Assembly: GCF_000950575.1 (NCBI RefSeq)
Contig: NZ_CP011005.1
Coordinates: forward strand, 310,001-374,000
Direction: 5' to 3'
DNA length: 64,000 bases
From: Psychromicrobium lacuslunae
GTDB lineage: Bacteria; Actinomycetota; Actinomycetes; Actinomycetales; Micrococcaceae
This document shows positions 1-64,000 of the stretch, piece after piece. Both the position numbers and the translations under genes were made by a program. Within the stretch, counting starts at the first letter, position 1, and every line of letters starts with the position of its first letter. Under the pieces are notes generated by a model, which was given only the letters and a program-made list of their open reading frames with translations, did no database searches and was not told the DNA's origin.

Positions 1-749
1 CGGGCGACACCATTACTTCCTTCGATGGCAAGCAGGTGACGGGCTGGGACGAGCTGACCTCCTGGATCCGCAGCTCGGCGGGAAAGTCAGTTCAACTCAC
101 CGTGCAACGCAACGGCAAAGCGGTGCAGCTGAATATCACCCCGGTGCTCACCGCGCGTCCAGTGCTCACCGCCGCGGGAACACCGGAGAAAGATGCCGCC
201 GGAAAGGTGCTGACCCAGGACGTCGGGTTTATTGGAGTTAGCCCCAGTAGTGAGAATGTGCAACAACCGATCACCGCGGTGCTGCCGACCGTGGGAAATA
301 ATATTGCCCAGGTTGCAGGGGTCGTGGTGAATCTGCCGCAACGCCTTGTCGCCGTGGCGCAGGCGGCCTTTAGCTCGGCGCCACGAGATCCAAACGGCCC
401 GGTCTCGGTGGTTGGCGTGGGTCGGGTTGCTGGACAGGTAGCAGCCATGGAGGACGTGCCGTTGAGCGCACGGTTCGCCACCTTGCTCGGTTTGATGGCT
501 GGGCTGAACTTCGCGCTTTTCGTCTTCAACCTCATCCCACTTTTGCCCCTTGACGGGGGGCACGTAGCTGGGGCGCTCTATGAGGCGGTGCGGCGCCGGT
601 TAGCCAAGCTTTTCAAACGGAAAGATCCAGGCCCCTTCGATATTGCCAAGCTGCTACCGCTCACCTATGTGGTCGCCTCAGTACTGCTGGTGATGGGTGC
701 GCTGCTGATCTACGCCGATATCGTGAAGCCCGTTAACCTTTTTGGTTGA
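1..749 (+). CDS. RIP-type site-2 protease (M50), 3' part
   Basis: The gene enters from the left edge; the first complete codon is at position 3. About 248 residues are visible. They begin inside a PDZ domain (GDTITSFDGKQV), which in this family controls access to the membrane protease. A membrane segment and the second M50 zinc motif follow, reading NLIPLLPLDGGH at 528-563, where the Asp is a metal ligand. A last hydrophobic helix lies near the C-terminus. The HExxH motif must lie upstream of the window. The family cuts membrane-bound anti-sigma factors and similar proteins. In mycobacteria the homologue Rip1 lies between dxr and ispG. Here ispG is also downstream, but three extra genes intervene. 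Identity is secure; substrates are unknown. Confidence 0.93.
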   Translation, partial: GDTITSFDGKQVTGWDELTSWIRSSAGKSVQLTVQRNGKAVQLNITPVLTARPVLTAAGTPEKDAAGKVLTQDVGFIGVSPSSENVQQPITAVLPTVGNNIAQVAGVVVNLPQRLVAVAQAAFSSAPRDPNGPVSVVGVGRVAGQVAAMEDVPLSARFATLLGLMAGLNFALFVFNLIPLLPLDGGHVAGALYEAVRRRLAKLFKRKDPGPFDIAKLLPLTYVVASVLLVMGALLIYADIVKPVNLFG

Positions 750-832
750 TTTTCTATAATCAAGCAAAAAGGTTTGATTTCAGAATATCAAGCGAATATA
801 GTTGATCTATGTTCGTGATGACGATAGATCAA
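746..832 (+). promoter_or_regulatory. Periodic TTGAT/ATCAA operator array
   Basis: TTGAT half-sites start at 746, 774 and 802, and ATCAA half-sites start at 759 and 787, so the spacing alternates 13, 15, 13, 15 bases with an exact 28-base period. A further ATCAA lies at 828, inside the following gene. The first two units each form an inverted repeat TTGAT-N8-ATCAA and agree at 18 of 28 positions. The array covers the promoter of the next gene. This looks like a multi-site operator. The likely binder is the helix-turn-helix protein encoded just downstream, which is inference. Confidence 0.6.
774..802 (+). promoter_or_regulatory. Sigma-70-type promoter of the SatD-like gene
   Basis: TTGATT at 774-779 and TATAGT at 797-802 are separated by 17 bases, the best-formed promoter in the window. 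The ATG of the next gene is six bases after the -10 hexamer, so the transcript is probably leaderless. The -35 element coincides with an operator half-site and the end of the -10 overlaps another. Confidence 0.7.
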
Positions 833-1423
833 CGCAATAGCCGAGAGAGCGTCGACCGGGTACCAGTCCTCATCGAGCGCCTTTCCGGGGTATCAACGCT
901 GTTGGCCTTTGAGCGTTCCATCGGAGACGAATTGCAGGGCGTGCTCGAGGATGCCAATTCCGTGGTCGAGGCGACGATGCTGGCGCTAAGGGACGGCGGG
1001 TGGCATATCGGCATTGGAGTTGGTGAGGTGCGACAGCCATTGCCTCAGCATTCCCGGGAAGCGCAAGGCGGCGCGTTTATTGCTGCTCGAGAAGCCGTCG
1101 AACGAGCCAAAAAATCAGGCAACCGGGTGCCGGTGAGTGTTTATGGCGCCATTCCCAGCAAGCAGATCGATGCCGCTGAATCTGTATTGCGATTACTGGG
1201 CGGCCTGGTGATGGCGCGAAGCGCGGCAGAATGGCGGATTCTCGATCAGCTCACACCCGGTCAACGAGGTACTCAGGCCGAGGTGGCGGAGTCGCTCAAG
1301 CTCAGTCCTCAGGCGGTCAGCAATGCGGTCCGGCGCTCCGGTTGGCTTGAGGAGTGGTCCGGCCGGGAGGCGGCAGCGTTATTACTGGAACTGGCAGATC
1401 AAACGGTGGCTGAGTGGAGTTGA
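809..1423 (+). CDS. SatD-like protein with C-terminal helix-turn-helix
   Basis: A 204-residue protein. The N-terminal part carries TIDQRNSR near residue 5 and GDELQ at 39-43, a pattern I associate with the SatD family, whose role is poorly defined. A helix-turn-helix of MarR/sigma-like form occupies about residues 156-178 (AEVAESLKLSPQAVSNAVRR). The start is fixed by a promoter whose -10 lies six bases upstream. The next gene follows 38 bases later and resembles the C-terminal part of SatE, so the two probably form a unit. Autoregulation through the 28-base operator array is likely but not shown. A general DNA-binding protein of unknown function is the cautious reading. Confidence 0.7.
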   Translation: MFVMTIDQRNSRESVDRVPVLIERLSGVSTLLAFERSIGDELQGVLEDANSVVEATMLALRDGGWHIGIGVGEVRQPLPQHSREAQGGAFIAAREAVERAKKSGNRVPVSVYGAIPSKQIDAAESVLRLLGGLVMARSAAEWRILDQLTPGQRGTQAEVAESLKLSPQAVSNAVRRSGWLEEWSGREAAALLLELADQTVAEWS

Positions 1424-1461
1424 TCCCGACCGCTTGGACCAGACGAAAGTAGGCTGTTGTC

Positions 1462-1995
1462 ATGACCGTACTGATCATTATCGGGGCATTGCTGATAGCT
1501 GGTTTTCTGGGCTGGCCGCTGACTACTCTGGTGCTTAAACTTGCGCGCAGCGTCGATCACCGGGCTGCCGAGGCTGTTTCGTCGGAACAGGCCACCGTGG
1601 CCGAACCGGAACCAGCAGTGGTTGCTGAGTCGACGAGTGCTGACTCTGTCACTGCCGAACTTAACCCGGCCGAACCGCAGAAGGTCGAGCCTGGCAGGGG
1701 TGAGCAGAGCGGGGCCCAACAGGGGTCAGCGGCAGCATCTGAAGTGGTTGGTGTGAAGGTGCTTCGCGGTGGCTTGCTTATCGGTATCCTAGAGCGGCTC
1801 GCCGTAGTGCTTTGCCTGGTCTTCGATCAGCCAGTAGCGATTGCCTACGTGATAGCTGTCAAAGGGCTGGGGCGGTACCCAGAACTCAAGGAAAGTCCGG
1901 CAGCCAGCGAACGATTCATTATTGGCACCCTGAGCTCGATGATTTTCGCCACTCTGATTGGCATCGCGGCGCGTTGGCTGATCGGAATTCTCTAA
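1462..1995 (+). CDS. SatE/DUF3307-like membrane protein
   Basis: A 177-residue protein with an N-terminal membrane segment (residues 1-25), an acidic Glu/Pro/Ala-rich linker to about residue 92, and a C-terminal part with two or three membrane segments. The C-terminal part holds LLIGILERLAVVLC and then AIAYVIAVKGLGRYPELKES and RFIIGTLSSM. That order matches, from memory, the C-terminal end of DUF3307/SatE proteins, which pair with SatD elsewhere. The N-terminal membrane domain of classical SatE is missing and replaced by the acidic linker. Function unknown; it is probably a partner of the preceding gene. Confidence 0.6.
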   Translation: MTVLIIIGALLIAGFLGWPLTTLVLKLARSVDHRAAEAVSSEQATVAEPEPAVVAESTSADSVTAELNPAEPQKVEPGRGEQSGAQQGSAAASEVVGVKVLRGGLLIGILERLAVVLCLVFDQPVAIAYVIAVKGLGRYPELKESPAASERFIIGTLSSMIFATLIGIAARWLIGIL

Positions 1996-2077
1996 GCATC
2001 AGCTCAGCGCAGGGCGTCGGAGGAATGAAGCAGAGGTGAGATTGCCGACATCCGGTCCGCCCCGCGAAGCGGCTGTG

Positions 2078-2083
2078 TAGGCT
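2078..2083 (+). promoter_or_regulatory. -10 hexamer TAGGCT, leaderless start of YciI gene
   Basis: TAGGCT ends exactly six bases before the ATG at 2090. No clear -35 element is visible. Confidence 0.5.
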
Positions 2084-2089
2084 GAGAGG

Positions 2090-2380
2090 ATGAGCGTTTA
2101 TGCCGTTGAATACACTTATGTCGCCGAGACCGCGGCGGCCCGCGATCAGCATCGACCGGAACATCGAAACTGGCTGAGTAGTCAGGTTGAGGCAGGGAAA
2201 ATCTTGGTTTCCGGACCTTATCCAGATGGTAGCGGGGCACTGATCATCTTCCGTGCCGAAACCATCGAAGAGCTAGAAGATCTTTTGACCCAGGACCCTT
2301 TCGCGATTCAAGGCTGCATTACCGGGCATCAAATCAAAGCCTGGAACCCAATCATTGGTCTGCTCAAGGAATACCTCTGA
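2090..2380 (+). CDS. YciI family protein
   Basis: A 96-residue single-domain protein of the YciI-like ferredoxin-fold family. Visible features are the opening strand (YAVEYTYV), the conserved HRPEHRNWL segment, the GPYPDGSGALIIF strand and a DPF motif near the middle (residues 67-69). Members often have an active-site His-Asp pair, and some act in chlorinated aromatic breakdown, but the function of short stand-alone members is unknown. It lies 88 bases before ispG with no obvious functional link to it. The start is supported by a leaderless-type -10 hexamer. Confidence 0.85.
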   Translation: MSVYAVEYTYVAETAAARDQHRPEHRNWLSSQVEAGKILVSGPYPDGSGALIIFRAETIEELEDLLTQDPFAIQGCITGHQIKAWNPIIGLLKEYL

Positions 2381-2468
2381 GCTTGAGGAAGCTTAGAATA
2401 GAGAGTGTGCTCGTCGGGCGGCAACCGTCGATTCGGCAGAACGCAAAGCATGTAACGGAGTCACAGTA

Positions 2469-3644
2469 ATGACATCAGTCAGTTTGGGTATGCCCGCTGC
2501 ACCGCCGCCGGTGTTAGCCCCGCGGAGGAAGACTCGGCAGATCAAGGTCGGTTCAGTGGGAGTCGGTTCTGAATCGCCGATCAGCGTGCAGTCAATGACC
2601 ACCACACCGACCACTGATATCAATGCCACACTGCAGCAGATCGCCGAACTCACCGCTTCCGGTTGCGATATTGTGCGGGTCGCTTGCCCCTCCGCCGATG
2701 ATGCTGAAGCACTGCCGATCATTGCTAAGAAATCACAGATCCCGGTCATTGCGGATATTCACTTTCAGCCAAAATATGTTTTCGCCGCGATTGAAGCCGG
2801 CTGCGCAGCGGTCCGCGTGAACCCCGGTAATATCCGCAAATTCGACGATCAAGTCAAAGAGATCGCCCAGGCTGCTAAAGACCATGGTGTGTCGATCCGG
2901 ATTGGCGTGAACGCTGGTTCACTTGATCCGCGCTTAATGCAGAAATACGGCAAGGCGACCCCGGAGGCGCTGGTCGAAAGTGCGGTCTGGGAAGCTTCGC
3001 TCTTTGAAGAGCATGACTTCCACGACTTCAAAATCTCGGTCAAGCACAATGACCCGGTAGTGATGGTTCGCGCCTACGAACTGCTCGCCGAACGCGGTGA
3101 CTGGCCGCTGCATCTTGGCGTTACCGAAGCAGGTCCGGCCTTCCAGGGCACGATTAAGTCGGCCACTGCCTTTGGTGCACTGCTCTCGAAGGGGATCGGC
3201 GACACCATCCGGGTTTCGCTCTCCGCTCCGCCAGTAGAAGAAATCAAGGTCGGCAATCAGATTCTGCAGTCACTGAACCTGCGCCCGCGCAAGCTGGAAA
3301 TTGTCTCCTGCCCGTCATGTGGGCGGGCGCAAGTGGATGTTTATACTTTGGCTGAACAGGTGACAACCGGCTTGGAAGGAATGGAAGTTCCGCTCCGGGT
3401 GGCCGTCATGGGCTGTGTGGTAAATGGGCCTGGTGAAGCTCGCGAAGCCGACCTAGGAGTGGCTTCCGGTAATGGCAAGGGCCAGATTTTCGTGAAGGGA
3501 GAAGTCATTAAGACTGTTCCCGAGGACCAAATTGTTGAGACACTCATTGAGGAAGCAATGCGGATTGCCGAGGAGATAGAAGAGGCGGGTGGAGCTGATG
3601 GCCAAGGCGGCGTCAAGGGTTCTCCCGTGGTCAGCGTCTCCTAG
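2469..3644 (+). CDS. ispG: 4-hydroxy-3-methylbut-2-enyl diphosphate synthase (flavodoxin)
   Basis: A 391-residue IspG/GcpE, which converts MEcPP to HMBPP in the non-mevalonate isoprenoid pathway using a [4Fe-4S] cluster. The cluster ligands are visible: C281 and C284 in SCPSCGR, and C316 with E323 in [10 protein letters not shown]. The N-terminal TIM-barrel part carries the typical [10 protein letters not shown] stretch. Length is normal for the bacterial form. The start follows a Shine-Dalgarno-like CGGAG. The gene overlaps the next one by about 56 bases in another frame, so the two are probably co-transcribed. The pairing with an upstream site-2 protease and a downstream GNAT gene matches the mycobacterial rip1-gcpE-Rv2867c order. 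Confidence 0.97.
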
Positions 3645-4497
3645 GTTCGCCCGGGCGAACGAATCGGCTATTCGGGTCCTCACCGACCCGGATACCGAGT
3701 TGTTGCGTGAGTTGGTGGATCGAGATCCGATAGCCAACGTGTTCATGGCCTCGCAGTTGGAACACTATGGCAGCGCCGTGCCAGGCTTGCTGGGTGTGCA
3801 GACAATCGGTTATTTCGACGATGCGGGGCAGTTGCTCGCGGCCTGCTGGGTGGGCAGCAATGTAATTCCGATTGAGATGAGCGCCGAATTGGCGCCACAT
3901 TTTGGTGAGTACCTCAGTGCCCTAGGCCGCAAACATGCCAGCATTTATGGTCCGGCGGACGCAGTGCTCGGTATTTTCCAGCGCATGCATAGCAACGGTG
4001 CCAGGGCGGCAGAAGTGCGCGCTTGTCAGCCGTTGATGGCTATTGATCAAGATTCTCAGTTATCCGCTACCCCCGAACTGCGGGTCAGCGAGATGGCGGA
4101 TTTTGATCGTATTCTGCCCGCTGCAGCGGCAATGTTTGAGGAAGAAGTTGGTTACTCGCCCTACAGTGCAGGCGAAGATTTCTACCGGCGCAGGGTTGCC
4201 TCATTGATCAGGCAGGGTCACTCTTTCAGTCATCTTGACGGGGCAGGAGAGGTGATTTTTAAGGCCGATCTTGGTGCGGTTTCGCAAGCGGTCAGCCAGG
4301 TCCAGGGGGTTTGGCTCCGTCCGGAGTTGCGTGGGCGAGGCCTCAGCCATGGCTACATGGCCGCAGTGGTGCGGCTGGCCCGACGGCTGACGCCAACCGT
4401 CAGTCTCTACGTCAATGACTACAATCGACGGGCCTACGCGAGTTATCAAAAGGTGGGGTTTAAGAGAGTTGGTACCTTCGCCACTGTGCTTTTCTAG
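3589..4497 (+). CDS. GNAT acetyltransferase with DUF4081 N-terminal domain
   Basis: A 302-residue protein with two GNAT-like halves. The N-terminal half fits DUF4081 ([16 protein letters not shown] around residues 46-60). The C-terminal half has the acetyl-CoA loop [20 protein letters not shown] and a late strand [20 protein letters not shown]. The GTG at 3589 is preceded by AGAAGAGG; an ATG at 3598 is a possible alternative. The reading frame overlaps the end of ispG. Homologues sit after ispG in mycobacteria (Rv2867c). The substrate is unknown. Confidence 0.88.
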
Positions 4498-4513
4498 GCA
4501 GCTCGCTGGGGTG

Positions 4514-5440
4514 CTAAGCGGAATCGACTCGCGCAATGAGCTGAGCCGTCTGGCGTGCAATGAGTTCCGGGTATTCACCATTGAGGGCGTGCGACGCCTC
4601 TGGCCAGAATTCCACAGTGCCTTGCGGCAAGGTGGTGTTAGCAGTTTGCAGCGCCCGTTGCGGGTTTTGGATAATGCTCCGGCCAGCGATGACCGCCAAC
4701 ACTGGTACGTCTAAAGCTCGAAGTTGTTGCTCAGAGAACGGTCTCGGTGTCGGAAGACGCAGCGTGAATTCGCTCATCCCTAAGGAGATCAGTCTGCCTT
4801 CGGGTAGCTCATCGGAAGATCGCGCGCCGCCAGACATCCAGCTCAACAGTCGATGCCTCAGCGATTGAGGCAACCATGGGAAGACCGAGCCAAGTGAGAC
4901 CAGAATCATCTTGAGACTGACCGGGGCAAAGCTCATCGCGGGATCGAGAAGGGTCATCGAGGCGATTCGATCCGGATAATGCAGGCCGTAGTTGATCGCC
5001 GTCCAGCCGCCAATAGAGAGCCCCAAAAGATGCACCTTGGGCAGTTCCAGGGCCTTCAGCACCTGATCAAGCCAGCTGGCCTGCTCCGCATCAGTGGTGA
5101 TCGGTCGCTGCTGCACGCTATAACCAGGTTCTCCCAATAGATCAATGGTGTACACGGTGCGCAGCGCCATCAGGGTGGGCAGATTTGCTCGCCAGAGCGG
5201 CGTCGCCGCTTGTCGGCCAGGCAGCAGCACTAAGGGGGTGCGCCCGTCAGTACCGAAACGATAGACCCGGACTGTACCGAAGTCGGTGACAATATCCCAA
5301 TGCGCCGTTGGCTCCGGAAGCTGTTCAAGGCCGTCTTGGTAGGCGGAGAAATAGTTGTTGGCGCCCACCAAGTTAGTGAAATACCCGAGTCCGCGGTGTT
5401 TGAACTGAACACCGATATTTGCGGTGGCTGGTTCGCTCAT
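4514..5440 (-). CDS. Alpha/beta hydrolase
   Basis: A 308-residue alpha/beta-hydrolase-fold protein. The nucleophile elbow GLSIGG places the catalytic Ser at residue 142, an oxyanion-type LLPGR lies near residue 72, and the catalytic His is in EASHAL near the C-terminus. The usual Asp after strand 7 is not obvious: the segment reads VIAGRSIIQN where GxxD is expected. The acid may come from elsewhere or activity may be altered. The gene diverges from a TetR-family gene, with palindromic sites between, so it is probably the regulated target. The substrate is unknown. Confidence 0.85.
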   Translation of the reverse strand: MSEPATANIGVQFKHRGLGYFTNLVGANNYFSAYQDGLEQLPEPTAHWDIVTDFGTVRVYRFGTDGRTPLVLLPGRQAATPLWRANLPTLMALRTVYTIDLLGEPGYSVQQRPITTDAEQASWLDQVLKALELPKVHLLGLSIGGWTAINYGLHYPDRIASMTLLDPAMSFAPVSLKMILVSLGSVFPWLPQSLRHRLLSWMSGGARSSDELPEGRLISLGMSEFTLRLPTPRPFSEQQLRALDVPVLAVIAGRSIIQNPQRALQTANTTLPQGTVEFWPEASHALNGEYPELIARQTAQLIARVDSA

Positions 5441-5474
5441 CAGGTCTGAACTTTCTCGAGAAGAATTTTTACAA

Positions 5475-5490
5475 TATGATCATAACGTTA
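5475..5490. promoter_or_regulatory. Candidate TetR operator (two abutting palindromes)
   Basis: TATGATCATA (5475-5484) is a perfect palindrome and overlaps a second one, TAACGTTA (5483-5490). Both lie in the short divergent gap between the hydrolase and the TetR gene, next to the TetR ribosome-binding site. Position and symmetry suit a TetR dimer site. Confidence 0.5.
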
Positions 5491-5504
5491 AAAGGAGTGA
5501 GGGT

Positions 5505-6080
5505 ATGCCAAAGATCGTTGACGAGGGTGAGCGCCGCCGCAGCATTGCGGAGCATGTGCTTTCGCTGTTGTCGCAAAGTGGCACTGACGCTGTCACTTAC
5601 AGCACGGTGGCTGCTGAGGCGAAGGTGTCCCGGGGGATGCTTCAGCATTACTTCGCCAGCCGGGAAGAGCTACTTGATGCCGCAGGCCAAGCCCTGCATG
5701 GTCGGATTGATAGCCGTATTACTCAGGCGCTAGCTTCGCCCACCCCGACGCTCAGGCTACAAAAAGTTCTCTGCTGCCTGTTACCCGGTGATGATTCAGC
5801 GCTGCGGGACGTGCTGGCTGGGAGGGCTATCTTGGCCCGTTCGCTGGCCGATACCGAGATGAGGGGCCAGTACATTCTGGCCCGTACTCAGTTTGCCGAG
5901 TTAGTCGAGGGACTCATCGAAGAATTAGTTGGCCAGCCGCCGGGCCGAGCTGCTCTGCTGGCCAATATGTTGATTGGGCTGCTGGCCGAGTGCACCGAAC
6001 AACTGCTTTTGCAGCAACTCAGTCTCGTTCAGGCGGAAGCTCTGCTGGACAAGGCGGTGAGCGAGTTTGTCACCGAATAG
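5505..6080 (+). CDS. TetR family transcriptional regulator
   Basis: A 191-residue regulator. The ATG at 5505 is chosen because AAAGGAGTGAGGG stands right before it; the frame is open further upstream but the homology starts here (MPKIVDEGERRR). The DNA-binding domain covers roughly residues 8-55, with the recognition part VAAEAKVSRGMLQHYFASREELL. The C-terminal ligand domain is typical in length. It probably represses itself and the divergent hydrolase through the palindromes at 5475-5490. The ligand is unknown. Confidence 0.9.
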   Translation: MPKIVDEGERRRSIAEHVLSLLSQSGTDAVTYSTVAAEAKVSRGMLQHYFASREELLDAAGQALHGRIDSRITQALASPTPTLRLQKVLCCLLPGDDSALRDVLAGRAILARSLADTEMRGQYILARTQFAELVEGLIEELVGQPPGRAALLANMLIGLLAECTEQLLLQQLSLVQAEALLDKAVSEFVTE

Positions 6081-6095
6081 GGGCGGCGAGCAGCT

Positions 6096-6371
6096 CTAGC
6101 TGGAGCTGGTATCCTGCTGATCCTGAGCTTGTTGCTGGAGCCGTCTTGACGCTTCGAGCAACATTTCCGCTGCCTTATGCAAGGTCGGTGCGTGTGAGGA
6201 ATTCCAGGCATGCTTGAAGAAGAAAGCATCTGGGCCGTGCCACTGCAGTGGGCCATTGACCTTAGCGCTGAGGGTGGCTCGTGCTTCCCGTAACTGATCA
6301 GCACGCTGCGACATCTCCCGGGCCAGCGCTCGTAGCTCTTCGGGATCGGCGCCCAGCATATTTTCGCTCAC
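6096..6371 (-). CDS. WXG100-like small helical protein
   Basis: A 91-residue protein with a WHG motif at residues 44-46 between two predicted amphipathic helices (EELRALAREMSQRADQLREA before, LHKAAEMLLEASRRLQQQAQ after), the plan of WXG100/ESAT-6-like secreted hairpins. The GTG start is preceded by a strong GGGAGGA. No ESX ATPase, membrane component or LXG toxin is near, so it is an orphan here. It lies tail-to-tail with the TetR gene at 5505. Function is unknown; secretion by a distant ESX system is possible. Confidence 0.7.
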   Translation of the reverse strand: MSENMLGADPEELRALAREMSQRADQLREARATLSAKVNGPLQWHGPDAFFFKHAWNSSHAPTLHKAAEMLLEASRRLQQQAQDQQDTSSS

Positions 6372-6403
6372 CGGCGTCCTCCCCAGCTTCTCATCTATCC
6401 AGC

Positions 6404-7078
6404 CTAGGGCCTGAGGGATTCGGGCTGCGATGGGGAGTACTGCCCATTGCGATCATCTGAGTTTGGCTCTTGAGTGATTTCACCGGTCAGATAGCGCTGG
6501 ATGGTCGGAGCCGTCCAGTGCACCAGCTCGGTAATCGACGCCGAGGCCAATGGCTCAATTTTGACCACATGCCGGGCCACAATCACCCCGAGTAGCTGGC
6601 TGATCACCAGATTGCCTCGAAGCCTGAGCTCTGCCGGACTGCCATCTAGCCCGGCAGTGACCTGCGGCATCAGCAGCCTATTCATCACCTGTCGCACCAA
6701 TGATGCCCTGAGCGGAGAGCTGATTGCCGAGTTCACCAGGGCAAGTAGTGCCGGCCGTGCCGAGGAATCCCAAAGGCCCAGCACCGCGCGGATCAAGCTT
6801 TCCGCTCGCTGTTCCGGGGAACTGTGAGCCACTGTTGCTAACACCGCCAGAGGGTCGGCGGGTAGTTCCACGCAGGCTGTGAACAGCGCTTCTTTGGACT
6901 CGAAATAGTGATGCACCAAGGCCGAATCAACTCCGGCGTGCCGGGCAATCTGGCGCAGGCTGACGCCTTCAAAGCTTGATTCGGCGAACAACTCGCGAGC
7001 GGCACTGAGGATCAACTCACGAGTGTCTTCACCGCCGCGCCGCCGACCACGCTTCGGACTGACGTTCTCTTGAGTCAT
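6404..7078 (-). CDS. TetR family regulator of the ABC operon
   Basis: A 224-residue protein with an Arg-rich N-terminus (KRGRRRGGEDTRELIL) and a TetR DNA-binding domain at about residues 17-63, ending in LVHHYFESKEALF. The C-terminal half is a variable ligand domain. It is the last gene of a four-gene unit and its ATG shares a base with the permease stop codon (TAATG), so translation is probably coupled. It may regulate the exporter together with the PadR protein at the head of the unit. Confidence 0.9.
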   Translation of the reverse strand: MTQENVSPKRGRRRGGEDTRELILSAARELFAESSFEGVSLRQIARHAGVDSALVHHYFESKEALFTACVELPADPLAVLATVAHSSPEQRAESLIRAVLGLWDSSARPALLALVNSAISSPLRASLVRQVMNRLLMPQVTAGLDGSPAELRLRGNLVISQLLGVIVARHVVKIEPLASASITELVHWTAPTIQRYLTGEITQEPNSDDRNGQYSPSQPESLRP

Positions 7079-7830
7079 TAGCTTTTACGGCGCAAGGTGA
7101 GCGAGGCAAGGATGAGCATGGCCACGACAATAGCAGCCAAAACCACCAAATCGAGCTGCAAGGTGCCGGTAATCTGTTGATGACTCGCCACTTCGCCGAG
7201 CGCTTCCACTGAGTAACTCAAGGGCATTACTCGGGCGGCGGCTTGCAGCACGTCATTCATCTGGTCCCGGGCGACAAATAAGCCGCAGAGTAGCAATTGA
7301 GGAATCACCACGAGGGGCATGAACTGTACGGCCTGGAACTCGGTTCGTGCGAAGGCTGAGCAAAACAGGCCCAGCGCTACCCCGAGGACGGCGTTCAGCA
7401 CGGCCACCAGGATGACGAACCCCGGCGGGCCGATGATGTTCAGACCGAACCACCAGTACGCGATGAGAGTTGCCACCAAGGTTTGCAGGATGGCCATCAG
7501 GGAGAAGGCGAGGGCATAGCCGATGATCAGATCCGCTTTGTGGATTGGCGTGGTCATTAGCCGTTCCAGGGTGCCGGAGGTACGCTCGCGCAGCATTGTG
7601 ATGGAAGTGACCAGGAACATCACTACGAAGGGGAAAATGGCCAGCATGATCAGGCCGATTCGGTCGAAACTGCGAGGCGCTCCGGGAGCTAGCCGCTCAT
7701 TTTCAAAAAGGAAGTAAATCGCGCTGAGCAGCGCGGCTGGCAGGACCAGAATCAGGGCAATGCTGCGTGGGTCGCGGCGTAGCTGCCCGAGCACTCGAAT
7801 GGTGGTTGCCCAGCTCATCGAGGGGCTCAT
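7078..7830 (-). CDS. ABC-2 type transporter permease
   Basis: A 250-residue integral membrane protein with about six membrane segments. A conserved ABC-2 stretch (MLRERTSGTLERLMTTPIHKAD) follows the second segment, as in DrrB-like drug exporters and NatB-type permeases. It overlaps the ATP-binding gene upstream by four bases (ATGA) and the TetR gene by one base, so all are likely made together. The substrate is unknown; lipophilic drugs are the usual guess for this arrangement. Confidence 0.92.
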   Translation of the reverse strand: MSPSMSWATTIRVLGQLRRDPRSIALILVLPAALLSAIYFLFENERLAPGAPRSFDRIGLIMLAIFPFVVMFLVTSITMLRERTSGTLERLMTTPIHKADLIIGYALAFSLMAILQTLVATLIAYWWFGLNIIGPPGFVILVAVLNAVLGVALGLFCSAFARTEFQAVQFMPLVVIPQLLLCGLFVARDQMNDVLQAAARVMPLSYSVEALGEVASHQQITGTLQLDLVVLAAIVVAMLILASLTLRRKS

Positions 7831-8597
7831 GATTCCTCCTGGTGGGTTTTGATCAGCTGTAGAAAAGCGAGTTCTAGATCCTCGCTCTTTCCGTTTTCTC
7901 GCAACTGCTCAGGAGTTAGTTGGGAGAGCAATTCGCCCTGTCGTAAGAGCAGAAGCGAGTCACAGTGACTGGCTTCTTCCATCACATGGCTGGAGATCAA
8001 CAGCGTGCAGCCGCGATTGCTCAGCGAGCGAAAATGCTCCCACAACTGAGCGCGCAATAGCGGGTCTAGGCCGACCGTTGGTTCGTCCATTACCAACAAG
8101 CTGGGGTTTCCGAGTAAAGCGCAAGCGAGGGATACCCGACCAAGTTCACCACCGGAGAGCGAACCGGCGCGGCGCTGCCTGAGCTGAGCGAGCCCGACGT
8201 CTTCCAAGGCATTAAGTACTGCGGTACGGTTCGCGCCGAGTAGCCGACCAAAATATCTCACGTTGTCCAGCACGCTGAGATCCCGGTAGACGCTGGCAGC
8301 CTGACTGACATAGCCGATTCGACCGCGCAGCTTGGCGCTGCCGGCCTGCTGGCCAAGCACGCTGACCTTGCCTCCGGTGATCTTTTGTACGCCCACTATG
8401 ATGCGCATCAGGGTGGTTTTTCCGGCCCCCGAAGGACCCAGTAAACCGGTGAGACTGCCTTCTGCTAGCGAGAAACTCAGCTCCTTAAGGATGCTGAGAC
8501 GGCCCTTCTGAACGCTGAGCTGCTGTGCCGCGACAGCCGAGGGCGAGCCCAGTGGAGGAGTCAGAGGAGAAGACTGAGTGTTCCGTGAAGCTGCCAT
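7827..8597 (-). CDS. ABC transporter ATP-binding protein
   Basis: A 256-residue ATPase with Walker A GPSGAGKTT (near residue 55), signature LSGGELGR, Walker B LLVMDEPTVGLDP and a switch His in ISSHVMEEA. It pairs with the permease directly downstream (four-base overlap), giving a one-ATPase, one-permease exporter of DrrA/NatA type. A 22-base inverted repeat lies 12 bases upstream of its start, between it and the PadR gene, so this gene may also have its own regulated promoter. Confidence 0.95.
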   Translation of the reverse strand: MAASRNTQSSPLTPPLGSPSAVAAQQLSVQKGRLSILKELSFSLAEGSLTGLLGPSGAGKTTLMRIIVGVQKITGGKVSVLGQQAGSAKLRGRIGYVSQAASVYRDLSVLDNVRYFGRLLGANRTAVLNALEDVGLAQLRQRRAGSLSGGELGRVSLACALLGNPSLLVMDEPTVGLDPLLRAQLWEHFRSLSNRGCTLLISSHVMEEASHCDSLLLLRQGELLSQLTPEQLRENGKSEDLELAFLQLIKTHQEES

Positions 8598-8608
8598 CGT
8601 AACCGCCT

Positions 8609-8630
8609 AAATTCATCGAGCGATGAATTT
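8609..8630. promoter_or_regulatory. Perfect inverted repeat operator upstream of the ABC genes
   Basis: Ten-base arms AAATTCATCG and CGATGAATTT are separated by AG, in the 48-base gap before the ATP-binding gene. Size and symmetry suit a TetR- or PadR-type dimer; genes for both types lie in this operon. Confidence 0.6.
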
Positions 8631-8645
8631 ATTTTAGATCGGCAC

Positions 8646-9284
8646 TTAGGTCTTGTCGATGGGTTGACGTGAGTTGCCCCAGATCGGATCGTCAGCCGGA
8701 GGTGACCAGACCGGGGGTTCGCCCGCGAAGGCGTAGTCGCCGCTCTCGATTCTGTTCAGGGCAGCTGCTGTCCAGTTCAGATTTCCGCGCAATAGCTCCA
8801 CCGAGAACAAATGATGCTCCAAGACATGCGGCGGGACATCTGGCTGGCCCTGGGAGAGTTGCGCGATGGCCGCAGACTCGGCCTGCAGCCCTCGTTCCAA
8901 ACGGGAAGCACGCTCGCGCAGCAATTCGGTCACCTCCGCGCGGTTGAAAAAGGGTAAAAAAGCGATGCCCGCCATGCTGGTGGCAATGGTTGGTGATGCT
9001 ACATCGGCGATTGACTGGCGAAAGAGCTGGCTGAACTCCGTCAAACCGGCCTCAGTGATCTGGTAGGAGGCCTTTGCTACCGAATCGTCCTGCTCAGCCT
9101 GGACGACCTCGAGCAGCCCTTCTTTCGCTAGAGTCCGCAGAGCTGAATAGATCGAACCAGGCTTCACATTGGCCCAGCGATCCACTTGCCAAGAGTTCAG
9201 CTCTTGTAGCAATAGATAACCGTGCGCTGGTTGAAAAATCCGGACCACGCCGAGCACCAATAACCGAGTGGAGTAGGGAGCCAT
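8646..9284 (-). CDS. PadR family transcriptional regulator
   Basis: A 212-residue PadR protein. The winged-helix domain is at about residues 8-85 (HGYLLLQELNSWQVDRWANV, then GSIYSALRTLAKEGLLEVV), followed by a C-terminal helical region typical of the longer PadR subgroup. It heads the operon PadR-ATPase-permease-TetR. PadR genes commonly repress an adjacent ABC-2 exporter and are relieved by its substrate. TAAACT lies six bases before the ATG, suggesting a leaderless transcript. Confidence 0.92.
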   Translation of the reverse strand: MAPYSTRLLVLGVVRIFQPAHGYLLLQELNSWQVDRWANVKPGSIYSALRTLAKEGLLEVVQAEQDDSVAKASYQITEAGLTEFSQLFRQSIADVASPTIATSMAGIAFLPFFNRAEVTELLRERASRLERGLQAESAAIAQLSQGQPDVPPHVLEHHLFSVELLRGNLNWTAAALNRIESGDYAFAGEPPVWSPPADDPIWGNSRQPIDKT

Positions 9285-9290
9285 GCACTG

Positions 9291-9296
9291 AGTTTA
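9291..9296 (-). promoter_or_regulatory. -10 hexamer TAAACT, leaderless start of padR-like gene
   Basis: On the minus strand TAAACT is followed by six bases and then the ATG at 9284. No clear -35 element. Confidence 0.5.
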
Positions 9297-9387
9297 AGGC
9301 AGCGTTCTTCTGGAGCCCTAGCTGACGGTAGATTAGTAGTGGCTTTTCATCCGAATAGCGTGAACGAACCAGAAGGGAGCCACATCG

Positions 9388-11193
9388 GTGGTACTTCGCC
9401 TTTCCCAGCTTTTCCTGCGCACCTTGCGCGAAGACCCAGTGGACGCCGAAGTCGCCAGCCATAAGTTGCTGGTACGGGCTGGCTATATTCGCCGCGCTGC
9501 GCCGGGAATCTATAGCTGGTTGCCGATGGGGCTCAAGGTACTCGGCAAGGCGGAGCAGATTGTTCGCCAAGAAATGGCGGCTATTGGTTCTCAGGAAGTC
9601 CATTTTCCAGCGTTGCTACCGCGTGAACCCTACGAAGCCACCAATCGCTGGACCGAATACGGCGATGGCATCTTCCGGCTCAAGGACCGTAAAGAGAACG
9701 ACTACTTGCTGGCTCCAACGCACGAAGAAATGTTCACCCTGTTGGTGAAAGATCTTTACTCTTCCTATAAAGATCTGCCGCTCAGCCTGTTCCAGATCCA
9801 AACCAAGTACCGTGATGAAGCGCGGCCTCGGGCGGGCTTGATGCGTGGCCGTGAGTTCATCATGAAGGATTCTTACTCCTTCGATATTGATGATGACGGA
9901 CTGGAGAACAGTTACCAGGCGCATCGGGCTGCCTACTTTAAGATTTTTGAGCGATTGGGCCTTGAAATCATCGCCGTCAAGGCCACCTCTGGTGCGATGG
10001 GTGGCTCAAGGAGTGAAGAGTTCCTGCACCCGACGCCGGTCGGCGAAGACACCTTCGTGCGCTCAACCGCCGGCTACGCGGCCAATGTCGAGGCGGTCAG
10101 CACGGTAGTACCGGCGGATATCGACTATACGGATTTTGCTGCCGCCGAGGTTCGAGACACCCCAGATACCCCCACTATTGAGACTCTGGTCGCTGCAGCT
10201 AATCAACTTGCGCCGCGTGCCGACGGAGTTGCCTATACCGGTGCGGACACCCTGAAGAATGTGGTGCTGGCGATCGATCTGCCCGGCGGCGAACGTCAGC
10301 TTGTAGTAATCGGCGTGCCGGGGGATCGAGGAGTCGACCTGAAGAGAATTGAAGCGAATATCTCCTCCCACCTGGGCCTTGGCGGCGAGGTGGAGGTAGA
10401 GGCGGCAAACGAAGCGGATCTGAAGAAAAATCCGCTGCTGGTCAAGGGCTATATTGGCCCCGGCCTGGATCTGGCGAATCCGGTGCTCGGCCTGGAAGGC
10501 AGTAGCAAGCTGCTCTACCTGGTTGATCCGCGAGTGGTCAGCGGCAGCCGGTGGATCACCGGGGCAAATCAAGCCGGTAAGCATGTCTTCGGCCTAGTAG
10601 CCGGCCGTGATTTCGGCTGGGACGGCGTGATTGAAGCGGTTGAGGTTCGTGAAGGTGACGAAGCACCGGATGGCAGTGGTCCCCTAGAAATCGCTCGAGG
10701 CATCGAGATGGGCCACGTTTTCCAATTGGGTCGTAAATATGCCGAGATCTTCGATCTCAAGGTGCTCGACCAAAATGGCAAGCAGGTAGTCGTGACAATG
10801 GGTTCCTACGGCGTCGGGGTGACTCGTGCGGTCGCCGCAATAGCCGAGAAGTACCACGATGATAAGGGCCTGGTCTGGCCGATCGCTGTCGCCCCGGCCG
10901 AAGTTCATCTGGTCGCGGTCGGTAAGGATGCCGCGGTCTTCGAAGCCGCCGAAAAACTTGCCAACGAACTCGAAGCGGCAGGTCTAGAAGTGCTCTTCGA
11001 TGACCGACCGAAGGTTTCTCCCGGGGTGAAGTTCGGCGATGCCGAGCTGATCGGTGTGCCGATGATTCTCGCGGTAGGTCGCGGTCTGGTGGACGGTGTG
11101 GTCGAGTTGAAGAATCGGAGCAGCGGCGAAACCGAAAACGTGCCGCTAGAGCAAGTAGTGCAGCAGGTACTCACGCTCCGCGACTCGCTCTGA
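9388..11193 (+). CDS. proS: Proline-tRNA ligase
   Basis: A 601-residue bacterial-type prolyl-tRNA synthetase. The class II core is at about residues 30-230, with motif 2 [20 protein letters not shown], and motif 3 ([18 protein letters not shown]) near residue 470. Between them lies the insertion domain that edits mischarged alanyl-tRNA, and an anticodon-binding domain ends the protein. The GTG at 9388 follows AGAAGGGAG by a good distance. I looked for a T-box leader in the 103-base gap upstream and saw none. A permease gene follows after 9 bases. Confidence 0.97.
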
Positions 11194-11202
11194 GCCAGGC
11201 AC

Positions 11203-12012
11203 TTGATGCTCTCCGGCTTTGAGGACATCCAGTTTTACACGATTTTGCTCATCCTGGTCGCCGGGCTGGCGGCAGGTTGGGTAGACGCCGTGGTGGGTGG
11301 TGGGGGATTGATTATGCTGCCGGTGATGCTGATGGTTCCCGGCATCACCCCGGTGCAGGCCCTTGCCACCAATAAAATGGGTTCCATTTTCGGAACCACC
11401 ACGAGTTCGGTCACCTATTACCGCCGGGTTGGTCCGGACCTGAGAACTGCTATTCCGATGGCGCTGATCGCCCTGGGCGGCAGTTTCGCCGGTGCTGTGG
11501 TGGCCGCGAACCTGCCGCAATCGGTCTTCAAGCCGATTATTGTGCTGGCCTTGATCGCGGTGGCCATTTTCACCGCGCTCAAGCCGAGCCTCGGTGCGCA
11601 CACCGCGCTCAAACACTCCGGACATCGGCATTACCTGCTGGCCTGCCTGATTGGGGCTGCGATTGGCTTCTACGATGGCCTGCTTGGCCCGGGCACCGGA
11701 TCGTTTTTAGTGATCGCGTTGGTGAGTCTAATGGGCTATGCCTTCCTGGAAGCCAGCGCCAAGGCGAAGATCGTAAATATGGCGACCAATGCGGGCGCGC
11801 TGCTGTTCTTCCTGCCACACGGCTCCATTTTGTGGGGCTTAGGGCTCTTGGCCGGTGCGGCCAATATGGCTGGTGGTTATCTGGGCTCCCGGATGGCGGT
11901 ACGCAAAGGCAGCGGATTCATCCGAGTGGTTTTCCTCGCGGTAGTGGCGGTGCTGATTATCAAACTCGGCTGGGATGTCTGGCAGGAGAACGTGCTGCAC
12001 GCTGGGCGCTAA
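11203..12012 (+). CDS. TSUP family permease (TauE/SafE type)
   Basis: A 269-residue membrane protein with about eight hydrophobic segments and the two-fold repeat of the TSUP family. The first repeat contains WVDAVVGGGGLIMLPVML and the second FYDGLLGPGTGSFLVIALV, matching glycine-rich loops of TauE/SafE proteins. Members export sulfite or sulfur-containing organic anions, but most are uncharacterised. It starts only 9 bases after proS and is probably read from the same message. No sulfur genes are adjacent. Confidence 0.92.
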   Translation: MMLSGFEDIQFYTILLILVAGLAAGWVDAVVGGGGLIMLPVMLMVPGITPVQALATNKMGSIFGTTTSSVTYYRRVGPDLRTAIPMALIALGGSFAGAVVAANLPQSVFKPIIVLALIAVAIFTALKPSLGAHTALKHSGHRHYLLACLIGAAIGFYDGLLGPGTGSFLVIALVSLMGYAFLEASAKAKIVNMATNAGALLFFLPHGSILWGLGLLAGAANMAGGYLGSRMAVRKGSGFIRVVFLAVVAVLIIKLGWDVWQENVLHAGR

Positions 12013-12050
12013 CGCGTTAGGGCGCTAGGGTCCGCTGTGATGGGCTTGGC

Positions 12051-13052
12051 CTAGCTGATCTCCAGGCTGTGCGGGTGCGGTAAACCTTGGATCGTGCGGC
12101 CCGCTAGGGTGCTGGACAACCACAAGGAGCGGTTGAGATCCCTCTGGTGATCGCGCTTTGAGGCGTACCATAAGGCGTCCTCGACCTCGCGGGCAATAGT
12201 CCATTGTCTGGCCACCTCAACGTCCAGGCCCGCCGCCTCGCAGAGCATGTTCAACCGATCCAGCAGGCCCAGCTCAGGATTCTGCACCGGCAGATCGGAA
12301 AGCCGGTTGGACAGCATCGGCATCACCGAAAACTCGGCTTCACCAACCATGCCCTGCGGGTCAATGGCCAGGAAATCGTCGGCCTGCCAACCGCTGGTAC
12401 CGGGCCTGGCGAGAATGTTCATACCGTGCAGGTCGGCGTGCACGAGGACGTCGTGGCTTTCACGGCGGCTCACCGCCCCGCGAGTCTGGCATACTTCAAG
12501 CGCGGCCTCTAAAAGCCAGCGCGGGAACGGCTCGGCTAGCTCTTTCCAGCGTTGCGGCAGTTCGTCGTTCCAGCGTTCAGTCTGTTCGGCCAGCGAGGGA
12601 ATACTTAGCCATTCCGGCCGCTGATCAGGGCTGATCGACAGTTTCCTCACTAACGTCCCCCAGACCGAGATGGCCTGCTCAAGAGGCGCTGACTGTAACC
12701 AGCGGTCGGAGTCCAGCCGCTCCAGCAACATAGCCCGATCCGTTCGATCATGCTGCAACAGCCGCACCGCGCCGCGTCCCTGCCAAAGCTTGAGCGTGTC
12801 AGGTTCATGGGCGATGTCTTCGTAGGGGAAAGAAATTTTAATCACGGCAGCACTGCCATCGTCAGCTGACACCGGGACCGCAATACCGGTGAATCCGTTC
12901 CAGGGCTGCTGACCAGGAGCCAGCTCGGGCTGCACCTTCCAGCGGTGATAGGCGTTGTGCAACAACTGCGGCAACCTGGCTAACCAGGCCCGCCGCTCGG
13001 CGGTGTTACTGTAGCGCCGTTGCAGATCCTCCGGGATTGGCACGCTCATCAT
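12051..13052 (-). CDS. Aminoglycoside phosphotransferase-like kinase (APH(6)/hur family)
   Basis: A protein of 333 residues from ATG 13052. The kinase-type catalytic loop HADLHGMNIL (H-x-D-x(4)-N) and the following AIDPQGMVGE metal-binding segment are intact. Overall layout fits the APH(6)/hydroxyurea kinase family (PF04655). The frame is open further upstream, but ATG 13052 overlaps the upstream gene's stop by four bases (ATGA); ATG 13049 is an equal alternative. Genes of this type stand next to the DUF4439-rimP region in related Micrococcaceae and are probably housekeeping kinases of unknown substrate rather than acquired resistance genes. Confidence 0.88.
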   Translation of the reverse strand: MMSVPIPEDLQRRYSNTAERRAWLARLPQLLHNAYHRWKVQPELAPGQQPWNGFTGIAVPVSADDGSAAVIKISFPYEDIAHEPDTLKLWQGRGAVRLLQHDRTDRAMLLERLDSDRWLQSAPLEQAISVWGTLVRKLSISPDQRPEWLSIPSLAEQTERWNDELPQRWKELAEPFPRWLLEAALEVCQTRGAVSRRESHDVLVHADLHGMNILARPGTSGWQADDFLAIDPQGMVGEAEFSVMPMLSNRLSDLPVQNPELGLLDRLNMLCEAAGLDVEVARQWTIAREVEDALWYASKRDHQRDLNRSLWLSSTLAGRTIQGLPHPHSLEIS

Positions 13053-14968
13053 GACATTCCCGGCAGGGCAGCTTTCGGCGCGGCAAAGATGAGTGCCTGA
13101 CGGCTGGTATTGAGCAGCTGGCCGATTGCCCACTTGCGCAGGCTGCCGTCGCTGAGGGCGATCAGATCCCCGTACACCGCAGCAAGCTGAGTTTCCAGGC
13201 TGCTGAGCTCGGTGTTAGGCGCAGCCAGGAAGGCCGCACTCAAGCCAAAGCCTGCCTGCTGTGCAGGCAGTTGCTGGCAACGCGAGCTCAATTGTTGTCG
13301 AACCTCTCCCAACGTTTCCTGGTGAGCCGCTAACAGCTTGAGTGCTGAATCGGCGGCCGCCGGAGTTCCCAATCTGGTGGCGGCTACTTGGTAGGCGTAG
13401 ACAGCCTTCTGCTCGGCTAGCTCAACAGCGTTCAGAGCCTGCTGCTGATTTACCTGGCCCTGCTGATCCGGCTGAGCCGATTGATCACTGGCAGCGGCGC
13501 TAGGGTTAGGGCAACTCGAAGCGGGTGCGTCGACGGCGGGTGCGGCAAAGCTCGGCGCACTTTGCGGGATCCCGCCGAGCTGGGCGAGGTACTGGCTTGC
13601 AATGGCCTCACCGGCACCTATCGAGGCAAGCAACCGGGCAAGCCCCGGATCAACCCGGCCCGCGGTCTCCAGATTTTTGGCTGCCTGCTGTTCCAGCCCC
13701 TTCAAGAAACCCGAAATCGAGGGTGTCGTAGCCGAGGTCGGCGTGGCGCTGGGACTCGCCGAGGCGGTGCCAGGAATGGTCAAGGCCTGCACCGCTGCGT
13801 CCAGGGTGTTCAGCGAAGTTTTCAGCGCTGGCGTCAGTGTGCTGGAGGCAGGTCTCGCGTTGAGTAGTTTCGCCTGTTCAAGCAGCACCGTAGTTTCGCT
13901 CAGCGTCTTGACTCTGGCCAATTCGGTCTCGGATGGACCAAGCGGGGCCTTAGTCGTGACGGTACTGCCGATCGCCACAACCAACACAGCGATCAGTAGC
14001 AAGAGCAGTGAACGTCGGCCCCAGGCCAGTATCGTGCGGCCAGTTTTGCGCTCCGGGCGCTCGATGTCTTTGGCGTGTTCTCTGGCAGCTTCCCGAGCAC
14101 GTAGCGATTGCCGGGTGAGCGGTGCTACTTCAGCTGTCGGCTCAGTGCTTGGCGTCGGGGCCGAGGCGCCCAGCGGTTCAGCTGAGTCGACTGGTTCCAT
14201 TGGCTCGGCTGGTTCAACTGGTTTGACCGGCTCCACCGACGGCTCGGTAGCCTCACTGACCCGCTCCGGTGCCTGCAGGAAGGCCGGTTCACCGCTCAGA
14301 TCGAGGTCGTTGGCCAAGCTGGGATCGGACAGGAAGTCGGCGTCGAGAAGCGCAGCCGCCGGTTCGGCTAGGTCGCTCGCTTGAGCGACCTCGTGTGCTG
14401 CTGTTTCAGCTGACGCTAGCCGCCCGAGCTCTGAAGCGCCGCTTGCTTCAGCCGACTGAGACGAGTCAACGCGAACCGGCTCCTCTGGCGCTGTTGCTGC
14501 GGGTACTTCCTCAGGTTCAGTTGACTCGCTAGATTCAGCTGGCTCTGTGGTCTCTGTAGACCCGGTTCGGTCGACCGGTCCAGAAAGCTGCTCGGTTTCC
14601 GTCCTCGTCCCGCCACTTTCCGCGAGCGTACCGGCTCCTTGAACGTTCTCATTGCTCGCCGCCGTTGGCTCCTCGCCAGCTGTTGTGACGGTGTCTAGGC
14701 CGGTCTTAGTAGTTGCCGAGGTCGTTTCAGTCTGAGATTCAGTCTCAGCTGGCTGATCGACCGCATCGGCTGGAACGAGGATCAGCGGGCTGAGTCCGGT
14801 CGAGTTGGGGGTGCCAGCGGCGGCACTGGCACGGCGAGATTTACCCCGCTTCGTGGTGATAATGCGAGGCGTGATACCGGCTTCAGGGCTGGCTGGCGCG
14901 GCACCCTCGGGATTTTCAGGGTCTCGCTGATTTTGCGGTGCCGCCGGGTCATTCACGGCTATGATCAT
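13049..14968 (-). CDS. Membrane-anchored protein with ferritin-like DUF4439 domain
   Basis: 639 residues from ATG 14968 (the open frame runs to 15004). The first 300 residues are low complexity, rich in Glu, Pro, Ala, Ser and Thr, with repeats such as VEPVKPVEPAEPMEPVDSAE. A basic stretch and one membrane helix (SLLLLLIAVLVVAIG) follow near residue 325. The extracellular part ends in a helical DUF4439 domain (ALNAVELAEQKAVYAYQVAA), a ferritin-like fold of unknown role. It forms an operon with the kinase gene downstream and diverges from rimP. The acidic cytoplasmic tail could recruit a partner, but that is a guess. Confidence 0.82.
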   Translation of the reverse strand: MIIAVNDPAAPQNQRDPENPEGAAPASPEAGITPRIITTKRGKSRRASAAAGTPNSTGLSPLILVPADAVDQPAETESQTETTSATTKTGLDTVTTAGEEPTAASNENVQGAGTLAESGGTRTETEQLSGPVDRTGSTETTEPAESSESTEPEEVPAATAPEEPVRVDSSQSAEASGASELGRLASAETAAHEVAQASDLAEPAAALLDADFLSDPSLANDLDLSGEPAFLQAPERVSEATEPSVEPVKPVEPAEPMEPVDSAEPLGASAPTPSTEPTAEVAPLTRQSLRAREAAREHAKDIERPERKTGRTILAWGRRSLLLLLIAVLVVAIGSTVTTKAPLGPSETELARVKTLSETTVLLEQAKLLNARPASSTLTPALKTSLNTLDAAVQALTIPGTASASPSATPTSATTPSISGFLKGLEQQAAKNLETAGRVDPGLARLLASIGAGEAIASQYLAQLGGIPQSAPSFAAPAVDAPASSCPNPSAAASDQSAQPDQQGQVNQQQALNAVELAEQKAVYAYQVAATRLGTPAAADSALKLLAAHQETLGEVRQQLSSRCQQLPAQQAGFGLSAAFLAAPNTELSSLETQLAAVYGDLIALSDGSLRKWAIGQLLNTSRQALIFAAPKAALPGMS

Positions 14969-15085
14969 GCCATGTTCGTGCCGCCAATGCACTTGAGGGC
15001 ACACCCGGAAGGCCGAAGGATTGGTAGGCTAGATACCTACAACATCATCACGTGGGGCCCGCAAGGGCGCAGGAAGGCTTTGAGA

Positions 15086-15649
15086 ATGTCCAAGCCGGAT
15101 CGGTCGCAGCGGCTTTTTGCGCTGCTTGAACCCCTCGTGAATGAGCAAGACCTCTACCTCGAAGAGGTCACCATCCAGCACACCGGTGATCATCGCATCA
15201 TCCAAGTAGTAGTCGATCTGCCGGAAAATCGTAGCGGCAGTGTCGCCTTGGACACCATTGCGGAGGTCTCACAGTTAGTGGGGGCTGCTCTCGATGACGA
15301 CCCGGAAGACGATGGCAGAGCCTACGATTTGGAGGTCTCCTCGCCCGGAGTCAGCCGACCGCTGACCGAGTTAAGGCATTGGCGCCGGGCATTGGGGCAC
15401 ATCGTCAGGGTCAACTTGTTTGAGGGGGACAATCCCACTGCTCGACTCGTTGGTGTGGAGGACGATGGTGTGACGATTCGCGAGGAACGAATCGTCAAAA
15501 AGGGGATGAAGCCGAAAATCCTGGATCCGGTGTTCATTGAGTTCTCGAAGATTCGTCGAGGCAATGTTGAGGTGGAATTTGCTCGTTTAGACGCGGTTGA
15601 ACCGTATGAACCGGCCGGAGACGAATCCGGCCAGAAAGGTCAGGATTGA
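15086..15649 (+). CDS. rimP: Ribosome maturation factor RimP
   Basis: 187 residues from ATG 15086 ([11 protein letters not shown]), chosen because the family begins here and AGGAAGG lies upstream; the frame is open upstream to 14933. RimP helps assemble the 30S subunit. Visible hallmarks are the N-terminal alpha/beta domain with LYLEEVTI and [13 protein letters not shown], and a C-terminal SH3-like part ([12 protein letters not shown]). It starts the rimP-nusA-ylxR-infB-rbfA-truB series. A TAGGCT hexamer at 15027-15032 is a possible -10 element about 55 bases upstream. Confidence 0.96.
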
Positions 15650-15650
15650 G

Positions 15651-16622
<972 letters not shown>

Positions 16623-16755
16623 TTTTCCCGAACTCAAATCCTCCAAGGGTAGTGATTGGCTGCTAGGCAGGCCGGAGGGCTAGAATAGCTAAGGCCGAGT
16701 TTTTCGACTTCGGCGTCCTCCGTTGTTCGTGATGGGTGTAGCAGAAGGTTTTGTA

Positions 16756-17052
16756 GTGTCCAATACACCAACGCGTACGTGCGTGGGATGCCGTCGGCGA
16801 GATGCTCAGCCAATGTTGCTACGCGTAGTCAAGAACGGTCCCACTGTGCTGGCGCTGGATCTTGAACGTCGGATAGCTGGTCGGGGTGCTTGGTTGCATC
16901 CAGATCTGGATTGTCTGGCGCTGGCGCTTAAACGAGGTGGCTTTGCCAGAGCTTTCAAAGCTCAGGTGAATGCCAAGGAAGTAGAGGGGCAGTTGCGCAC
17001 AGTGATAGTACAAAACGAACTTATCCAAGCTGAAAGCGGGTCAGAAAACTGA
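16756..17052 (+). CDS. ylxR: YlxR family RNA-binding protein (RnpM-like)
   Basis: 98 residues from GTG 16756 (MSNTPTRTCVGCRRR). This start is chosen over upstream ATG 16732 and TTG 16723 because AGAAGG lies seven bases before it. The family signature RTCVGCRRRDAQPMLLRVV and GRGAWLHPDLDCL is intact. The Bacillus homologue, RnpM, binds RNase P RNA and dampens its activity. The gene sits in its usual place between nusA and infB. A TAGAAT at 16682-16687 may be a -10 element in the preceding gap. Confidence 0.93.
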   Translation: MSNTPTRTCVGCRRRDAQPMLLRVVKNGPTVLALDLERRIAGRGAWLHPDLDCLALALKRGGFARAFKAQVNAKEVEGQLRTVIVQNELIQAESGSEN

Positions 17053-17209
17053 TGGAAACCCGATGAGTACCCAGCGATGAGTGCCAATCTGCGAGCTAAG
17101 CAATGAGAATTTCACTGCGCTCAAATGTTGGCCATTCCCCGGTGGAAACCCAACTGAAGAATTAGATGGTTCGTGCCTGACTCGGTGCGAACCGAGACAG
17201 GAGTAAAGC

Positions 17210-20044
17210 GTGGCCAAGGCCCGTGTACATGAGCTCGCCAAAGAGCTCGGAATTAGTTCCAAAGACGCAGTTGCCAAACTGCAAGAGTTGGGCGAGTTTG
17301 TTCGCTCAGCTTCCTCAACTATTGAAGCGCCGGTAGTCAAAAAGCTTCGCGAAGCATTCCCCAATGCGGCTCCGGCTGCTCAGCAAGAGGCGCCTAAGGC
17401 ACCCGCGAAGCCGGCCCCTAAGGCGCCTGCGAAGGCTGCCGAGCCGGTTGTAGAACCCGCCGCTACCGAAGCAAAGGCGCCAGCTGCCCCGACGCCGGCC
17501 GCGCAACGTCCGGCAGCACCGGCAGCTCAACGCCCAGCGGCTCCGACTGCTCAGCAGAACGGTGCCACACCCGGTTCCGGGCCACGCCCGGGCAATAACC
17601 CCTTCGCCACCTCCCAGGGCATGCCGCGTGCGGGTGCCCCCACCGAAGGCGAGCGCTCGGCCACACCGAGCGCCGGTCCGCGTCCAGGTGCTCCGGCACC
17701 GCGTCCCGCCGAGCGCGCACCGCGTCCCGGTGGTTCGGGTGGCCCGCGTCCGGGCAATAACCCCTTCGCTTCCTCGCAAGGTATGCCGCGCGCTGGTGCT
17801 CGCCCCGACGGTGAGCGTTCCGGTGGTCCGCGTCCTGCTGCAGGCTCTGGCGGTCCCCGTCCGGGTGCCTCGGCCGGTCCGCGCCCTGGCGGTTCTGGTG
17901 GCCCTCGCCCCGGTGGCGGCAACCGTCCGACGCCGGGCATGATGCCTAACCGCACCGAGCGTCCGGCTCCGGGTGCCCGCGGTGCCGGTGGCCCAGGCCG
18001 CGGCGGCGGAGCTCGTCCAGGCGGCGCTCCAGGTGGCGCAGGTGCTGGTTCCGGTGGCGGTGCTCCCGCTGGCGGTGGCTTCGGCAAGGGCGGTCGCGGT
18101 CGCGGCGGTACCCAGGGAGCCTTCGGCAAGGGTGGCGCAGGTCGCGGTAAACAGCGCAAGTCGAAGCGGGCGAAGCGGCAAGAACTCGAGCAGATGAGTG
18201 CTCCGTCACTGGGCGGCGTGAGCGTACCCAGGGGCGACGGCAACACTGTGGTGCGGCTGCGTCGTGGCTCTTCGATCACCGATTTTGCCGACAAGATTGA
18301 GGCGAACCCCGCAGCATTGGTCACCGTGCTCTTCCACCTGGGCGAGATGGCTACCGCCACCCAGTCCTTGGATGAGGACACCTTCGCTTTGTTGGGTGAA
18401 GAGCTCGGTTACAAGCTGCAGGTGGTTTCACCCGAAGACGAAGAGCGCGAATTGCTCTCCAGCTTCGATATTGACTTTGAAGCTGAACTTGAGGCTGAAG
18501 GCGACGACGACCTTGAAGTGCGTCCTCCGGTAGTCACCGTGATGGGTCACGTTGACCATGGTAAGACCCGCTTGCTTGACGCTATCCGTAACTCCGATGT
18601 GATGGCCGATGAGCACGGTGGCATTACCCAGCACATCGGTGCTTACCAGGTGCACCACGAACACGAAGGTGAAGTTCGCAAGATCACCTTCATCGACACC
18701 CCGGGTCACGAGGCGTTCACCGCAATGCGTGCCCGTGGTGCCAAGGTCACCGATATCGCCATCTTGGTGGTTGCGGCTGACGACGGTGTGATGCCTCAGA
18801 CGGTTGAAGCACTTAACCACGCCCAGGCTGCCGAGGTGCCGATCGTGGTCGCCGTGAACAAGATCGATAAAGAGGGCGCTAACCCGGAGAAGATCCGTGG
18901 ACAGCTCACCGAATACGGTCTGGTTCCCGAAGAGTACGGTGGCGACACCATGTTCGTCGATGTTTCGGCTCGCCAAAACCTGAACATCGATGCGCTGCTC
19001 GAAGCCGTGATGCTGACCGCCGATGCTGCTCTGGATCTGCGCGCCAACCCGAATAAGGACGCTCGTGGTATCGCCATTGAAGCGAACCTGGACAAGGGCC
19101 GTGGCTCGGTTGCTACCGTGCTGGTCCAGTCGGGTACTTTGCGGGTCAGTGACACCATCGTGGCCGGTACCGCACATGGCCGTGTTCGGGCGATGTTCGA
19201 CGAAGACGGCGTGGCAGTCGAGGAAGCTGGTCCTTCGCGGCCAGTTCAGGTCCTTGGCCTGTCCTCAGTGCCAAGCGCAGGCGATACCTTCTTCGTCACC
19301 AGTGACGAGCGTACCGCCCGTCAGATTGCCGAGAAGCGCGAAGCAGCCGACCGTAATGCTGCGCTGGCCAAGCGTCGCAAGCGGATCAGCCTGGAAGACT
19401 TCGATCAGGCAGTTGCCGATGGCAAGGTTGATACCCTCAACCTGATCCTCAAGGGCGACGTCTCCGGTGCTGTTGAAGCGCTGGAAGATTCCTTGCTCAA
19501 GATCGACGTCGGCGAAGGTGTGCAGCTGCGGGTTATCCACCGCGGTGTTGGTGCGATCACCCAGAACGACGTCAACCTGGCGACCGTGGACAACGCGATC
19601 ATCATTGGCTTCAACGTCAAGCCTGCCGAGCGAGTGGCCGAATTGGCCGACCGCGAAGGCGTCGATATGCGTTTCTACTCGGTCATCTATGCGGCGATCG
19701 ACGACATCGAGCTGGCTCTCAAGGGCATGCTCAAGCCGGAATACGAAGAGGTTCAGTTGGGTACCGCGGAAATCCGCGAGATCTTCCGTTCCTCGAAGTT
19801 CGGCAATATCGCTGGCTCGATTGTGCGTAGCGGCCTGATCCGACGCAATGCCAAGGCCCGGGTACTCCGTGGCGGCAATGTGATCGGAGACAACCTCACG
19901 GTTGACTCGCTGAAGCGCTTCAAGGACGATGCCACCGAAGTCCGTGACGGCTTCGAGTGTGGTATCGGCCTAGGCTCCTTCAACGATCTGCAGCCCGAGG
20001 ACATCATCGAGACCTTCGAGATGCGCGAAAAGCCGCGAGTCTAA
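17210..20044 (+). CDS. infB: Translation initiation factor IF-2
   Basis: 944 residues from GTG 17210 after ACAGGAG. IF-2 is the GTPase that brings initiator tRNA to the 30S subunit. An IF2_N helical domain occupies residues 1-50, then a long Pro/Ala/Gly/Arg-rich linker (about 50-325), a second IF2_N domain (about 345-410), and the G domain with G446-H-V-D-H-G-K-T453, [12 protein letters not shown] and NKID. Domains II, III and IV follow. The linker contains a direct duplication around the phrase [17 protein letters not shown] near residues 124 and 178. Codon use is strongly biased, as expected for a highly expressed gene. Confidence 0.98.
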
Positions 20045-20059
20045 GCACAGAAGTTCGCC

Positions 20060-20114
20060 GAGTGTGCAGTTCTACACCTTTTGACCTGGTCTTAGGGTGT
20101 AGAACTGCACACTC
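20060..20114. repeat. Long inverted repeat between infB and rbfA
   Basis: Nineteen-base perfect arms (20060-20078 and 20096-20114), GAGTGTGCAGTTCTACACC and its complement, flank a 17-base loop. There is no T-run after it, so it is not a standard terminator. It could protect or process the 3' end of the infB message. Confidence 0.8.
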
Positions 20115-20151
20115 AGTCGAAGTATTGACGCTGAAGTATTGAGGAGGAAGC

Positions 20152-20589
20152 ATGGTTGATCCGGCACGGGCTGCCCGTTTGGCCCAACGCATTAAGGTGA
20201 TCGTCGCCGAGGCACTGCGTAAGCAGGTCAAGGAACCAGGCGTGGAAAACATCACGTTGACCGAGGCGCGAGTCACTAACGACCTACAGCACGCAACGCT
20301 GTACTACACGATCTTTGGCGACGAAGAAGCGAAAGCGGAAGCTACCGCTTCGTTGGAGAAATCCCGCGGGATCTTGCGCCGTGAGGTGGGTAAGAATTTG
20401 ACCATTCGGCTCACCCCGACGCTCGAGTTCATCGCCGATGAGATTCCGGAGACGGCAACTCACCTTGAAGAGCTAATCCGCGAAGCCAAGGTGCGCGACG
20501 CCGAACTGGCGGCACAGGCTTCGCAGGCAACGTTTGCCGGTGAGGCGGATCCTTATAAAAAGCACGAAGAAGACGAGGAAGAGGCCTAA
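20152..20589 (+). CDS. rbfA: Ribosome-binding factor A
   Basis: A 145-residue RbfA, a KH-like protein needed for late maturation of the 30S subunit and processing of the 16S 5' end. Conserved stretches are ARLAQRIKVIVAEALRKQVK near the N-terminus, ITLTEARVTNDLQHATLYYT and IRLTPTLEFIADE. The C-terminal tail is acidic (KKHEEDEEEA). ATG 20152 is preceded by a clear GAGGAGG. It lies in the normal order between infB and truB, but here an aminotransferase gene on the other strand separates it from truB. Confidence 0.97.
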   Translation: MVDPARAARLAQRIKVIVAEALRKQVKEPGVENITLTEARVTNDLQHATLYYTIFGDEEAKAEATASLEKSRGILRREVGKNLTIRLTPTLEFIADEIPETATHLEELIREAKVRDAELAAQASQATFAGEADPYKKHEEDEEEA

Positions 20590-20609
20590 GCCCTCAAGTC
20601 TCTGAGCTC

Positions 20610-20682
20610 AAATACCTCGGCACCACTTTCCAGTGTGAAAGTGGTGCCGAGGTATTTCTGCACCGTTTTCACGCTGGAAAGT
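20610..20682. repeat. Nested, mutually exclusive hairpins after rbfA
   Basis: A perfect 21-base stem pairs 20610-20630 with 20637-20657 around a six-base loop. A second stem pairs 20625-20647 with 20660-20682 (20 of 23 positions match). The two share sequence, so only one can form at a time. The element lies between the converging rbfA and aminotransferase genes and may end transcription in both directions. Confidence 0.8.
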
Positions 20683-20705
20683 AGTGCTGCCATGACGGAT
20701 GCTCC

Positions 20706-21860
20706 TTATGGCCCGGGAATCCGAGAAATCCCGGCTAGCAAATCTGAAGTATCCCCGCACAGTGCAATCCGCGCCCAGCCCTCGCCTTGCGAGCCGAAGG
20801 CCGTGCCGGGCGCCAAGGCGACGCCGTCGCTGGCCAAGAACCCGTGGACCCAGGAACGTACGTCGCCATTGCTGAGGTGAGAAACATCGACCCAGAGATA
20901 AAACGCTCCCTTGGCGTTCAAAAAATGCAAGCCTTGGGCCCGTAGTTGAGCCTCCGCCACGTCTCGGTTGTTCCGGTAGTGTGCCTTGGCCTGCGCCACG
21001 TAGTCTTGAGGGCCGGTGAGCGCCGCCAGTGCAGCATACTGCGCCGGAGTGCTGACACAGGAGAAGCTCGACTCCACCGCGTTGGAGACCGCGACCTGCA
21101 TACCCGGCGGGGTGAGCAGCGCCCCGATTCGGATCCCGGTCAAACCATAAGTCTTCGATGCCGTCCAGCACAGCAAGACCCGACCGTCGGTATCGAACTG
21201 CACCGGACTGACGTGCGGCAGATCAAAGGTAAAAGCCTCATAGCATTCGTCCGAAACTACCCAGAGGTTGTGTTTGCGGGCCAGCGCCACCAACTCCTCG
21301 GTCAACTCGGCGCTCAGCACTGCCCCAAGAGGGTTTGACGGCGAGTTGAGCAGCAGAACTTTGGTCCTTGGCGTGATCAGCGCTTCGATATCGGCAACCT
21401 GAGGCTGGAAAGCGTGTTCGTCCCGAAGCGGATAGCCGATCGGTACCGCATGGAGCAGCCTACTGGTCATTGCGAACGTCGGGTAGCCGGGGTTCGGAAT
21501 CAGAATTTCATCACCGGGGGAGAGCAGAAGGCTCAGCGCGAGGTGCAGACCTTGCTGAGCGCCCGCGGTGACGAAGATCCGCCGCGGATCCACTTGAACG
21601 CCCTGCTGCTTGGCTAGCCGCTCGGCAAAGGCTTCGCGCAGCGGCCAGATGCCGCCGTTTGGGGTGTAATTAGTTTCATCTCGCAGCAGCGAGTCAATGG
21701 CGGCCTGACGGACGTGTTGCGGAACCTCAAACCCTGGCTCACCAATGCTGAGCACGAGAGAATCTGGGCGAGTCCAGGCAGCTTCGGTAATTTCCCTGAT
21801 TTGATTGCTCGGTAGGTTCAGAACGTGTTGAGCCAGGGGCGGTACTGCGTCTAAAGCCAT
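20706..21860 (-). CDS. PLP-dependent aminotransferase, class I/II
   Basis: 384 residues from ATG 21860 (MALDAVPPLAQHV). Fold-type I features are present: SIGEPGFEVP near the N-terminus, NYTPNGG, the NSPSNPLGAV loop, SDECYEAF, and the Schiff-base lysine in SKTYGLTGIRIG. A C-terminal Arg in GEGWARIALC should bind the substrate carboxylate. Likely an aspartate/alanine-type aminotransferase; the exact substrate cannot be read. The frame is open upstream to 22010 but that would overlap truB. TATGTT lies six bases before the ATG, suggesting a leaderless message divergent from truB. Confidence 0.93.
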   Translation of the reverse strand: MALDAVPPLAQHVLNLPSNQIREITEAAWTRPDSLVLSIGEPGFEVPQHVRQAAIDSLLRDETNYTPNGGIWPLREAFAERLAKQQGVQVDPRRIFVTAGAQQGLHLALSLLLSPGDEILIPNPGYPTFAMTSRLLHAVPIGYPLRDEHAFQPQVADIEALITPRTKVLLLNSPSNPLGAVLSAELTEELVALARKHNLWVVSDECYEAFTFDLPHVSPVQFDTDGRVLLCWTASKTYGLTGIRIGALLTPPGMQVAVSNAVESSFSCVSTPAQYAALAALTGPQDYVAQAKAHYRNNRDVAEAQLRAQGLHFLNAKGAFYLWVDVSHLSNGDVRSWVHGFLASDGVALAPGTAFGSQGEGWARIALCGDTSDLLAGISRIPGP

Positions 21861-21866
21861 AGAGCC

Positions 21867-21876
21867 AACATATACT
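21867..21876. promoter_or_regulatory. Overlapping divergent -10 elements (aminotransferase / truB)
   Basis: On the minus strand TATGTT (21867-21872) lies six bases before ATG 21860. On the plus strand TATACT (21871-21876) lies seven bases before GTG 21884. The two hexamers overlap, so the two genes may compete for RNA polymerase within a 23-base gap. Confidence 0.5.
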
Positions 21877-21883
21877 GAAAGGC

Positions 21884-22828
21884 GTGCTTTCAGGACTCGT
21901 GATCGTGGACAAACCCCAAGGCTGGACCAGCCACGACGTGGTGGCCAAAATGCGCCGCCTGGCCGGTACCCGCAAAGTTGGCCACGCCGGCACCCTGGAC
22001 CCGATGGCAACCGGGGTTTTGGTGCTCGGCATTAACCGGGCCACCAGACTACTCACCTACATTGTCGGCACCTCAAAAACCTACACCACCACAATTCGCT
22101 TGGGGCAGTCGACAATCACCGACGATGCTGAGGGTGAACTGACCACCACAAACAGCACTTCCGAGGTGACCGAGGAACAACTGTTCGCCGGGGTCGCCGA
22201 GCTAACCGGAGAAATTCAGCAAGTGCCGAGCAGCGTGAGTGCGATCAAGGTGAATGGCGAACGTTCTTATGCCAGGGTCCGAGCGGGGGAAGAGGTTAAG
22301 CTCGCTGCTCGCCCCGTGACCATTGAACGTTTCGAAGTGCACTCCTGGCAACGACGGGAGATCTCCGGAGCGCAGATCATTGAACTGGATGCCACAGTCG
22401 AATGTTCTTCAGGCACCTACATCCGGGCGCTCGCCCGGGACCTAGGAGAAAAACTCGGCGTTGGCGGGCATTTGACCGAACTACGTCGCACCGCGGTTGG
22501 ACCCTACCGGATTGATCAAGCCCAGACCTTGGAGGAGGCAGCGGGGCAGCTTCAGGTGCTTGACATTTCGGTTGCTGCCAGAGCTCTAATGCCAGTGCGT
22601 GAGCTCAGCGAGGAGGAGACCACTGAGCTTTCTTTTGGCCGTAGGATTGCCGCTACCGGTCAGGCGCATAGCGCCGAGCAACCGGTGGCCGCCTTCGGCC
22701 CGGACGGCACTCTGGTGGCCCTTTTGGAAGACCCCGGGGCTGCTGGCAAGCACGCTAAAGCGATTTTGGTTTTTGCTGCCGCCGGAGAGCAACAGCCCAG
22801 TGCCGCCGAGGCGAAGGAGAAAAAGTGA
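21884..22828 (+). CDS. truB: tRNA pseudouridine(55) synthase
   Basis: A 314-residue TruB, which makes pseudouridine 55 in the T-loop of tRNAs. The start region LVIVDKPQGWTSHDVV and the catalytic motif GHAGTLDPMATGVLVLG, with the active Asp in LDPMA, are intact. The later conserved CSSGTYIRALARDLGEKLG is present, followed by a C-terminal RNA-binding domain. The GTG at 21884 is preceded by GAAAGG. It overlaps the following small membrane protein gene by four bases (GTGA). Confidence 0.97.
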   Translation: MLSGLVIVDKPQGWTSHDVVAKMRRLAGTRKVGHAGTLDPMATGVLVLGINRATRLLTYIVGTSKTYTTTIRLGQSTITDDAEGELTTTNSTSEVTEEQLFAGVAELTGEIQQVPSSVSAIKVNGERSYARVRAGEEVKLAARPVTIERFEVHSWQRREISGAQIIELDATVECSSGTYIRALARDLGEKLGVGGHLTELRRTAVGPYRIDQAQTLEEAAGQLQVLDISVAARALMPVRELSEEETTELSFGRRIAATGQAHSAEQPVAAFGPDGTLVALLEDPGAAGKHAKAILVFAAAGEQQPSAAEAKEKK

Positions 22829-23190
22829 TTCTCGACGGCTGGTTCATTACTTCGCTGGTTGTTGGCCTGGCGTCTGCGGTGGTCTGCTTTGGTGCTGGAG
22901 TTCTCAAGAAAGGCCCAAACGACATCACCATCCTTTCGGTGGCCGCCGTCGAAGTCTTTTTGCTGGTCTTCCTCGTCGCTAGCATCGTACGGCAGAGCGG
23001 TGGCGAGGCAGTACAGGGCGAGTCCTGGGAGTTCTGGGGCTACCTGATTACCGCCGTAGTGGTGCCAATCGGCGGGGTCTGGTGGTCCCTGATCGAACGC
23101 AGCCGGTGGAGCAATTTCGTGCTCGGCGCGGTGGGGCTGGTAGTGATAGTGATGATGTATCGAATGAATCAGATTTGGTTTGGCGGGTAG
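22825..23190 (+). CDS. Small integral membrane protein
   Basis: A 121-residue protein with four predicted membrane segments and almost no soluble part: about residues 5-25, 31-53, 70-90 and 98-118. It contains GAGVLKKGPNDITILSVAAVE between the first two. I do not recognise a named family. It overlaps truB by four bases and is followed by another small membrane protein gene, so it is probably co-transcribed with truB. No catalytic motif is visible. Confidence 0.85.
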   Translation: MILDGWFITSLVVGLASAVVCFGAGVLKKGPNDITILSVAAVEVFLLVFLVASIVRQSGGEAVQGESWEFWGYLITAVVVPIGGVWWSLIERSRWSNFVLGAVGLVVIVMMYRMNQIWFGG

Positions 23191-23221
23191 GGTCTTAGCA
23201 GGTAGGGCAACACAGTGATGG

Positions 23222-23689
23222 ATGGGCGAGGCAGTGACAGCGGAAAAGACTAGCAGGGCAACGGGACCCGGACGTTTATTGATTGCGGTGTACGGAGTGT
23301 TTGCTTTAGCAGCGACGGCGCGTGCGGGTTACCAGATTGCCACCAAGTTCTCCGAAGCCCCCACCGCTTACCTGCTCTCCGCTTTCGCCGCGTTGGTGTA
23401 TATCGCGGCCACCATTTCCTTAGCTAAACGTGTCCGTCGCTGGTACTGGGCTTCGGTCATTGCGGTGGTGATCGAACTCCTCGGCGTGCTGGTGATTGGC
23501 GCATTGAGTTTGCTGGACGCTAATGCCTTCCCGCACGACACGGTCTGGAGCGGCTTCGGTCGAGGCTACGGTTTTGTGCCGTTGCTGCTGCCCATTCTCG
23601 GTTTGATCTGGTTGTACCGGAAACGTCCCTCGGCCGTGGTCGCTGCATCGCAGCAGTCAGCAGCTGAAAATAAAGGGGAACAACAATGA
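23222..23689 (+). CDS. Small integral membrane protein
   Basis: A 155-residue protein with four membrane segments between about residues 18 and 140 and a short polar C-terminal tail ending in ENKGEQQ. ATG 23222 is used; a GTG at 23234 with GGGCGAGG upstream is also possible. The protein begins with a polar stretch, then LLIAVYGVFALAATARAGYQ. I recognise no named domain, although similar four-helix proteins are common in Micrococcaceae. It overlaps the acetyltransferase gene by four bases. Confidence 0.82.
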   Translation: MGEAVTAEKTSRATGPGRLLIAVYGVFALAATARAGYQIATKFSEAPTAYLLSAFAALVYIAATISLAKRVRRWYWASVIAVVIELLGVLVIGALSLLDANAFPHDTVWSGFGRGYGFVPLLLPILGLIWLYRKRPSAVVAASQQSAAENKGEQQ

Positions 23690-24321
23690 GCGAGCAAGAA
23701 ACAGAGCTGAGTAGTCCGCAAGCTGAGTTGCAACTGGATCCTGTAATTCCGCGGCTGAGCGACGGTGTAGTGGGTTTGCGTGGTATCGAACTGGCAGACG
23801 CTGAGAAGATCGCCGAGATTTGTCAGCAAGCAGCTGCTCAGCGTTGGTTGCCAGCGTTGCCGAGCCCTTACTCTTTGGAGGATGCCCAGTATTTTGTTCA
23901 GGAAGTAGCGGCTCCTGGGTGGCAGAAAGGCGAAAGGCACAGCTTTGCGGTGGTTAGGGAGGATGAAAACGTCTTCCTTGGCAGCATAGATCTGCATCTT
24001 TTTCGCGGCAGTACTGCGGAGATTGGCATCAATATCGGTGACCAAAGCCAAGGCAGCGGTGTTGCGTTGCGCGCGGTTCAGTTGATCGTCGACTACGCCT
24101 TCAACGGGCTGGACCTTAGGCATCTCTATTGGCGTGCCGAAGTACCTAATTGGGCAAGCCACAAGCTGGCATGGAAGGCCGGGTTCAGGTTCGAGGCAGA
24201 GTTGCGCGCCTTTGCAGATAACCGAGGCGAGTCGATCGATCAGTGGCTGCTCTCGCTAGCGAGTGATGAACCGCGTGAGCCGCAAGCTGCCTGGGCTGGC
24301 CCCGAAAAGCCAGTGGGTTAG
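23686..24321 (+). CDS. GNAT family N-acetyltransferase (RimJ/RimL type)
   Basis: A 211-residue protein whose body matches the acetyltransferase_3 (RimJ/RimL) pattern: [16 protein letters not shown] at the front, [20 protein letters not shown] as the acetyl-CoA loop region, and [20 protein letters not shown] as the late conserved strand-helix. The first 25 residues are an added polar tail. Targets may be protein N-termini or small amines. It starts in an ATGA overlap and ends in a four-base convergent overlap with mdh. Confidence 0.9.
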
Positions 24322-25307
24322 CCGAGGAATCCCAGGGCTCGCACAGCGCGCTGCTCTTCGGCGAGTTCGGCCACCGAGGCCTCGATACGAGAGCGAGAGA
24401 AATCGTTGATTTCTAAGCCCTGCACAATTTCATACTCGCCGGCCCGGCAGATGCAAGGGAAGGAACTCACCAGTCCTTGCGGTACGCCGTAACTGCCGTC
24501 GCTGGGCACAGCCATGGAAACCCAATCATCCGCCGCGCTGCCCAGCGCCCAGTCGTGCAGGTGGTCGATCGTCGCGCTGGCCGCTGAGGCGGCGCTGGAG
24601 GAACCCCGGGCGGCAATGATAGCTGCGCCACGGTTGGCCACGGTGGGGATGAAATCGGTCTCTAACCAGGTCAGATCGTCAACCAGTTCTGCAGCATTTT
24701 CCAGACCAACCCGAGCGTGGAAAATATCCGGGTATTGACTGGCTGAGTGATTCCCCCAAATGGTCATTCGGCTAATTTCTCGCACCGGGGCATCGAGTTT
24801 AGCCGCCAGTTGGGCGATGGCCCGGTTGTGATCAAGCCTGGTCAACGCAGTGAACCGTTCCGCCGGGATATCGGGGGCATTGCTGAGCGCAATCAGCGCA
24901 TTGGTATTGGCTGGATTGCCGGTGACTACGATCTTCACGTCATCGGCCGCGACAGCGTTCAGGGCTTTGCCCTGCACGGAGAAGATGGCCCCGTTAGCCT
25001 CTAGCAAGTCCCGACGCTCCATCCCCGGTCCGCGCGGCCGGGCCCCGACCAGCAGCGCAGCGTTGACACCGTCGAACACCCGCTCGGCTTGATCACCGAT
25101 CTCAATCGAATCTAGCAAGGGGTAGGCACCGTCCTGAAGCTCCATCACGACGCCCTCTAGGGCTGCGAGAGCGGGAGTGATTTCTAATAACCTGAGTTGT
25201 ATCGGCGTTTGTGGGCCGAAGAGCTGGCCGCTGGCAATTCTGAAAAGCAGACTATAACCAATCTGACCGGCTGCCCCGGTGACGGCGACTTTGACAGGGG
25301 TGTTCAT
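24318..25307 (-). CDS. mdh: Malate dehydrogenase
   Basis: 329 residues from ATG 25307 ([20 protein letters not shown]), preceded by AGGGAG. The frame is open to 25472 but homology begins here. The enzyme interconverts malate and oxaloacetate with NAD in the citric acid cycle. The Rossmann [15 protein letters not shown], the substrate Arg pair around [14 protein letters not shown], the catalytic Asp in TRLDHNRA and the catalytic His in [11 protein letters not shown] are present. Its length and the absence of a disulfide insert fit the group used by Actinobacteria. Confidence 0.97.
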
Positions 25308-25491
25308 AACGGCTCCCTTACTCGGTGTTCTCGTCTTAACGCCAGCGTAGGCGCAGCGCGACCGGACACCAAAACTGCTGTGGATGGTGGTGCTCGCTCG
25401 GAAACTGAGGGTTATCGCCGTCGTGCCGTTGCTTCCTGTGCGAGACGTGAGAACATAACAGGAGCATGCCAATCGCGGAAGGAATTATGAG

Positions 25492-26034
25492 ATGAGTGAA
25501 CCCCTAGTGCCAGAGGATGTTCCGGAAGACCTTCCCACCGAGTCTTCTACCGAAGCGGCGGAGGCGGCAGCGGATCCGGTCAAGACTCAAGCGGCTGAAG
25601 ACCTCGCCGATTGGAAGGTCTTCCGGCTTGTGGTAGCGGCCTTGGGCGTGGTGATTGCTGGCTTCGGGCTCTTTGACCTATTCGTCGGCGTGAAAGGGCT
25701 GCCCGACGCGATTAGCGAAAACAACGCGACCCTGGAGAGCAACTACCGCTTCTTCGCTGCCATCCTGGTCGGTGTTGGTGCTGCGTTCGTGGCCATCGCG
25801 GTTAAGTTCAATTGGGCGAATGTGCTGATTTTCGTTTGTGCCACGATCTTCCTCGGTGGCTTAGCCCGAGTATTTTCCTGGGCGGTCAGCGGTTTGCCGA
25901 ATTTCTTGATGATCCTTTTAATGATCCTCGAGCTGGTGATCCCGCCGGTGATTGCGGTCTGGTACCTCTGGATCAACCGCACTCAGAAGCTGCGGGCGAG
26001 TTACCGTGGAATGAACACCGTCCCGAAGCAGTAA
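25492..26034 (+). CDS. DUF4345-like membrane protein
   Basis: A 180-residue protein. An acidic N-terminal tail (about residues 1-40) leads to four membrane segments at about 44-66, 85-105, 108-128 and 135-158, then a basic C-terminus. The pattern LGVVIAGFGLFDLFVG followed by NYRFFAAILVGVGAAFVAIA fits DUF4345. Function unknown. AAGGAATT precedes ATG 25492. The ribF gene follows after 10 bases, but ribF seems to carry its own -10 element. Confidence 0.82.
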   Translation: MSEPLVPEDVPEDLPTESSTEAAEAAADPVKTQAAEDLADWKVFRLVVAALGVVIAGFGLFDLFVGVKGLPDAISENNATLESNYRFFAAILVGVGAAFVAIAVKFNWANVLIFVCATIFLGGLARVFSWAVSGLPNFLMILLMILELVIPPVIAVWYLWINRTQKLRASYRGMNTVPKQ

Positions 26035-26037
26035 TCT
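26032..26037 (+). promoter_or_regulatory. -10 hexamer TAATCT upstream of ribF
   Basis: TAATCT overlaps the stop of the previous gene and ends seven bases before GTG 26045, consistent with a leaderless ribF transcript. Confidence 0.4.
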
Positions 26038-26044
26038 GAGATAC

Positions 26045-27010
26045 GTGCAATATTTCAACGGCTTGGCCGAGGTCCCGGTGGACTTCGGCCCTTCAGTGGT
26101 GACGCTCGGCAATTTCGACGGCGTACATCGGGGGCATCAGGAAGTTCTTCGCCAGTTGGTCGCAGCAGCTGGCGAGCGGCAAGCCCAGGCGGTGGCGATT
26201 ACCTTTGATCCACCCCCGGCTCAGGTGCATCGCCCGGATAGCGCGCCCGCCCAGATCATGAGTCTGTCAGACCGGCTAGACATGATGGCCGAGAGCGGCA
26301 TTGATGCAGTGCTGGTGCTGGCCTATAACCTGGACTTCGCGGCGCAGAGCCCGGAGGAATTCGTGCTCAACACCTTCGTGCGGACCTTACATGCCGCCGA
26401 GGTGGTGATTGGCCACGATGTGCGCTTTGGCCGGGACAATTCCGGTGACCTGGCAACCATGCAAGAACTCGGCGAAAAACACGGTTTCCGGGTGCGGGTG
26501 ATTGAAGAGTTTGGTGCTGATCGTCGCTGTTCCTCGACCTGGGTGCGGGAGGCTTTACAAGTGGGTGACGTCGCCACCGCGGCCACCGTGCTAGGCCGAC
26601 CTCATCAAATGCGTGGCGAGGTGGTGCACGGCGCTGCTCGCGGGCGTGAGCTTGGTTTTCCGACCGCCAACCTAGCCGCCGATGCTTCCGGCTTCATCCC
26701 GGCCGACGGGGTCTACGCGGGATGGCTGATTGACCAGAGTGAGGTGCGCTGGCCGGCCGCCATTTCGGTGGGTAGCAACCCGACCTTCGAGGGCGTCAGT
26801 CGCCAAGTGGAAGCCCATGTGCTGGACCGGCCGGCCGAAGCCGTCGAGGACTTCAACCTCTACGGTCAGTTCGTCACCGTGGAGTTCGTCGAGAGGCTGC
26901 GTGGCATGGTCGCCTACACCGGCCCGGAAGCCCTGATCGACCAGATGTGCCGAGACGTCGAACAAGCGCGGCAACTGCTAGGCCAAGAGCCCACAGCAAC
27001 TCAATCCTGA
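26045..27010 (+). CDS. ribF: Bifunctional riboflavin kinase / FAD synthetase
   Basis: A 321-residue RibF that makes FMN from riboflavin and FAD from FMN. The N-terminal adenylyltransferase domain shows TLGNFDGVHRGHQEVL and a later SSTWVREALQ. The C-terminal kinase domain shows RGRELGFPTANL and the catalytic glutamate region AHVLDRPAEAVEDFNLYGQ. Length is normal. The gene often sits near truB and rpsO; here several small genes separate them. No FMN riboswitch is visible upstream. Confidence 0.96.
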   Translation: MQYFNGLAEVPVDFGPSVVTLGNFDGVHRGHQEVLRQLVAAAGERQAQAVAITFDPPPAQVHRPDSAPAQIMSLSDRLDMMAESGIDAVLVLAYNLDFAAQSPEEFVLNTFVRTLHAAEVVIGHDVRFGRDNSGDLATMQELGEKHGFRVRVIEEFGADRRCSSTWVREALQVGDVATAATVLGRPHQMRGEVVHGAARGRELGFPTANLAADASGFIPADGVYAGWLIDQSEVRWPAAISVGSNPTFEGVSRQVEAHVLDRPAEAVEDFNLYGQFVTVEFVERLRGMVAYTGPEALIDQMCRDVEQARQLLGQEPTATQS

Positions 27011-27049
27011 CCGCCGCCCGTCGTCGGCCACACCCACACGCCTCCCCGT

Positions 27050-27115
27050 GAGTTCGTGGTTTAGTCTCGGATTCGCTAGTAATTACTGACGAATCCGAGA
27101 CTAAACCACGAACTC
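27050..27115. repeat. Perfect 26-base inverted repeat (family A, copy 1)
   Basis: Arms 27050-27075 and 27090-27115 are perfectly complementary over 26 bases. The 14-base loop contains its own palindrome, AGTAATTACT. It sits between the converging ribF and oxidoreductase genes. The arms share 19 of 25 positions with the element at 29243-29306, and both are followed by the same bases (GGCG). A bidirectional transcript end is a plausible role. Confidence 0.85.
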
Positions 27116-27137
27116 GGCGTAGGAGCCGCGTCAGTAC

Positions 27138-28091
27138 CTAGCTGCCGGGAACGACGACGATCTTGCCGCTGGCGCGGTTAGTCTCCCCGCGTTGGTACGC
27201 CCGCTTGATCTCGGAGAGCGGAAAAACGCTGTCGATCACTGGCTTTAGCTTTTCGGCTTCTACCAATGCCGCAACTTCCCGCAGGCCGTCGCGATCCGGT
27301 GTGACCATAAGGCGAATTGCCCTGATTCCGCGTTGTGCAGCGAGCTCCTGAGTCTCCGGTTCGAGCGGCAATAGGCTGACCAAAATGCCTCCGGGTTTGA
27401 GGGTGTCGAGGCTAGCCAGACCGTTATTGCCGCCCAAGGTATCCAACACGATATCGACCTCGCGCACTGTCTGGGTAGCATCAACCTGCCGGTAGTCGAT
27501 TGCTTCGTCGACGCCGAGTTCGCGGAGTAATGGGTGCTTCGCCGTGCTCGCCGTACCGATCACATAAGCGCCATGAGCCTTAGCGATTTGCACTGCCAGA
27601 TGGCCGACGCCGCCCGCTGCCGCCGGGATCAATACTCGTTGCCCGGTTTGGATCCCGGCGGTCTCGACCAAGGCTTGCCAGGCGGTGAGCACGGCAAGCG
27701 GCAGCGCGGCTGCCTGCTGATGGCTGAGAGCAGTCGGTTTGCTGGCGAAGTGGCGCGCCGGAGCGACTAGGTACTCAGCGTGGGCGCTGCCCGCGTGCGG
27801 GAAGCTGGGCATTCCGAAAACTTCGTCCCCGGGTGCGAAAAGCGTAACGCCGTCCGCCACCTCCTCAACCACTCCCGAGACATCCCAACCCAGGGTAAAC
27901 GGGGGAGCGCTGCCGTCCGGAAGGAAACCTCTTTCCCGGCTTTTCCAATCCACCGGATTTAACGCCGTCGCGCACACTCGAACCAAAATTTCGCCTCCCG
28001 ACGGTTTTGGCCTTGGCACCCGCTGTTGTTCCAAGGTCTCGGCATCGCCGGCGCGGTGCTGAACTATTGCCAGCATGCTGCTCTCTGTCAT
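27138..28091 (-). CDS. NADP-dependent medium-chain oxidoreductase (quinone reductase type)
   Basis: 317 residues from ATG 28091, chosen because AGAAGGAGCACG stands directly before it. The zinc-free MDR pattern is clear: an N-terminal GroES-like domain (GEILVRVCATALNPVDWKSR), then the Rossmann motif AAAGGVGHLAVQIAKA. No structural or catalytic zinc ligands are visible. Such enzymes reduce quinones or alkenals. It diverges from a GlxA-type regulator, which may control it. Confidence 0.92.
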   Translation of the reverse strand: MTESSMLAIVQHRAGDAETLEQQRVPRPKPSGGEILVRVCATALNPVDWKSRERGFLPDGSAPPFTLGWDVSGVVEEVADGVTLFAPGDEVFGMPSFPHAGSAHAEYLVAPARHFASKPTALSHQQAAALPLAVLTAWQALVETAGIQTGQRVLIPAAAGGVGHLAVQIAKAHGAYVIGTASTAKHPLLRELGVDEAIDYRQVDATQTVREVDIVLDTLGGNNGLASLDTLKPGGILVSLLPLEPETQELAAQRGIRAIRLMVTPDRDGLREVAALVEAEKLKPVIDSVFPLSEIKRAYQRGETNRASGKIVVVPGS

Positions 28092-28187
28092 CGTGCTCCT
28101 TCTGCTGTTCTTGAACATTTTTCAGTCTCGACAGTGCTGACGCCTAAAGATAGTGGCCTGAATGACACTCTATGAGAAGATTGGGCC

Positions 28188-29141
28188 ATGCATCGAGTGG
28201 TTGTTCTTGCTTTGCCCGGCGTGATGTCCTTTGAGCTGGGGATGGCCGCTAGGCTCTTTGGCGCGGCGCAGCAGGACGGCGAGCCGCTGTATCAAGTACA
28301 AACTTGCTCGCCCGATGGTGAGCCAGTGTCTACCGATGCCGATTTCAAAGTCGCGGTGGATCATGATGCTCGGTTGCTCGCAACCGCCGACACAGTGGTG
28401 ATGCCGCCGGCCCACGGCGGGGCGGTTTGGGCGACAAGTACCGAACTGGCCCCCGAGGTTTTGGCAGCTTTAAGCCAAATCCGTCCGGGAACTAGGCTGC
28501 TAGGCATTTGCACCGGGGCATTTTTCCTAGCTGCGGCCGGACTATTGAAGGACCGCAAGGCCACCACCCACTGGCGAGACACCGAGAAGTTGCAGCGAAA
28601 CTTCCCGGACCTGAAGGTGCTTCCCGATGTTTTGTACGTCGATGACGGTGAGGTGATGACCTCCGCTGGGGCGGCCGCTGGTATTGACCTCTGTCTGCAT
28701 GTGATCCGGAAGGACCATGGCAGCCAAGTAGCTAACCAAGTCTCCCGTGCGTGCGTGATTCCGCCCTGGCGCGAGGGCGGCCAGTCGCAGTTCATCGAGC
28801 GCCCGATTCCGCAGTTACAGGGAAGCTCGACGGCGGCGACGCGAGAGTGGGCCTTGCAGGAGCTCTCCACGCCCCTGGCATTGGCTAGCCTCGCGGCGCA
28901 CGCGAGGCTGAGTCGTCGGACTTTTAGTCGTCGGTTCAGGGCGGAGACCGGGCTTAGCGTGGGGGCTTGGCTTCTGCAGCAACGGCTTAATCTGGCCAGA
29001 GAACTGCTGGAAACCAGTCAGCTGGGGATCGATAGCATCGCCGATCGCGCCGGGCTGGGCAGTTCTTCTTCGCTCCGAAAGCACTTCAAAGCCGCGCTCG
29101 GGGTGCCACCGTCTCACTATCGGCAAACCTTCCAACGCTAG
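28188..29141 (+). CDS. GlxA/FtrA-type AraC family regulator with DJ-1 domain
   Basis: A 317-residue protein. The N-terminal half is a DJ-1/PfpI-like domain with the nucleophile-elbow Cys in GICTGAFFLAAAGLL (about residue 107). The C-terminal half is an AraC double helix-turn-helix (LASLAAHARLSRRTFSRRFR and IDSIADRAGLGSSSSLRKHF). Such proteins sense small amines or reactive compounds; the Cys may be regulatory. It is divergent from the MDR oxidoreductase, a common pairing. Confidence 0.93.
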   Translation: MHRVVVLALPGVMSFELGMAARLFGAAQQDGEPLYQVQTCSPDGEPVSTDADFKVAVDHDARLLATADTVVMPPAHGGAVWATSTELAPEVLAALSQIRPGTRLLGICTGAFFLAAAGLLKDRKATTHWRDTEKLQRNFPDLKVLPDVLYVDDGEVMTSAGAAAGIDLCLHVIRKDHGSQVANQVSRACVIPPWREGGQSQFIERPIPQLQGSSTAATREWALQELSTPLALASLAAHARLSRRTFSRRFRAETGLSVGAWLLQQRLNLARELLETSQLGIDSIADRAGLGSSSSLRKHFKAALGVPPSHYRQTFQR

Positions 29142-29166
29142 TCCCGTCGTCGGGGCAAGGCAGGCC

Positions 29167-29232
29167 GCCCGGCCAACGCCGGCCACCCGCCCGGCCAACG
29201 CCGGCCACCCGCCCGGCCAACGCCGGCCACCC
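29167..29232. repeat. Tandem repeat, three copies of 22 bases
   Basis: Three perfect 22-base units start at 29167, 29189 and 29211. Each contains CCGGCCAACGCCGG, a hairpin with a four-base loop, so the block could form three small stems. It lies just after the GlxA-type gene. Confidence 0.9.
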
Positions 29233-29242
29233 ATTTCATACC

Positions 29243-29306
29243 AGTTCGCCTCCTAGTCTCGAATTCGCCTGTTTTTGGAAGCGAATTCGAGACTAGGACG
29301 CGAACT
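29243..29306. repeat. 26-base inverted repeat (family A, copy 2)
   Basis: Arms 29243-29268 and 29281-29306 match at 25 of 26 positions around a 12-base loop containing a T-run. The sequence is related to the element at 27050-27115. Where the two copies differ, both arms usually differ together, so pairing is kept. Confidence 0.85.
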
Positions 29307-29413
29307 CGGCGCTGGGGAACGTGGGGTTGCCGTGGCCTGGTTTCGACAGAAGTTGCCCGCGCAGAGTAAACTGGTGGGGTAAATCTGGCTGCAGTCCGTG
29401 GCGGCTGGATTTC

Positions 29414-29515
29414 GTGCCGTTAGGGCCTGGTCAGCGATGTTGACGGAGCCGCAACGGTACGCACCCGAAGACGTAGGGTTTTACGGGACTCACGGCACAA
29501 CTCAAGGAGTTACCT
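29414..29515 (+). promoter_or_regulatory. Candidate structured leader of rpsO
   Basis: GTGCCGT (29414-29420) can pair with ACGGCAC (29492-29498), closing a domain of about 85 bases that ends five bases before the Shine-Dalgarno sequence AAGGAG (29504-29509). S15 represses its own mRNA in several bacterial groups through unrelated leader folds, so a leader at this place is expected. The fold and binding are untested. Confidence 0.45.
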
Positions 29516-29785
29516 GTGGCATTAGACGCCGCTGTAAAGCAAGACATCATCAAGGAATACGCCACCGCCGAGGGTGACACCGGTTCGCCGGAGGTCCAGA
29601 TCGCGATGCTCTCCAAGCGCATCTCCGATTTGACCGAGCACCTGAAGGTACACAAGCATGACCACCACACCCGTCGTGGCCTGATGGCCTTGGTGGGCCG
29701 TCGGAAGCGTCTGCTGGCTTACCTGCATGACACCGACATTGCACGCTACCGTTCGCTCATTGAGCGCCTCGGCCTGCGTCGATAA
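29516..29785 (+). CDS. rpsO: 30S ribosomal protein S15
   Basis: An 89-residue S15, an early-binding protein of the 30S platform that contacts 16S rRNA helices 20-22. Typical stretches are [20 protein letters not shown], the [20 protein letters not shown] segment and the ending [15 protein letters not shown] 29516 is preceded by AAGGAGT. The gene is followed by an intrinsic terminator and then pnp, the conserved rpsO-pnp order. Confidence 0.98.
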
Positions 29786-29790
29786 AACTG

Positions 29791-29829
29791 TTTGAGGCCG
29801 CACTCCCGCTTCGGGAATGCGGCCTCAAA
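29791..29829 (+). terminator. Hairpin terminator after rpsO
   Basis: TTTGAGGCCGCA and TGCGGCCTCAAA form the base of a stem with CTCCCG/CGGGAA above, one C-A mismatch, and a short CTTC-type loop. It stands six bases after the rpsO stop codon. Only a weak T-rich stretch follows. Confidence 0.8.
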
Positions 29830-30011
29830 ACTTTCAACTGAAACCAGCTGAAAGTCATCAATCACTGCGCATTCGCGGTCCTCGGTAGTGACCTCCGGAC
29901 GATTCTGAAAAGAGTTCCGTGGGTCTCGATCGAAGGCCGGGTGTGGCCCGTCGGGAGATGGGCTGGGTGAAAGATGACCGGAGGCGAAACACAGAAACGG
30001 AGGTGACTCTC

Positions 30012-32285
30012 TTGGAGGGTCCCGAAATCCAATTCGCCGAAGCCGTGATCGATAACGGTCGCTTTGGCAAACGCACTATCCGCTTTGAAACCGGTCGTTT
30101 GGCTCAGCAGGCCGCCGGCGCCGCGATGGTTTACATCGACGACGACACTGCGCTGCTCTCCGCCACCACCGCGGGCAAGCAGCCGCGTGAAGGCTTCGAC
30201 TTCTTCCCGCTCACCGTCGACGTGGAAGAGCGGATGTACGCCGCTGGCCGGATCCCCGGTTCGTTCTTCCGTCGCGAAGGCCGTCCCTCAACCGAGGCCA
30301 TCCTGGCTTGTCGTCTGATGGACCGCCCGTTGCGCCCCGCCTTCGTGAAGGGCCTGCGCAACGAAGTTCAGATCGTGGTCACCGTGCTCGCGATCAACCC
30401 CGATGAGCTGTATGACGTGGTCGCTATCAACGCTTCCTCGATGTCCACTCAGCTTTCCGGTCTGCCGTTCTCCGGCCCGATTGGCGGCGTCCGCGTCGCT
30501 CTGATCGCAGATCAGAATGGTGGCAGCCAGTGGGTTGCCTTCCCACGGCACTCCGAACTGGAGAACGCCGTCTTCGATATGGTGGTTGCCGGTCGAGTTG
30601 CTGGCGACGATGTCGCGATTATGATGGTCGAGGCAGAGGCGACCGATAACTCCTGGAAACTGATCAAGGAAAACGGTGCCACCGCGCCGACCGAAGAGAT
30701 CGTTGCCGAGGGCCTGGAAGCGGCTAAGCCGTTCATCAAGGTGCTTTGCGAAGCGCAGGCTGATTTGGCCGCTCGCGCCGCCAAGCCGATCGTCGAATTC
30801 CCGATCTTCCTGGATTACGAGCAGGATGCTTACGACGCCGTTGAGACCGCTGCCGCGAGCAAACTCGCCGAGGTCTTCCAGATCGCCGATAAGCAGGAGC
30901 GGGACAACGCCTCTGACGCACTCAAGGACGAAGTCGTTGGGCAGCTGGCCGAGCAATTCGAAGGCCGTGAGAAGGAGCTTTCCGCAGCCTTCCGCTCGGT
31001 CACCAAGAAGGTGGTGCGCCAGCGCATCCTGAAGGACCAGGTTCGCATCGACGGCCGTGGCCTGACCGATATTCGCCAGCTCACCGCCGAGGTCGAGGTG
31101 CTGCCTCGAGTGCACGGTTCGGCAATCTTCGAGCGGGGTGAAACCCAGATCATGGGCGTTACCACGCTGAACATGCTCAAGATGGAACAGCAGATCGACT
31201 CGCTCTCCCCGGAGAAGACGAAGCGGTACATGCACAACTACAACTTCCCGCCCTACTCGACCGGTGAAACCGGCCGGGTTGGCTCGCCCAAGCGCCGTGA
31301 AATCGGCCACGGTGCTCTCGCTGAGCGTGCCCTGGTGCCGGTGCTGCCCTCGCGTGAAGAGTTCCCCTACGCGATCCGTCAGGTCTCCGAGGCGCTCGGC
31401 TCCAACGGTTCGACCTCAATGGGCTCGGTCTGCGCTTCGACGCTGTCGCTGCTCAACGCCGGTGTGCCGCTGAAGGCTCCGGTTGCTGGTATCGCGATGG
31501 GCCTGGTGTCCGACGAGGTTGATGGCCAAACCCGTTACGCCGCGCTGACCGACATCCTGGGCGCTGAAGATGCTTTCGGCGATATGGACTTCAAGGTGGC
31601 TGGCACCTCCGAGTTCGTTACCGCTATTCAGCTCGACACCAAGCTCGATGGCATCCCGGCCTCCGTCTTGGCTGCCGCGCTCAAGCAGGCTCGCGAAGCC
31701 CGCTTGCACATTCTCGGCGTGCTCAACGCTGCGATCGACGTACCGGATGAGCTCTCTGAGTTTGCGCCCCGCGTTATCGCGGTCAAGATCCCGGTTGACA
31801 AGATCGGCGAGGTCATCGGGCCCAAGGGCAAGATGATCAACCAGATCCAGGAAGACACCGGCGCGGATATCTCCATCGAGGATGACGGCACGGTGTACAT
31901 CGGGGCCACCGACGGCCCCTCAGCTGACGCTGCTCGTTCCGCGATCAACGCGATCGCCAACCCGCAGGTTCCCGAGATTGGTGAACGCTACCTGGGCACG
32001 GTTGTCAAGACCACCACCTTTGGTGCTTTCGTCTCGCTGACCCCGGGCAAGGACGGCCTGTTGCACGTCACCGAATTGCGCAAGATCAACGATGGCAAGC
32101 GGGTTGACAACGTCGACGACGTGGTCTCCGTCGGTCAGAAGATCCAGGTGGAAATCACCAAGATCGACGACCGTGGAAAGCTCTCGCTCTCGCCGGTAAT
32201 CGCGGAAGCTGAGGGCGAAGCTACAGAAGCCGTTGCCGAGGCCGCTGCGGCCGAGGCAGAGGCTGCCGACGTTCAGGCCAACTAA
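30012..32285 (+). CDS. pnp: Polyribonucleotide nucleotidyltransferase (PNPase)
   Basis: 757 residues if translation starts at TTG 30012 ([16 protein letters not shown]). GGAGGTGA (29999-30006) lies five bases before this TTG. A GTG at 30003 falls inside that Shine-Dalgarno sequence and is less likely; the frame is open upstream to 29919. PNPase degrades RNA 3' to 5' with phosphate. Two RNase PH domains flank a helical domain, with [20 protein letters not shown] in the second core. A KH domain ([20 protein letters not shown]) and an S1 domain ([20 protein letters not shown]) follow, and an Ala/Glu-rich tail ends the protein. Confidence 0.96.
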
Positions 32286-32288
32286 ACC

Positions 32289-33692
32289 TTGACTGAACAA
32301 CTACCGTTGCTTTCGGCACTGGCGCTGAGCGGTCAATCGGTGACCGCTCAGCCCGCCGAAGGGCAACAGAATGGTGGCTACCTGGGGTCGGGGCAGATTG
32401 TCTCGGGCGAACCGGGCGGAGCCCTGGTGCGCCGTTCGGTACTACCCGGCGGTGTCCGGGTACTGACCGAGTCAATGCCCGGCCAGCGTAGCGCCACCAT
32501 TGGTTTTTGGGTTGGTGTTGGTTCTCGGGATGAAGCCGAGAACCAACACGGCTCAACGCATTTCCTTGAGCATTTGCTGTTCAAGGGGACCACCGCTCGT
32601 AGTGCCTTAGACATCGCCTCGGCTTTTGACGAGGTCGGTGGTGAGTCAAATGCCGCTACCGCTAAAGAAAGCACCTGCTACTACGCCCGGGTACTGGACA
32701 GCGACCTAGCGATGGCGATTGACGTGATCGCCGATATGGTGACTTCGGCGGTGCTCGACCCCGAAGAACTGGAGGCCGAGCGCGAGGTCATCCTGGAAGA
32801 AATCGCGATGGACAGCGATGACCCGACCGACGTGGCCCATGAGAAGTTCGTGGCTGCGGTGCTCGGCTCGCACCCCTTGGGACGTCCGATCGGTGGTACT
32901 CCGGAGGCAATTCGAGGCGTCTCTCGAGAATCTGTTTGGCAACACTATCGGCGTTACTACCGACCGGATGAACTGGTGATTACCGCCGCCGGCGGACTTG
33001 ACCACGATCAGGTCTGTGCTCAGGTGCTCAGTGCGCTGGAGGGTGCGGGCTGGGATTTGGATCCCGAAGCGGTACCGGTGCAGCGCCGGAATACCGATTT
33101 TGCCGCCATTAACGGTAGCCCTGGTTTGCAGGTGATTCGACGTCAGGTCGAACAGGCGAACATTATTATGGGCTGCCCATCGCTAGTGGCGACCGACGAG
33201 CGGCGCTTCGTGATGAGCGTGCTGAACGCGATTCTGGGTGGCGGCATGTCGTCTCGATTGTTCCAGGAAATCCGGGAGAAACGTGGCCTGGTTTACTCAA
33301 CCTACTCTTTCTCCTCCGCCTATGCTGATGCCGGTTATTTCGGTATGTACGCCGGTTGTTCGCCGCAGAAGGTGCCCCAGGTTCTAGAGCTCTTGGCCGC
33401 GGAGCTGGACAAGCTGGCGGCCGACGGCGTCTCGGTCGAGGAACTAAACAAGGCCATCGGGCAGCTTTCCGGTGGGATCGTACTTGCGCTGGAAGATACC
33501 GGCTCGCGAATGTCTAGGCTGGGCCGGGCCGAACTGGTCTCCGGTGAATTCCTTGATATTGACCAGACCTTGGCTCATATTCATACGGTCACCGCCGAGC
33601 AAGTTCACGAACTAGCAAAGGAACTTGCAGCTGCACCGCGCACCATCACGGTGGTCGGACCCTTCGACGAAGACGAGACCTTCGGTCGCTAA
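32289..33692 (+). CDS. M16 family zinc peptidase (insulinase-like)
   Basis: A 467-residue M16 peptidase with the inverted zinc motif HFLEH in STHFLEHLLFKGT (near residue 96), the downstream zinc Glu in EAEREVILEEIAM, and the RR-x-Y-type region REKRGLVYSTYSF in the second half. The first 50 residues are a poorly conserved extension; TTG 32289 is the first start after pnp, and a start near residue 40 cannot be excluded. The gene lies three bases after pnp and follows pnp in many Actinobacteria and Firmicutes. Its substrates are unknown. Confidence 0.92.
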   Translation: MTEQLPLLSALALSGQSVTAQPAEGQQNGGYLGSGQIVSGEPGGALVRRSVLPGGVRVLTESMPGQRSATIGFWVGVGSRDEAENQHGSTHFLEHLLFKGTTARSALDIASAFDEVGGESNAATAKESTCYYARVLDSDLAMAIDVIADMVTSAVLDPEELEAEREVILEEIAMDSDDPTDVAHEKFVAAVLGSHPLGRPIGGTPEAIRGVSRESVWQHYRRYYRPDELVITAAGGLDHDQVCAQVLSALEGAGWDLDPEAVPVQRRNTDFAAINGSPGLQVIRRQVEQANIIMGCPSLVATDERRFVMSVLNAILGGGMSSRLFQEIREKRGLVYSTYSFSSAYADAGYFGMYAGCSPQKVPQVLELLAAELDKLAADGVSVEELNKAIGQLSGGIVLALEDTGSRMSRLGRAELVSGEFLDIDQTLAHIHTVTAEQVHELAKELAAAPRTITVVGPFDEDETFGR

Positions 33693-33709
33693 GGAAAACC
33701 TTGATCAAA

Positions 33710-33758
33710 ATGAGGGCGTCGTTTAGATTTCGCAATGAAATCTAAACGACGCCCTCAT
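33710..33758. terminator. Bidirectional hairpin between converging genes
   Basis: Twenty-two-base perfect arms, 33710-33731 and 33737-33758, enclose the five-base loop GCAAT. It is placed 18 bases after the peptidase stop and 26 bases from the end of the surface-protein gene. With AAAA before and AT-rich sequence after, it may stop transcription in both directions. Confidence 0.7.
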
Positions 33759-33784
33759 AGCATCTAAGGTCGAAGGGATCCGCC

Positions 33785-36277
33785 TTAGTGCTGTCGAGTT
33801 CTCCTCTTGAGCGAGAACAGTACGATACTTCCAATCATCACCGCGATCAGCCCCAACTCTAACCAGCCCGCAGTGAAACCCGTTTCGGGCATCTCAGGAT
33901 CCGATTCGGCCGCCGAGGGGTGCTGGCTGGAAGTCTGTGCGGGCACCGCCGGCTGAGACGAACTAGCTGTTGAGGTCGGCGTGCTCGGGCTAGGAGTCGA
34001 GGTTGAAGTGCTTGGGCTGGCAGTAGGACTGGGCGTCACGGTCGCCGCGGTATAGCTATTCGTCACCGTACAGACGGTGTCCTGACCGGCTAATAAGGTT
34101 ACCGCACTGTCGGCCGCTGCGGGGTCACCATCACCCGTAACACAGATGAAACCAGCTGTCTGATAGCCCCGAGTTGGACCTGTCTCAGCCAGCGCGTAGC
34201 GACCTGGCGTCAGCGGCAGTCGGGTAACTTCCGAGCTGCCACTGATGCCTGATACCACCGAACCGTCTTGGGCGGTTGCACTGAGGCTCCAGGCGCTTGG
34301 CTCGGCCGCGCCACTGTCACCGTCGACTTTCTTGACCAGAGTGAGCATTGCCGGATCGCCCACCTGAACCCTAATAAGCGCCTCGGAGAAGCAGTTATCG
34401 GCGTAACTTACCCGGTATTTCAGCGGGCTCGCTTGGCCGTGGAAACCCGCTTCAGGGCTGAATGTCACAACACTCCCAGCGAGGGTGTACTTTCCCTCGC
34501 CAGCCACCGTGAGCTCTGAGACTGCGCTGCCCTGAGCGTCGAGCAATGAGGTAGTTACAGCGGGTAGGTTCGCATCGAAGGAATCGTTTGCCAGCACGTC
34601 AACGCTGCCGGAAGTGTGGTAACTGGTCTGCAGCAGATCGTCATTACTCTTCGCAAGCACTGCCTGCGCCGATGCCCAATCGCCGTTTCCAGCCTCGTTC
34701 CAGGCCGAGACCCTAAATTCATATTCCTTGGTCGGGTCGAGGCCGCTAATCACTCGATTTTGTGCGGTGGATGGCGGGTGCGGGATGACACTCCAGCTAG
34801 TACCTCCGATTTCACGGCTCTCAATGACGTAATCGAGCACCGGGGCCTTGCTGTATTGGGCACCTTCTACGCTCGGGCCATCACAGTTCCAACTCAGCGA
34901 GACGCTGCTCTTATCGACTGATCGCGCCGCACAGACCGAATTCACTGGCGAAGGGGTTTGCGCCAGCACCATCACTCGAGTGGAGGCACTGCCCTGACCG
35001 ACGGTGACATAGAGGTAGCCTCTGCTATCGGTGGCCACACCCCGAATGTTAGTTAGCCCAGGGAACTGGCTCGAGGTATACGAACGGATGAATTCGCCGT
35101 CTTTGGTGTATTCAAAAAGTGCGCTTGAACTGGTGTCGGCACCACTCCAGGCGTAGACATGCCGAGTCACCTGATCCACATAGCTGCCGAAAACAACCTG
35201 TCCCTTGGTGAGTTGATTTTGACCAAAAGTGGCGATGATTTTTCCGCTCTTATCGCGCTTCTCAATGAACGGGGTGTTCCGTAAGCCGGGGTCATCGCGG
35301 AAATTGATCAGTGGAAGATAGTAACTATCGTCGGTCTGATCGATGGCGACACCATAGGGATTCCGATAGCCCGGGTCGGTCGCACTGTACGTTCCAGCTG
35401 GTACATCGAGCTTGACCCGGGTGCTGACCGAACCGTCGGGATTGAAGCCATCAAGCGCATCTCTAACCTGATTATCCACCCACACCGTGCCCGAAGAGTC
35501 TACCGAGATTCCGGCCCGATAATTGAGATAACCGGGAGTCGCGGTTTGCGCCCAACTGCCGGTGAAACCGGCGCCTGGAAGACTGCTGAAGTCGGGAGCG
35601 AAGCGCTTGATTGCCTGAGCAGGGCCGCTATCCGGAGAGTTCGCCTCTGAATCGACCACCCAAGCGGTGCCGGTGCCGTCGACAACGATGCCACGGGGGC
35701 CATGTTGCGCCTTTTCTGCCGCCGGGAAGGTTTTCTGATCGGATTCAGCGAGCGGAGCGAACCGGGCACCAAGACCCGCGTTAACACCCGGACTCGCGGT
35801 GTAGCCAGTGGCCTGATAGTTTCCGCCACCAAGATAGTCCGAAGACACCGTGCCATTGGCCGGATAGTGCGCGATGCTCGGGGTGCCGAACTGGCAGGGT
35901 GGGGCACCGAGCCCCGCTAATTGGCAGAGCAGGGAAGACCAACCCACCTTTCCGGAGTCGGTGACCCACAGCGAACCGTCGGTCGGACTGATTGCGACAC
36001 CATAGCTAAAGGTGCTGTCTGAAGCTCCCCGTGAGGTTTCGATATCGCCAGCAAAGCCCCATTGATTAGAGCCTTGTCCTTTACCCGGGACAGCAGCCAC
36101 AGAGGTGGTGGCACCGCTGGCGGCTGGGAGCAATGCAAGCGGAGCCGGGCTAGTAGGTGTCAGATGGTTCGATGTTGACTGCAGCGGAGTTGCAGCTGCG
36201 GCGGTGGTTAGGGGAGCTATTAGAGCGAAAAGTAAGCTCACTGAAGTGATAAGTGCATAACGGTGCGAACGAGACAT
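33785..36277 (-). CDS. Large cell-wall-anchored surface protein (sortase substrate)
   Basis: An 830-residue secreted protein. A signal peptide ends near residue 29 (LIAPLTTAAAA). Residues 50-440 have NHL/beta-propeller-like repeats (GIVVDGTGTAWVVDSEA, GVATDSRGYLYVTVGQG). A fibronectin type III domain follows at about 445-540, then a CshA-like domain (GSVVTFSPEAGFHGQASPLK), then a SpaA-like prealbumin fold (LTLVKKVDGDSGA to CTVTNSY). A Ser/Thr/Pro stalk precedes the sorting signal MPETG at 796-800, a membrane helix and an RRTRQ tail. MPETG departs from LPxTG at the first position. The role is probably adhesion or surface structure. Confidence 0.88.
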   Translation of the reverse strand: MSRSHRYALITSVSLLFALIAPLTTAAAATPLQSTSNHLTPTSPAPLALLPAASGATTSVAAVPGKGQGSNQWGFAGDIETSRGASDSTFSYGVAISPTDGSLWVTDSGKVGWSSLLCQLAGLGAPPCQFGTPSIAHYPANGTVSSDYLGGGNYQATGYTASPGVNAGLGARFAPLAESDQKTFPAAEKAQHGPRGIVVDGTGTAWVVDSEANSPDSGPAQAIKRFAPDFSSLPGAGFTGSWAQTATPGYLNYRAGISVDSSGTVWVDNQVRDALDGFNPDGSVSTRVKLDVPAGTYSATDPGYRNPYGVAIDQTDDSYYLPLINFRDDPGLRNTPFIEKRDKSGKIIATFGQNQLTKGQVVFGSYVDQVTRHVYAWSGADTSSSALFEYTKDGEFIRSYTSSQFPGLTNIRGVATDSRGYLYVTVGQGSASTRVMVLAQTPSPVNSVCAARSVDKSSVSLSWNCDGPSVEGAQYSKAPVLDYVIESREIGGTSWSVIPHPPSTAQNRVISGLDPTKEYEFRVSAWNEAGNGDWASAQAVLAKSNDDLLQTSYHTSGSVDVLANDSFDANLPAVTTSLLDAQGSAVSELTVAGEGKYTLAGSVVTFSPEAGFHGQASPLKYRVSYADNCFSEALIRVQVGDPAMLTLVKKVDGDSGAAEPSAWSLSATAQDGSVVSGISGSSEVTRLPLTPGRYALAETGPTRGYQTAGFICVTGDGDPAAADSAVTLLAGQDTVCTVTNSYTAATVTPSPTASPSTSTSTPSPSTPTSTASSSQPAVPAQTSSQHPSAAESDPEMPETGFTAGWLELGLIAVMIGSIVLFSLKRRTRQH

Positions 36278-36300
36278 ATAACCCCAATGTTCCTCAGTAA

Positions 36301-36369
36301 TGTTTCGGTGCGGTGGCGAGGCGAGCAGCCTTGTTGAGCCGAAACAAAAAGTTGATCAAGTGATCAAGT
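36301..36369. promoter_or_regulatory. Inverted and direct repeats upstream of the surface-protein gene
   Basis: TGTTTCGG (36301-36308) and CCGAAACA (36339-36346) could form a stem in the leader. Further upstream on the minus strand CTTGATCA is repeated twice in tandem (36353-36368), and TTGATCAA is itself palindromic. The direct repeat may be an operator. Confidence 0.4.
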
Positions 36370-36478
36370 TATCTCATTCTCGGGGTGAGGAAAAATGACT
36401 AGCCGCTGAGGCTGTCTAGGTTACGTGCGGAATCCTGGCCGAATGGCGCGGCAAAAGCTGAAGTTCGTCTAGACGAAC

Positions 36479-37117
36479 TCAGTGTCCGGCTCCGCCGGCC
36501 GGAGCGGGTTCAGAGGGCTGGGCGATGGTGGTTTGCGGCTGCTGCTCGATCACTTTTTTCTGCCCCATTTTGTCGATCCAGGCGAGCGCCAAGGCGGACA
36601 CGATAAAGGCCAAGTGGATTAGGGTCTGCCACATCAGGATGTTCCCGGCATGATCCGAGGTCTTCTCATTTGTGTAGAGATCCGCTGCACCGATAAAGGA
36701 CTTCAGCAGGTGGATGGAGGAGATGCCGATGATCGACATCGCCAATTTGGTCTTCAACACATTAGCGTTGACGTGGGAAAGCCATTCCGGTTGATCCGGG
36801 TGGCCCTTCAAATTGATCCGCGAGACAAAAGTCTCGTAGCCGCCAATGATCACCATGATCAATAAGTTGGCAATCATCACCACATCGACCAGGCCGAGGA
36901 CGGCCAGCATGATTTTGGTTTCATCGAGTTCGGCGAAATGCGTGACGATATGCCACAGTTCCTTCATGAACAAGACCACGTACACGCCTTGGGCGACGAT
37001 CAGCCCCAGGTACAGCGGCGCTTGCAGCCAGCGGCTGAAGAAGATGAATCCGCCCAGTGCCCGCGGTGTGGCGCGATTCAGATAGTTATCGTCGATGGGG
37101 GTGGGATGTTGTGGCAT
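36479..37117 (-). CDS. YqhA/UPF0114 family membrane protein
   Basis: 212 residues from ATG 37117, preceded by GGAG; an open frame extends to 37171. The family pattern is clear: [20 protein letters not shown], a second membrane segment with [20 protein letters not shown], then [21 protein letters not shown] and [15 protein letters not shown], with four membrane segments in all. Function of the family is unknown. A Zur/Fur-like box lies about 78 bases upstream, which suggests metal-dependent control. Confidence 0.92.
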
Positions 37118-37160
37118 GGTGTCTCCGGATGCTCGTCGTTGCGGCGGGTATTCGGTCAAA

Positions 37161-37182
37161 CTGTTAAACAACTGCTAAACAA
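37161..37182. repeat. Tandem 11-base direct repeat upstream of yqhA
   Basis: CTGTTAAACAA (37161-37171) is followed directly by CTGCTAAACAA (37172-37182), one base different. It lies between the yqhA start and the metal-box-like palindrome and could be a second operator. Confidence 0.55.
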
Positions 37183-37194
37183 GCTGTCAAAGTG

Positions 37195-37209
37195 TGAGAA
37201 TCATTCTAA
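37195..37209. promoter_or_regulatory. Zur/Fur-like box
   Basis: TGAGAATCATTCTAA matches the general pattern TGAnAATnATTnTCA at all fixed positions but one and contains the perfect palindrome AGAAT-C-ATTCT. It stands upstream of the yqhA-type gene on the minus strand. Confidence 0.5.
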
Positions 37210-37264
37210 CTGAGGCTGGGGGAGACTGCGCCAGTATTGGGCCGACTGTGCTGTGGGCGAACCG

Positions 37265-37531
37265 TCAGCCGCCGGCGAAGGGCGGCAGTACATCGATCAG
37301 CTCATCACCGGACAGCTGCACGCTGTGCTCCCGCAACACCACCTCATTGCCTAAAAAGGAGCAGCGGGGGAGCAGTTCTGCTAGCCGTGGCGCACTGTCG
37401 CTAGCAGACTCTGGATGCCTGCTCGCCAATTCGATCAGCAACTGGGCGAACGTCGTCCCACTCGGCAGATCAAGACTCTCCTGATCAACTCCCACCGAAG
37501 CGCGGGCAGCGGCAAAGTATCTGACGATCAC
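37265..37531 (-). CDS. moaD: Molybdopterin synthase small subunit (MoaD)
   Basis: An 88-residue ubiquitin-fold protein ending in the required Gly-Gly (LPPFAGG), which is activated as a thiocarboxylate and supplies sulfur for molybdopterin. The opening strand IVRYFAAARASVGVD and the GDELIDVLPP segment are typical. It follows moaA by 12 bases on the same strand. Its partner MoaE is encoded about 16 kb away at 53469, so the two subunits are split between two units. Confidence 0.92.
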   Translation of the reverse strand: MIVRYFAAARASVGVDQESLDLPSGTTFAQLLIELASRHPESASDSAPRLAELLPRCSFLGNEVVLREHSVQLSGDELIDVLPPFAGG

Positions 37532-37543
37532 GGCAGCACCCGA

Positions 37544-38611
37544 CTAACCACCGATGGCGCTCATACTGCGCTCGGACTGCACGTAGTCAGCAGAATCCAG
37601 ACCAACGTGATCCATTCCGTGTGCTTTTGGCTTCGCCCACATCGCCTGCTGCCAGCGAGCGGCAATGGCATCGTCGTCGGCGTCGGAACGTAGCAGCGCG
37701 AGCAAATCGACCTCCTCGCGGGAGAACAGACAACTCATCACCTTGCCTTCGGCGGTGATTCGGGTGCGTCGGCAATCAGCGCAGAAGGGCTCAGTGACCG
37801 AGGCGATAATGCCAACGGTGCCCAGTAGCTCGGCCGAGTCGGGGAGTCTGACCTCGAAGCGTTCGGCTGGTGCACCGTCGCGCAGTCGGGGATCGGGTGC
37901 CAGTACAAAACGAGAAGAAAGCAACTCGCGGGTTTCTGCGGCGGTAATCATGCCCTCGCGAGTCCAGCCATGGTCGGCGTCCAGCGGCATCTGCTCAATG
38001 AATCGCAATTCAATGCTGCGCTCCAGGCACCAGGCCAGAAGCTCTGCTGCTTCGGCATCATTAATGCCGCGCATTAGCACAGCATTGACTTTTAGCGGGG
38101 TGAGCCCAGCCGCCAGCGCTGCATCGATACCTGCCAGAACCTGATCCAAGAACGGCCTACGAGTCAGCTGGGCGAAGGTCTCCGGGTGCAAAGAGTCCAG
38201 AGAGATATTGATCCGGCTCAGCCCGGCTTGCTTCAGGGCAGCGGCTTTTTTTGCTAGCCCGACGGCGTTGCTGGTCATTGAAATCGGTAGCTCAGGATGC
38301 GCGGCGCGGAGGCCGGCGATAATTTCCACCAGATCGGCCCGCACAAGTGGCTCGCCACCGGTGAGCCGGAGCTCCCGCACCGCCAAGGAATCCACCGCGA
38401 TTCGCACCAGCCGGAAAATCTCCGCGGCGGTGAGTACCTGGGAGCGCTGTAACCAGCTGAGTCCTTCGGCTGGCATGCAGTAGCTGCATCGCAGATTGCA
38501 CTTATCAGTCAGCGAGATTCGTAGATCGGTGGCGCGACGGCCAAAACGATCCAACAAACCGGAGGCAGCCGAGGGCATCCCCAGTTGAATCGGTGTTGCA
38601 GCGGTGACCAT
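37544..38611 (-). CDS. moaA: GTP 3',8-cyclase (MoaA)
   Basis: A 355-residue radical-SAM enzyme that catalyses the first step of molybdenum cofactor synthesis. The N-terminal cluster motif is C38-x3-C42-x2-C45 (DKCNLRCSYC), the SAM-binding GGEPLVR follows, and the C-terminal cluster ligands lie in FCADCRRTRIT and MSCLF. The protein ends in Gly-Gly (SAIGG), which MoaA needs for activity. TAGCGT lies six bases before the ATG, suggesting a leaderless moaA-moaD transcript divergent from modA. Confidence 0.97.
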   Translation of the reverse strand: MVTAATPIQLGMPSAASGLLDRFGRRATDLRISLTDKCNLRCSYCMPAEGLSWLQRSQVLTAAEIFRLVRIAVDSLAVRELRLTGGEPLVRADLVEIIAGLRAAHPELPISMTSNAVGLAKKAAALKQAGLSRINISLDSLHPETFAQLTRRPFLDQVLAGIDAALAAGLTPLKVNAVLMRGINDAEAAELLAWCLERSIELRFIEQMPLDADHGWTREGMITAAETRELLSSRFVLAPDPRLRDGAPAERFEVRLPDSAELLGTVGIIASVTEPFCADCRRTRITAEGKVMSCLFSREEVDLLALLRSDADDDAIAARWQQAMWAKPKAHGMDHVGLDSADYVQSERSMSAIGG

Positions 38612-38617
38612 GTATCT

Positions 38618-38623
38618 ACGCTA
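38618..38623 (-). promoter_or_regulatory. -10 hexamer TAGCGT, leaderless start of moaA
   Basis: On the minus strand TAGCGT ends six bases before ATG 38611. No ModE-like box is visible in the moaA-modA gap. Confidence 0.5.
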
Positions 38624-38718
38624 CGCCACTTAGCGCCGCTTGGCTGCCAGAAAGCTTACAAGCTGGAGACAAATGAGCGAGATAGCTCTCAAACCGTGCG
38701 ATTCCTCGGCCAAACACT

Positions 38719-38724
38719 TAGGCT
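38719..38724 (+). promoter_or_regulatory. -10 hexamer TAGGCT, leaderless start of modA
   Basis: TAGGCT ends six bases before GTG 38731. The AAGGA between them is too close to serve as a normal ribosome-binding site, which favours a leaderless transcript. Confidence 0.5.
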
Positions 38725-38730
38725 CAAGGA

Positions 38731-39582
38731 GTGACCTTTCATCGTTTCCGTTCAGCCGGAAAAGTCGTTTCGCTCTTGGTAGCGGCTAGCGCCTTGGCCT
38801 GGGGGGTTTCGGCCTGTAGCCCTAGTCCGGCTGACTCCGCTAAATCCGGTGAAGTGACCGTCTTCGCGGCGGCCTCGCTGACCGAGGTGATGAAGACCCT
38901 GACCGATACCTATCATCAGCAGAACTCGGGGACGAATTTCACCCTGAGTTACGCGGCGAGCTCCCAGCTGGTGCAGCAACTCAGCTCAGGGGCCAAGGCC
39001 GATATTTTGGTGACCGCCGATGAGGCGTCCATTGCTTCGATTGCCACCAAGACCAGCGAACCGATCCTCTCCGGCGGCACCACGATCATTGCCAGCAATA
39101 AGATCACACTGGCGATAGCGCCCGGCAACCCCGGCAAGATCTCCTCCCTGCAAGACGCCGCAGCGAGCAGCAAAGTCGCAGTCTGCGCGCCGAGCGTGCC
39201 CTGCGGACGGGCGGCCCAACGTGTTCTTGATGCCGCAAAGCTGAGCCTCAAACAGCCGAGCCAGGAAAACGATGTGAAGGCGGTGCTGACCAAAGTCTCA
39301 ACCGGGCAAGTGGACGCCGGATTCGTCTATAGCACCGATGCCAAGGCTGCCGCCTCCCAGGGTGTCAGCAGCGTTGAACTCAACGACCTCAAGCCGAATA
39401 AGTATCCCCTGGCTCTCACCGTAGCCGGGGCGAACAATGCTGCCGCTAAGGCTTTCCGGGACTGGCTAGCCGGGTCGGAAGCGGCGCAGATCTTGGCGCA
39501 AGCGGGCTTCGGTCCCGCCTCAGCCTCGACCGTCAGCTCCACGAGCAGCACGAGCAGCAGCTCACCGTCCAGCGGGAAGTAA
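38731..39582 (+). CDS. modA: Molybdate ABC transporter substrate-binding lipoprotein
   Basis: A 283-residue ModA. The N-terminus is a lipoprotein signal ending in VSACS (Cys near residue 29). The mature protein opens with VTVFAAASLTEVMKTLTD and contains TLSYAASSQLVQQL and the segment GQVDAGFVYSTDA, which shape the oxyanion pocket. A Ser/Thr-rich tail ends the protein. It captures molybdate outside the cell and hands it to ModB, encoded three bases downstream. Its placement beside moaA links uptake with cofactor synthesis. Confidence 0.95.
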   Translation: MTFHRFRSAGKVVSLLVAASALAWGVSACSPSPADSAKSGEVTVFAAASLTEVMKTLTDTYHQQNSGTNFTLSYAASSQLVQQLSSGAKADILVTADEASIASIATKTSEPILSGGTTIIASNKITLAIAPGNPGKISSLQDAAASSKVAVCAPSVPCGRAAQRVLDAAKLSLKQPSQENDVKAVLTKVSTGQVDAGFVYSTDAKAAASQGVSSVELNDLKPNKYPLALTVAGANNAAAKAFRDWLAGSEAAQILAQAGFGPASASTVSSTSSTSSSSPSSGK

Positions 39583-39585
39583 GCT

Positions 39586-40401
39586 TTGCAGGGTCGCACG
39601 AGCCATTTCATTCGCTCCACCTTGCCGGGCTGGTTGTGGTTACCAGCCGGACTGGCGCTCTTCCTGTGCGCCGGTCCGCTGATTGCCTTAGTGGTCCGGG
39701 CCCCTTGGCCTGAGTTGCCCGGCCTGCTGAGCAGCCCAGAGGCACTGCAATCGCTGGGGCTTTCACTCATCACCGCCCTCGCCTCAACCGTCGTCTGCGC
39801 CTTATTAGGCATGCCACTTGCAGTGATTCTGAGCAAGTTAACCGGTCCCTGGATTGGCTTGGCACGTGGTTTGCTCCTCATCCCCTTAGTGCTTTCACCG
39901 GTGGTCTCCGGCATAGCGCTGCTCTATTTCTGGGGTCGCAATGGCCTCTTCGGCGCGTTGCTCAACCAGGCGGGCATTGATGTGGGCTTTAGCCCTTGGG
40001 CGGTGATCCTGGTGCAAGTCTTCGTCTCACTGCCGTTCTTTGTGATTTCCGCGATGACCAGCCTGCGCAACGTGGAGCCCGAGATGGAAATGGTCGCTGC
40101 CACCAGTGGTGCGAGCGCCGGTCAGATTCTGCGCCATATCACCTTGCCCTTGGCGATGCCCGGGGTGCTGGTCGGTTCTCTGCTGGCTTTTGCCCGCTCA
40201 CTGGGGGAATACGGCGCCACGATCACCTTCGCCGGCTCGATCGCCGGCCGTACTAGAACCCTGCCGCTACAGATCGAACTGAGCCTCAATTCGAATCAGC
40301 CAGAAGCGGCCTTGGGCATCTCGTTGATGCTGATTGGTATTTACCTGGTGGTGTTGCTGCTCGCCAGGTTCGGCACCGGCCGACTACTGCCGCCAGCCTG
40401 A
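39586..40401 (+). CDS. modB: Molybdate ABC transporter permease
   Basis: A 271-residue permease with about six membrane segments and the ABC-coupling loop EMVAATSGASAGQILRHITLP. The start is TTG 39586, three bases after modA. Further hallmarks are SPVVSGIALLYFWGRNG and ARSLGEYGATITFAG. No modC ATPase gene follows: the end of modB overlaps by 61 bases the end of a glycosyltransferase gene on the other strand. The ATPase must be encoded elsewhere or be shared. Confidence 0.95.
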   Translation: MQGRTSHFIRSTLPGWLWLPAGLALFLCAGPLIALVVRAPWPELPGLLSSPEALQSLGLSLITALASTVVCALLGMPLAVILSKLTGPWIGLARGLLLIPLVLSPVVSGIALLYFWGRNGLFGALLNQAGIDVGFSPWAVILVQVFVSLPFFVISAMTSLRNVEPEMEMVAATSGASAGQILRHITLPLAMPGVLVGSLLAFARSLGEYGATITFAGSIAGRTRTLPLQIELSLNSNQPEAALGISLMLIGIYLVVLLLARFGTGRLLPPA

Positions 40402-41831
40402 GTTGCGGGCGATCGACGGCGCCAAAACCAGCCGGTGACCATTGCCAAGGCTGCCAAGAGCAAGGCAATCCGGCTGCTCAGCAGACCATCCGGCCAGCGG
40501 GCGAAATACACCACGGTGAGCGCAACCGGCACGGCAAGGTACTCAAAACGGCCGCCCAAAACCACGAAGGGCAGCAACAGCAGGCCGTACCAAGGGTAGC
40601 TAGGGCTAGCAATGAGCAAAGCCAGTGCGATCAACAAGGCTTGGGCGTCCCACGGTTTTGTCGGGTCCGTTCGACGCCACAGTAACAAGGCAATCATTAT
40701 CAGCAGGAGCGCGCCGATCGGAATCGCCCAGTTCGTTGGCAGGGCCCAACTGAGCAGCGCAAAACGGGGCGATGGGTGGGTAGCATCGTATCCCTCTTCA
40801 TTCAGGTATCCCGGTAGAAATCCCAGCACGGCCGGACCGGAGAGCAACAAATACGGTAGGTAGAGCAGCGCGAAGGTCCCCACCGAGAGCAGAATGAAAC
40901 GCCATGGCCTGCGGTAGAGCAAGCCCACGGCGGCGATCGCCGGGATCAGCTTGGCCGCCACCGCGGCACCAAACGCTACCGCTGATCCCAGCACTTTGCC
41001 TTTCGCCAGTAGCACCACCGCGAGCAGAGTCAGGCCGGCGCCCAGCAGATCCACATGCGCATTGTTAATGCCCTCAAAGATCAGTAGCGGACTCCAAGCC
41101 CACCAGGCGGCTCGGTCGGCGGCAGCTGGGAAGAGCCGGAGGAGCAGCGCGGAGATACCAAGACTCAGCAGCAGACCGGCGAGCTGGAAGCCAATAAAAC
41201 CTACTGAGTCAGGCCAAGCTAAACGGACCAGGAAGAAATAGATCTCCGCCGTGGCTGGGTAAATAGTGGGGACTTGAGGGCGATTGATAGCGAGGCAAAT
41301 ATCGCCCGAACGTTCCACGCCGGTAGGGAAGTCATCGGTGCGGCAACCACCTGCCTCAGCGGGCCGGAACAGCCAGGACGGCCGCAGCCGTTCCAAAGCT
41401 GGATCGACCGGCAGATATTGGTAAGGTGAAATGCCGTTTTTCTGGACGATGCCATCCCAGGCGTAACGCGCCGAATCATTACTGCTGGCCGGGGTGGCAC
41501 TGACCGCGGCTGAACCGAGCAATGTGCAGCCGATTAGTACCCAAGCTGCTGCCTTTCGCGGCTTGAGCGAGCGCAAGACAGTTCGTGCTACCAGCACCGC
41601 CAGGGTGAAAACCAGCCAGCACAGGATGGTGCCGCAGAGCAGCACGATACTGGCCGAAGGCGATGTCCGGCTAAGGCCGGGGATCAGCCAAGACAACCTG
41701 CTCAGATCGACTAAAAACCAGGTCAGCGCCGCGAGCAGGCAAAGCAGAGCGAGCAGCCAGGCCCCTAATGCTGGCCGACTGGCCGAGCTACTCCACCGCG
41801 GATTCAAATGCGGCCTGTGATCCTCTCGCAT
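40341..41831 (-). CDS. GT-C type membrane glycosyltransferase (GT87-like)
   Basis: 496 residues from ATG 41831, with CAGGATC upstream; the open frame runs to 41957. About eleven to thirteen membrane segments are predicted. After the early segments a large extracellular loop holds SSNDSARYAWDGIVQKNGIS and IYPATAEIYFFLVRL, the GT-C region carrying the catalytic acid. A later AKLIPAIAAVGLLYRRPW and SPSYPWYGLLLLP are typical of polyprenyl-phosphate-sugar dependent transferases. From memory the position and type resemble M. tuberculosis Rv0541c, the methylthioxylosyltransferase of lipoarabinomannan. Transfer of an envelope sugar outside the membrane is likely; the exact sugar is inference. Confidence 0.82.
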   Translation of the reverse strand: MREDHRPHLNPRWSSSASRPALGAWLLALLCLLAALTWFLVDLSRLSWLIPGLSRTSPSASIVLLCGTILCWLVFTLAVLVARTVLRSLKPRKAAAWVLIGCTLLGSAAVSATPASSNDSARYAWDGIVQKNGISPYQYLPVDPALERLRPSWLFRPAEAGGCRTDDFPTGVERSGDICLAINRPQVPTIYPATAEIYFFLVRLAWPDSVGFIGFQLAGLLLSLGISALLLRLFPAAADRAAWWAWSPLLIFEGINNAHVDLLGAGLTLLAVVLLAKGKVLGSAVAFGAAVAAKLIPAIAAVGLLYRRPWRFILLSVGTFALLYLPYLLLSGPAVLGFLPGYLNEEGYDATHPSPRFALLSWALPTNWAIPIGALLLIMIALLLWRRTDPTKPWDAQALLIALALLIASPSYPWYGLLLLPFVVLGGRFEYLAVPVALTVVYFARWPDGLLSSRIALLLAALAMVTGWFWRRRSPATQAGGSSRPVPNLASSNTTR

Positions 41832-41943
41832 GAACTGATCCTGTCGTATCAAGCGGGCACGGCGGGCTAATCTGAGGCATTCGTTTCGCTTTCGTAAGGA
41901 CTGCCCACTGCCATCGTGGAGGCCGCGGTGGTGTGATGAAGAG

Positions 41944-43107
41944 ATGGATCGAATCACCCGGATCTTGCAAAACCGAGTTGAGAGTTTCTCCCGCCGAATG
42001 CACTCGGGGACCCGTAGTACCAGGTTGACCGTGCAGCTCGGCCGTTGGCTCGGCCCGGCCTTTTTGCTGTGTTTCGTGACCGGGATTTTCTCCCACTTAC
42101 TCCAGGAGCCGGGGAGTCTTCCTCTCTTCCCGCTGCGTCCGGTGTGGATTTACCAACTCAGTCAGGGCGTCCATCTGGTGACCGGCATCGCTGCCATCCC
42201 GCTGTTGTTGGCCAAACTCTGGTCGGTCTATCCCGAACTATTGCGCTGGCCGCCGATCAGGAATCTCCGGGATGTCTTAGAACGAGGGTCGATAGCCCTT
42301 TTTGTCGCTGCGTCCTTGATCGAACTAACCATTGGTCTGATCAATACCTATAAGTGGTATCCCTGGCCCTTCCCGTTTCGCCAGACGCATTACTGGCTGG
42401 CTTGGCTGATCATTGGATCCTTGGTACTGCACATCGCCGTCAAGCTCCCGCTGATCGCTCGGCACTGGCGTAAGAACAAGGCTTTGAAAGATAGTCCTCG
42501 GCCCGTGGGTGGCTGGACTCGGCGTGGGCTTCTGACCGGCGTCGGGTTGAGCGCCACAGCGGTAGTTCTCAGCACCGCCGGCCAATCTTTTTCCTGGCTG
42601 GCTCCCTTCAACATCTTTGCACCAAGGCGTCAGAACACTGGTCCACAGGCGGTACCGGTGAATCGCAGCGCAGCTGAAGCAGGAATTAGCCCGGCCGCGG
42701 TGGGCGATGGCTGGCGCTTGCGCCTGGTCTATCGGGGCCGTTCGCTCGAGCTCAGTCTGCGGCAGTTGGGCCGATTGCCGATGGCCGAGTACGAATTGCC
42801 GGTGGCCTGTGTTGAAGGGTGGAGTCAGTCCGCGCGCTGGCGGGGAGTACCGGTACGTGATTTGGTCGCGCTGATGGGAGCGCCGGCAGGTTCGACGCTA
42901 CGGATAACCTCCTTGGAAGTGGCCGGAAATTACCGTCAGATGACTATGCCCGGAGCTTATAGCCAGGACGAGCAAACACTTTTGGCGCTTGAACTCAATG
43001 GTGAGCCGCTAGACCTAGATCATGGATTTCCGGCTCGGGTGATGGCCCCTGGGCGCCCCGGAGTATTACAGACCAAATGGGTCAGCTCGGTGGAGGTGCT
43101 CGGATGA
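41944..43107 (+). CDS. Molybdopterin oxidoreductase fused to a cytochrome b-like membrane domain
   Basis: A 387-residue protein. Four membrane segments (about residues 35-175) carry His residues in FSHLLQ, GVHLVTG, QTHYW and VLHIAVK, suited to heme b ligation. A twin-arginine motif TRRGLLTG (R193-R194) then precedes another hydrophobic stretch, and the rest is a sulfite-oxidase-fold molybdenum domain with the metal-ligand Cys at C289 in PVACVEGWSQ. It resembles a fusion of MsrQ- and MsrP-like parts (YedZ/YedY), turned so that the membrane part comes first. The Mo domain should lie outside the cell. The substrate is unknown; a sulfoxide or sulfide is my favoured guess. Confidence 0.85.
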   Translation: MDRITRILQNRVESFSRRMHSGTRSTRLTVQLGRWLGPAFLLCFVTGIFSHLLQEPGSLPLFPLRPVWIYQLSQGVHLVTGIAAIPLLLAKLWSVYPELLRWPPIRNLRDVLERGSIALFVAASLIELTIGLINTYKWYPWPFPFRQTHYWLAWLIIGSLVLHIAVKLPLIARHWRKNKALKDSPRPVGGWTRRGLLTGVGLSATAVVLSTAGQSFSWLAPFNIFAPRRQNTGPQAVPVNRSAAEAGISPAAVGDGWRLRLVYRGRSLELSLRQLGRLPMAEYELPVACVEGWSQSARWRGVPVRDLVALMGAPAGSTLRITSLEVAGNYRQMTMPGAYSQDEQTLLALELNGEPLDLDHGFPARVMAPGRPGVLQTKWVSSVEVLG

Positions 43108-43562
43108 AAGCCAGAGCCGTGGCAAAGGCGAGCCGGATGATGGTGTTCCGGCTCGCGCTTGGCTTGCTGGGGGTGTTGTTAATTGCCTTTGGGCTGATTG
43201 GTATTCCGAGCCAGTTGAACCTCGGGGAGATGCTTGGGCTGTTGTCCTGGCTGGCTGTGGCCTTGCTGCTGCACGACGGCGTTTTGGTCCCGTTAACCCA
43301 GCTCTCCGGCGCGGGGCTGCGCCGACTCAGCTACGGACTGCGGCAAAGCTCTGCTGCGGTAATCCGAAGTGCTCTGCTGATCGGCGCGGTCCAGAGCCTG
43401 ATAGTTCTGCCGTTACTCAAGGCGCAGCAGGTGGCTAAACAAGAGTCAGTGCTAGAGGGGGACTACCTGGCAGCATTAGTCGTTTTCTGGCTAGTTTTGG
43501 CGGTGGTGACGGCGGCGTCAGTATTCATGATCGAATGGCGTGCGCGGATCAGAGACCACTAG
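43104..43562 (+). CDS. Small membrane protein coupled to the molybdo-oxidoreductase
   Basis: 152 residues from ATG 43104, in a four-base overlap (ATGA) with the gene before it. Four membrane segments: residues about 13-33, 40-62, 85-105 and 118-140. A single His-Asp pair lies in the loop or helix end [15 protein letters not shown], and the C-terminus is basic. I recognise no family. Tight coupling suggests a subunit or assembly partner of the molybdo-oxidoreductase. It converges with the methyltransferase gene with a four-base overlap. Confidence 0.82.
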
Positions 43563-44275
43563 CGGCGACGGAGTAAACAAAAGGTTCGCTCTCCCTTCCG
43601 CACTGTTCGGGCTGGTTCCCAGCCGTGCTTGGGTGCGAGCCTGCTGAGCGCGCCAAGACCGAACCTAGCCCAGTTGAACGGGTCGCTTCGCCTCCCTTGG
43701 GAATCCTCCAGCACCGCTGTATAGCGTTGTGCTATTTGCTCGTCGATATCGGTTTCGACAATGAGCGTGCCCCTCGAAGCGGTCAAAGTATGCAGCCGCT
43801 GAAGTAACCGATCGGGGTTCCCTTCGATGCCTATATTGCCGTCCAGCAACAACACAGCAGAAAAATAGTGTGTTTCAAGCCGGCCCGGCAGCGGGTCGAA
43901 AATGGATTGTTGCAGCACCACTAAACCCTTGGCTCGAGCCTGGTCGGCCGCGAATGGGTGCGGCTCGACACCCCAGGCTTCGGTCCCCAGACGCTCGGCT
44001 GCGTTCAGCATCCGCCCAGGGCCGCAGCCGACGTCAAGCAGTGGGCCGGTAACTTGTCGAAGCAGTCGGCGTTCAATCGGCTGCGCCGCAGCAGCCCAAT
44101 CCTGTAACTGGAATCGCATCGGTGTCACCCGGCCAGCTAGATCGATAGTGCTCAACACACCATGTTGTTGGTTTAGTGCCCTGGTGTAGGGCTCGTCAGC
44201 ACCTCGACCAAAGAACCGCGGGACCTGGTCCTCGCTGGTGTTGAGGGCTTCTGCACTGCTCAATTCGGTGCTCAT
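43559..44275 (-). CDS. Class I SAM-dependent methyltransferase
   Basis: 238 residues from ATG 44275, overlapping the upstream gene's stop by four bases. The SAM-binding motif [12 protein letters not shown], the acidic residue after strand 2 in [13 protein letters not shown] and a later [16 protein letters not shown] mark a Rossmann methyltransferase. The C-terminal part ends in RTFCLLRRR. It is the third gene of the unit GT2-DUF2064-methyltransferase. The acceptor is unknown; an envelope sugar or lipid intermediate would fit the neighbours. Confidence 0.88.
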
Positions 44276-44937
44276 TGGCTGCTGTTCAGATCGAGAAGGG
44301 TTTCCAATTCGAACACGAACTCGGCAAAAGCTGAGCCAGCACATTGCCTAGCGGCTTGCCGAGCGTCATCGAAATAGTCAACATCGCGCAGCCGCGGCAG
44401 CATGCCCACCGAAAGGCCAGCGTCCAGTAACCGCTGATACTGATCGGTTCCGGTGCGCTCGGTGGACATTGGCACGCCGAGAAGGTGTTCTGGTTGCGGA
44501 TTAGCCAGCGCGAGCGCCCAGAAACCGCCGTCCGCCGCCAGCCCAAGCCAGCCGTCGAATTGCGGCCGCGGATCGGCCCAGTCCTCGAGGAGCTGGTTGA
44601 ATTCGCTCAACTGGAGCTGCGGAGTGTCCATGCCCAAAATAAGCAGCGGCCCCGGCACTGCGGCGCAGATCGCAGCCAGCCTGACATCCAACGACCCTGG
44701 GACCTGTTGGAGTAGCCGAAATCCCGCTGCATCGGCTGGCTCGGGAGTGCCATCAAAAACCAGTAATTGCTGCCGGGGCGCGAATCGCCGGACTAAAGCT
44801 AGAGTCTGGCTGAGACTGAGTTGCGCCAGCCTGGCTGCTTGTGCTGCCGTGAGCGGCGGGCTGAGACGGGTTTTTACCCGGCCCGGCAGACATTCTTTGG
44901 CCATCACCGCGATGGTCAGCTCGCGCAACCTGTTCAT
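44272..44937 (-). CDS. DUF2064 (TIGR04282) family transferase
   Basis: 221 residues from ATG 44937, within an ATGA overlap. The CofC-like nucleotidyltransferase/glycosyltransferase fold shows [20 protein letters not shown] at the N-terminus, then [13 protein letters not shown], then [18 protein letters not shown]. The GDP/sugar-type Asp residues in GMDTPQ and AADGG are kept. Relatives act in arsenosugar or selenoneine clusters, and M. tuberculosis Rv0540 belongs here next to the GT2 protein Rv0539. The reaction in this family is not settled; sugar-nucleotide or sugar-phosphate transfer is the general expectation. Confidence 0.88.
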
Positions 44938-45590
44938 GGTAGCTCCCTCAGTTGCCGGTTCATATCGATCACCGCATGCAGGACACCCTGGAGCGTACCG
45001 GTGACCTTGGAACGGCCGATGCGTGGCCGGTAGCTGACCGGAAGTTCGGTGATTTTCCAGCCAACGCGGTGCGCTTTGAGCAGCATTTCTAGGGGATAGC
45101 CGCTGCGTCGATCCAGCAAGCCGAGGCTGAGCAGCGCCTCTCTGCGAGCCAACCGCAGTGGGCCGAGGTCGGTCAATGGCAAGCCGGTGCGGTGCCGCAA
45201 TCGACGGGCCAACGCGGCATTGGCGCAGCGCGCGTGTAGCGGCCACGAACCCGCCGATGGCTGCCGGGCGCCGAGCACCAGATCGCTGCTGCCATGTTCC
45301 ACCAAGGCACGGAAGAGATTTAGCTCCCGTGGATCGAGCGAGTCATCGGCATCGCAAAAAGCTACTAGCGGAGCAGTAGCCGCAAGCAAACCGGCATGCG
45401 CGGCGCTGCCGAAACCTCGACGCGGCTCCCGGACCACCAACGCGCCAAGGTCTTGCGCGAGCGTTGCGGAACCGTCGCTGCTGCCGTTATCCACCACGAT
45501 GGCCCGAGCCTCCGTCGGCAACTTGGCCAGCACTACCGGCAGTGCAGCAGCCTCATTGAGGCAGGGAAAGACGATATCAATCTGAGTCAC
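44934..45590 (-). CDS. Family 2 glycosyltransferase (polyprenyl-phosphate sugar synthase type)
   Basis: A 218-residue GT2 protein. It opens with IDIVFPCLNEAAALPVVLAK, followed by AIVVDNGSSDGSA and the metal-binding Asp segment LVAFCDADDSLD. It lacks C-terminal membrane helices, like DPM1-type soluble synthases. It heads a unit of three genes with ATGA overlaps. TAGCGT stands six bases before its GTG. From memory, the M. tuberculosis counterpart Rv0539 was linked to decaprenyl-phosphate-methylthioxylose synthesis (MtxS), but sequence identity needs checking. Confidence 0.88.
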   Translation of the reverse strand: MTQIDIVFPCLNEAAALPVVLAKLPTEARAIVVDNGSSDGSATLAQDLGALVVREPRRGFGSAAHAGLLAATAPLVAFCDADDSLDPRELNLFRALVEHGSSDLVLGARQPSAGSWPLHARCANAALARRLRHRTGLPLTDLGPLRLARREALLSLGLLDRRSGYPLEMLLKAHRVGWKITELPVSYRPRIGRSKVTGTLQGVLHAVIDMNRQLRELP

Positions 45591-45596
45591 TCTTCG

Positions 45597-45602
45597 ACGC
45601 TA
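45597..45602 (-). promoter_or_regulatory. -10 hexamer TAGCGT, leaderless start of the GT2 gene
   Basis: On the minus strand TAGCGT ends six bases before GTG 45590. The same hexamer and spacing precede moaA. Confidence 0.5.
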
Positions 45603-45698
45603 GATTTTCGTGACCGGAAAAGGCAGCGGAATTTATTACAGAACTGGGACGCTTGGTGGCCAAACGGACGATCCGCAGCAAAAGGAGTGACTGAATCC

Positions 45699-45704
45699 TA
45701 TGCT
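45699..45704 (+). promoter_or_regulatory. -10 hexamer TATGCT, leaderless start of the response regulator
   Basis: TATGCT ends six bases before GTG 45711; the GGAAGG between them abuts the start codon. Confidence 0.5.
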
Positions 45705-45710
45705 GGAAGG

Positions 45711-46505
45711 GTGGCACATTACAGCGCTAGCAAAGCTAACCTCCAAGCTTCAGCGCTGCCCGGAGTGCCAGAGGTCGGTAACCGCAAGATTTTGCTGGTG
45801 GAAGATGAAGAGCTAATCGCGGCAGTGGTCAGAGACTACCTGCTCAGGGCCGGTTATCAAGTGGAACTCGCCACCGATGGTTTTACCGCCCTGCACCTAG
45901 CGGCCGAGAGCAACCCAGACCTGATCATTCTTGACCGAATGCTGCCCGGACTCGACGGGGCAGAGGTGTGCCGTCGAATTCGCAAGACGATGAACATGCC
46001 GATTATCCTGCTCACCGCCTTAGGGACCGAGGACGATCGCATTCTCGGTCTGGAAATGGGGGCTGATGACTACGTCACTAAGCCCTTTTCCCCGCGTGAA
46101 CTGGTGCTCCGGGTACATTCCGTGCTGCGCCGAAGTGTCAAGGAATTCGCTCCGGAGCCGACGGTGGAGTTGGCCGGGTTCAGCCTCAACCCGGCGGCTC
46201 GGCAGGTCCAACTGCACGGCGAGATGCTTGCCTTGACCGCCCGTGAGTTTGATCTACTAGCTTTTTTCTTGCGCCGACCGCAGCAGGTCTTCAGCCGTGA
46301 GGAGCTGATCAAGGCGGTCTGGGGCTGGGACTTCGGGGACCTTTCCACGGTAACCGTCCACGTCCGTCGGCTACGCGAAAAAATCGAAAAAGACCCAACG
46401 CATCCCACGCTGCTGCATACCGTCTGGGGCGTTGGCTACCGCTTTGACCCGGAGCCGGTAGAACCGGAGCGGCCAGCACCGAGTAACTCCCAGGGGCAGC
46501 CATGA
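45711..46505 (+). CDS. OmpR/PhoB family response regulator
   Basis: 264 residues from GTG 45711; the frame is open upstream to 45396, but that part overlaps the GT2 gene and has no homology. The receiver domain has KILLVEDEELI with its acidic pair, the phosphorylated Asp in IILDRMLPG, the Thr in ILLTALG and the Lys in VTKPFSP. A winged-helix DNA-binding domain follows (LTAREFDLLAFFLRRPQQVF, VTVHVRRLREKIEKDP). It is coupled by a four-base overlap to the sensor kinase and then to a molybdo-oxidoreductase, its likely target. Confidence 0.94.
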   Translation: MAHYSASKANLQASALPGVPEVGNRKILLVEDEELIAAVVRDYLLRAGYQVELATDGFTALHLAAESNPDLIILDRMLPGLDGAEVCRRIRKTMNMPIILLTALGTEDDRILGLEMGADDYVTKPFSPRELVLRVHSVLRRSVKEFAPEPTVELAGFSLNPAARQVQLHGEMLALTAREFDLLAFFLRRPQQVFSREELIKAVWGWDFGDLSTVTVHVRRLREKIEKDPTHPTLLHTVWGVGYRFDPEPVEPERPAPSNSQGQP

Positions 46506-47674
46506 GCTTCGCCAATATCCTCACGGTTTTACTCTGGGTTCTTGGCTGGACGGTGTTGATCGGCGGGCTCACCATCATTGCACAACGCTTGCTTCGTCGG
46601 TCCTCGATCGTGGTACAGATCTGTTTGGTGGTTTTTGCCACTGTAGCTGTACTCATCGCCGGGGTGGTCAGTGCGATGAATGCCATGTTCATCTCCGCTT
46701 CCAACGTCGAGGTGCTTTGGTACATTCTGGCCATTGCCTCACTGATGGCTGTCGTGGTGGCCCTGGTTCTCGGCTTCGGGCTCTCCCGCTACACCTCGAG
46801 ACTGGTGCGTGAGACGCGCGATATCGGCCTCGGCAAGACGGTTGCTCCAGAGCGACGAATGACCTCAGAGTTGGCCGCGCTGGCCACCGAACTTCAGCTC
46901 ACCAGTGAGAAACTCGAGCAATCTCGGCGGCGTGAGGCGGCGATCGAAGCTGCCCGTCGTGAGCTGGTCAGTTGGGTTTCGCATGATTTACGCACCCCCT
47001 TGGCGAGTATGAAAGCGATGACCGAGGCCTTGCAAGACGGGGTGGTCAGTGATGTCTCCGGATATCATCAGAAAATCATTAATCAAGCTGATCAGATGGC
47101 GGTCTTGGTTAATGATTTGCTTGAACTTTCCACTATTCAGTCGGGTGCGTTGGTGCTTGATTTGAAGCCCATTGACCTCTACGACCTGATCAGCGACGCT
47201 ATCGCTGACCTGAAACCATTAGCGGTTGCTCGCAAGATCAGCATCGATGGCGACGCTGTGCATAGTGCGGTGCTCAGTGTTGATGGTGCGCTAATGGGCC
47301 GGGTGATTCGGAACCTCATTCTGAACGCCATTAACTACTCACCCGAGGGATCGACCGTCTGGCTTGGCACCGCCGTGGTGCTGACCGAATCCAAGCAGGC
47401 GAGCGTCGAGGACCGAAAATACGCGAGCATCGAAGTGAGCGATGAATGCGGCGGCATTGCGGAGCAAGACCTGAGCCGGCTATTTGAAGCGGGCTGGCGG
47501 AAAAGCCCGGAACGCCGAAGCTCAGCGTTTAGCGGCGCTGGGGTGGGCCTCAGCACGGTCGCGGGTATCGTCGCCACCCACCGCGGCGAGGTGAGCGTGC
47601 AGAATACCGAGCTTGGCTGCCGTTTCGTTGTGCAAATACCTTTGAACGGGGTGGCTGATGAACAAGCAATCTAA
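46502..47674 (+). CDS. Membrane sensor histidine kinase
   Basis: A 390-residue kinase. Three hydrophobic segments in the first 105 residues (about 5-25, 35-60, 75-98) leave almost no external sensor domain, so it may sense membrane state or a protein partner. A short linker leads to the HisKA domain with phospho-acceptor H161 in SHDLRTPLASMKAM, then the ATPase domain with N-box RNLILNAINYSPEGS and GVGLSTVAGIV. The three-gene unit with the response regulator and a molybdo-oxidoreductase suggests that these jointly respond to an envelope redox signal. Confidence 0.93.
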   Translation: MSFANILTVLLWVLGWTVLIGGLTIIAQRLLRRSSIVVQICLVVFATVAVLIAGVVSAMNAMFISASNVEVLWYILAIASLMAVVVALVLGFGLSRYTSRLVRETRDIGLGKTVAPERRMTSELAALATELQLTSEKLEQSRRREAAIEAARRELVSWVSHDLRTPLASMKAMTEALQDGVVSDVSGYHQKIINQADQMAVLVNDLLELSTIQSGALVLDLKPIDLYDLISDAIADLKPLAVARKISIDGDAVHSAVLSVDGALMGRVIRNLILNAINYSPEGSTVWLGTAVVLTESKQASVEDRKYASIEVSDECGGIAEQDLSRLFEAGWRKSPERRSSAFSGAGVGLSTVAGIVATHRGEVSVQNTELGCRFVVQIPLNGVADEQAI

Positions 47675-49244
47675 GCCGGCGCTACTCTGGGCGGCGCTCT
47701 GCGGTGTGCTAGCCGTGGGTTTTGGTTTGTTGGCCGCCGAACTGGTGGCGGGGTTCCTGAGCCCTTCGCTTTCCGCTGTGACGGCGGTCGGCGGAACAGT
47801 GATCGATGTAGTACCGCCGGGTGTCAAGGATTGGGCGATTGCCAGCTTTGGCACCTCGGATAAATTCTTTTTCCTGATCGGCATGGCGCTGGTGATTGCC
47901 ATCCTTGCGGCTTTGGCCGGGATTCTCGAGCTCAAACGAAAGAGCTGGGGTCTGGTGGCGGTTGGCATTTTTGGCTTGCTGGGCTTGCTCGCTGTGCTTG
48001 CGCGTTCAGCCGGCAGCCTGGCGGGTAATGGTGTTTTGGTGCTGGTCTCGCCGTTGCTAGCAGCGGCACTGAGCATTGTGCTGCTGCGCGTGCTGATCAA
48101 TCGGCTGCGCGGCTGGCGAGCTGTCGCAGGCAGCCTGCAGAACCTGGACGAGGCTTCGCGGACTCAGCCAGCCGGCCAAGAACGCAGGCTATTTCTCCGC
48201 AATATCGGGCTCAGCGCGGCAGCAACCGCACTGACGGCCTTAGTCACCGCGGCGATCAGGGGGTCCCAGGCTGCCTATCAAGCCGCCCGGGAGAAACTGA
48301 AACTCCCGATGGCCCAACAAGCGGCCGCGCCAATTTCGGCGAACGCGCAGCTCGCCCTGAACGGCATAACTTCCTTGGTCACGCCCAATAAACAGTTCTA
48401 TCGGATTGATACCGCGCTCGCGGTACCGGTCATAAACCCCAATGATTGGCAGCTTAAAGTAACCGGTCTGGTGGATCGCGAAATCAGCATGAACCTGGCT
48501 GAGCTTCTCAATCAGCCAATGCAGGAGCGCTACGTCACGATTGCCTGCGTTTCTAACGAGGTTGGTGGCGACCTGATCGGCAACGCGCGCTGGCTGGGCT
48601 GGCCGGTGCGCGAGATCTTGGCCAAAGCCGGGGTGAAACCGGGAGCGGATATGGTGCTCTCCCGAAGCTCCGACGGTTTCACTGCGAGCACCCCGTTGCA
48701 GGCGATGACGGACCAGCGGGACGCGATGATCGCCGTCGGGATGAATGGTGAACTATTGCCCGCCGAGCACGGCTTCCCCGCTCGGCTGATCGTGCCCGGC
48801 CTCTATGGTTTTGTCTCGGCGACGAAATGGCTCACCGAGCTGAAAGTGACTACCTTCGCTGCGGACGTGGCTTATTGGTCGACTCGGGGCTGGTCGGATC
48901 ACGGGCCGATCAAGCAGTCATCGCGAATTGATCTGCCGCGCTCCGGCTCTGCTGTACCCGCCGGCCCTACCGTATTAGGTGGGATGGCCTGGGCCCAGCA
49001 ACGCGGGGTGAGTAAAGTGGAGTTGAGCGTGGACGGCGGTGACTGGCAGCCAGTCAAACTGGCTAGCGCCATTTCGAAGGACACCTGGGTGCAATGGCAG
49101 GCCGAATTGATGCTCGACCGTGGCGAACATCAAGTGCGGGTTCGTTGCGTCGACGGCCTCGGTGAGGTGCAGAGTTCGGAAGTGGCACCGCCAGCCCCGG
49201 ATGGCTCTAGCGGCTATCACCAAATAACACTCCGAGTCGGCTGA
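47658..49244 (+). CDS. Membrane-anchored sulfite-oxidase-fold molybdenum oxidoreductase
   Basis: A 528-residue protein starting 17 bases inside the kinase gene. Four membrane segments without His occupy residues 1-150. An internal twin-arginine motif, RRLFLRN at R176-R177, precedes a fifth hydrophobic stretch. The external part has the sulfite-oxidase Mo domain (ligand Cys C297 in IACVSNEVGG, then ARWLGWPVREILA) and a C-terminal Mo-co dimerisation domain (VSKVELSVDGGDWQPVKLA). Unlike the protein at 41944 it lacks candidate heme ligands, so it must pass electrons differently. A sulfite or organosulfur substrate is plausible. Confidence 0.9.
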   Translation: MNKQSKPALLWAALCGVLAVGFGLLAAELVAGFLSPSLSAVTAVGGTVIDVVPPGVKDWAIASFGTSDKFFFLIGMALVIAILAALAGILELKRKSWGLVAVGIFGLLGLLAVLARSAGSLAGNGVLVLVSPLLAAALSIVLLRVLINRLRGWRAVAGSLQNLDEASRTQPAGQERRLFLRNIGLSAAATALTALVTAAIRGSQAAYQAAREKLKLPMAQQAAAPISANAQLALNGITSLVTPNKQFYRIDTALAVPVINPNDWQLKVTGLVDREISMNLAELLNQPMQERYVTIACVSNEVGGDLIGNARWLGWPVREILAKAGVKPGADMVLSRSSDGFTASTPLQAMTDQRDAMIAVGMNGELLPAEHGFPARLIVPGLYGFVSATKWLTELKVTTFAADVAYWSTRGWSDHGPIKQSSRIDLPRSGSAVPAGPTVLGGMAWAQQRGVSKVELSVDGGDWQPVKLASAISKDTWVQWQAELMLDRGEHQVRVRCVDGLGEVQSSEVAPPAPDGSSGYHQITLRVG

Positions 49245-49250
49245 GATCGG

Positions 49251-50312
49251 CTAGTTTGAGGTTGCGCTCGGTCGAAGCGGCGCCCGAGCGAATTGTCGAA
49301 TGCCGGCTTCGAAGTCGAGCTGCGGACGCCAACCGAGCTCTCGGCGAATCCGGGCTGAACTAGCGGTGATGTGCCTGACATCCCCGAGTCGGTACTCCCC
49401 GGTGATGATCGGTGGAACGCCGTCCAGTGCCTGGGAAAGCGCAGTGGCGAGCTCGCCAATAGTGTGAACGCGTTCAGCGCCAACATTGTAGGCCCGGAAT
49501 TCTGGCCCCGATTCGGTGAGCTGGTCTAAGCACGCTAAATTAGCCGCAGCCACGTCCTGCACGTCGACGAAGCTTCGCCGTTGCTGACCATCCTCGAAAA
49601 CTCGGGGTGCCTCGCCGCGGGCCAAAGCGCTGCGAAAAATGCTGGCAACACCGGAATACGGCGTATTCTGTGGCATTCCGACGCCATAAACGTTGTGATA
49701 ACGCAAGGCAATCGCCCGTGAACCGGTCTCGCGGGACCAGTTCGCGGCGAGGTGTTCCTGCGCCAGCTTGCTGCTGGCGTAGACATTCCGTGGATCGAGC
49801 CGAGCGTCTTCGTCAACCAGACCGGGAGAAAGTAACTTGCCGGTCTGCGGATCCCGTGGCTCAAAGATTCCAGCGGCCAAGTCGCGTTCGAGCCGAGCCG
49901 CGGGCCGCAGCTGAGCTCCGGCGTCGTTGTAGTAAACACCTTCGCCATAGACCACCATGGAAGAAGCGAGCACCAGGTTTTTTACTCCCGCTTCCGCCAT
50001 TCCCGCGAGCAATACGGCGGTGCCGCCCACATTGCTCGTGACGTAATCGGGTGCGTCTTGGAAACTGACGCCCAGGCCGACTTTCGCGGCTTGGTGGCTT
50101 ACCGCGTCAACTCCTCGCAAAGCCCGCCGGACAGCTGAGGGATCGTTGACCGAGGCCTTGATGAGTTCAGCACCGGCGGGAATCGGCGGAGCGGTGCAGT
50201 GCACTTCGGCCGCCAAGCTATCTAAGAGTCTCACCTGCCAGCCGGCCCGTAGCGCCGCCTTCGCCAGCGCTAGACCGATGAAGCCCGCGCCACCGGTGAT
50301 CAGCAACCTCAT
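49251..50312 (-). CDS. NAD-dependent sugar epimerase/dehydratase
   Basis: 353 residues from ATG 50312, one base after the upstream gene's stop; a GTG at 50321 is an alternative. The extended short-chain reductase fold shows LLITGGAGFIGLALAKAALR, and TSNVGGTAVLL. The Ser/Tyr/Lys active site appears as ASSMVVYGEG and NVYASSKLAQE, where the Tyr and Lys are spaced YxxxK. The pairing with MTA phosphorylase matches M. tuberculosis Rv0535-Rv0536 (galE3). Epimerising a ribose-derived sugar to xylo form would fit a methylthioxylose pathway, which is inference. Confidence 0.9.
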   Translation of the reverse strand: MRLLITGGAGFIGLALAKAALRAGWQVRLLDSLAAEVHCTAPPIPAGAELIKASVNDPSAVRRALRGVDAVSHQAAKVGLGVSFQDAPDYVTSNVGGTAVLLAGMAEAGVKNLVLASSMVVYGEGVYYNDAGAQLRPAARLERDLAAGIFEPRDPQTGKLLSPGLVDEDARLDPRNVYASSKLAQEHLAANWSRETGSRAIALRYHNVYGVGMPQNTPYSGVASIFRSALARGEAPRVFEDGQQRRSFVDVQDVAAANLACLDQLTESGPEFRAYNVGAERVHTIGELATALSQALDGVPPIITGEYRLGDVRHITASSARIRRELGWRPQLDFEAGIRQFARAPLRPSATSN

Positions 50313-50313
50313 C

Positions 50314-51156
50314 TCAGGCACCGGCCGAGGTAGGTAGTTGCAGGACCGCCGCTACCGCGGCGGCGGGAACCCGTTCTTGTGGTTGATAGCTGGCGGCCAG
50401 TTTGCTGACCAGCACGCTCAGCACGGCCTGAATTCGCGGCTGCGCCTCACCTAACCGGGACATCACCAGCGCAGCGCTCACCGGTTCGGAACCGTCATGC
50501 CCAGTATCCGCGTCGGTGATATAGGCAAGGGCGGCATAGCCCAAATTGAGTTCGGCGGCCAGTACTGGTTCGGGGTACTGAGTCATGCTGATCAACTCGG
50601 CTCCGGCGGCAGTGAGCCAAGCAGATTCGGCCGGGCTGGAGAAGCGCGGACCGTTGATCACGGCGACCACTGCTTGCTGCTGATGAGGTTCGGCGAGCTC
50701 CCGCAAGCTGTCAATGAGTAGGCTGCGTAACTGCGGGCAGAAGGCGTCGGCCGCCGGTAAGTGTTGCACCCCAGCGGCTGAACCGCCGTCGTAAAAAGTG
50801 TCGGCACGCCCCCAGGTCCGATCAAAAAAATCGCTAATCACACTGAAACTGCCGCGCGGTTGGCCGGCCACGAGCGAGCCAACCGCGGCCGAGGAGATCA
50901 CCGCACGTACCCCCACTGAGGCGAGTGCCCAAAGGTTGGCGCGATGGTTGATCTGCTGTGGAGCTACTCGATGCGCGGGCCCGTGCCGCGGCAAAAAGGC
51001 GAGCAACTGGTCATTGAACTTCACCATGCTGATCGCCGCCGAAGGCGAACCAAAAGGTGTTTCCACGTTCAGTTGGTCAAGCAGCTGGCTACCGGGCAAC
51101 TGATACATTCCACTGCCACCGATCACCGCCAGAGTTGGTCTCCATTCAGTTTTCAT
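50314..51156 (-). CDS. Methylthioadenosine phosphorylase family protein
   Basis: A 280-residue PNP/MTAP-type phosphorylase. It shows the phosphate-binding VIGGSGMYQL, LPRHGPAHRVAPQQINHRAN, INGPRFSSPAE and the MTQYPEPVLAAELNLGYAAL segment typical of MTA phosphorylase. It would split methylthioadenosine into adenine and 5-methylthioribose 1-phosphate. In most bacteria that feeds methionine salvage, but no mtn or mtk genes are nearby; instead an epimerase and glycosyltransferases are. CAGAAT stands six bases before the ATG, so the transcript may be leaderless. Confidence 0.93.
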   Translation of the reverse strand: MKTEWRPTLAVIGGSGMYQLPGSQLLDQLNVETPFGSPSAAISMVKFNDQLLAFLPRHGPAHRVAPQQINHRANLWALASVGVRAVISSAAVGSLVAGQPRGSFSVISDFFDRTWGRADTFYDGGSAAGVQHLPAADAFCPQLRSLLIDSLRELAEPHQQQAVVAVINGPRFSSPAESAWLTAAGAELISMTQYPEPVLAAELNLGYAALAYITDADTGHDGSEPVSAALVMSRLGEAQPRIQAVLSVLVSKLAASYQPQERVPAAAVAAVLQLPTSAGA

Positions 51157-51162
51157 CGTTTT

Positions 51163-51168
51163 ATTCTG
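51163..51168 (-). promoter_or_regulatory. -10 hexamer CAGAAT, leaderless start of the MTA phosphorylase
   Basis: On the minus strand CAGAAT ends six bases before ATG 51156. The same hexamer and spacing precede moeA on the other strand. Confidence 0.45.
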
Positions 51169-51264
51169 TCAAGCAGCAACGACGATGAGGCGAGTGAAGG
51201 CTTACGAAACGAGGACATTATTGACTGCTGACGTTCGCTCACAGCTAGCGCGTCGCCGAACTGG

Positions 51265-51270
51265 CAGAAT
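51265..51270 (+). promoter_or_regulatory. -10 hexamer CAGAAT, leaderless start of moeA
   Basis: CAGAAT ends six bases before ATG 51277. No Moco riboswitch is possible on such a short leader. Confidence 0.45.
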
Positions 51271-51276
51271 GAGGCC

Positions 51277-52512
51277 ATGAGAACCGTCGCCGAACATCAA
51301 GCCGCGGTCAGTGAGTTACTTTCACCAATGCTCTCTCGACTGATTGATGAAGCAGAGCTGGTGCCGCTGGATGCGGCTTTGCATCGGATCCTTTCCGAGG
51401 ACCTCTTGGCCACCATTGCGCTGCCACCTTTCAATAATTCCCAGATGGACGGCTACGCGGTGCGTGCCGCGGAGAGCGGTGCCGAGTTGCGGGTGGCGGC
51501 TGCTATCGCGGCCGGTAGCGATCCAGCCGAGCTGCCGCCCGGCCACGCTGCGCCGATCATGACCGGAGCGAAGCTGCCGCCCGGGGCGGACGCCGTGGTG
51601 CAGGTCGAAGTAGCCGAACCGGCGCGGTTTCTCCCGGTAGGGGAGAAGGTCCGCTTGCCGGAAGTGCTGGTGGGGCAGTTCGTGAGGGCTTCCGGCAGTG
51701 ACCTCGCCGAAGGCGCTTGTGCACTAGCTGCCGGAACCCGTTTGAGTGCAGCCGCGCTCGGATTAGTAGCTGCCTTGGGAATCACCGAGGTCCGAGTCCA
51801 GCGCCGGGTGCGGGTGGCGCTGTTCAGCACCGGGGATGAGGTGCGGCAGCCGGGTGAGCTGCTTGAACCAGGCAAGATTTACGACGCTAATTCGACGCTG
51901 CTGAGCAGCGCACTGAGCGAGGTCGGCGCCGAAGTGGTGGTTTTGCCGGCGATAGCCGACCGAGCCGAGGCGGTTGAACAGCTTGTGCAGAACTTGCCTG
52001 AGGTCGATCTGCTGATCAGCAGCGGCGGGATTAGCCAGGGAGCCTTTGAGGTGGTGAAGCAGGCGTTCTCCACTGCTCAAGGGGACTCGCAATCCGCCCG
52101 GGTAGAGTTCCATGCCGTGGCCATCCAGCCAGGCGGCCCGCAGGCACTCGGCACCGTGTCTGGTGCCAGCCAAGTCGAGCGGCTCAAGGCAGCCGAACCA
52201 AGCTCAGAGATTGCCTTCCTCGGCTTCCCGGGCAACCCGGTGAGTAGCTGGCTGTCCTACGAAATGTTTCTTCGCCCCTTATTGGCTGAGCCTCGGCGAC
52301 GAATAACAGCACGACTGGCAGCAGCAACCAGCAGCCCGGTCGCCAAACAGCAAATGCGCCGCGGCGTCCTTGAGAATGGTCAGGTGCGGCTGATCGGTGG
52401 TCCGAGCTCGCATTTACTGCATTCACTCGCCGAGGCCAATGCCCTGGTGGTCTTGCCGCTCGGCCAAGATCACTTTGCCGCCGGGCAAGAAGTGGAAGTA
52501 TGGCTACTATGA
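51277..52512 (+). CDS. moeA: Molybdopterin molybdotransferase
   Basis: A 411-residue MoeA that inserts molybdate into adenylylated molybdopterin. The N-terminal part has [15 protein letters not shown] and [17 protein letters not shown], the central MogA-like domain has [14 protein letters not shown] and [15 protein letters not shown], and the C-terminal part has [15 protein letters not shown]. All expected sections are present. It leads the operon moeA-moaC-mogA-moaE with four-base overlaps between the first three genes. Confidence 0.97.
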
Positions 52513-53006
52513 GTGATCCTGGAATGACTGAGATGACTGGACTGACCCACCTGAATGCGGCCGGGGAGGCGCTGATGGTTGATGTTTCGGCGAAGGACCC
52601 CAGCCATCGAGAAGCCAAAGCTCAAGCGGTGCTGAACACCCAGCCCGAAGTGCTAGCTCTGCTGAGCAACGGCGGGCTGCCCAAAGGCGATGCGCTCGCG
52701 GTGGCCCGAGTGGCCGGGATCATGGCCGCCAAGAAGACCTCGGAACTGATCCCGCTTTGCCATCCCCTTCCGCTCAGTAAGGCGCAGATTGACTTTGAGC
52801 TCGGCGATGATGCCATCAGAATCCTCGCCCTTGTGCGCACCCTCGGGGTGACCGGGGTAGAGATGGAAGCCCTCACCGCCGCCAGCGTCGCAGCCCTTAC
52901 GCTCTACGACATGATCAAAGCCGTTGATAAGCGAGCGGTGATCGGCGAGATCAAATTGCTCGCCAAATCAGGTGGCAAGAGTGGCAATTTTGAGGCTGAA
53001 GCATGA
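52509..53006 (+). CDS. moaC: Cyclic pyranopterin monophosphate synthase
   Basis: 165 residues from ATG 52509, in an ATGA overlap with moeA; ATG 52500 would add three residues. MoaC makes cyclic pyranopterin monophosphate from the MoaA product. The signature [19 protein letters not shown], the [20 protein letters not shown] helix and the catalytic Lys region [12 protein letters not shown] are intact. Confidence 0.97.
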
Positions 53007-53479
53007 ACCGGAGGGCAGGAATCGTGGTGGCATCCACGCGTGCCGCCCACGGTGAGCGGCCGGACACCAGTGCGGCGCCTCTGAGCGAATGGTTGCGAGC
53101 ACAGGATCTAGAGCCGTTGCCGGTCGCTATTGTTGCCGATGGCGAACCGGTCCGAAACGCCATCGAAGAGCTGCTCGCGGCGGGTGCTTCGCTGATCCTG
53201 ACCACCGGCGGCACCGGCCTAACAGCTGATGACCTCACCCCGGAGGTCACCAAGCCGTTACTGGAGCGTGAGATCCCTGGAATTATGGAGGCGATCCGGG
53301 CGCTCGGCATGACGAAAACGCCCACCGCGGCGCTGAGTCGCGGCTACGCTGGCGTGGTTGGCCGCTGCGTCGTGGTGAATTTGCCCGGTTCCTCGGGCGG
53401 CATTAAAGATGGCTTGACGGTTCTCACCCCGTTGCTGCGTCATCTTCTGGAACAAATTGAAGGTAGCCATGAGCATTGA
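53003..53479 (+). CDS. mogA: Molybdopterin adenylyltransferase (MogA/MoaB type)
   Basis: A 158-residue protein that adenylylates molybdopterin before molybdate insertion. The motif [18 protein letters not shown] holds the catalytic Asp pair, and [17 protein letters not shown] is the C-terminal conserved loop. It overlaps moaC by four bases and moaE by 11. Whether it is orthologous to MogA or MoaB of other groups cannot be settled by eye. Confidence 0.92.
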
Positions 53480-53933
53480 GGCCATTGCTCGCCTAGCCAG
53501 CGAGCCGATTAGTTTGGAAACCGCACTCCGCGAGGTGGAGGCGGCCGATTGTGGAGCGGTGGTCGGCTTCTCAGGGGTGGTGCGAGACCACGACGCTGGC
53601 AAGGGGGTGCTCTCGCTGAGCTACTCGGCGCACCCCAGTGCGGAACAAGTTCTGCAGAGTGTCCTGAGCGAGCTGCTCACCGAGTATGCTCCGTCGGACG
53701 TTGGCGAGGCTGCTGAGCAGCTAGTGGACGGCGGTAGCCTGCGCATCTGGGCGGCGCACCGGATTGGCGACTTACAGATTGGCGATCCAGCCTTGGTGTG
53801 TGCGGTCGCTGCCGCGCATCGCGGGCTGGCCTTTGAGGTCTGCAGTGCGTTGGTGGACCGAATCAAGGCCCGGGTGCCGATTTGGAAAGAGCAGTTCTTC
53901 AGCGATGGCAGCGTGGAATGGGTCGGGTTATAG
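53469..53933 (+). CDS. moaE: Molybdopterin synthase large subunit (MoaE)
   Basis: 154 residues from ATG 53469 ([15 protein letters not shown]), which lies inside the end of mogA; an upstream TTG at 53457 is less likely. MoaE transfers sulfur from MoaD to cyclic pyranopterin. The features are GFSGVVRDHDAGKGV, the RIWAAHRIGDLQIGD strand, the AHRGLAFEVCSALVDRIKA helix and the catalytic Lys in VPIWKEQFF. It closes the operon; its end overlaps the MFS gene on the other strand by six bases. Confidence 0.96.
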   Translation: MSIEAIARLASEPISLETALREVEAADCGAVVGFSGVVRDHDAGKGVLSLSYSAHPSAEQVLQSVLSELLTEYAPSDVGEAAEQLVDGGSLRIWAAHRIGDLQIGDPALVCAVAAAHRGLAFEVCSALVDRIKARVPIWKEQFFSDGSVEWVGL

Positions 53934-55232
53934 CGACGAGGCCGTTTCGTCGTTTACTGGTTCCTGAGGTCCATGTTGACCGGCTCGTCCGATCGCGGGC
54001 AGCGCTCGCCACAGCAGCGCCAAGATGAGGGCGTCGGCCACAAAAGCGAACCAGAACGGTGCGGTGATGCCGTACAGCCCGGCGAACACGCCGCCGATCC
54101 CAGTGCCGATGGCAATGCCACCCATCACGCCGAGCATGTAGACGCTGCCGACCCGGCCACGCATCTCGGTTGGCACCGCGCGGCCGCGAATTGTCATCGA
54201 GAGCGTTCCCCAAATCACCGCGTAAAAACCAAAGATGAGCATGAAAACGGCGGCAAACCAGCGATTGGAGGTGAGGGCGAAGGCGAGCATTAGCAAGGTC
54301 TCCAGACTGAGCCCGATCCGCATCAGAGTGGTGTAGGACATCCGTTTTTCTGCGGCGCTATAGATCGCGGTGCCGAGCACCCCGCCAATCGCCGAGAGCG
54401 CCATGAAAATGCCGTATTCCCAGTCCGTCAGACCGAGTATCTGATGGGCATAGAGCACTAACACGCCCCAGGCAGCTCCCCAGGTGATATTGAAAGTGAA
54501 GATCACGATGGCGAGGGTGCGGATGGCCGCATGCTGCCAGAGCCATTTGAGACCGGCACCGAGATCCCCAAACACCTGGCGACTCCGGGCCGTTAGGCTG
54601 CGCTGGGCGAGCGGCTTCTCACGGTTCTCCAGATGAGGGTTGGGGATCACTGTGCGAGCGATCAGAATCAGTGCGGAACCGAATAACACCGCATTGAAGG
54701 CGTAGGGAAGCCAGGAAGCGACAGCGAACAGCAGGCCGCCCAGGGCCGGTCCGGCTAGCTGATTGAGGACCTGATTTGAACCGATGAGCCGGGCGTTAGC
54801 CGCTCCCAAATGCTCTGAAGGAACGATGTCGGGGATTACCGATGACCAGGCATTGTCGCCGAAGGTTTCGCCGGTGCCCATGATGAAGAGCAAGAGGTAG
54901 AGCAGCCAAATATTCAACGTGCCGGTCAGCAGCATGACGCTCGCGCCGCTGAGCACCAGGAAGCGCACGCTCCCGGTGATCAGCATGACGTGCTTACGAG
55001 AGATCGAGTCGTTTACCACCCCAGCGAAAAGCCCAAAGAGCACCCACGGGACGGTCTGCATGAAGAGCGCTAAGGAAACCAGGAAGGGGTCTTTGGTGAG
55101 GAGCTGTACCAGTAGCGGACCGGCCGCGATCAGTACCCCGTCGCCGAGATTCGACAGGATTGAAGTCATCAGGACGCGCCGGAAGGTGCCGCCCAGTTTC
55201 TGAGGCGACAGCAGTTCCAGGGGCGAGTACAT
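53928..55232 (-). CDS. MFS transporter
   Basis: 434 residues from ATG 55232, chosen because AAGGAGTCCG stands just before it; the open frame reaches 55397. Twelve membrane segments are predicted, with the loop GVVNDSISRKHVMLITGSVR between segments 2 and 3 as the MFS motif A variant. The C-terminal half has GRAVPTEMRGRVGSVYMLGV. The pattern is that of MFS_3 efflux-like permeases (enterobactin or macrolide exporter relatives). The substrate is unknown. It diverges from dapB across a 220-base gap containing direct repeats. Confidence 0.92.
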   Translation of the reverse strand: MYSPLELLSPQKLGGTFRRVLMTSILSNLGDGVLIAAGPLLVQLLTKDPFLVSLALFMQTVPWVLFGLFAGVVNDSISRKHVMLITGSVRFLVLSGASVMLLTGTLNIWLLYLLLFIMGTGETFGDNAWSSVIPDIVPSEHLGAANARLIGSNQVLNQLAGPALGGLLFAVASWLPYAFNAVLFGSALILIARTVIPNPHLENREKPLAQRSLTARSRQVFGDLGAGLKWLWQHAAIRTLAIVIFTFNITWGAAWGVLVLYAHQILGLTDWEYGIFMALSAIGGVLGTAIYSAAEKRMSYTTLMRIGLSLETLLMLAFALTSNRWFAAVFMLIFGFYAVIWGTLSMTIRGRAVPTEMRGRVGSVYMLGVMGGIAIGTGIGGVFAGLYGITAPFWFAFVADALILALLWRALPAIGRAGQHGPQEPVNDETASSL

Positions 55233-55292
55233 CGGACTCCTTGTGATTCCTGACCTTTGATGCGCCGAGTCGACACCATCGACAACTCTATC

Positions 55293-55328
55293 TCCCTCCG
55301 CTCGCAGGCTCGCGGTGGGGTCTTCGGG
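55293..55328. repeat. 36-base direct repeat, copy 1
   Basis: The copies at 55293-55328 and 55402-55437 agree at 34 of 36 positions and contain CCGCTCGCAGGCTCGCGG. Both lie in the gap between the MFS gene and dapB; the second ends three bases before the dapB -10 hexamer. Confidence 0.85.
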
Positions 55329-55401
55329 CTGGGCCCATGTGACCAGGGCCCCGATGTGAGGGACGAACATTGGGAGGTCACAGGGATAGCGCCTCATGCC
55401 C

Positions 55402-55437
55402 TCCCTCCGCTCGCAGGCTCGCGGTGGGGCCCTCGGG
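55402..55437. repeat. 36-base direct repeat, copy 2
   Basis: Second copy of the repeat at 55293. It covers the region where a -35 element and activator contacts for dapB would be expected. Confidence 0.85.
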
Positions 55438-55440
55438 CAT

Positions 55441-55446
55441 TAGGCT
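55441..55446 (+). promoter_or_regulatory. -10 hexamer TAGGCT, leaderless start of dapB
   Basis: TAGGCT ends six bases before ATG 55453. No ribosome-binding site is visible between them. Confidence 0.5.
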
Positions 55447-55452
55447 TAGAAC

Positions 55453-56202
55453 ATGACGGAAAAGTTACGGGTTGCGGTGCTTGGTGCCCGGGGACGGATG
55501 GGGCAGGCCGCTGTTCAGGCGGTCGAACGAGCCGAAGACGTGGAACTGGTAGCAACTCTCGGTCGAGGAGACTCGCTCGAAACATTACTCGAGCGCCAGG
55601 TCCAGTTGATTATTGAACTGACCGTGCCGGACTCCTCCGAACGAAACGTTCGCTTTGCCGTCGAACATGACATTCATGCGGTGGTAGGCACCACAGGTTG
55701 GGACGCCACTAAGCAAGCCAAACTGCGCGAACTGCTTGAGCAGCATCCCGGAGTCGGCGTGCTGATCGCTCCGAACTTCGCGCTCGGCTCAGTGCTAGCC
55801 ACGAGCTTCGCGGCGAAGGCTGCCAAATATTTTCAATCGGTGGAAATCATCGAACTCCATCACCCGGATAAGGTTGACGCCCCTTCCGGCACCGCCTTGC
55901 GTACCGCCCAGCTGATCGCCGAAGCCCGAAAAGACCTACCAGCTGGCCCGGACGCTACCGAAAGGTCGCTTGACGGCGCACGCGGCAGCAGCGTCGAGGG
56001 CGTTCCGGTGCATTCAGTGCGGCTCGCCGGGCTCTATGCGCATCAAGAGGTGCTGCTCGGGTCCGCAGGGGAGCAGCTCACGCTGCGTCACGACTCCTTC
56101 GGCCAGGCTTCGTTCATGCCGGGTATTTTGATCGGGGTACGAACCGCCCCCAGCCGTCCCGGCCTAACCTTTGGCCTTGACGGTTATTTGGAGCTCGATT
56201 AA
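55453..56202 (+). CDS. dapB: 4-hydroxy-tetrahydrodipicolinate reductase
   Basis: A 249-residue DapB of the lysine/diaminopimelate pathway. The cofactor loop VLGARGRMGQAAV is at the N-terminus. The catalytic region EIIELHHPDKVDAPSGTA has the His pair and the Lys that bind tetrahydrodipicolinate. The C-terminal region ends with RPGLTFGLDGYL. Its stop overlaps the next start (TAATG). dapA lies about 1.4 kb downstream, with two other genes between. Confidence 0.97.
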   Translation: MTEKLRVAVLGARGRMGQAAVQAVERAEDVELVATLGRGDSLETLLERQVQLIIELTVPDSSERNVRFAVEHDIHAVVGTTGWDATKQAKLRELLEQHPGVGVLIAPNFALGSVLATSFAAKAAKYFQSVEIIELHHPDKVDAPSGTALRTAQLIAEARKDLPAGPDATERSLDGARGSSVEGVPVHSVRLAGLYAHQEVLLGSAGEQLTLRHDSFGQASFMPGILIGVRTAPSRPGLTFGLDGYLELD

Positions 56203-56717
56203 TGCGCACCAAAATCTGGGTGGGCCTAATTTGCCTGCTACTGCTTTTCTACTTAGTCGTTCTGGTGCAGCGCTCAATTCTGCTGCTCACCGATCCGAAT
56301 CCGGTGGCTAAGGCGCTTGGCGCCGCACTCATTGTGCTGCCTCCGATTGGTGCCTGGGCAATGATCAGGGAGCTGCTTTTCGGTGTGCGGATGGAGAAGC
56401 TGGCGGGCATCCTGGAGTCGGAGGGCGGTCTGCCGGTTGATGACTTACCGCGTAGTCCTGGCGGCAGGATCCTCCGGGAAGCAGCCGACGCGGAGTTCCT
56501 GAAATACCAGGCGGAGACCGAAGCCGCTCCTCAGGACTGGCGTTCCTGGTTCCGGCTTTCCTGCGCTTATGACGCGGCGGGCGACCGGAAGCGTGCCCGT
56601 TCTGCAATGCGGCAGTCGATTTCCCTCTCCCGAGGTAAAGGTTCGGAGCTAACCCCTTTCAACCGCCGGGAAGCCGAGCAGCAGGAGGGTAAACCTAACG
56701 GTGCAAACGGCGACTAA
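56202..56717 (+). CDS. Membrane protein with short TPR-like C-terminus
   Basis: A 171-residue protein. Two membrane segments at about residues 5-23 and 36-58 are followed by a soluble C-terminal part with a helix pair RSWFRLSCAYDAAGDRKRAR resembling one tetratricopeptide unit. The end is polar (KPNGANGD). I recognise no named function. It starts on the dapB stop codon and overlaps the next gene by 17 bases, so all three are co-transcribed. Confidence 0.82.
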   Translation: MRTKIWVGLICLLLLFYLVVLVQRSILLLTDPNPVAKALGAALIVLPPIGAWAMIRELLFGVRMEKLAGILESEGGLPVDDLPRSPGGRILREAADAEFLKYQAETEAAPQDWRSWFRLSCAYDAAGDRKRARSAMRQSISLSRGKGSELTPFNRREAEQQEGKPNGANGD

Positions 56718-57507
56718 CCCCACCGACGGGGTCAGCCTGGTTTGGCAGGATCAGGGCAATCCGGACGGTGACCCATTGCTGCTGGTCCATGGCAGTGCGC
56801 TCTCTAAAGCAGTTTGGCGAGGCATGGGCTACGTCAAGGCGCTTGGTGAGCGGTACCGGCTGATCAGTATGGATCTGCGCGGTCACGGGCGCAGCGAGAA
56901 GCCGCATCAGCAAAGCGCCTACACGATGGACCGGGTACTACTTGATGTGCAGGCTGTGCTGGATGCTGCTGGAATAACCGCGGCACACTACTTTGGCTAT
57001 TCCTTCGGAGCCCGGATCGGGTTCAGCTTAGGGGCAGCGGTACCGGATCGAATGCTTTCATTTATCTCAGCGGCGGGAACCTACCGAATTGCCGCTGGAT
57101 CGATTGCTGAGCTGTTCTTCGCTGACTACGATGCAGCGCTGGCCAAACACGGCATGCAGGGCTTCCTGGACGGCTGGCAGGAACGAATTGGTCATCAGGT
57201 TGATCCGGTGACTCGAATGGCGTTCTTAGCCAATGACGCGGAGGCGCTGCGTGCCTATTTTGCGCAGACCGAGGAGGCGGAAGGAATTTCCGAAACGCAG
57301 TTGCGGCAGTTTCAGATTCCGACCTTGCTGCTGGCGGGGTCGCTAGACGCTCGACGGCTCGCGGATTCCCGCCGGGCCGCCGAAGTGATGCCCGATGCGG
57401 AACTGCTTGAGCTGCCCGATCGCGATCACGGCGACACCTTGTTTCCTCCGGCTCCGGTGCTGGCCGCGGTCGAACCCTTTCTGGCCCGGCACAGCCACCC
57501 AGACTGA
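56701..57507 (+). CDS. Alpha/beta hydrolase
   Basis: A 268-residue alpha/beta-hydrolase. The triad looks complete: nucleophile Ser in FGYSFGARIG (near residue 102), Asp in LLAGSLDARRL and His in LPDRDHGDT. The oxyanion region is LLVHGSALSKAVW. GTG 56701 lies inside the previous gene. The substrate cannot be inferred; it sits between dapB and dapA without an obvious role in lysine synthesis. Confidence 0.9.
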   Translation: MQTATNPTDGVSLVWQDQGNPDGDPLLLVHGSALSKAVWRGMGYVKALGERYRLISMDLRGHGRSEKPHQQSAYTMDRVLLDVQAVLDAAGITAAHYFGYSFGARIGFSLGAAVPDRMLSFISAAGTYRIAAGSIAELFFADYDAALAKHGMQGFLDGWQERIGHQVDPVTRMAFLANDAEALRAYFAQTEEAEGISETQLRQFQIPTLLLAGSLDARRLADSRRAAEVMPDAELLELPDRDHGDTLFPPAPVLAAVEPFLARHSHPD

Positions 57508-57566
57508 GTTGAGCGCAAAAGTCTTCCCGCTGGGCCGCTCGGTTCACCTTTCTCGCCTTGAGCGGG

Positions 57567-57572
57567 TAACGT
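57567..57572 (+). promoter_or_regulatory. -10 hexamer TAACGT upstream of dapA
   Basis: TAACGT ends seven bases before ATG 57580, consistent with a leaderless dapA transcript separate from the dapB unit. Confidence 0.4.
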
Positions 57573-57579
57573 TTTAGCC

Positions 57580-58497
57580 ATGGCTATTCAGACACGCTAC
57601 CCTTTCGGCACCCTGCTGACCGCCATGGTCACCCCTTTTGACGCCGATGGTGCGGTGGACTATCAGCGGGCCGCCGAATTGGCGAGCAAGCTAGTTGACG
57701 ATGGCTGTGACGGGCTGGTGGTAACCGGCACAACGGGTGAAACCTCAACGCTGACCGATGAAGAAAATCTCGGCATGTTCCAGGCCGTCAAAGACGCGGT
57801 GGGCGACCGTGCGGCGATCATCGTCGGCACCGGGACCAATGACACCCGGCACTCGATCTCGCTTTCGCAGCGCGCGGCAAAGCTCGGCGTAGATGGCCTG
57901 CTGATCGTCACGCCCTACTACAACAAACCGAGCCAGTCAGGGGTGCAAGCGCACTTCGAGGCTATCGCCTCTTCCACCGAGCTGCCGGTAATGGTCTATG
58001 ACATCCCCGGTCGCAGTAGCGTGCCGATCACTGCTGAAACTCTGATCCGGCTGGCTGATCATCCGAATATCATTGCGCTCAAAGACGCCAAGGCCGACTT
58101 CGCCGCCACCACCCGAGTGGTAGCGAATACCGATTTGCATCTTTATTCGGGCGATGACGGACTGATTCTGCCCTGGTTGGCCCTCGGTGCCGTTGGCTTG
58201 GTAGGGGTCACCACTCACGTCGCTACGGCTAAGTTCCGTCAGCTCGTTGACGCGGGGCTGGCCGGCGATTTCGCTACCGCTCGGGCCTTGCACCTGGAGC
58301 TGGACCCGGTGGTGCGTGCCGTGATGACCCGAGTGCAGGGCGCAGTAGCCGCAAAACAGATTTTGAAGTGGCAGGGAGTCCTGCCGAACTCAGTGGTCAG
58401 ATTGCCACTGGTAGAACCAAGCAGCGCGGAGCTCGCCACGATTAACGCCGACCTCGACGAGGTTGGCTTCGATCTGGGGATCGCCGTGCGTCAATAA
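57580..58497 (+). CDS. dapA: 4-hydroxy-tetrahydrodipicolinate synthase
   Basis: A 305-residue DapA that condenses pyruvate with aspartate semialdehyde. The TIM-barrel aldolase features are GLVVTGTTGETSTLTDEEN, the Tyr in VMVYDIPGRSSVPI and the Schiff-base Lys in NIIALKDAKAD. Length is typical. It is followed 20 bases later by the RNase J gene, an order common in Actinobacteria. Confidence 0.97.
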   Translation: MAIQTRYPFGTLLTAMVTPFDADGAVDYQRAAELASKLVDDGCDGLVVTGTTGETSTLTDEENLGMFQAVKDAVGDRAAIIVGTGTNDTRHSISLSQRAAKLGVDGLLIVTPYYNKPSQSGVQAHFEAIASSTELPVMVYDIPGRSSVPITAETLIRLADHPNIIALKDAKADFAATTRVVANTDLHLYSGDDGLILPWLALGAVGLVGVTTHVATAKFRQLVDAGLAGDFATARALHLELDPVVRAVMTRVQGAVAAKQILKWQGVLPNSVVRLPLVEPSSAELATINADLDEVGFDLGIAVRQ

Positions 58498-58517
58498 GCT
58501 GATATGAAAGAGACAGT

Positions 58518-60209
58518 ATGACCCAAGTAGCCCAACCTGGCCTGCGCACCCCGCCCAAACTCTCACCGGGAACATTGCGGGTTGTCCCACTCGGTGGTTT
58601 GGGGGAAATCGGCCGAAATATGGCCGTATTCGAAATTGACGGCAAACTGCTGATCGTGGACTGCGGGGTGCTTTTCCCCGAGGAGACCCAACCCGGCGTC
58701 GACCTGATCTTGCCTGACTTCTCCTATATCGAAGATCGCCTGGACGATGTGGTGGCAGTGGTGCTCACCCACGGGCACGAAGATCACATTGGTGCGGTGC
58801 CTTATTTGCTCCGGCTACGGCAGGACATTCCGCTGATCGGTTCTCAGCTGACCCTGGCGCTGATCGAGGCGAAGCTTCAGGAACATCGGATCAAGCCCTA
58901 CACCATGGCGGTCAAGGAAGGCCAAGTCGAGCAACTTGGGCCCTTCGAATGCGAGTTCGTTGCTGTTAACCACTCGATCCCGGACGCTCTTGCGGTGTTC
59001 ATCCGCACTGCCGGCGGGAACGTGTTGCATACCGGTGACTTCAAAATGGATCAGCTTCCGCTAGATGGGCGGATCACCGATTTGCGGGCCTTTTCCCGAT
59101 TGGGTGAAGAAGGCGTTGATTTGTTCATGGTGGATTCCACGAACGCCGATGTGCCCGGCTTCACCACCGCGGAGCGAGAGATCGGTCCGATTCTGGATCG
59201 TTTGTTTGGCCAGGCTGAGAAACGCATTATCGTCGCCTCATTCTCCTCGCATGTGCACCGGGTTCAGCAGGTGTTGAACGCCGCAGCCTTGCACGGTCGC
59301 AAGGTCGCCTTCGTGGGTCGCTCCATGGTGCGGAATATGGGTATTGCCGCGCAATTGGGCTATCTTGACGTGCCGCCTAATATTCTGGTCGATCTCAAGA
59401 ATGTGGATAATCTGCCGGATAGCCAGGTGGTGCTGATGAGCACCGGCTCGCAAGGTGAACCGATGGCAGCACTATCCCGGATGGCCAACGGTGATCACCG
59501 GGTTCAGGTCGGTCAGGGCGACACCGTGATCCTGGCCTCATCACTCATTCCCGGTAATGAGAACGCGGTATTCCGGGTTATTAATGGTCTGCTCAAGCTC
59601 GGTGCCGAGGTGATCCACAAGGGCAACGCCAAGGTGCATGTCTCCGGCCACGCCGCCGCTGGAGAGCTGCTCTATTGCTACAACATCTTGAAGCCGAAGA
59701 ATGTGATGCCGGTGCACGGCGAGACCAGGCATCTGATTGCCAATGGTCGGATTGCACAGAGCAGCGGAGTGCCCGCTGAAAACGTACTGCTGACCGACGG
59801 CGGCACCGTGGTCGATCTGGTGAACCACCAGGCCAAGATCGTTGGTCAGGTGGAGTGCGGCTTTGTCTATGTGGACGGCAGCAGCATTGGTGAAGTGACC
59901 GAAACGGATCTCAAGGACCGCCGAGTGCTCGGTGATGAGGGCTTCATCTCCATCGTGACGGTGGTGAACCGTACCACCGGCAAGATTGTCTCCGGCCCTG
60001 AGATTCATGCCCGCGGGGTAGCCGAGGATGACTCGGTGTTCGACGAAATCATTCCGAAAATCAACGCCGCCCTTGAAGAGGCGGTGACGGCCAGCAAGGA
60101 TCACACCAACTACCAGTTGCAACAGGTGGTTCGCCGGGTGATCGGCACCTGGGTGAACCGTCGGTTGCGGCGGCGGCCGATGATCGTCCCGGTGGTCTTG
60201 GAGGCCTAA
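58518..60209 (+). CDS. rnj: Ribonuclease J
   Basis: A 563-residue metallo-beta-lactamase/beta-CASP nuclease, which in this family has endonuclease and 5'-3' exonuclease activity and takes part in rRNA and mRNA processing. The zinc motif VVLTHGHEDHIGAVPYLL (HxHxDH), the HTGDFKMD Asp, the beta-CASP motifs VDSTNADVPG, and VSGHAAAGELLY are present. The C-terminal domain ends in RRRPMIVPVVLEA. ATG 58518 follows AAAGAGAC. It is the usual neighbour of dapA. Confidence 0.97.
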   Translation: MTQVAQPGLRTPPKLSPGTLRVVPLGGLGEIGRNMAVFEIDGKLLIVDCGVLFPEETQPGVDLILPDFSYIEDRLDDVVAVVLTHGHEDHIGAVPYLLRLRQDIPLIGSQLTLALIEAKLQEHRIKPYTMAVKEGQVEQLGPFECEFVAVNHSIPDALAVFIRTAGGNVLHTGDFKMDQLPLDGRITDLRAFSRLGEEGVDLFMVDSTNADVPGFTTAEREIGPILDRLFGQAEKRIIVASFSSHVHRVQQVLNAAALHGRKVAFVGRSMVRNMGIAAQLGYLDVPPNILVDLKNVDNLPDSQVVLMSTGSQGEPMAALSRMANGDHRVQVGQGDTVILASSLIPGNENAVFRVINGLLKLGAEVIHKGNAKVHVSGHAAAGELLYCYNILKPKNVMPVHGETRHLIANGRIAQSSGVPAENVLLTDGGTVVDLVNHQAKIVGQVECGFVYVDGSSIGEVTETDLKDRRVLGDEGFISIVTVVNRTTGKIVSGPEIHARGVAEDDSVFDEIIPKINAALEEAVTASKDHTNYQLQQVVRRVIGTWVNRRLRRRPMIVPVVLEA

Positions 60210-60237
60210 GCAGGGCGGAATTCGAACGCGATAGTTG

Positions 60238-60289
60238 AATGACTTCGGGATAGCCCAGCAGTGGGTCAACGGACTATCCCGAAGTCATT
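60238..60289. repeat. Inverted repeat after RNase J gene (family B, copy 1)
   Basis: Perfect 16-base arms, 60238-60253 and 60274-60289 (AATGACTTCGGGATAG and complement), enclose a 20-base loop that contains CCCA-TGGG. The same 16-20-16 layout recurs at 61507-61558. Confidence 0.85.
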
Positions 60290-60387
60290 TCGCTATTTTG
60301 GTGGCTTGCCCTGATGGCTTGGTAGCCAGAAGCCTCCGGCGGACAGTAGCTGTCCGCAATGGCCTGAGTACGTTGCAGGAAAAATTC

Positions 60388-60393
60388 TAGGCT
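60388..60393 (+). promoter_or_regulatory. -10 hexamer TAGGCT, leaderless start of the epoxide hydrolase
   Basis: TAGGCT ends six bases before ATG 60400; no ribosome-binding site lies between. Confidence 0.5.
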
Positions 60394-60399
60394 GGGTAA

Positions 60400-61491
60400 A
60401 TGGAGAAATTCACGCTGAGCGTACCCATTGCCGAAATCGAGGATTTACGAGCCCGGCTCGCTCAGACGAGGCTGCCACGGGTCACTGCTATGTCCGGCTG
60501 GCAAGCCGGTGTCGATCTCGAGTATCTGGCTGAACTCGTTACCTACTGGCGGGAAGGCTACGATTGGCGCGCCACCGAACGTCGGCTCAACAACCTTCCG
60601 CAATACACCGTCGAATTGCAGGGTGGTCTGCTGCATTTCGTGCAGCTACGCTCGGCTAACCCGGACGCCCAGGCCGTTATCTTGCTACACGGTTGGCCAT
60701 ATTCTTACCTGGAATTGCTCCCACTGGCGCAGGAATTGAAAGACTTTCACGTTGTGGTGCCTTCTTTGCCGGGGTACGGATTTTCCGAACCTCCACGGGC
60801 CGCGGAATGGTCTGACTCCGTTGTTGGTGCCATGTTATTAGAACTGATGACACAGCATCTCGGTTATTCTCGATTCCTGACCTACGGAGAAGACGTTGGT
60901 ACCGGCCCCAGTGAATGGTTGGCGGCTGAACACCCCGAGACAGTGAGTGGTCTTTTCACCACCCACGCGCCGCTGCCGAGTACGGCTAGATTGACTGACC
61001 TATCAGCGGAGGAACAACAGTTCAGATCTGAATTGGCTGCCCGTTGGGAGGGCGAGAAGGGCTATAGCGAGGAACAGAGCACAAAGCCCACGACCCTTGC
61101 CATTGGCTTGAACGACTCCCCAGCCGGTCTGCTTGCTTGGATCGTCGAAAAGTTTCATGGTTGGCGAGGGACTGCAGTTGACCTTCAGGATGACTGGAGT
61201 AGGGACGAGATTCTGGATTGCGTCAGCCTCTATTGGTTTAGCCAGAGCATCGGCACCTCCTTCCTGCCGTATTTCGACCAACACCGTAGTGCGGAAATCC
61301 CGCTGATTACGGTGCCGGTAGGTGCGCTCATTCAATACGGTGAGCGTGGTTTTCCGAAGAGCTATGCGGCGCGGACTTGCACTGATATTAGATTTTGGCG
61401 AGCGCTTTCCAACGGTGGCCATTTTGCCGCTAAGCAACGTCCCGCTGAGGTCGCCGCGGGCTTGCGGGAATTTGTGGGGACCCTAGGCTAG
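60400..61491 (+). CDS. Epoxide hydrolase (EHN type)
   Basis: A 363-residue protein with the N-terminal epoxide-hydrolase domain (IAEIEDLRARLAQTRLP, then WREGYDWRATERRLN) and an alpha/beta-hydrolase core. The oxyanion motif is LLHGWPYSYLE. The nucleophile Asp should be the one in TYGEDVGTGPSEWLA, where GGDWG is usual, so the elbow is atypical. The His is in SNGGHFAAKQ. It probably opens epoxides of small organic compounds; the substrate is unknown. It stands alone between two copies of a hairpin repeat. Confidence 0.88.
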   Translation: MEKFTLSVPIAEIEDLRARLAQTRLPRVTAMSGWQAGVDLEYLAELVTYWREGYDWRATERRLNNLPQYTVELQGGLLHFVQLRSANPDAQAVILLHGWPYSYLELLPLAQELKDFHVVVPSLPGYGFSEPPRAAEWSDSVVGAMLLELMTQHLGYSRFLTYGEDVGTGPSEWLAAEHPETVSGLFTTHAPLPSTARLTDLSAEEQQFRSELAARWEGEKGYSEEQSTKPTTLAIGLNDSPAGLLAWIVEKFHGWRGTAVDLQDDWSRDEILDCVSLYWFSQSIGTSFLPYFDQHRSAEIPLITVPVGALIQYGERGFPKSYAARTCTDIRFWRALSNGGHFAAKQRPAEVAAGLREFVGTLG

Positions 61492-61506
61492 GCGTCAGCG
61501 AGAGCT

Positions 61507-61558
61507 CAATGGCTCTGGGATAGTTCAAGGACGTGTCGAAGCACTATCGTGAAGTCAA
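61507..61558. repeat. Decayed inverted repeat (family B, copy 2)
   Basis: The arms 61507-61522 and 61543-61558 and the 20-base loop have the same sizes as the element at 60238-60289, and both arms still resemble it (GGGATAG on the left, CTATC and GAAGTCA on the right). Pairing is imperfect, so it looks like a degraded copy. Confidence 0.6.
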
Positions 61559-61665
61559 TGCATCATCGTGGACCAGCATGCCGGGCACGCAGATCAGTAA
61601 CCGAACAAGAGAAATCGTTTTCCCGAGGAAAAGTGCAGGAATCTCTGTCGGTTCGGGGGCAGCCC

Positions 61666-61694
61666 TTGACTTGCCATCTGAGCTGTCATAGCGT
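61666..61694 (+). promoter_or_regulatory. Promoter of the sugar locus
   Basis: TTGACT (61666-61671) and TAGCGT (61689-61694) are 17 bases apart. The expected transcription start falls in the LacI-type operator just downstream. Confidence 0.5.
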
Positions 61695-61698
61695 TTCT

Positions 61699-61710
61699 GT
61701 AAACGATTAC
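61699..61710. promoter_or_regulatory. LacI-family operator
   Basis: GTAAACGATTAC is an imperfect palindrome with a central CG, the form bound by LacI/GalR repressors. It overlaps the probable transcription start, where bound repressor would block initiation. Confidence 0.6.
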
Positions 61711-61750
61711 CGAACTGATTTAACGAATCCCAGTGAAGAAAAGGTAAGCA

Positions 61751-62863
61751 ATGAAGCTTTCGCAGCCGGACATCTCAGCACTTCGTTCAGTACAGAGCCG
61801 CTCCATCTCTCCGGAGAACTTCGACGGCTCGAAGGGCGGCGGCGGAAGGGCTACCGAAGGCACCGGGGCCGCCTGTGCGGTGGACCTCGGAGTGGGTTGG
61901 AAGGTTTCACCCTCGGTGGACATCGCCGGGCACAGCACCTTTGAGATGGCGAATATCACCGGTGCCGGAAAGGTCACCCACATTTGGCTGACCACGCACC
62001 GAGATCACTGGCGAAGCCTGGTGCTACGGGCCTATTGGGACGATGCCACGGAACCAGCAATTGAGGTACCACTCGGCGATTTCTTCGCTAACGGTTGGGG
62101 AAAGTTCGCTCAAGTATCATCGGCGATGGTCGCTTCAAACCCGCACGGCGGTTTCAATTCCTATTGGCCAATGCCGTTCGCCAAGAATGCCCGGTTCACT
62201 ATTGAGAACCTGGTGGAGAACCAGGCGACGGTGTACTACCAGGTCAGCTATGAAAGTTATCCCGAGGCCGAAGAAGTTGCTGGCCTGGGATATTTCCACG
62301 CCCAATTCCAGCGGTCGAATCCGCTGCCGGATAAGCAGACTCATCCCATCCTGACCGGGATTGAAGGAAGCGGTCACTACGTCGGCACTTATATGGCCTG
62401 GGGAGTGAACAGCCCCGGTTGGTGGGGCGAGGGCGAAATCAAGTTCTACCTGGATGGCGATAGGGAGCAGCCGGACGGTGCCTGGCCAACCATTGCTGGC
62501 ACCGGCACCGAAGATTACTTCGGTGGTGCCTGGAACTTCGACGTGCCCGGCCAGGGTTACACCGAATACAACACCCCGTACCTGGGCATGCCGCAGGTGA
62601 TCCGGCCAGACGGTCTGTACCACTCACAGCAGCGATTCGGCCTTTATCGATGGCACGTGATGGACCCCATTCACTTCCAGCAGGATCTCACAGTTGATAT
62701 TCAGGCTTTAGGCTGGCGTTCGCGGCACCGCTATAACCCGCTGCATGACGATATCGCCTCGACCGCCTTCTTCTACCTTGATCGACCAGCGACCAATCGC
62801 CCGGAATTCCCCAGCGCCGATGACTTGGAGCTCGCCGGGGAACCCATGCAACCGTTGAGCTGA
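61751..62863 (+). CDS. DUF2961 / GH172-type glycoside hydrolase
   Basis: A 370-residue protein of the DUF2961 family, now GH172. Members include difructose-dianhydride-forming alpha-fructofuranosidases and D-arabinanases. The hallmark AGTGTEDYFGGAWNF carries E254, a likely catalytic acid, and E272 in GYTEYNTP is a second candidate. Two jelly-roll domains fit the length. There is no signal peptide, so it acts inside the cell. AAAGG precedes the ATG. It is followed five bases later by a sugar-binding protein gene, and a LacI operator lies upstream: a substrate-induced glycan-use operon. Confidence 0.9.
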   Translation: MKLSQPDISALRSVQSRSISPENFDGSKGGGGRATEGTGAACAVDLGVGWKVSPSVDIAGHSTFEMANITGAGKVTHIWLTTHRDHWRSLVLRAYWDDATEPAIEVPLGDFFANGWGKFAQVSSAMVASNPHGGFNSYWPMPFAKNARFTIENLVENQATVYYQVSYESYPEAEEVAGLGYFHAQFQRSNPLPDKQTHPILTGIEGSGHYVGTYMAWGVNSPGWWGEGEIKFYLDGDREQPDGAWPTIAGTGTEDYFGGAWNFDVPGQGYTEYNTPYLGMPQVIRPDGLYHSQQRFGLYRWHVMDPIHFQQDLTVDIQALGWRSRHRYNPLHDDIASTAFFYLDRPATNRPEFPSADDLELAGEPMQPLS

Positions 62864-62868
62864 TCCTG

Positions 62869-64000
62869 ATGGTTGCCGAGTCTATTGCTCGCAGAAGCCT
62901 GATTAAAGGCGGTCTCTCGGCGGCTGCGCTCTCGGTCGGAGCGCTCGCGGCTGGCAGTGCGCTGGCTGGCTGCGCGCCTTCATCGAAGTCCGAAGAGCCG
63001 CTACAGTTCTGGCAGTTCTATGCCCCGGCACCACAGCAAACCGGGCCGCTGGTGCAGCAGAGCAAATGGTTCATGGACGCGGTTGACTCCTGGAACAAGA
63101 AGAATAGCCAGCAGGTGAAACCGGTCTTCATTCCGGCCTATACCAATCCCGCTAACACCAGGCTGGCCACCGCTTTTGCGGCCAATGCGGGGCCGGATAT
63201 CTTCTTGCTCAGCCCGGGCGATTTCCTGCGTTATTACAACGGTGATGCGCTACTGGACCTGGCGCCGTACATGAGCCAGGACGCAATCGACGACTTCTAC
63301 CCGGAGGCGTTAGGCACCCGAAAAGTCGGCGACGGTATCTACGGACTGCCGATGGAGATCGAGCCACTGGCACTGATCTACAACCAAAAGTCTTTTGAGA
63401 AGGCCGGACTCTCCGAAGCCGATGTGCCCAAGAACTGGGAACAAATGCTCGACGTCGGAGAGAAACTGAGTACCAACTCGCAGGCCGGTTTGGTGCTGGA
63501 AGTGGTACCCGGCTATTACCAGAACTTCACCTTTTACCCCTGGCTCTGGCAGGGCAAGGGTGATGTGGTGGACCCGGCGACGCAACGGCCGCAACTGGCT
63601 GAGGCGCCCTTCCAGAATGCTTTGGACCTCTTCGGTCAAAGTATTAAGCGGGGTATCTCGCCGCGCACACTGCCCGCTAACGGGGACCTTCCGGTGGCCT
63701 TCAAAGCTGGCTATGCAGCCATGTGGCAAAGCGGCATCTGGCAGCTTGCCGCTTTCAAACAGGAAACCCCGGACCTGCCCTATGGAATAGCGCCGCTGCC
63801 AACCCCGAAGGGCGGCGAACCCCGAACCATCCTGGGCGGTTGGGCCTGGGTGGTCAATAAACACGGCCGGAACCCTGAAGCGGCCGCCAAATTCGTGGTC
63901 GAAACCATGGGCAGCATGAGCGAGGAAAGCATAAAACGGGTTTCTGACTGGTGCTTCGGTGCTAAGTCAGACATGTCGCCGCGGAAGTCCTCGGAAAAGC
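62869..64000 (+). CDS. ABC sugar-binding lipoprotein, 5' part
   Basis: The gene runs off the right edge; 377 codons are visible. The N-terminus has a twin-arginine-like IARRSLIKGG, a hydrophobic stretch and a lipobox LAGC (Cys near residue 35), so it is probably a Tat-exported lipoprotein. The mature part is a family 1 extracellular solute-binding protein: GPDIFLLSPGDFLRYYNG, then GLPMEIEPLALIYNQKSFEK, then GWAWVVNKHGRNPEAAAKFV. It should bind the sugar that the GH172 enzyme next door handles; permease genes are expected beyond the window. Confidence 0.92.
   Translation, partial: MVAESIARRSLIKGGLSAAALSVGALAAGSALAGCAPSSKSEEPLQFWQFYAPAPQQTGPLVQQSKWFMDAVDSWNKKNSQQVKPVFIPAYTNPANTRLATAFAANAGPDIFLLSPGDFLRYYNGDALLDLAPYMSQDAIDDFYPEALGTRKVGDGIYGLPMEIEPLALIYNQKSFEKAGLSEADVPKNWEQMLDVGEKLSTNSQAGLVLEVVPGYYQNFTFYPWLWQGKGDVVDPATQRPQLAEAPFQNALDLFGQSIKRGISPRTLPANGDLPVAFKAGYAAMWQSGIWQLAAFKQETPDLPYGIAPLPTPKGGEPRTILGGWAWVVNKHGRNPEAAAKFVVETMGSMSEESIKRVSDWCFGAKSDMSPRKSSEK

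What the first reader, a model, noticed from the sequence alone, without database searches (positions are those of the whole stretch)
40341..51156. Possible methylthio-sugar envelope pathway joined to molybdenum redox enzymes
Seen: within 11 kb lie an MTA phosphorylase, an overlapping NAD-dependent epimerase, a GT2 synthase, a DUF2064 transferase, a methyltransferase and a GT-C membrane transferase, interleaved with two external sulfite-oxidase-fold molybdenum enzymes and a two-component system, and flanked by Moco and molybdate genes. Established (recalled, not looked up): the M. tuberculosis region Rv0535-Rv0541c has the same MTAP-epimerase and GT2-DUF2064-GT-C set, and MtxS/MtxT from it were tied to methylthioxylose capping of lipoarabinomannan; the sugar also occurs as a sulfoxide. 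MsrP (YedY), a molybdenum protein of this fold, reduces methionine sulfoxide. Inference: MTA gives methylthioribose phosphate, the epimerase gives the xylo form, GT2 loads polyprenyl phosphate, GT-C caps an envelope glycan, and the molybdo-enzymes switch its sulfur between sulfide and sulfoxide under control of the kinase pair. I know of no description of that coupling.
Basis: partly seen in the sequence, partly recalled or inferred. Interest (0 to 1): 0.85.

Follow-up and report, generated by a model that had tools for sequence, protein, structure and literature searches.

The report
Methylthio-sugar genes tied to molybdenum enzyme
Many actinobacteria appear to carry, next to genes that would make a sulfur-bearing sugar known from the surface of the tuberculosis bacterium, a membrane molybdenum enzyme under the same predicted switch, which suggests that they look after the oxidation state of that sulfur on the cell surface.

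Summary
The epimerase (EPI) and GT2 are 52% and 51% identical to those of a Mycobacterium-type locus with the synteny of the tuberculosis methylthioxylose (MTX) cluster. The GT-C is not MtxT: it is GT87, without detectable sequence relation to it. The link to one molybdo-enzyme, SO2 (41944-43107), is widespread: of 393 genomes, 148 have SO2 and 145 of these also EPI; in 97 of 122 genomes with both placed they lie within 20 kb. The second enzyme (SO1) and the Moco genes are neighbours only in some lineages. SO2 resembles Sco3746 and, by analogy, MsrPQ in architecture. New: a TTAC-led repeat in divergent GT2/regulator promoters (first half 50, both halves 34 of 55) recurs upstream of SO2 (39 of 79; background 14 of 3929) and, in this genome, at MTAP/moeA. 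Best reading: an MTX-type envelope-sugar pathway with a co-regulated molybdenum enzyme acting on the sulfur. The chemistry is inferred. Against it: 31 of 169 EPI genomes lack MTAP.

The parts
40341..41831 (-). GT-C membrane glycosyltransferase, GT87 type (start at ATG 41831 preferred to GTG 41957); proposed terminal transferase
   Evidence: PF09594 1.1e-10; no sequence relation found to MtxT-type GT-C
41882..41897 (-). operator-like repeat TTACGAAAGCGAAACG between GT-C and SO2
   Evidence: PWM 13.8, matrix trained on GT2/RR promoters; modest on its own: 4 window hits at 13 or more, shuffle mean 0.76, largest 4
41944..43107 (+). SO2: five-helix, heme-b-like membrane part plus a molybdopterin domain predicted to lie outside
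43077..43562 (+). TM161: small hydrophobic protein of unknown family, follows SO2
   Evidence: no Pfam/NCBIfam hit; in 41 of 58 full-length named loci
43559..44278 (-). class I SAM methyltransferase, acceptor unknown
   Evidence: PF13489; not found in the compact Mycobacterium-type locus L159
44272..44937 (-). DUF2064 protein, proposed nucleotidyltransferase
   Evidence: TIGR04282 95.5 bits (cut-off 134), CofC 24.5 bits (cut-off 105)
44934..45590 (-). GT2, proposed polyprenyl-phosphate sugar synthase (MtxS-like)
   Evidence: PF00535; nearest solved relatives ArnC and dolichol-phosphate mannose synthase; 51% to L159 GT2
45636..45651 (+). operator-like 11-bp direct repeat TTACAGAACTGGGACG in the divergent GT2/RR promoter
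   Evidence: TTAC[GA] in 50 of 55 divergent pairs, both halves in 34
45780..46505 (+). OmpR-family response regulator (start approximate)
   Evidence: PF00072 and PF00486
46502..47674 (+). histidine kinase
   Evidence: PF00512 and PF02518
47658..49244 (+). SO1: second membrane molybdopterin oxidoreductase; overlaps the kinase gene
   Evidence: PF00174 149.8 bits; SoxC-like 128 bits, cut-off 420; 8 of 80 named loci
49251..50321 (-). EPI: NAD-dependent epimerase, proposed C3 epimerase of the methylthio-sugar
   Evidence: PF01370; invariant Y180/K184 and nucleotide-binding glycines; 52% to L159 epimerase
50314..51156 (-). MTAP-type phosphorylase, overlaps EPI
   Evidence: TIGR01694 241.6 bits, cut-off 274.85; solved MTAPs; the other two PF01048 genes of the genome are purine nucleoside phosphorylases
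51202..51217 (+). operator-like repeat TTACGAAACGAGGACA between MTAP-EPI and moeA-moaC-mog-moaE
   Evidence: PWM 23.2, above the training median 21.8, not a training site; 2 window hits at 20 or more, none in 50 shuffles, the other being a training site
51277..53933 (+). moeA, moaC, mog, moaE: molybdenum cofactor synthesis
37544..40401 (.). moaA (-), modA (+), modB (+): cofactor synthesis and molybdate uptake

Best explanation
This is an extended, regulated version of the mycobacterial methylthioxylose (MTX) pathway in an organism that seems to lack arabinan. MTAP turns 5'-methylthioadenosine into methylthioribose-1-phosphate. DUF2064 activates it to a nucleotide sugar, EPI inverts C3 (ribo to xylo), and GT2 loads it on a polyprenyl phosphate. 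A GT-C, here of GT87 type instead of MtxT, puts it on a surface glycan; a methyltransferase adds a further group. SO2 takes electrons from quinol through hemes b to a molybdenum site outside the membrane and reduces the sugar's methyl sulfoxide back to methyl sulfide, as MsrPQ does for methionine. The two-component system controls GT2-DUF2064-MT, its own operon, SO2 and, in this genus, MTAP-EPI and moeA-moaC-mog-moaE through a shared 11-bp direct repeat. Shown by computation: gene content, conserved clustering, SO2 architecture (predicted model), the shared repeat. Inferred: every catalytic step, the direction of SO2, binding by the regulator.
For: EPI and GT2 are 52% and 51% identical to those of L159, a locus flanked by fabH-like, menA-like and AMP-ligase genes in a genome with three Emb-type genes. 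Loci of the same genus (L157, L161, L162, L164) carry MTAP, EPI, GT2, DUF2064, an MtxT-type GT-C, MT, HK, RR and SO2 together. SO2 x EPI: 145 of 148, 393 genomes, Fisher 4e-68 without phylogenetic correction; 97 of 122 within 20 kb, median 5.2 kb, printed rows only. Of the 27 named EPI genomes without SO2 in the fetched flank, 24 have it outside it; the other three are MAGs. Repeat: 39 of 79 SO2 upstream regions at 13 bits or more, background 14 of 3929, MT 0 of 85, HK 0 of 50; 33 of 50 with RR/HK in the locus against 5 of 28 without. SO2 has the Sco3746 architecture, which its authors liken to MsrPQ. A carbohydrate substrate of mycobacterial MsrA is the title subject of a 2009 paper, seen only as a reference entry.
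Confidence: 0.42

Rival explanations
1. The sugar pathway and SO2 belong together, but SO2 runs the other way: it oxidises the methylthio group to the sulfoxide (or oxidises another glycan group) and delivers electrons to quinone.
For: The Mo domain is nearest to sulfite oxidases and SoxC in fold and sequence. MTX is also reported as a sulfoxide (recalled).
Against: SO2 ends with the Mo domain and has no second sulfite-oxidase domain (PF00174 match to residue 385 of 387); its fused membrane part is compared by the describers of Sco3746 with the reductase MsrPQ.
Confidence: 0.2
2. The cluster makes another envelope sugar, not a methylthio-sugar; MTAP is the cell's ordinary MTA disposal gene that shares the operon in some lineages, and SO2 acts on a different part of the glycan or on envelope proteins. 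(Overlaps in part with the next rival.)
For: 31 of 169 EPI genomes lack MTAP. The window MTAP is below the equivalog cut-off and is the only MTA-type gene among the genome's three PF01048 genes, so it has a housekeeping reason to exist. The methyltransferase was not found in the compact locus L159.
Against: MTAP in 138 of 169 EPI genomes against 60 of 224 without; MTAP overlaps EPI here; the repeat lies upstream of MTAP in 12 of 67 loci; EPI and GT2 are shared with the MTX-type locus.
Confidence: 0.25
3. SO2 is a general envelope MsrPQ-like repair enzyme for methionine sulfoxide whose gene is kept beside glycan genes only because both answer to the same envelope-stress regulator.
For: Shared repeat and regulator; E. 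coli MsrPQ repairs periplasmic methionine sulfoxide (abstracts).
Against: Only 4 of 148 SO2 genomes lack the epimerase on the strict count, unlike what a general repair enzyme would show.
Confidence: 0.2

Closest known systems
MTX five-gene cluster of M. tuberculosis (MtxS = Rv0539, MtxT = Rv0541c: PMC8780516 figure legend; 'five-gene cluster': PMC5911930 passage; the 2017 paper itself is not held)
   Same: MTAP, epimerase, GT2 and DUF2064 present; EPI and GT2 about 50% identical to a Mycobacterium-type locus with that synteny
   Different: GT-C of another family by sequence; added MT, SO2, TM161, HK, RR, SO1 and Moco genes; no Emb-type arabinosyltransferase in the genome
Sco3746 family, five-helix heme-Moco proteins dependent on Sec and Tat (PMC5449189, passages)
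   Same: five helices, three conserved histidines, twin arginine before the last helix, C-terminal Moco domain
   Different: orthology to Sco3746 itself not established: a residue fingerprint test reached at most 5 of 8; the passages read give no function or gene context
E. coli MsrP/MsrQ (YedYZ) with its two-component system
   Different: one fused chain; sequence closer to sulfite oxidases; MsrP score far below cut-off; linked to sugar genes

Membership tests
MTX (methylthioxylose) biosynthesis cluster | MTA phosphorylase, epimerase, MtxS-type GT2 and DUF2064 together | tested here: met
MTX (methylthioxylose) biosynthesis cluster | MtxT-type GT-C | tested here: not met
   by sequence only: window GT-C is GT87; HMMER and hhalign against the type of L157, L158, L159 and L161 give nothing; no match in the genome with a single-sequence query
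MTX (methylthioxylose) biosynthesis cluster | acceptor is the mannose cap on lipoarabinomannan | tested here: inconclusive
   indirect: no PF04602 arabinosyltransferase in the window genome, three in each of four Mycobacterium-type genomes
MTX (methylthioxylose) biosynthesis cluster | methylthio-xylose in the envelope | not testable with these tools
   needs mass spectrometry or NMR
MTAP equivalog (TIGR01694) | score above curated cut-off 274.85 | tested here: not met
   241.6 bits; it aligns over most of its length with solved MTAPs, so it still looks like an MTA phosphorylase
Sco3746-type heme-Moco membrane protein | five helices, conserved His in the membrane helices, RR before helix 5, C-terminal Moco domain | tested here: met
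   H77, H149, H163, R193, R194, C289 invariant in 40 sequences; H77 in helix 2, H149 and H163 in helix 4 of the model
MsrP (PRK05363) | score above curated cut-off 207 | tested here: not met
   SO2 21.4 bits, SO1 56.3 bits
MsrPQ-like sulfoxide reductase (function) | reduces a methyl sulfoxide with quinol electrons | not testable with these tools
   needs enzyme assay

The most novel reading that the evidence does not exclude
Across the Actinomycetes a surface methylthio-sugar acts as a renewable redox buffer: oxidants turn it to the sulfoxide and a dedicated quinol-driven molybdenum enzyme (SO2, of the Sco3746 type) reduces it again, both made on demand by one two-component system that in some genera also drives molybdenum cofactor synthesis. 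MTX in tuberculosis lipoarabinomannan would then be a reduced remnant of this wider system, with the enzyme moved away from the sugar genes or lost.
Probability: 0.3. Interest if true: 0.87.

Novelty: new variant of a known kind. Interest (0 to 1): 0.7.

Why it matters
MTX is described as a residue of tuberculosis-complex lipoarabinomannan (PMC10675199 passage) with proposed antioxidative properties (PMC10503756 passage). Related sugar genes in Arthrobacter, Microbacteriaceae, Streptomyces and others would make methylthio-sugars a widespread actinobacterial envelope feature, testable in harmless laboratory strains. The link also offers a substrate hypothesis for five-helix heme-molybdenum proteins, whose function the passages I read leave open, and a candidate regulon with a defined DNA site.

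Tried and rejected
Chance neighbourhood: rejected by the survey. GT-C as MtxT: rejected by sequence. Two GT-C types occur: GT87 type in 40 and MtxT type in 6 of 58 full-length named loci, both in 1 of these, neither in 13.

Loss of mtnA as a sign that methylthioribose-1-phosphate has only this fate: no association (13 of 42 EPI-positive against 14 of 38 EPI-negative genomes; 80 chosen from the 198 MTAP-positive ones; three of the 38 have a low-scoring epimerase). The window genome itself has no mtnA match.

Identity of SO2 with Sco3746 by a residue fingerprint: inconclusive. Source of the sugar phosphate in MTAP-less genomes: of five phosphorylase-family genes looked at in four of the 31 genomes (one each in G149, G441 and G218, two in G286), three are nucleosidase-like of mixed MTA/futalosine type below cut-offs and two are purine nucleoside phosphorylases.

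Genome-wide rarity of the repeat: the pattern TTACRRAASNRRRACR was written from the three window sites, so their exact hits, also, are by construction. It has one further exact match in 3.6 Mb; with up to one mismatch there are fewer hits (15) than for its reversed control (25), so no wider regulon is claimed. With the matrix the window has 7 hits at 9 or more (shuffle mean 5.4, so no excess), 4 at 13 or more (mean 0.76, largest 4) and 2 at 20 or more (none in 50 shuffles). The case for SO2 rests on the other loci. A hit of 16.0 inside the regulator gene (46019) is not interpreted.

Literature: no listed paper joined methylthioxylose with molybdenum (at least three of six terms, 15 of 32 listed; none of the 15 holds methylthioxylose) and none holds 'DUF2064'. 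Most subscription papers are not held, so this is a weak negative. Methyltransferase and TM161: no lead on function.
Full report
Setting. The window lies in a 3.6 Mb, two-contig genome at C1:310001-374000. All genes of the finding are confirmed, with corrected starts for DUF2064, the regulator and GT-C. I call the two molybdo-proteins SO2 (41944-43107) and SO1 (47658-49244).

Conservation nearby. In 118 genomes (own included) the GT-C has matches in 13 and the epimerase at E 1e-80 or better in 13. I compared 19 fetched stretches. All 12 with the orthologous epimerase also carry SO2, GT2, DUF2064 and the methyltransferase; 10 carry the regulator and kinase, 10 MTAP, 9 the GT87-type GT-C and 5 SO1. 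Three stretches around paralogous epimerases show none of SO2, DUF2064 or MT; three around weak GT-C matches show no other sugar gene of the set; L056, a second locus of one genome, has GT-C, SO1, SO2 and Moco genes without the epimerase.

Conservation across the class. In the 58 stretches of 20 kb or more: GT2 57, DUF2064 57, MT 50, SO2 44, TM161 41, GT87-type GT-C 40, MTAP 36, RR and HK 30, SO1 4, MtxT-type GT-C 6. Of the 27 named genomes without SO2 in the fetched flank, 24 have it outside it; the three without are MAGs. In 393 genomes of the class, 181 have the epimerase (169 strict) and 148 have SO2; 145 have both. Of 122 genomes with both in the printed rows, 97 have them within 20 kb, median 5.2 kb. 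These counts are not corrected for shared ancestry; by genus the epimerase is in 46 and SO2 in 34 of 123.

Relation to MTX. MtxS is Rv0539 and MtxT Rv0541c (PMC8780516 figure legend), part of a five-gene MTX cluster (PMC5911930 passage). One genus in the class set has three Emb-type arabinosyltransferase genes in each of four genomes tested, so I take it for Mycobacterium. Its locus L159 holds, in order, an AMP-ligase, a GT-C without Pfam match, DUF2064, GT2, a DUF7937 protein, EPI, MTAP, a UbiA-type (menA-like) and an ACP-synthase-III (fabH-like) gene, the order that I recall for Rv0542c-Rv0533c. Against L159 the window EPI is 52%, GT2 51%, MTAP 39% and DUF2064 34% identical. In the same genus L157, L161, L162 and L164 carry these genes with MT, RR, HK, SO2 and the same GT-C type. 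The window GT-C shows no sequence relation to that type, and a single-sequence search found no homologue in the window genome. The pathway thus seems to use exchangeable terminal transferases, which would fit different acceptors.

Regulation. GT2 and the regulator are divergent in 55 loci. Fifty of the 55 intergenic regions carry TTAC[GA]; TTAC[GA]NA is in 46 (shuffle mean 1.35, largest 5), and 34 have a second [GA]AC[GA] half at about 11 bases (shuffle mean 0.25, largest 1). The five without are the Mycobacterium-type loci. A matrix from these 50 sites finds in the window 51201 (between MTAP and moeA, 23.2), 45635 (the GT2/RR site, 20.1), 46019 (inside the regulator gene, 16.0) and 41882 (before SO2, 13.8) (chance rates). 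Upstream of genes, at 13 bits or more: SO2 39 of 79, EPI 16 of 111, MTAP 12 of 67, GT-C 16 of 61 (in part the region shared with SO2), moeA 5 of 26, DUF2064 2 of 101, SO1 0 of 15, moaA 0 of 10, MT 0 of 85, HK 0 of 50; random windows of the same loci 14 of 3929. SO2 has the site in 33 of 50 loci with the two-component system and 5 of 28 without. Related genomes are counted separately here. Binding by the regulator is inferred from promoter position and the 11-bp spacing typical of OmpR-type regulators (recalled).

What speaks against. MTAP is missing by this test in 31 of 169 strict EPI genomes, 25 of which keep SO2, so either another route makes the sugar phosphate there or the sugar differs. 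mtnA shows no relation to EPI. M. smegmatis has the MTX genes but no reported MTX. The SO2 fold does not tell reduction from oxidation. I know of no methylthio-sugar from these other organisms.

Prior ideas. Antioxidative properties of MTX have been proposed (PMC10503756 passage), and a 2009 paper, seen only as a reference entry, reports a carbohydrate substrate of mycobacterial MsrA. So a redox role of the sulfur is not new. What I did not find in the held library is a molybdenum enzyme or a two-component system tied to it.

Noticed in passing
33785-36277 (-): 830-aa surface protein with SpaA_2, CshA-repeat and fn3 domains, an adhesin-like envelope protein near the cluster
   Followed up: no
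43077-43562 (+): TM161, a small hydrophobic protein without Pfam or NCBIfam match, near SO2 in many loci (41 of 58 full-length named loci hold it); a possible SO2 partner
   Followed up: partly
L050: MT, MTAP and HK matches in this same-genus locus come in pieces, so frameshifts or decay there
   Followed up: no
L139: contig labelled Acidimicrobiales MAG carries Moco genes, MTAP and an EPI 64% identical to the query (the window's EPI), with a high-scoring SO2 elsewhere in the genome; may be a misbinned contig
   Followed up: no
L180:2904-3365: third sulfite-oxidase-fold gene of the window genome (C1 about 2060403), SoxC-like at 82 bits; its neighbours were not examined
   Followed up: no
L063, L064, L123, L135, L137: SO2 matches come in two pieces in these loci; a split like MsrQ/MsrP, or frameshifts
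   Followed up: no
L163:8667-10130: SO2 homologue outside the sugar locus of a Mycobacterium-type genome whose sugar locus (L158) shows none
   Followed up: partly
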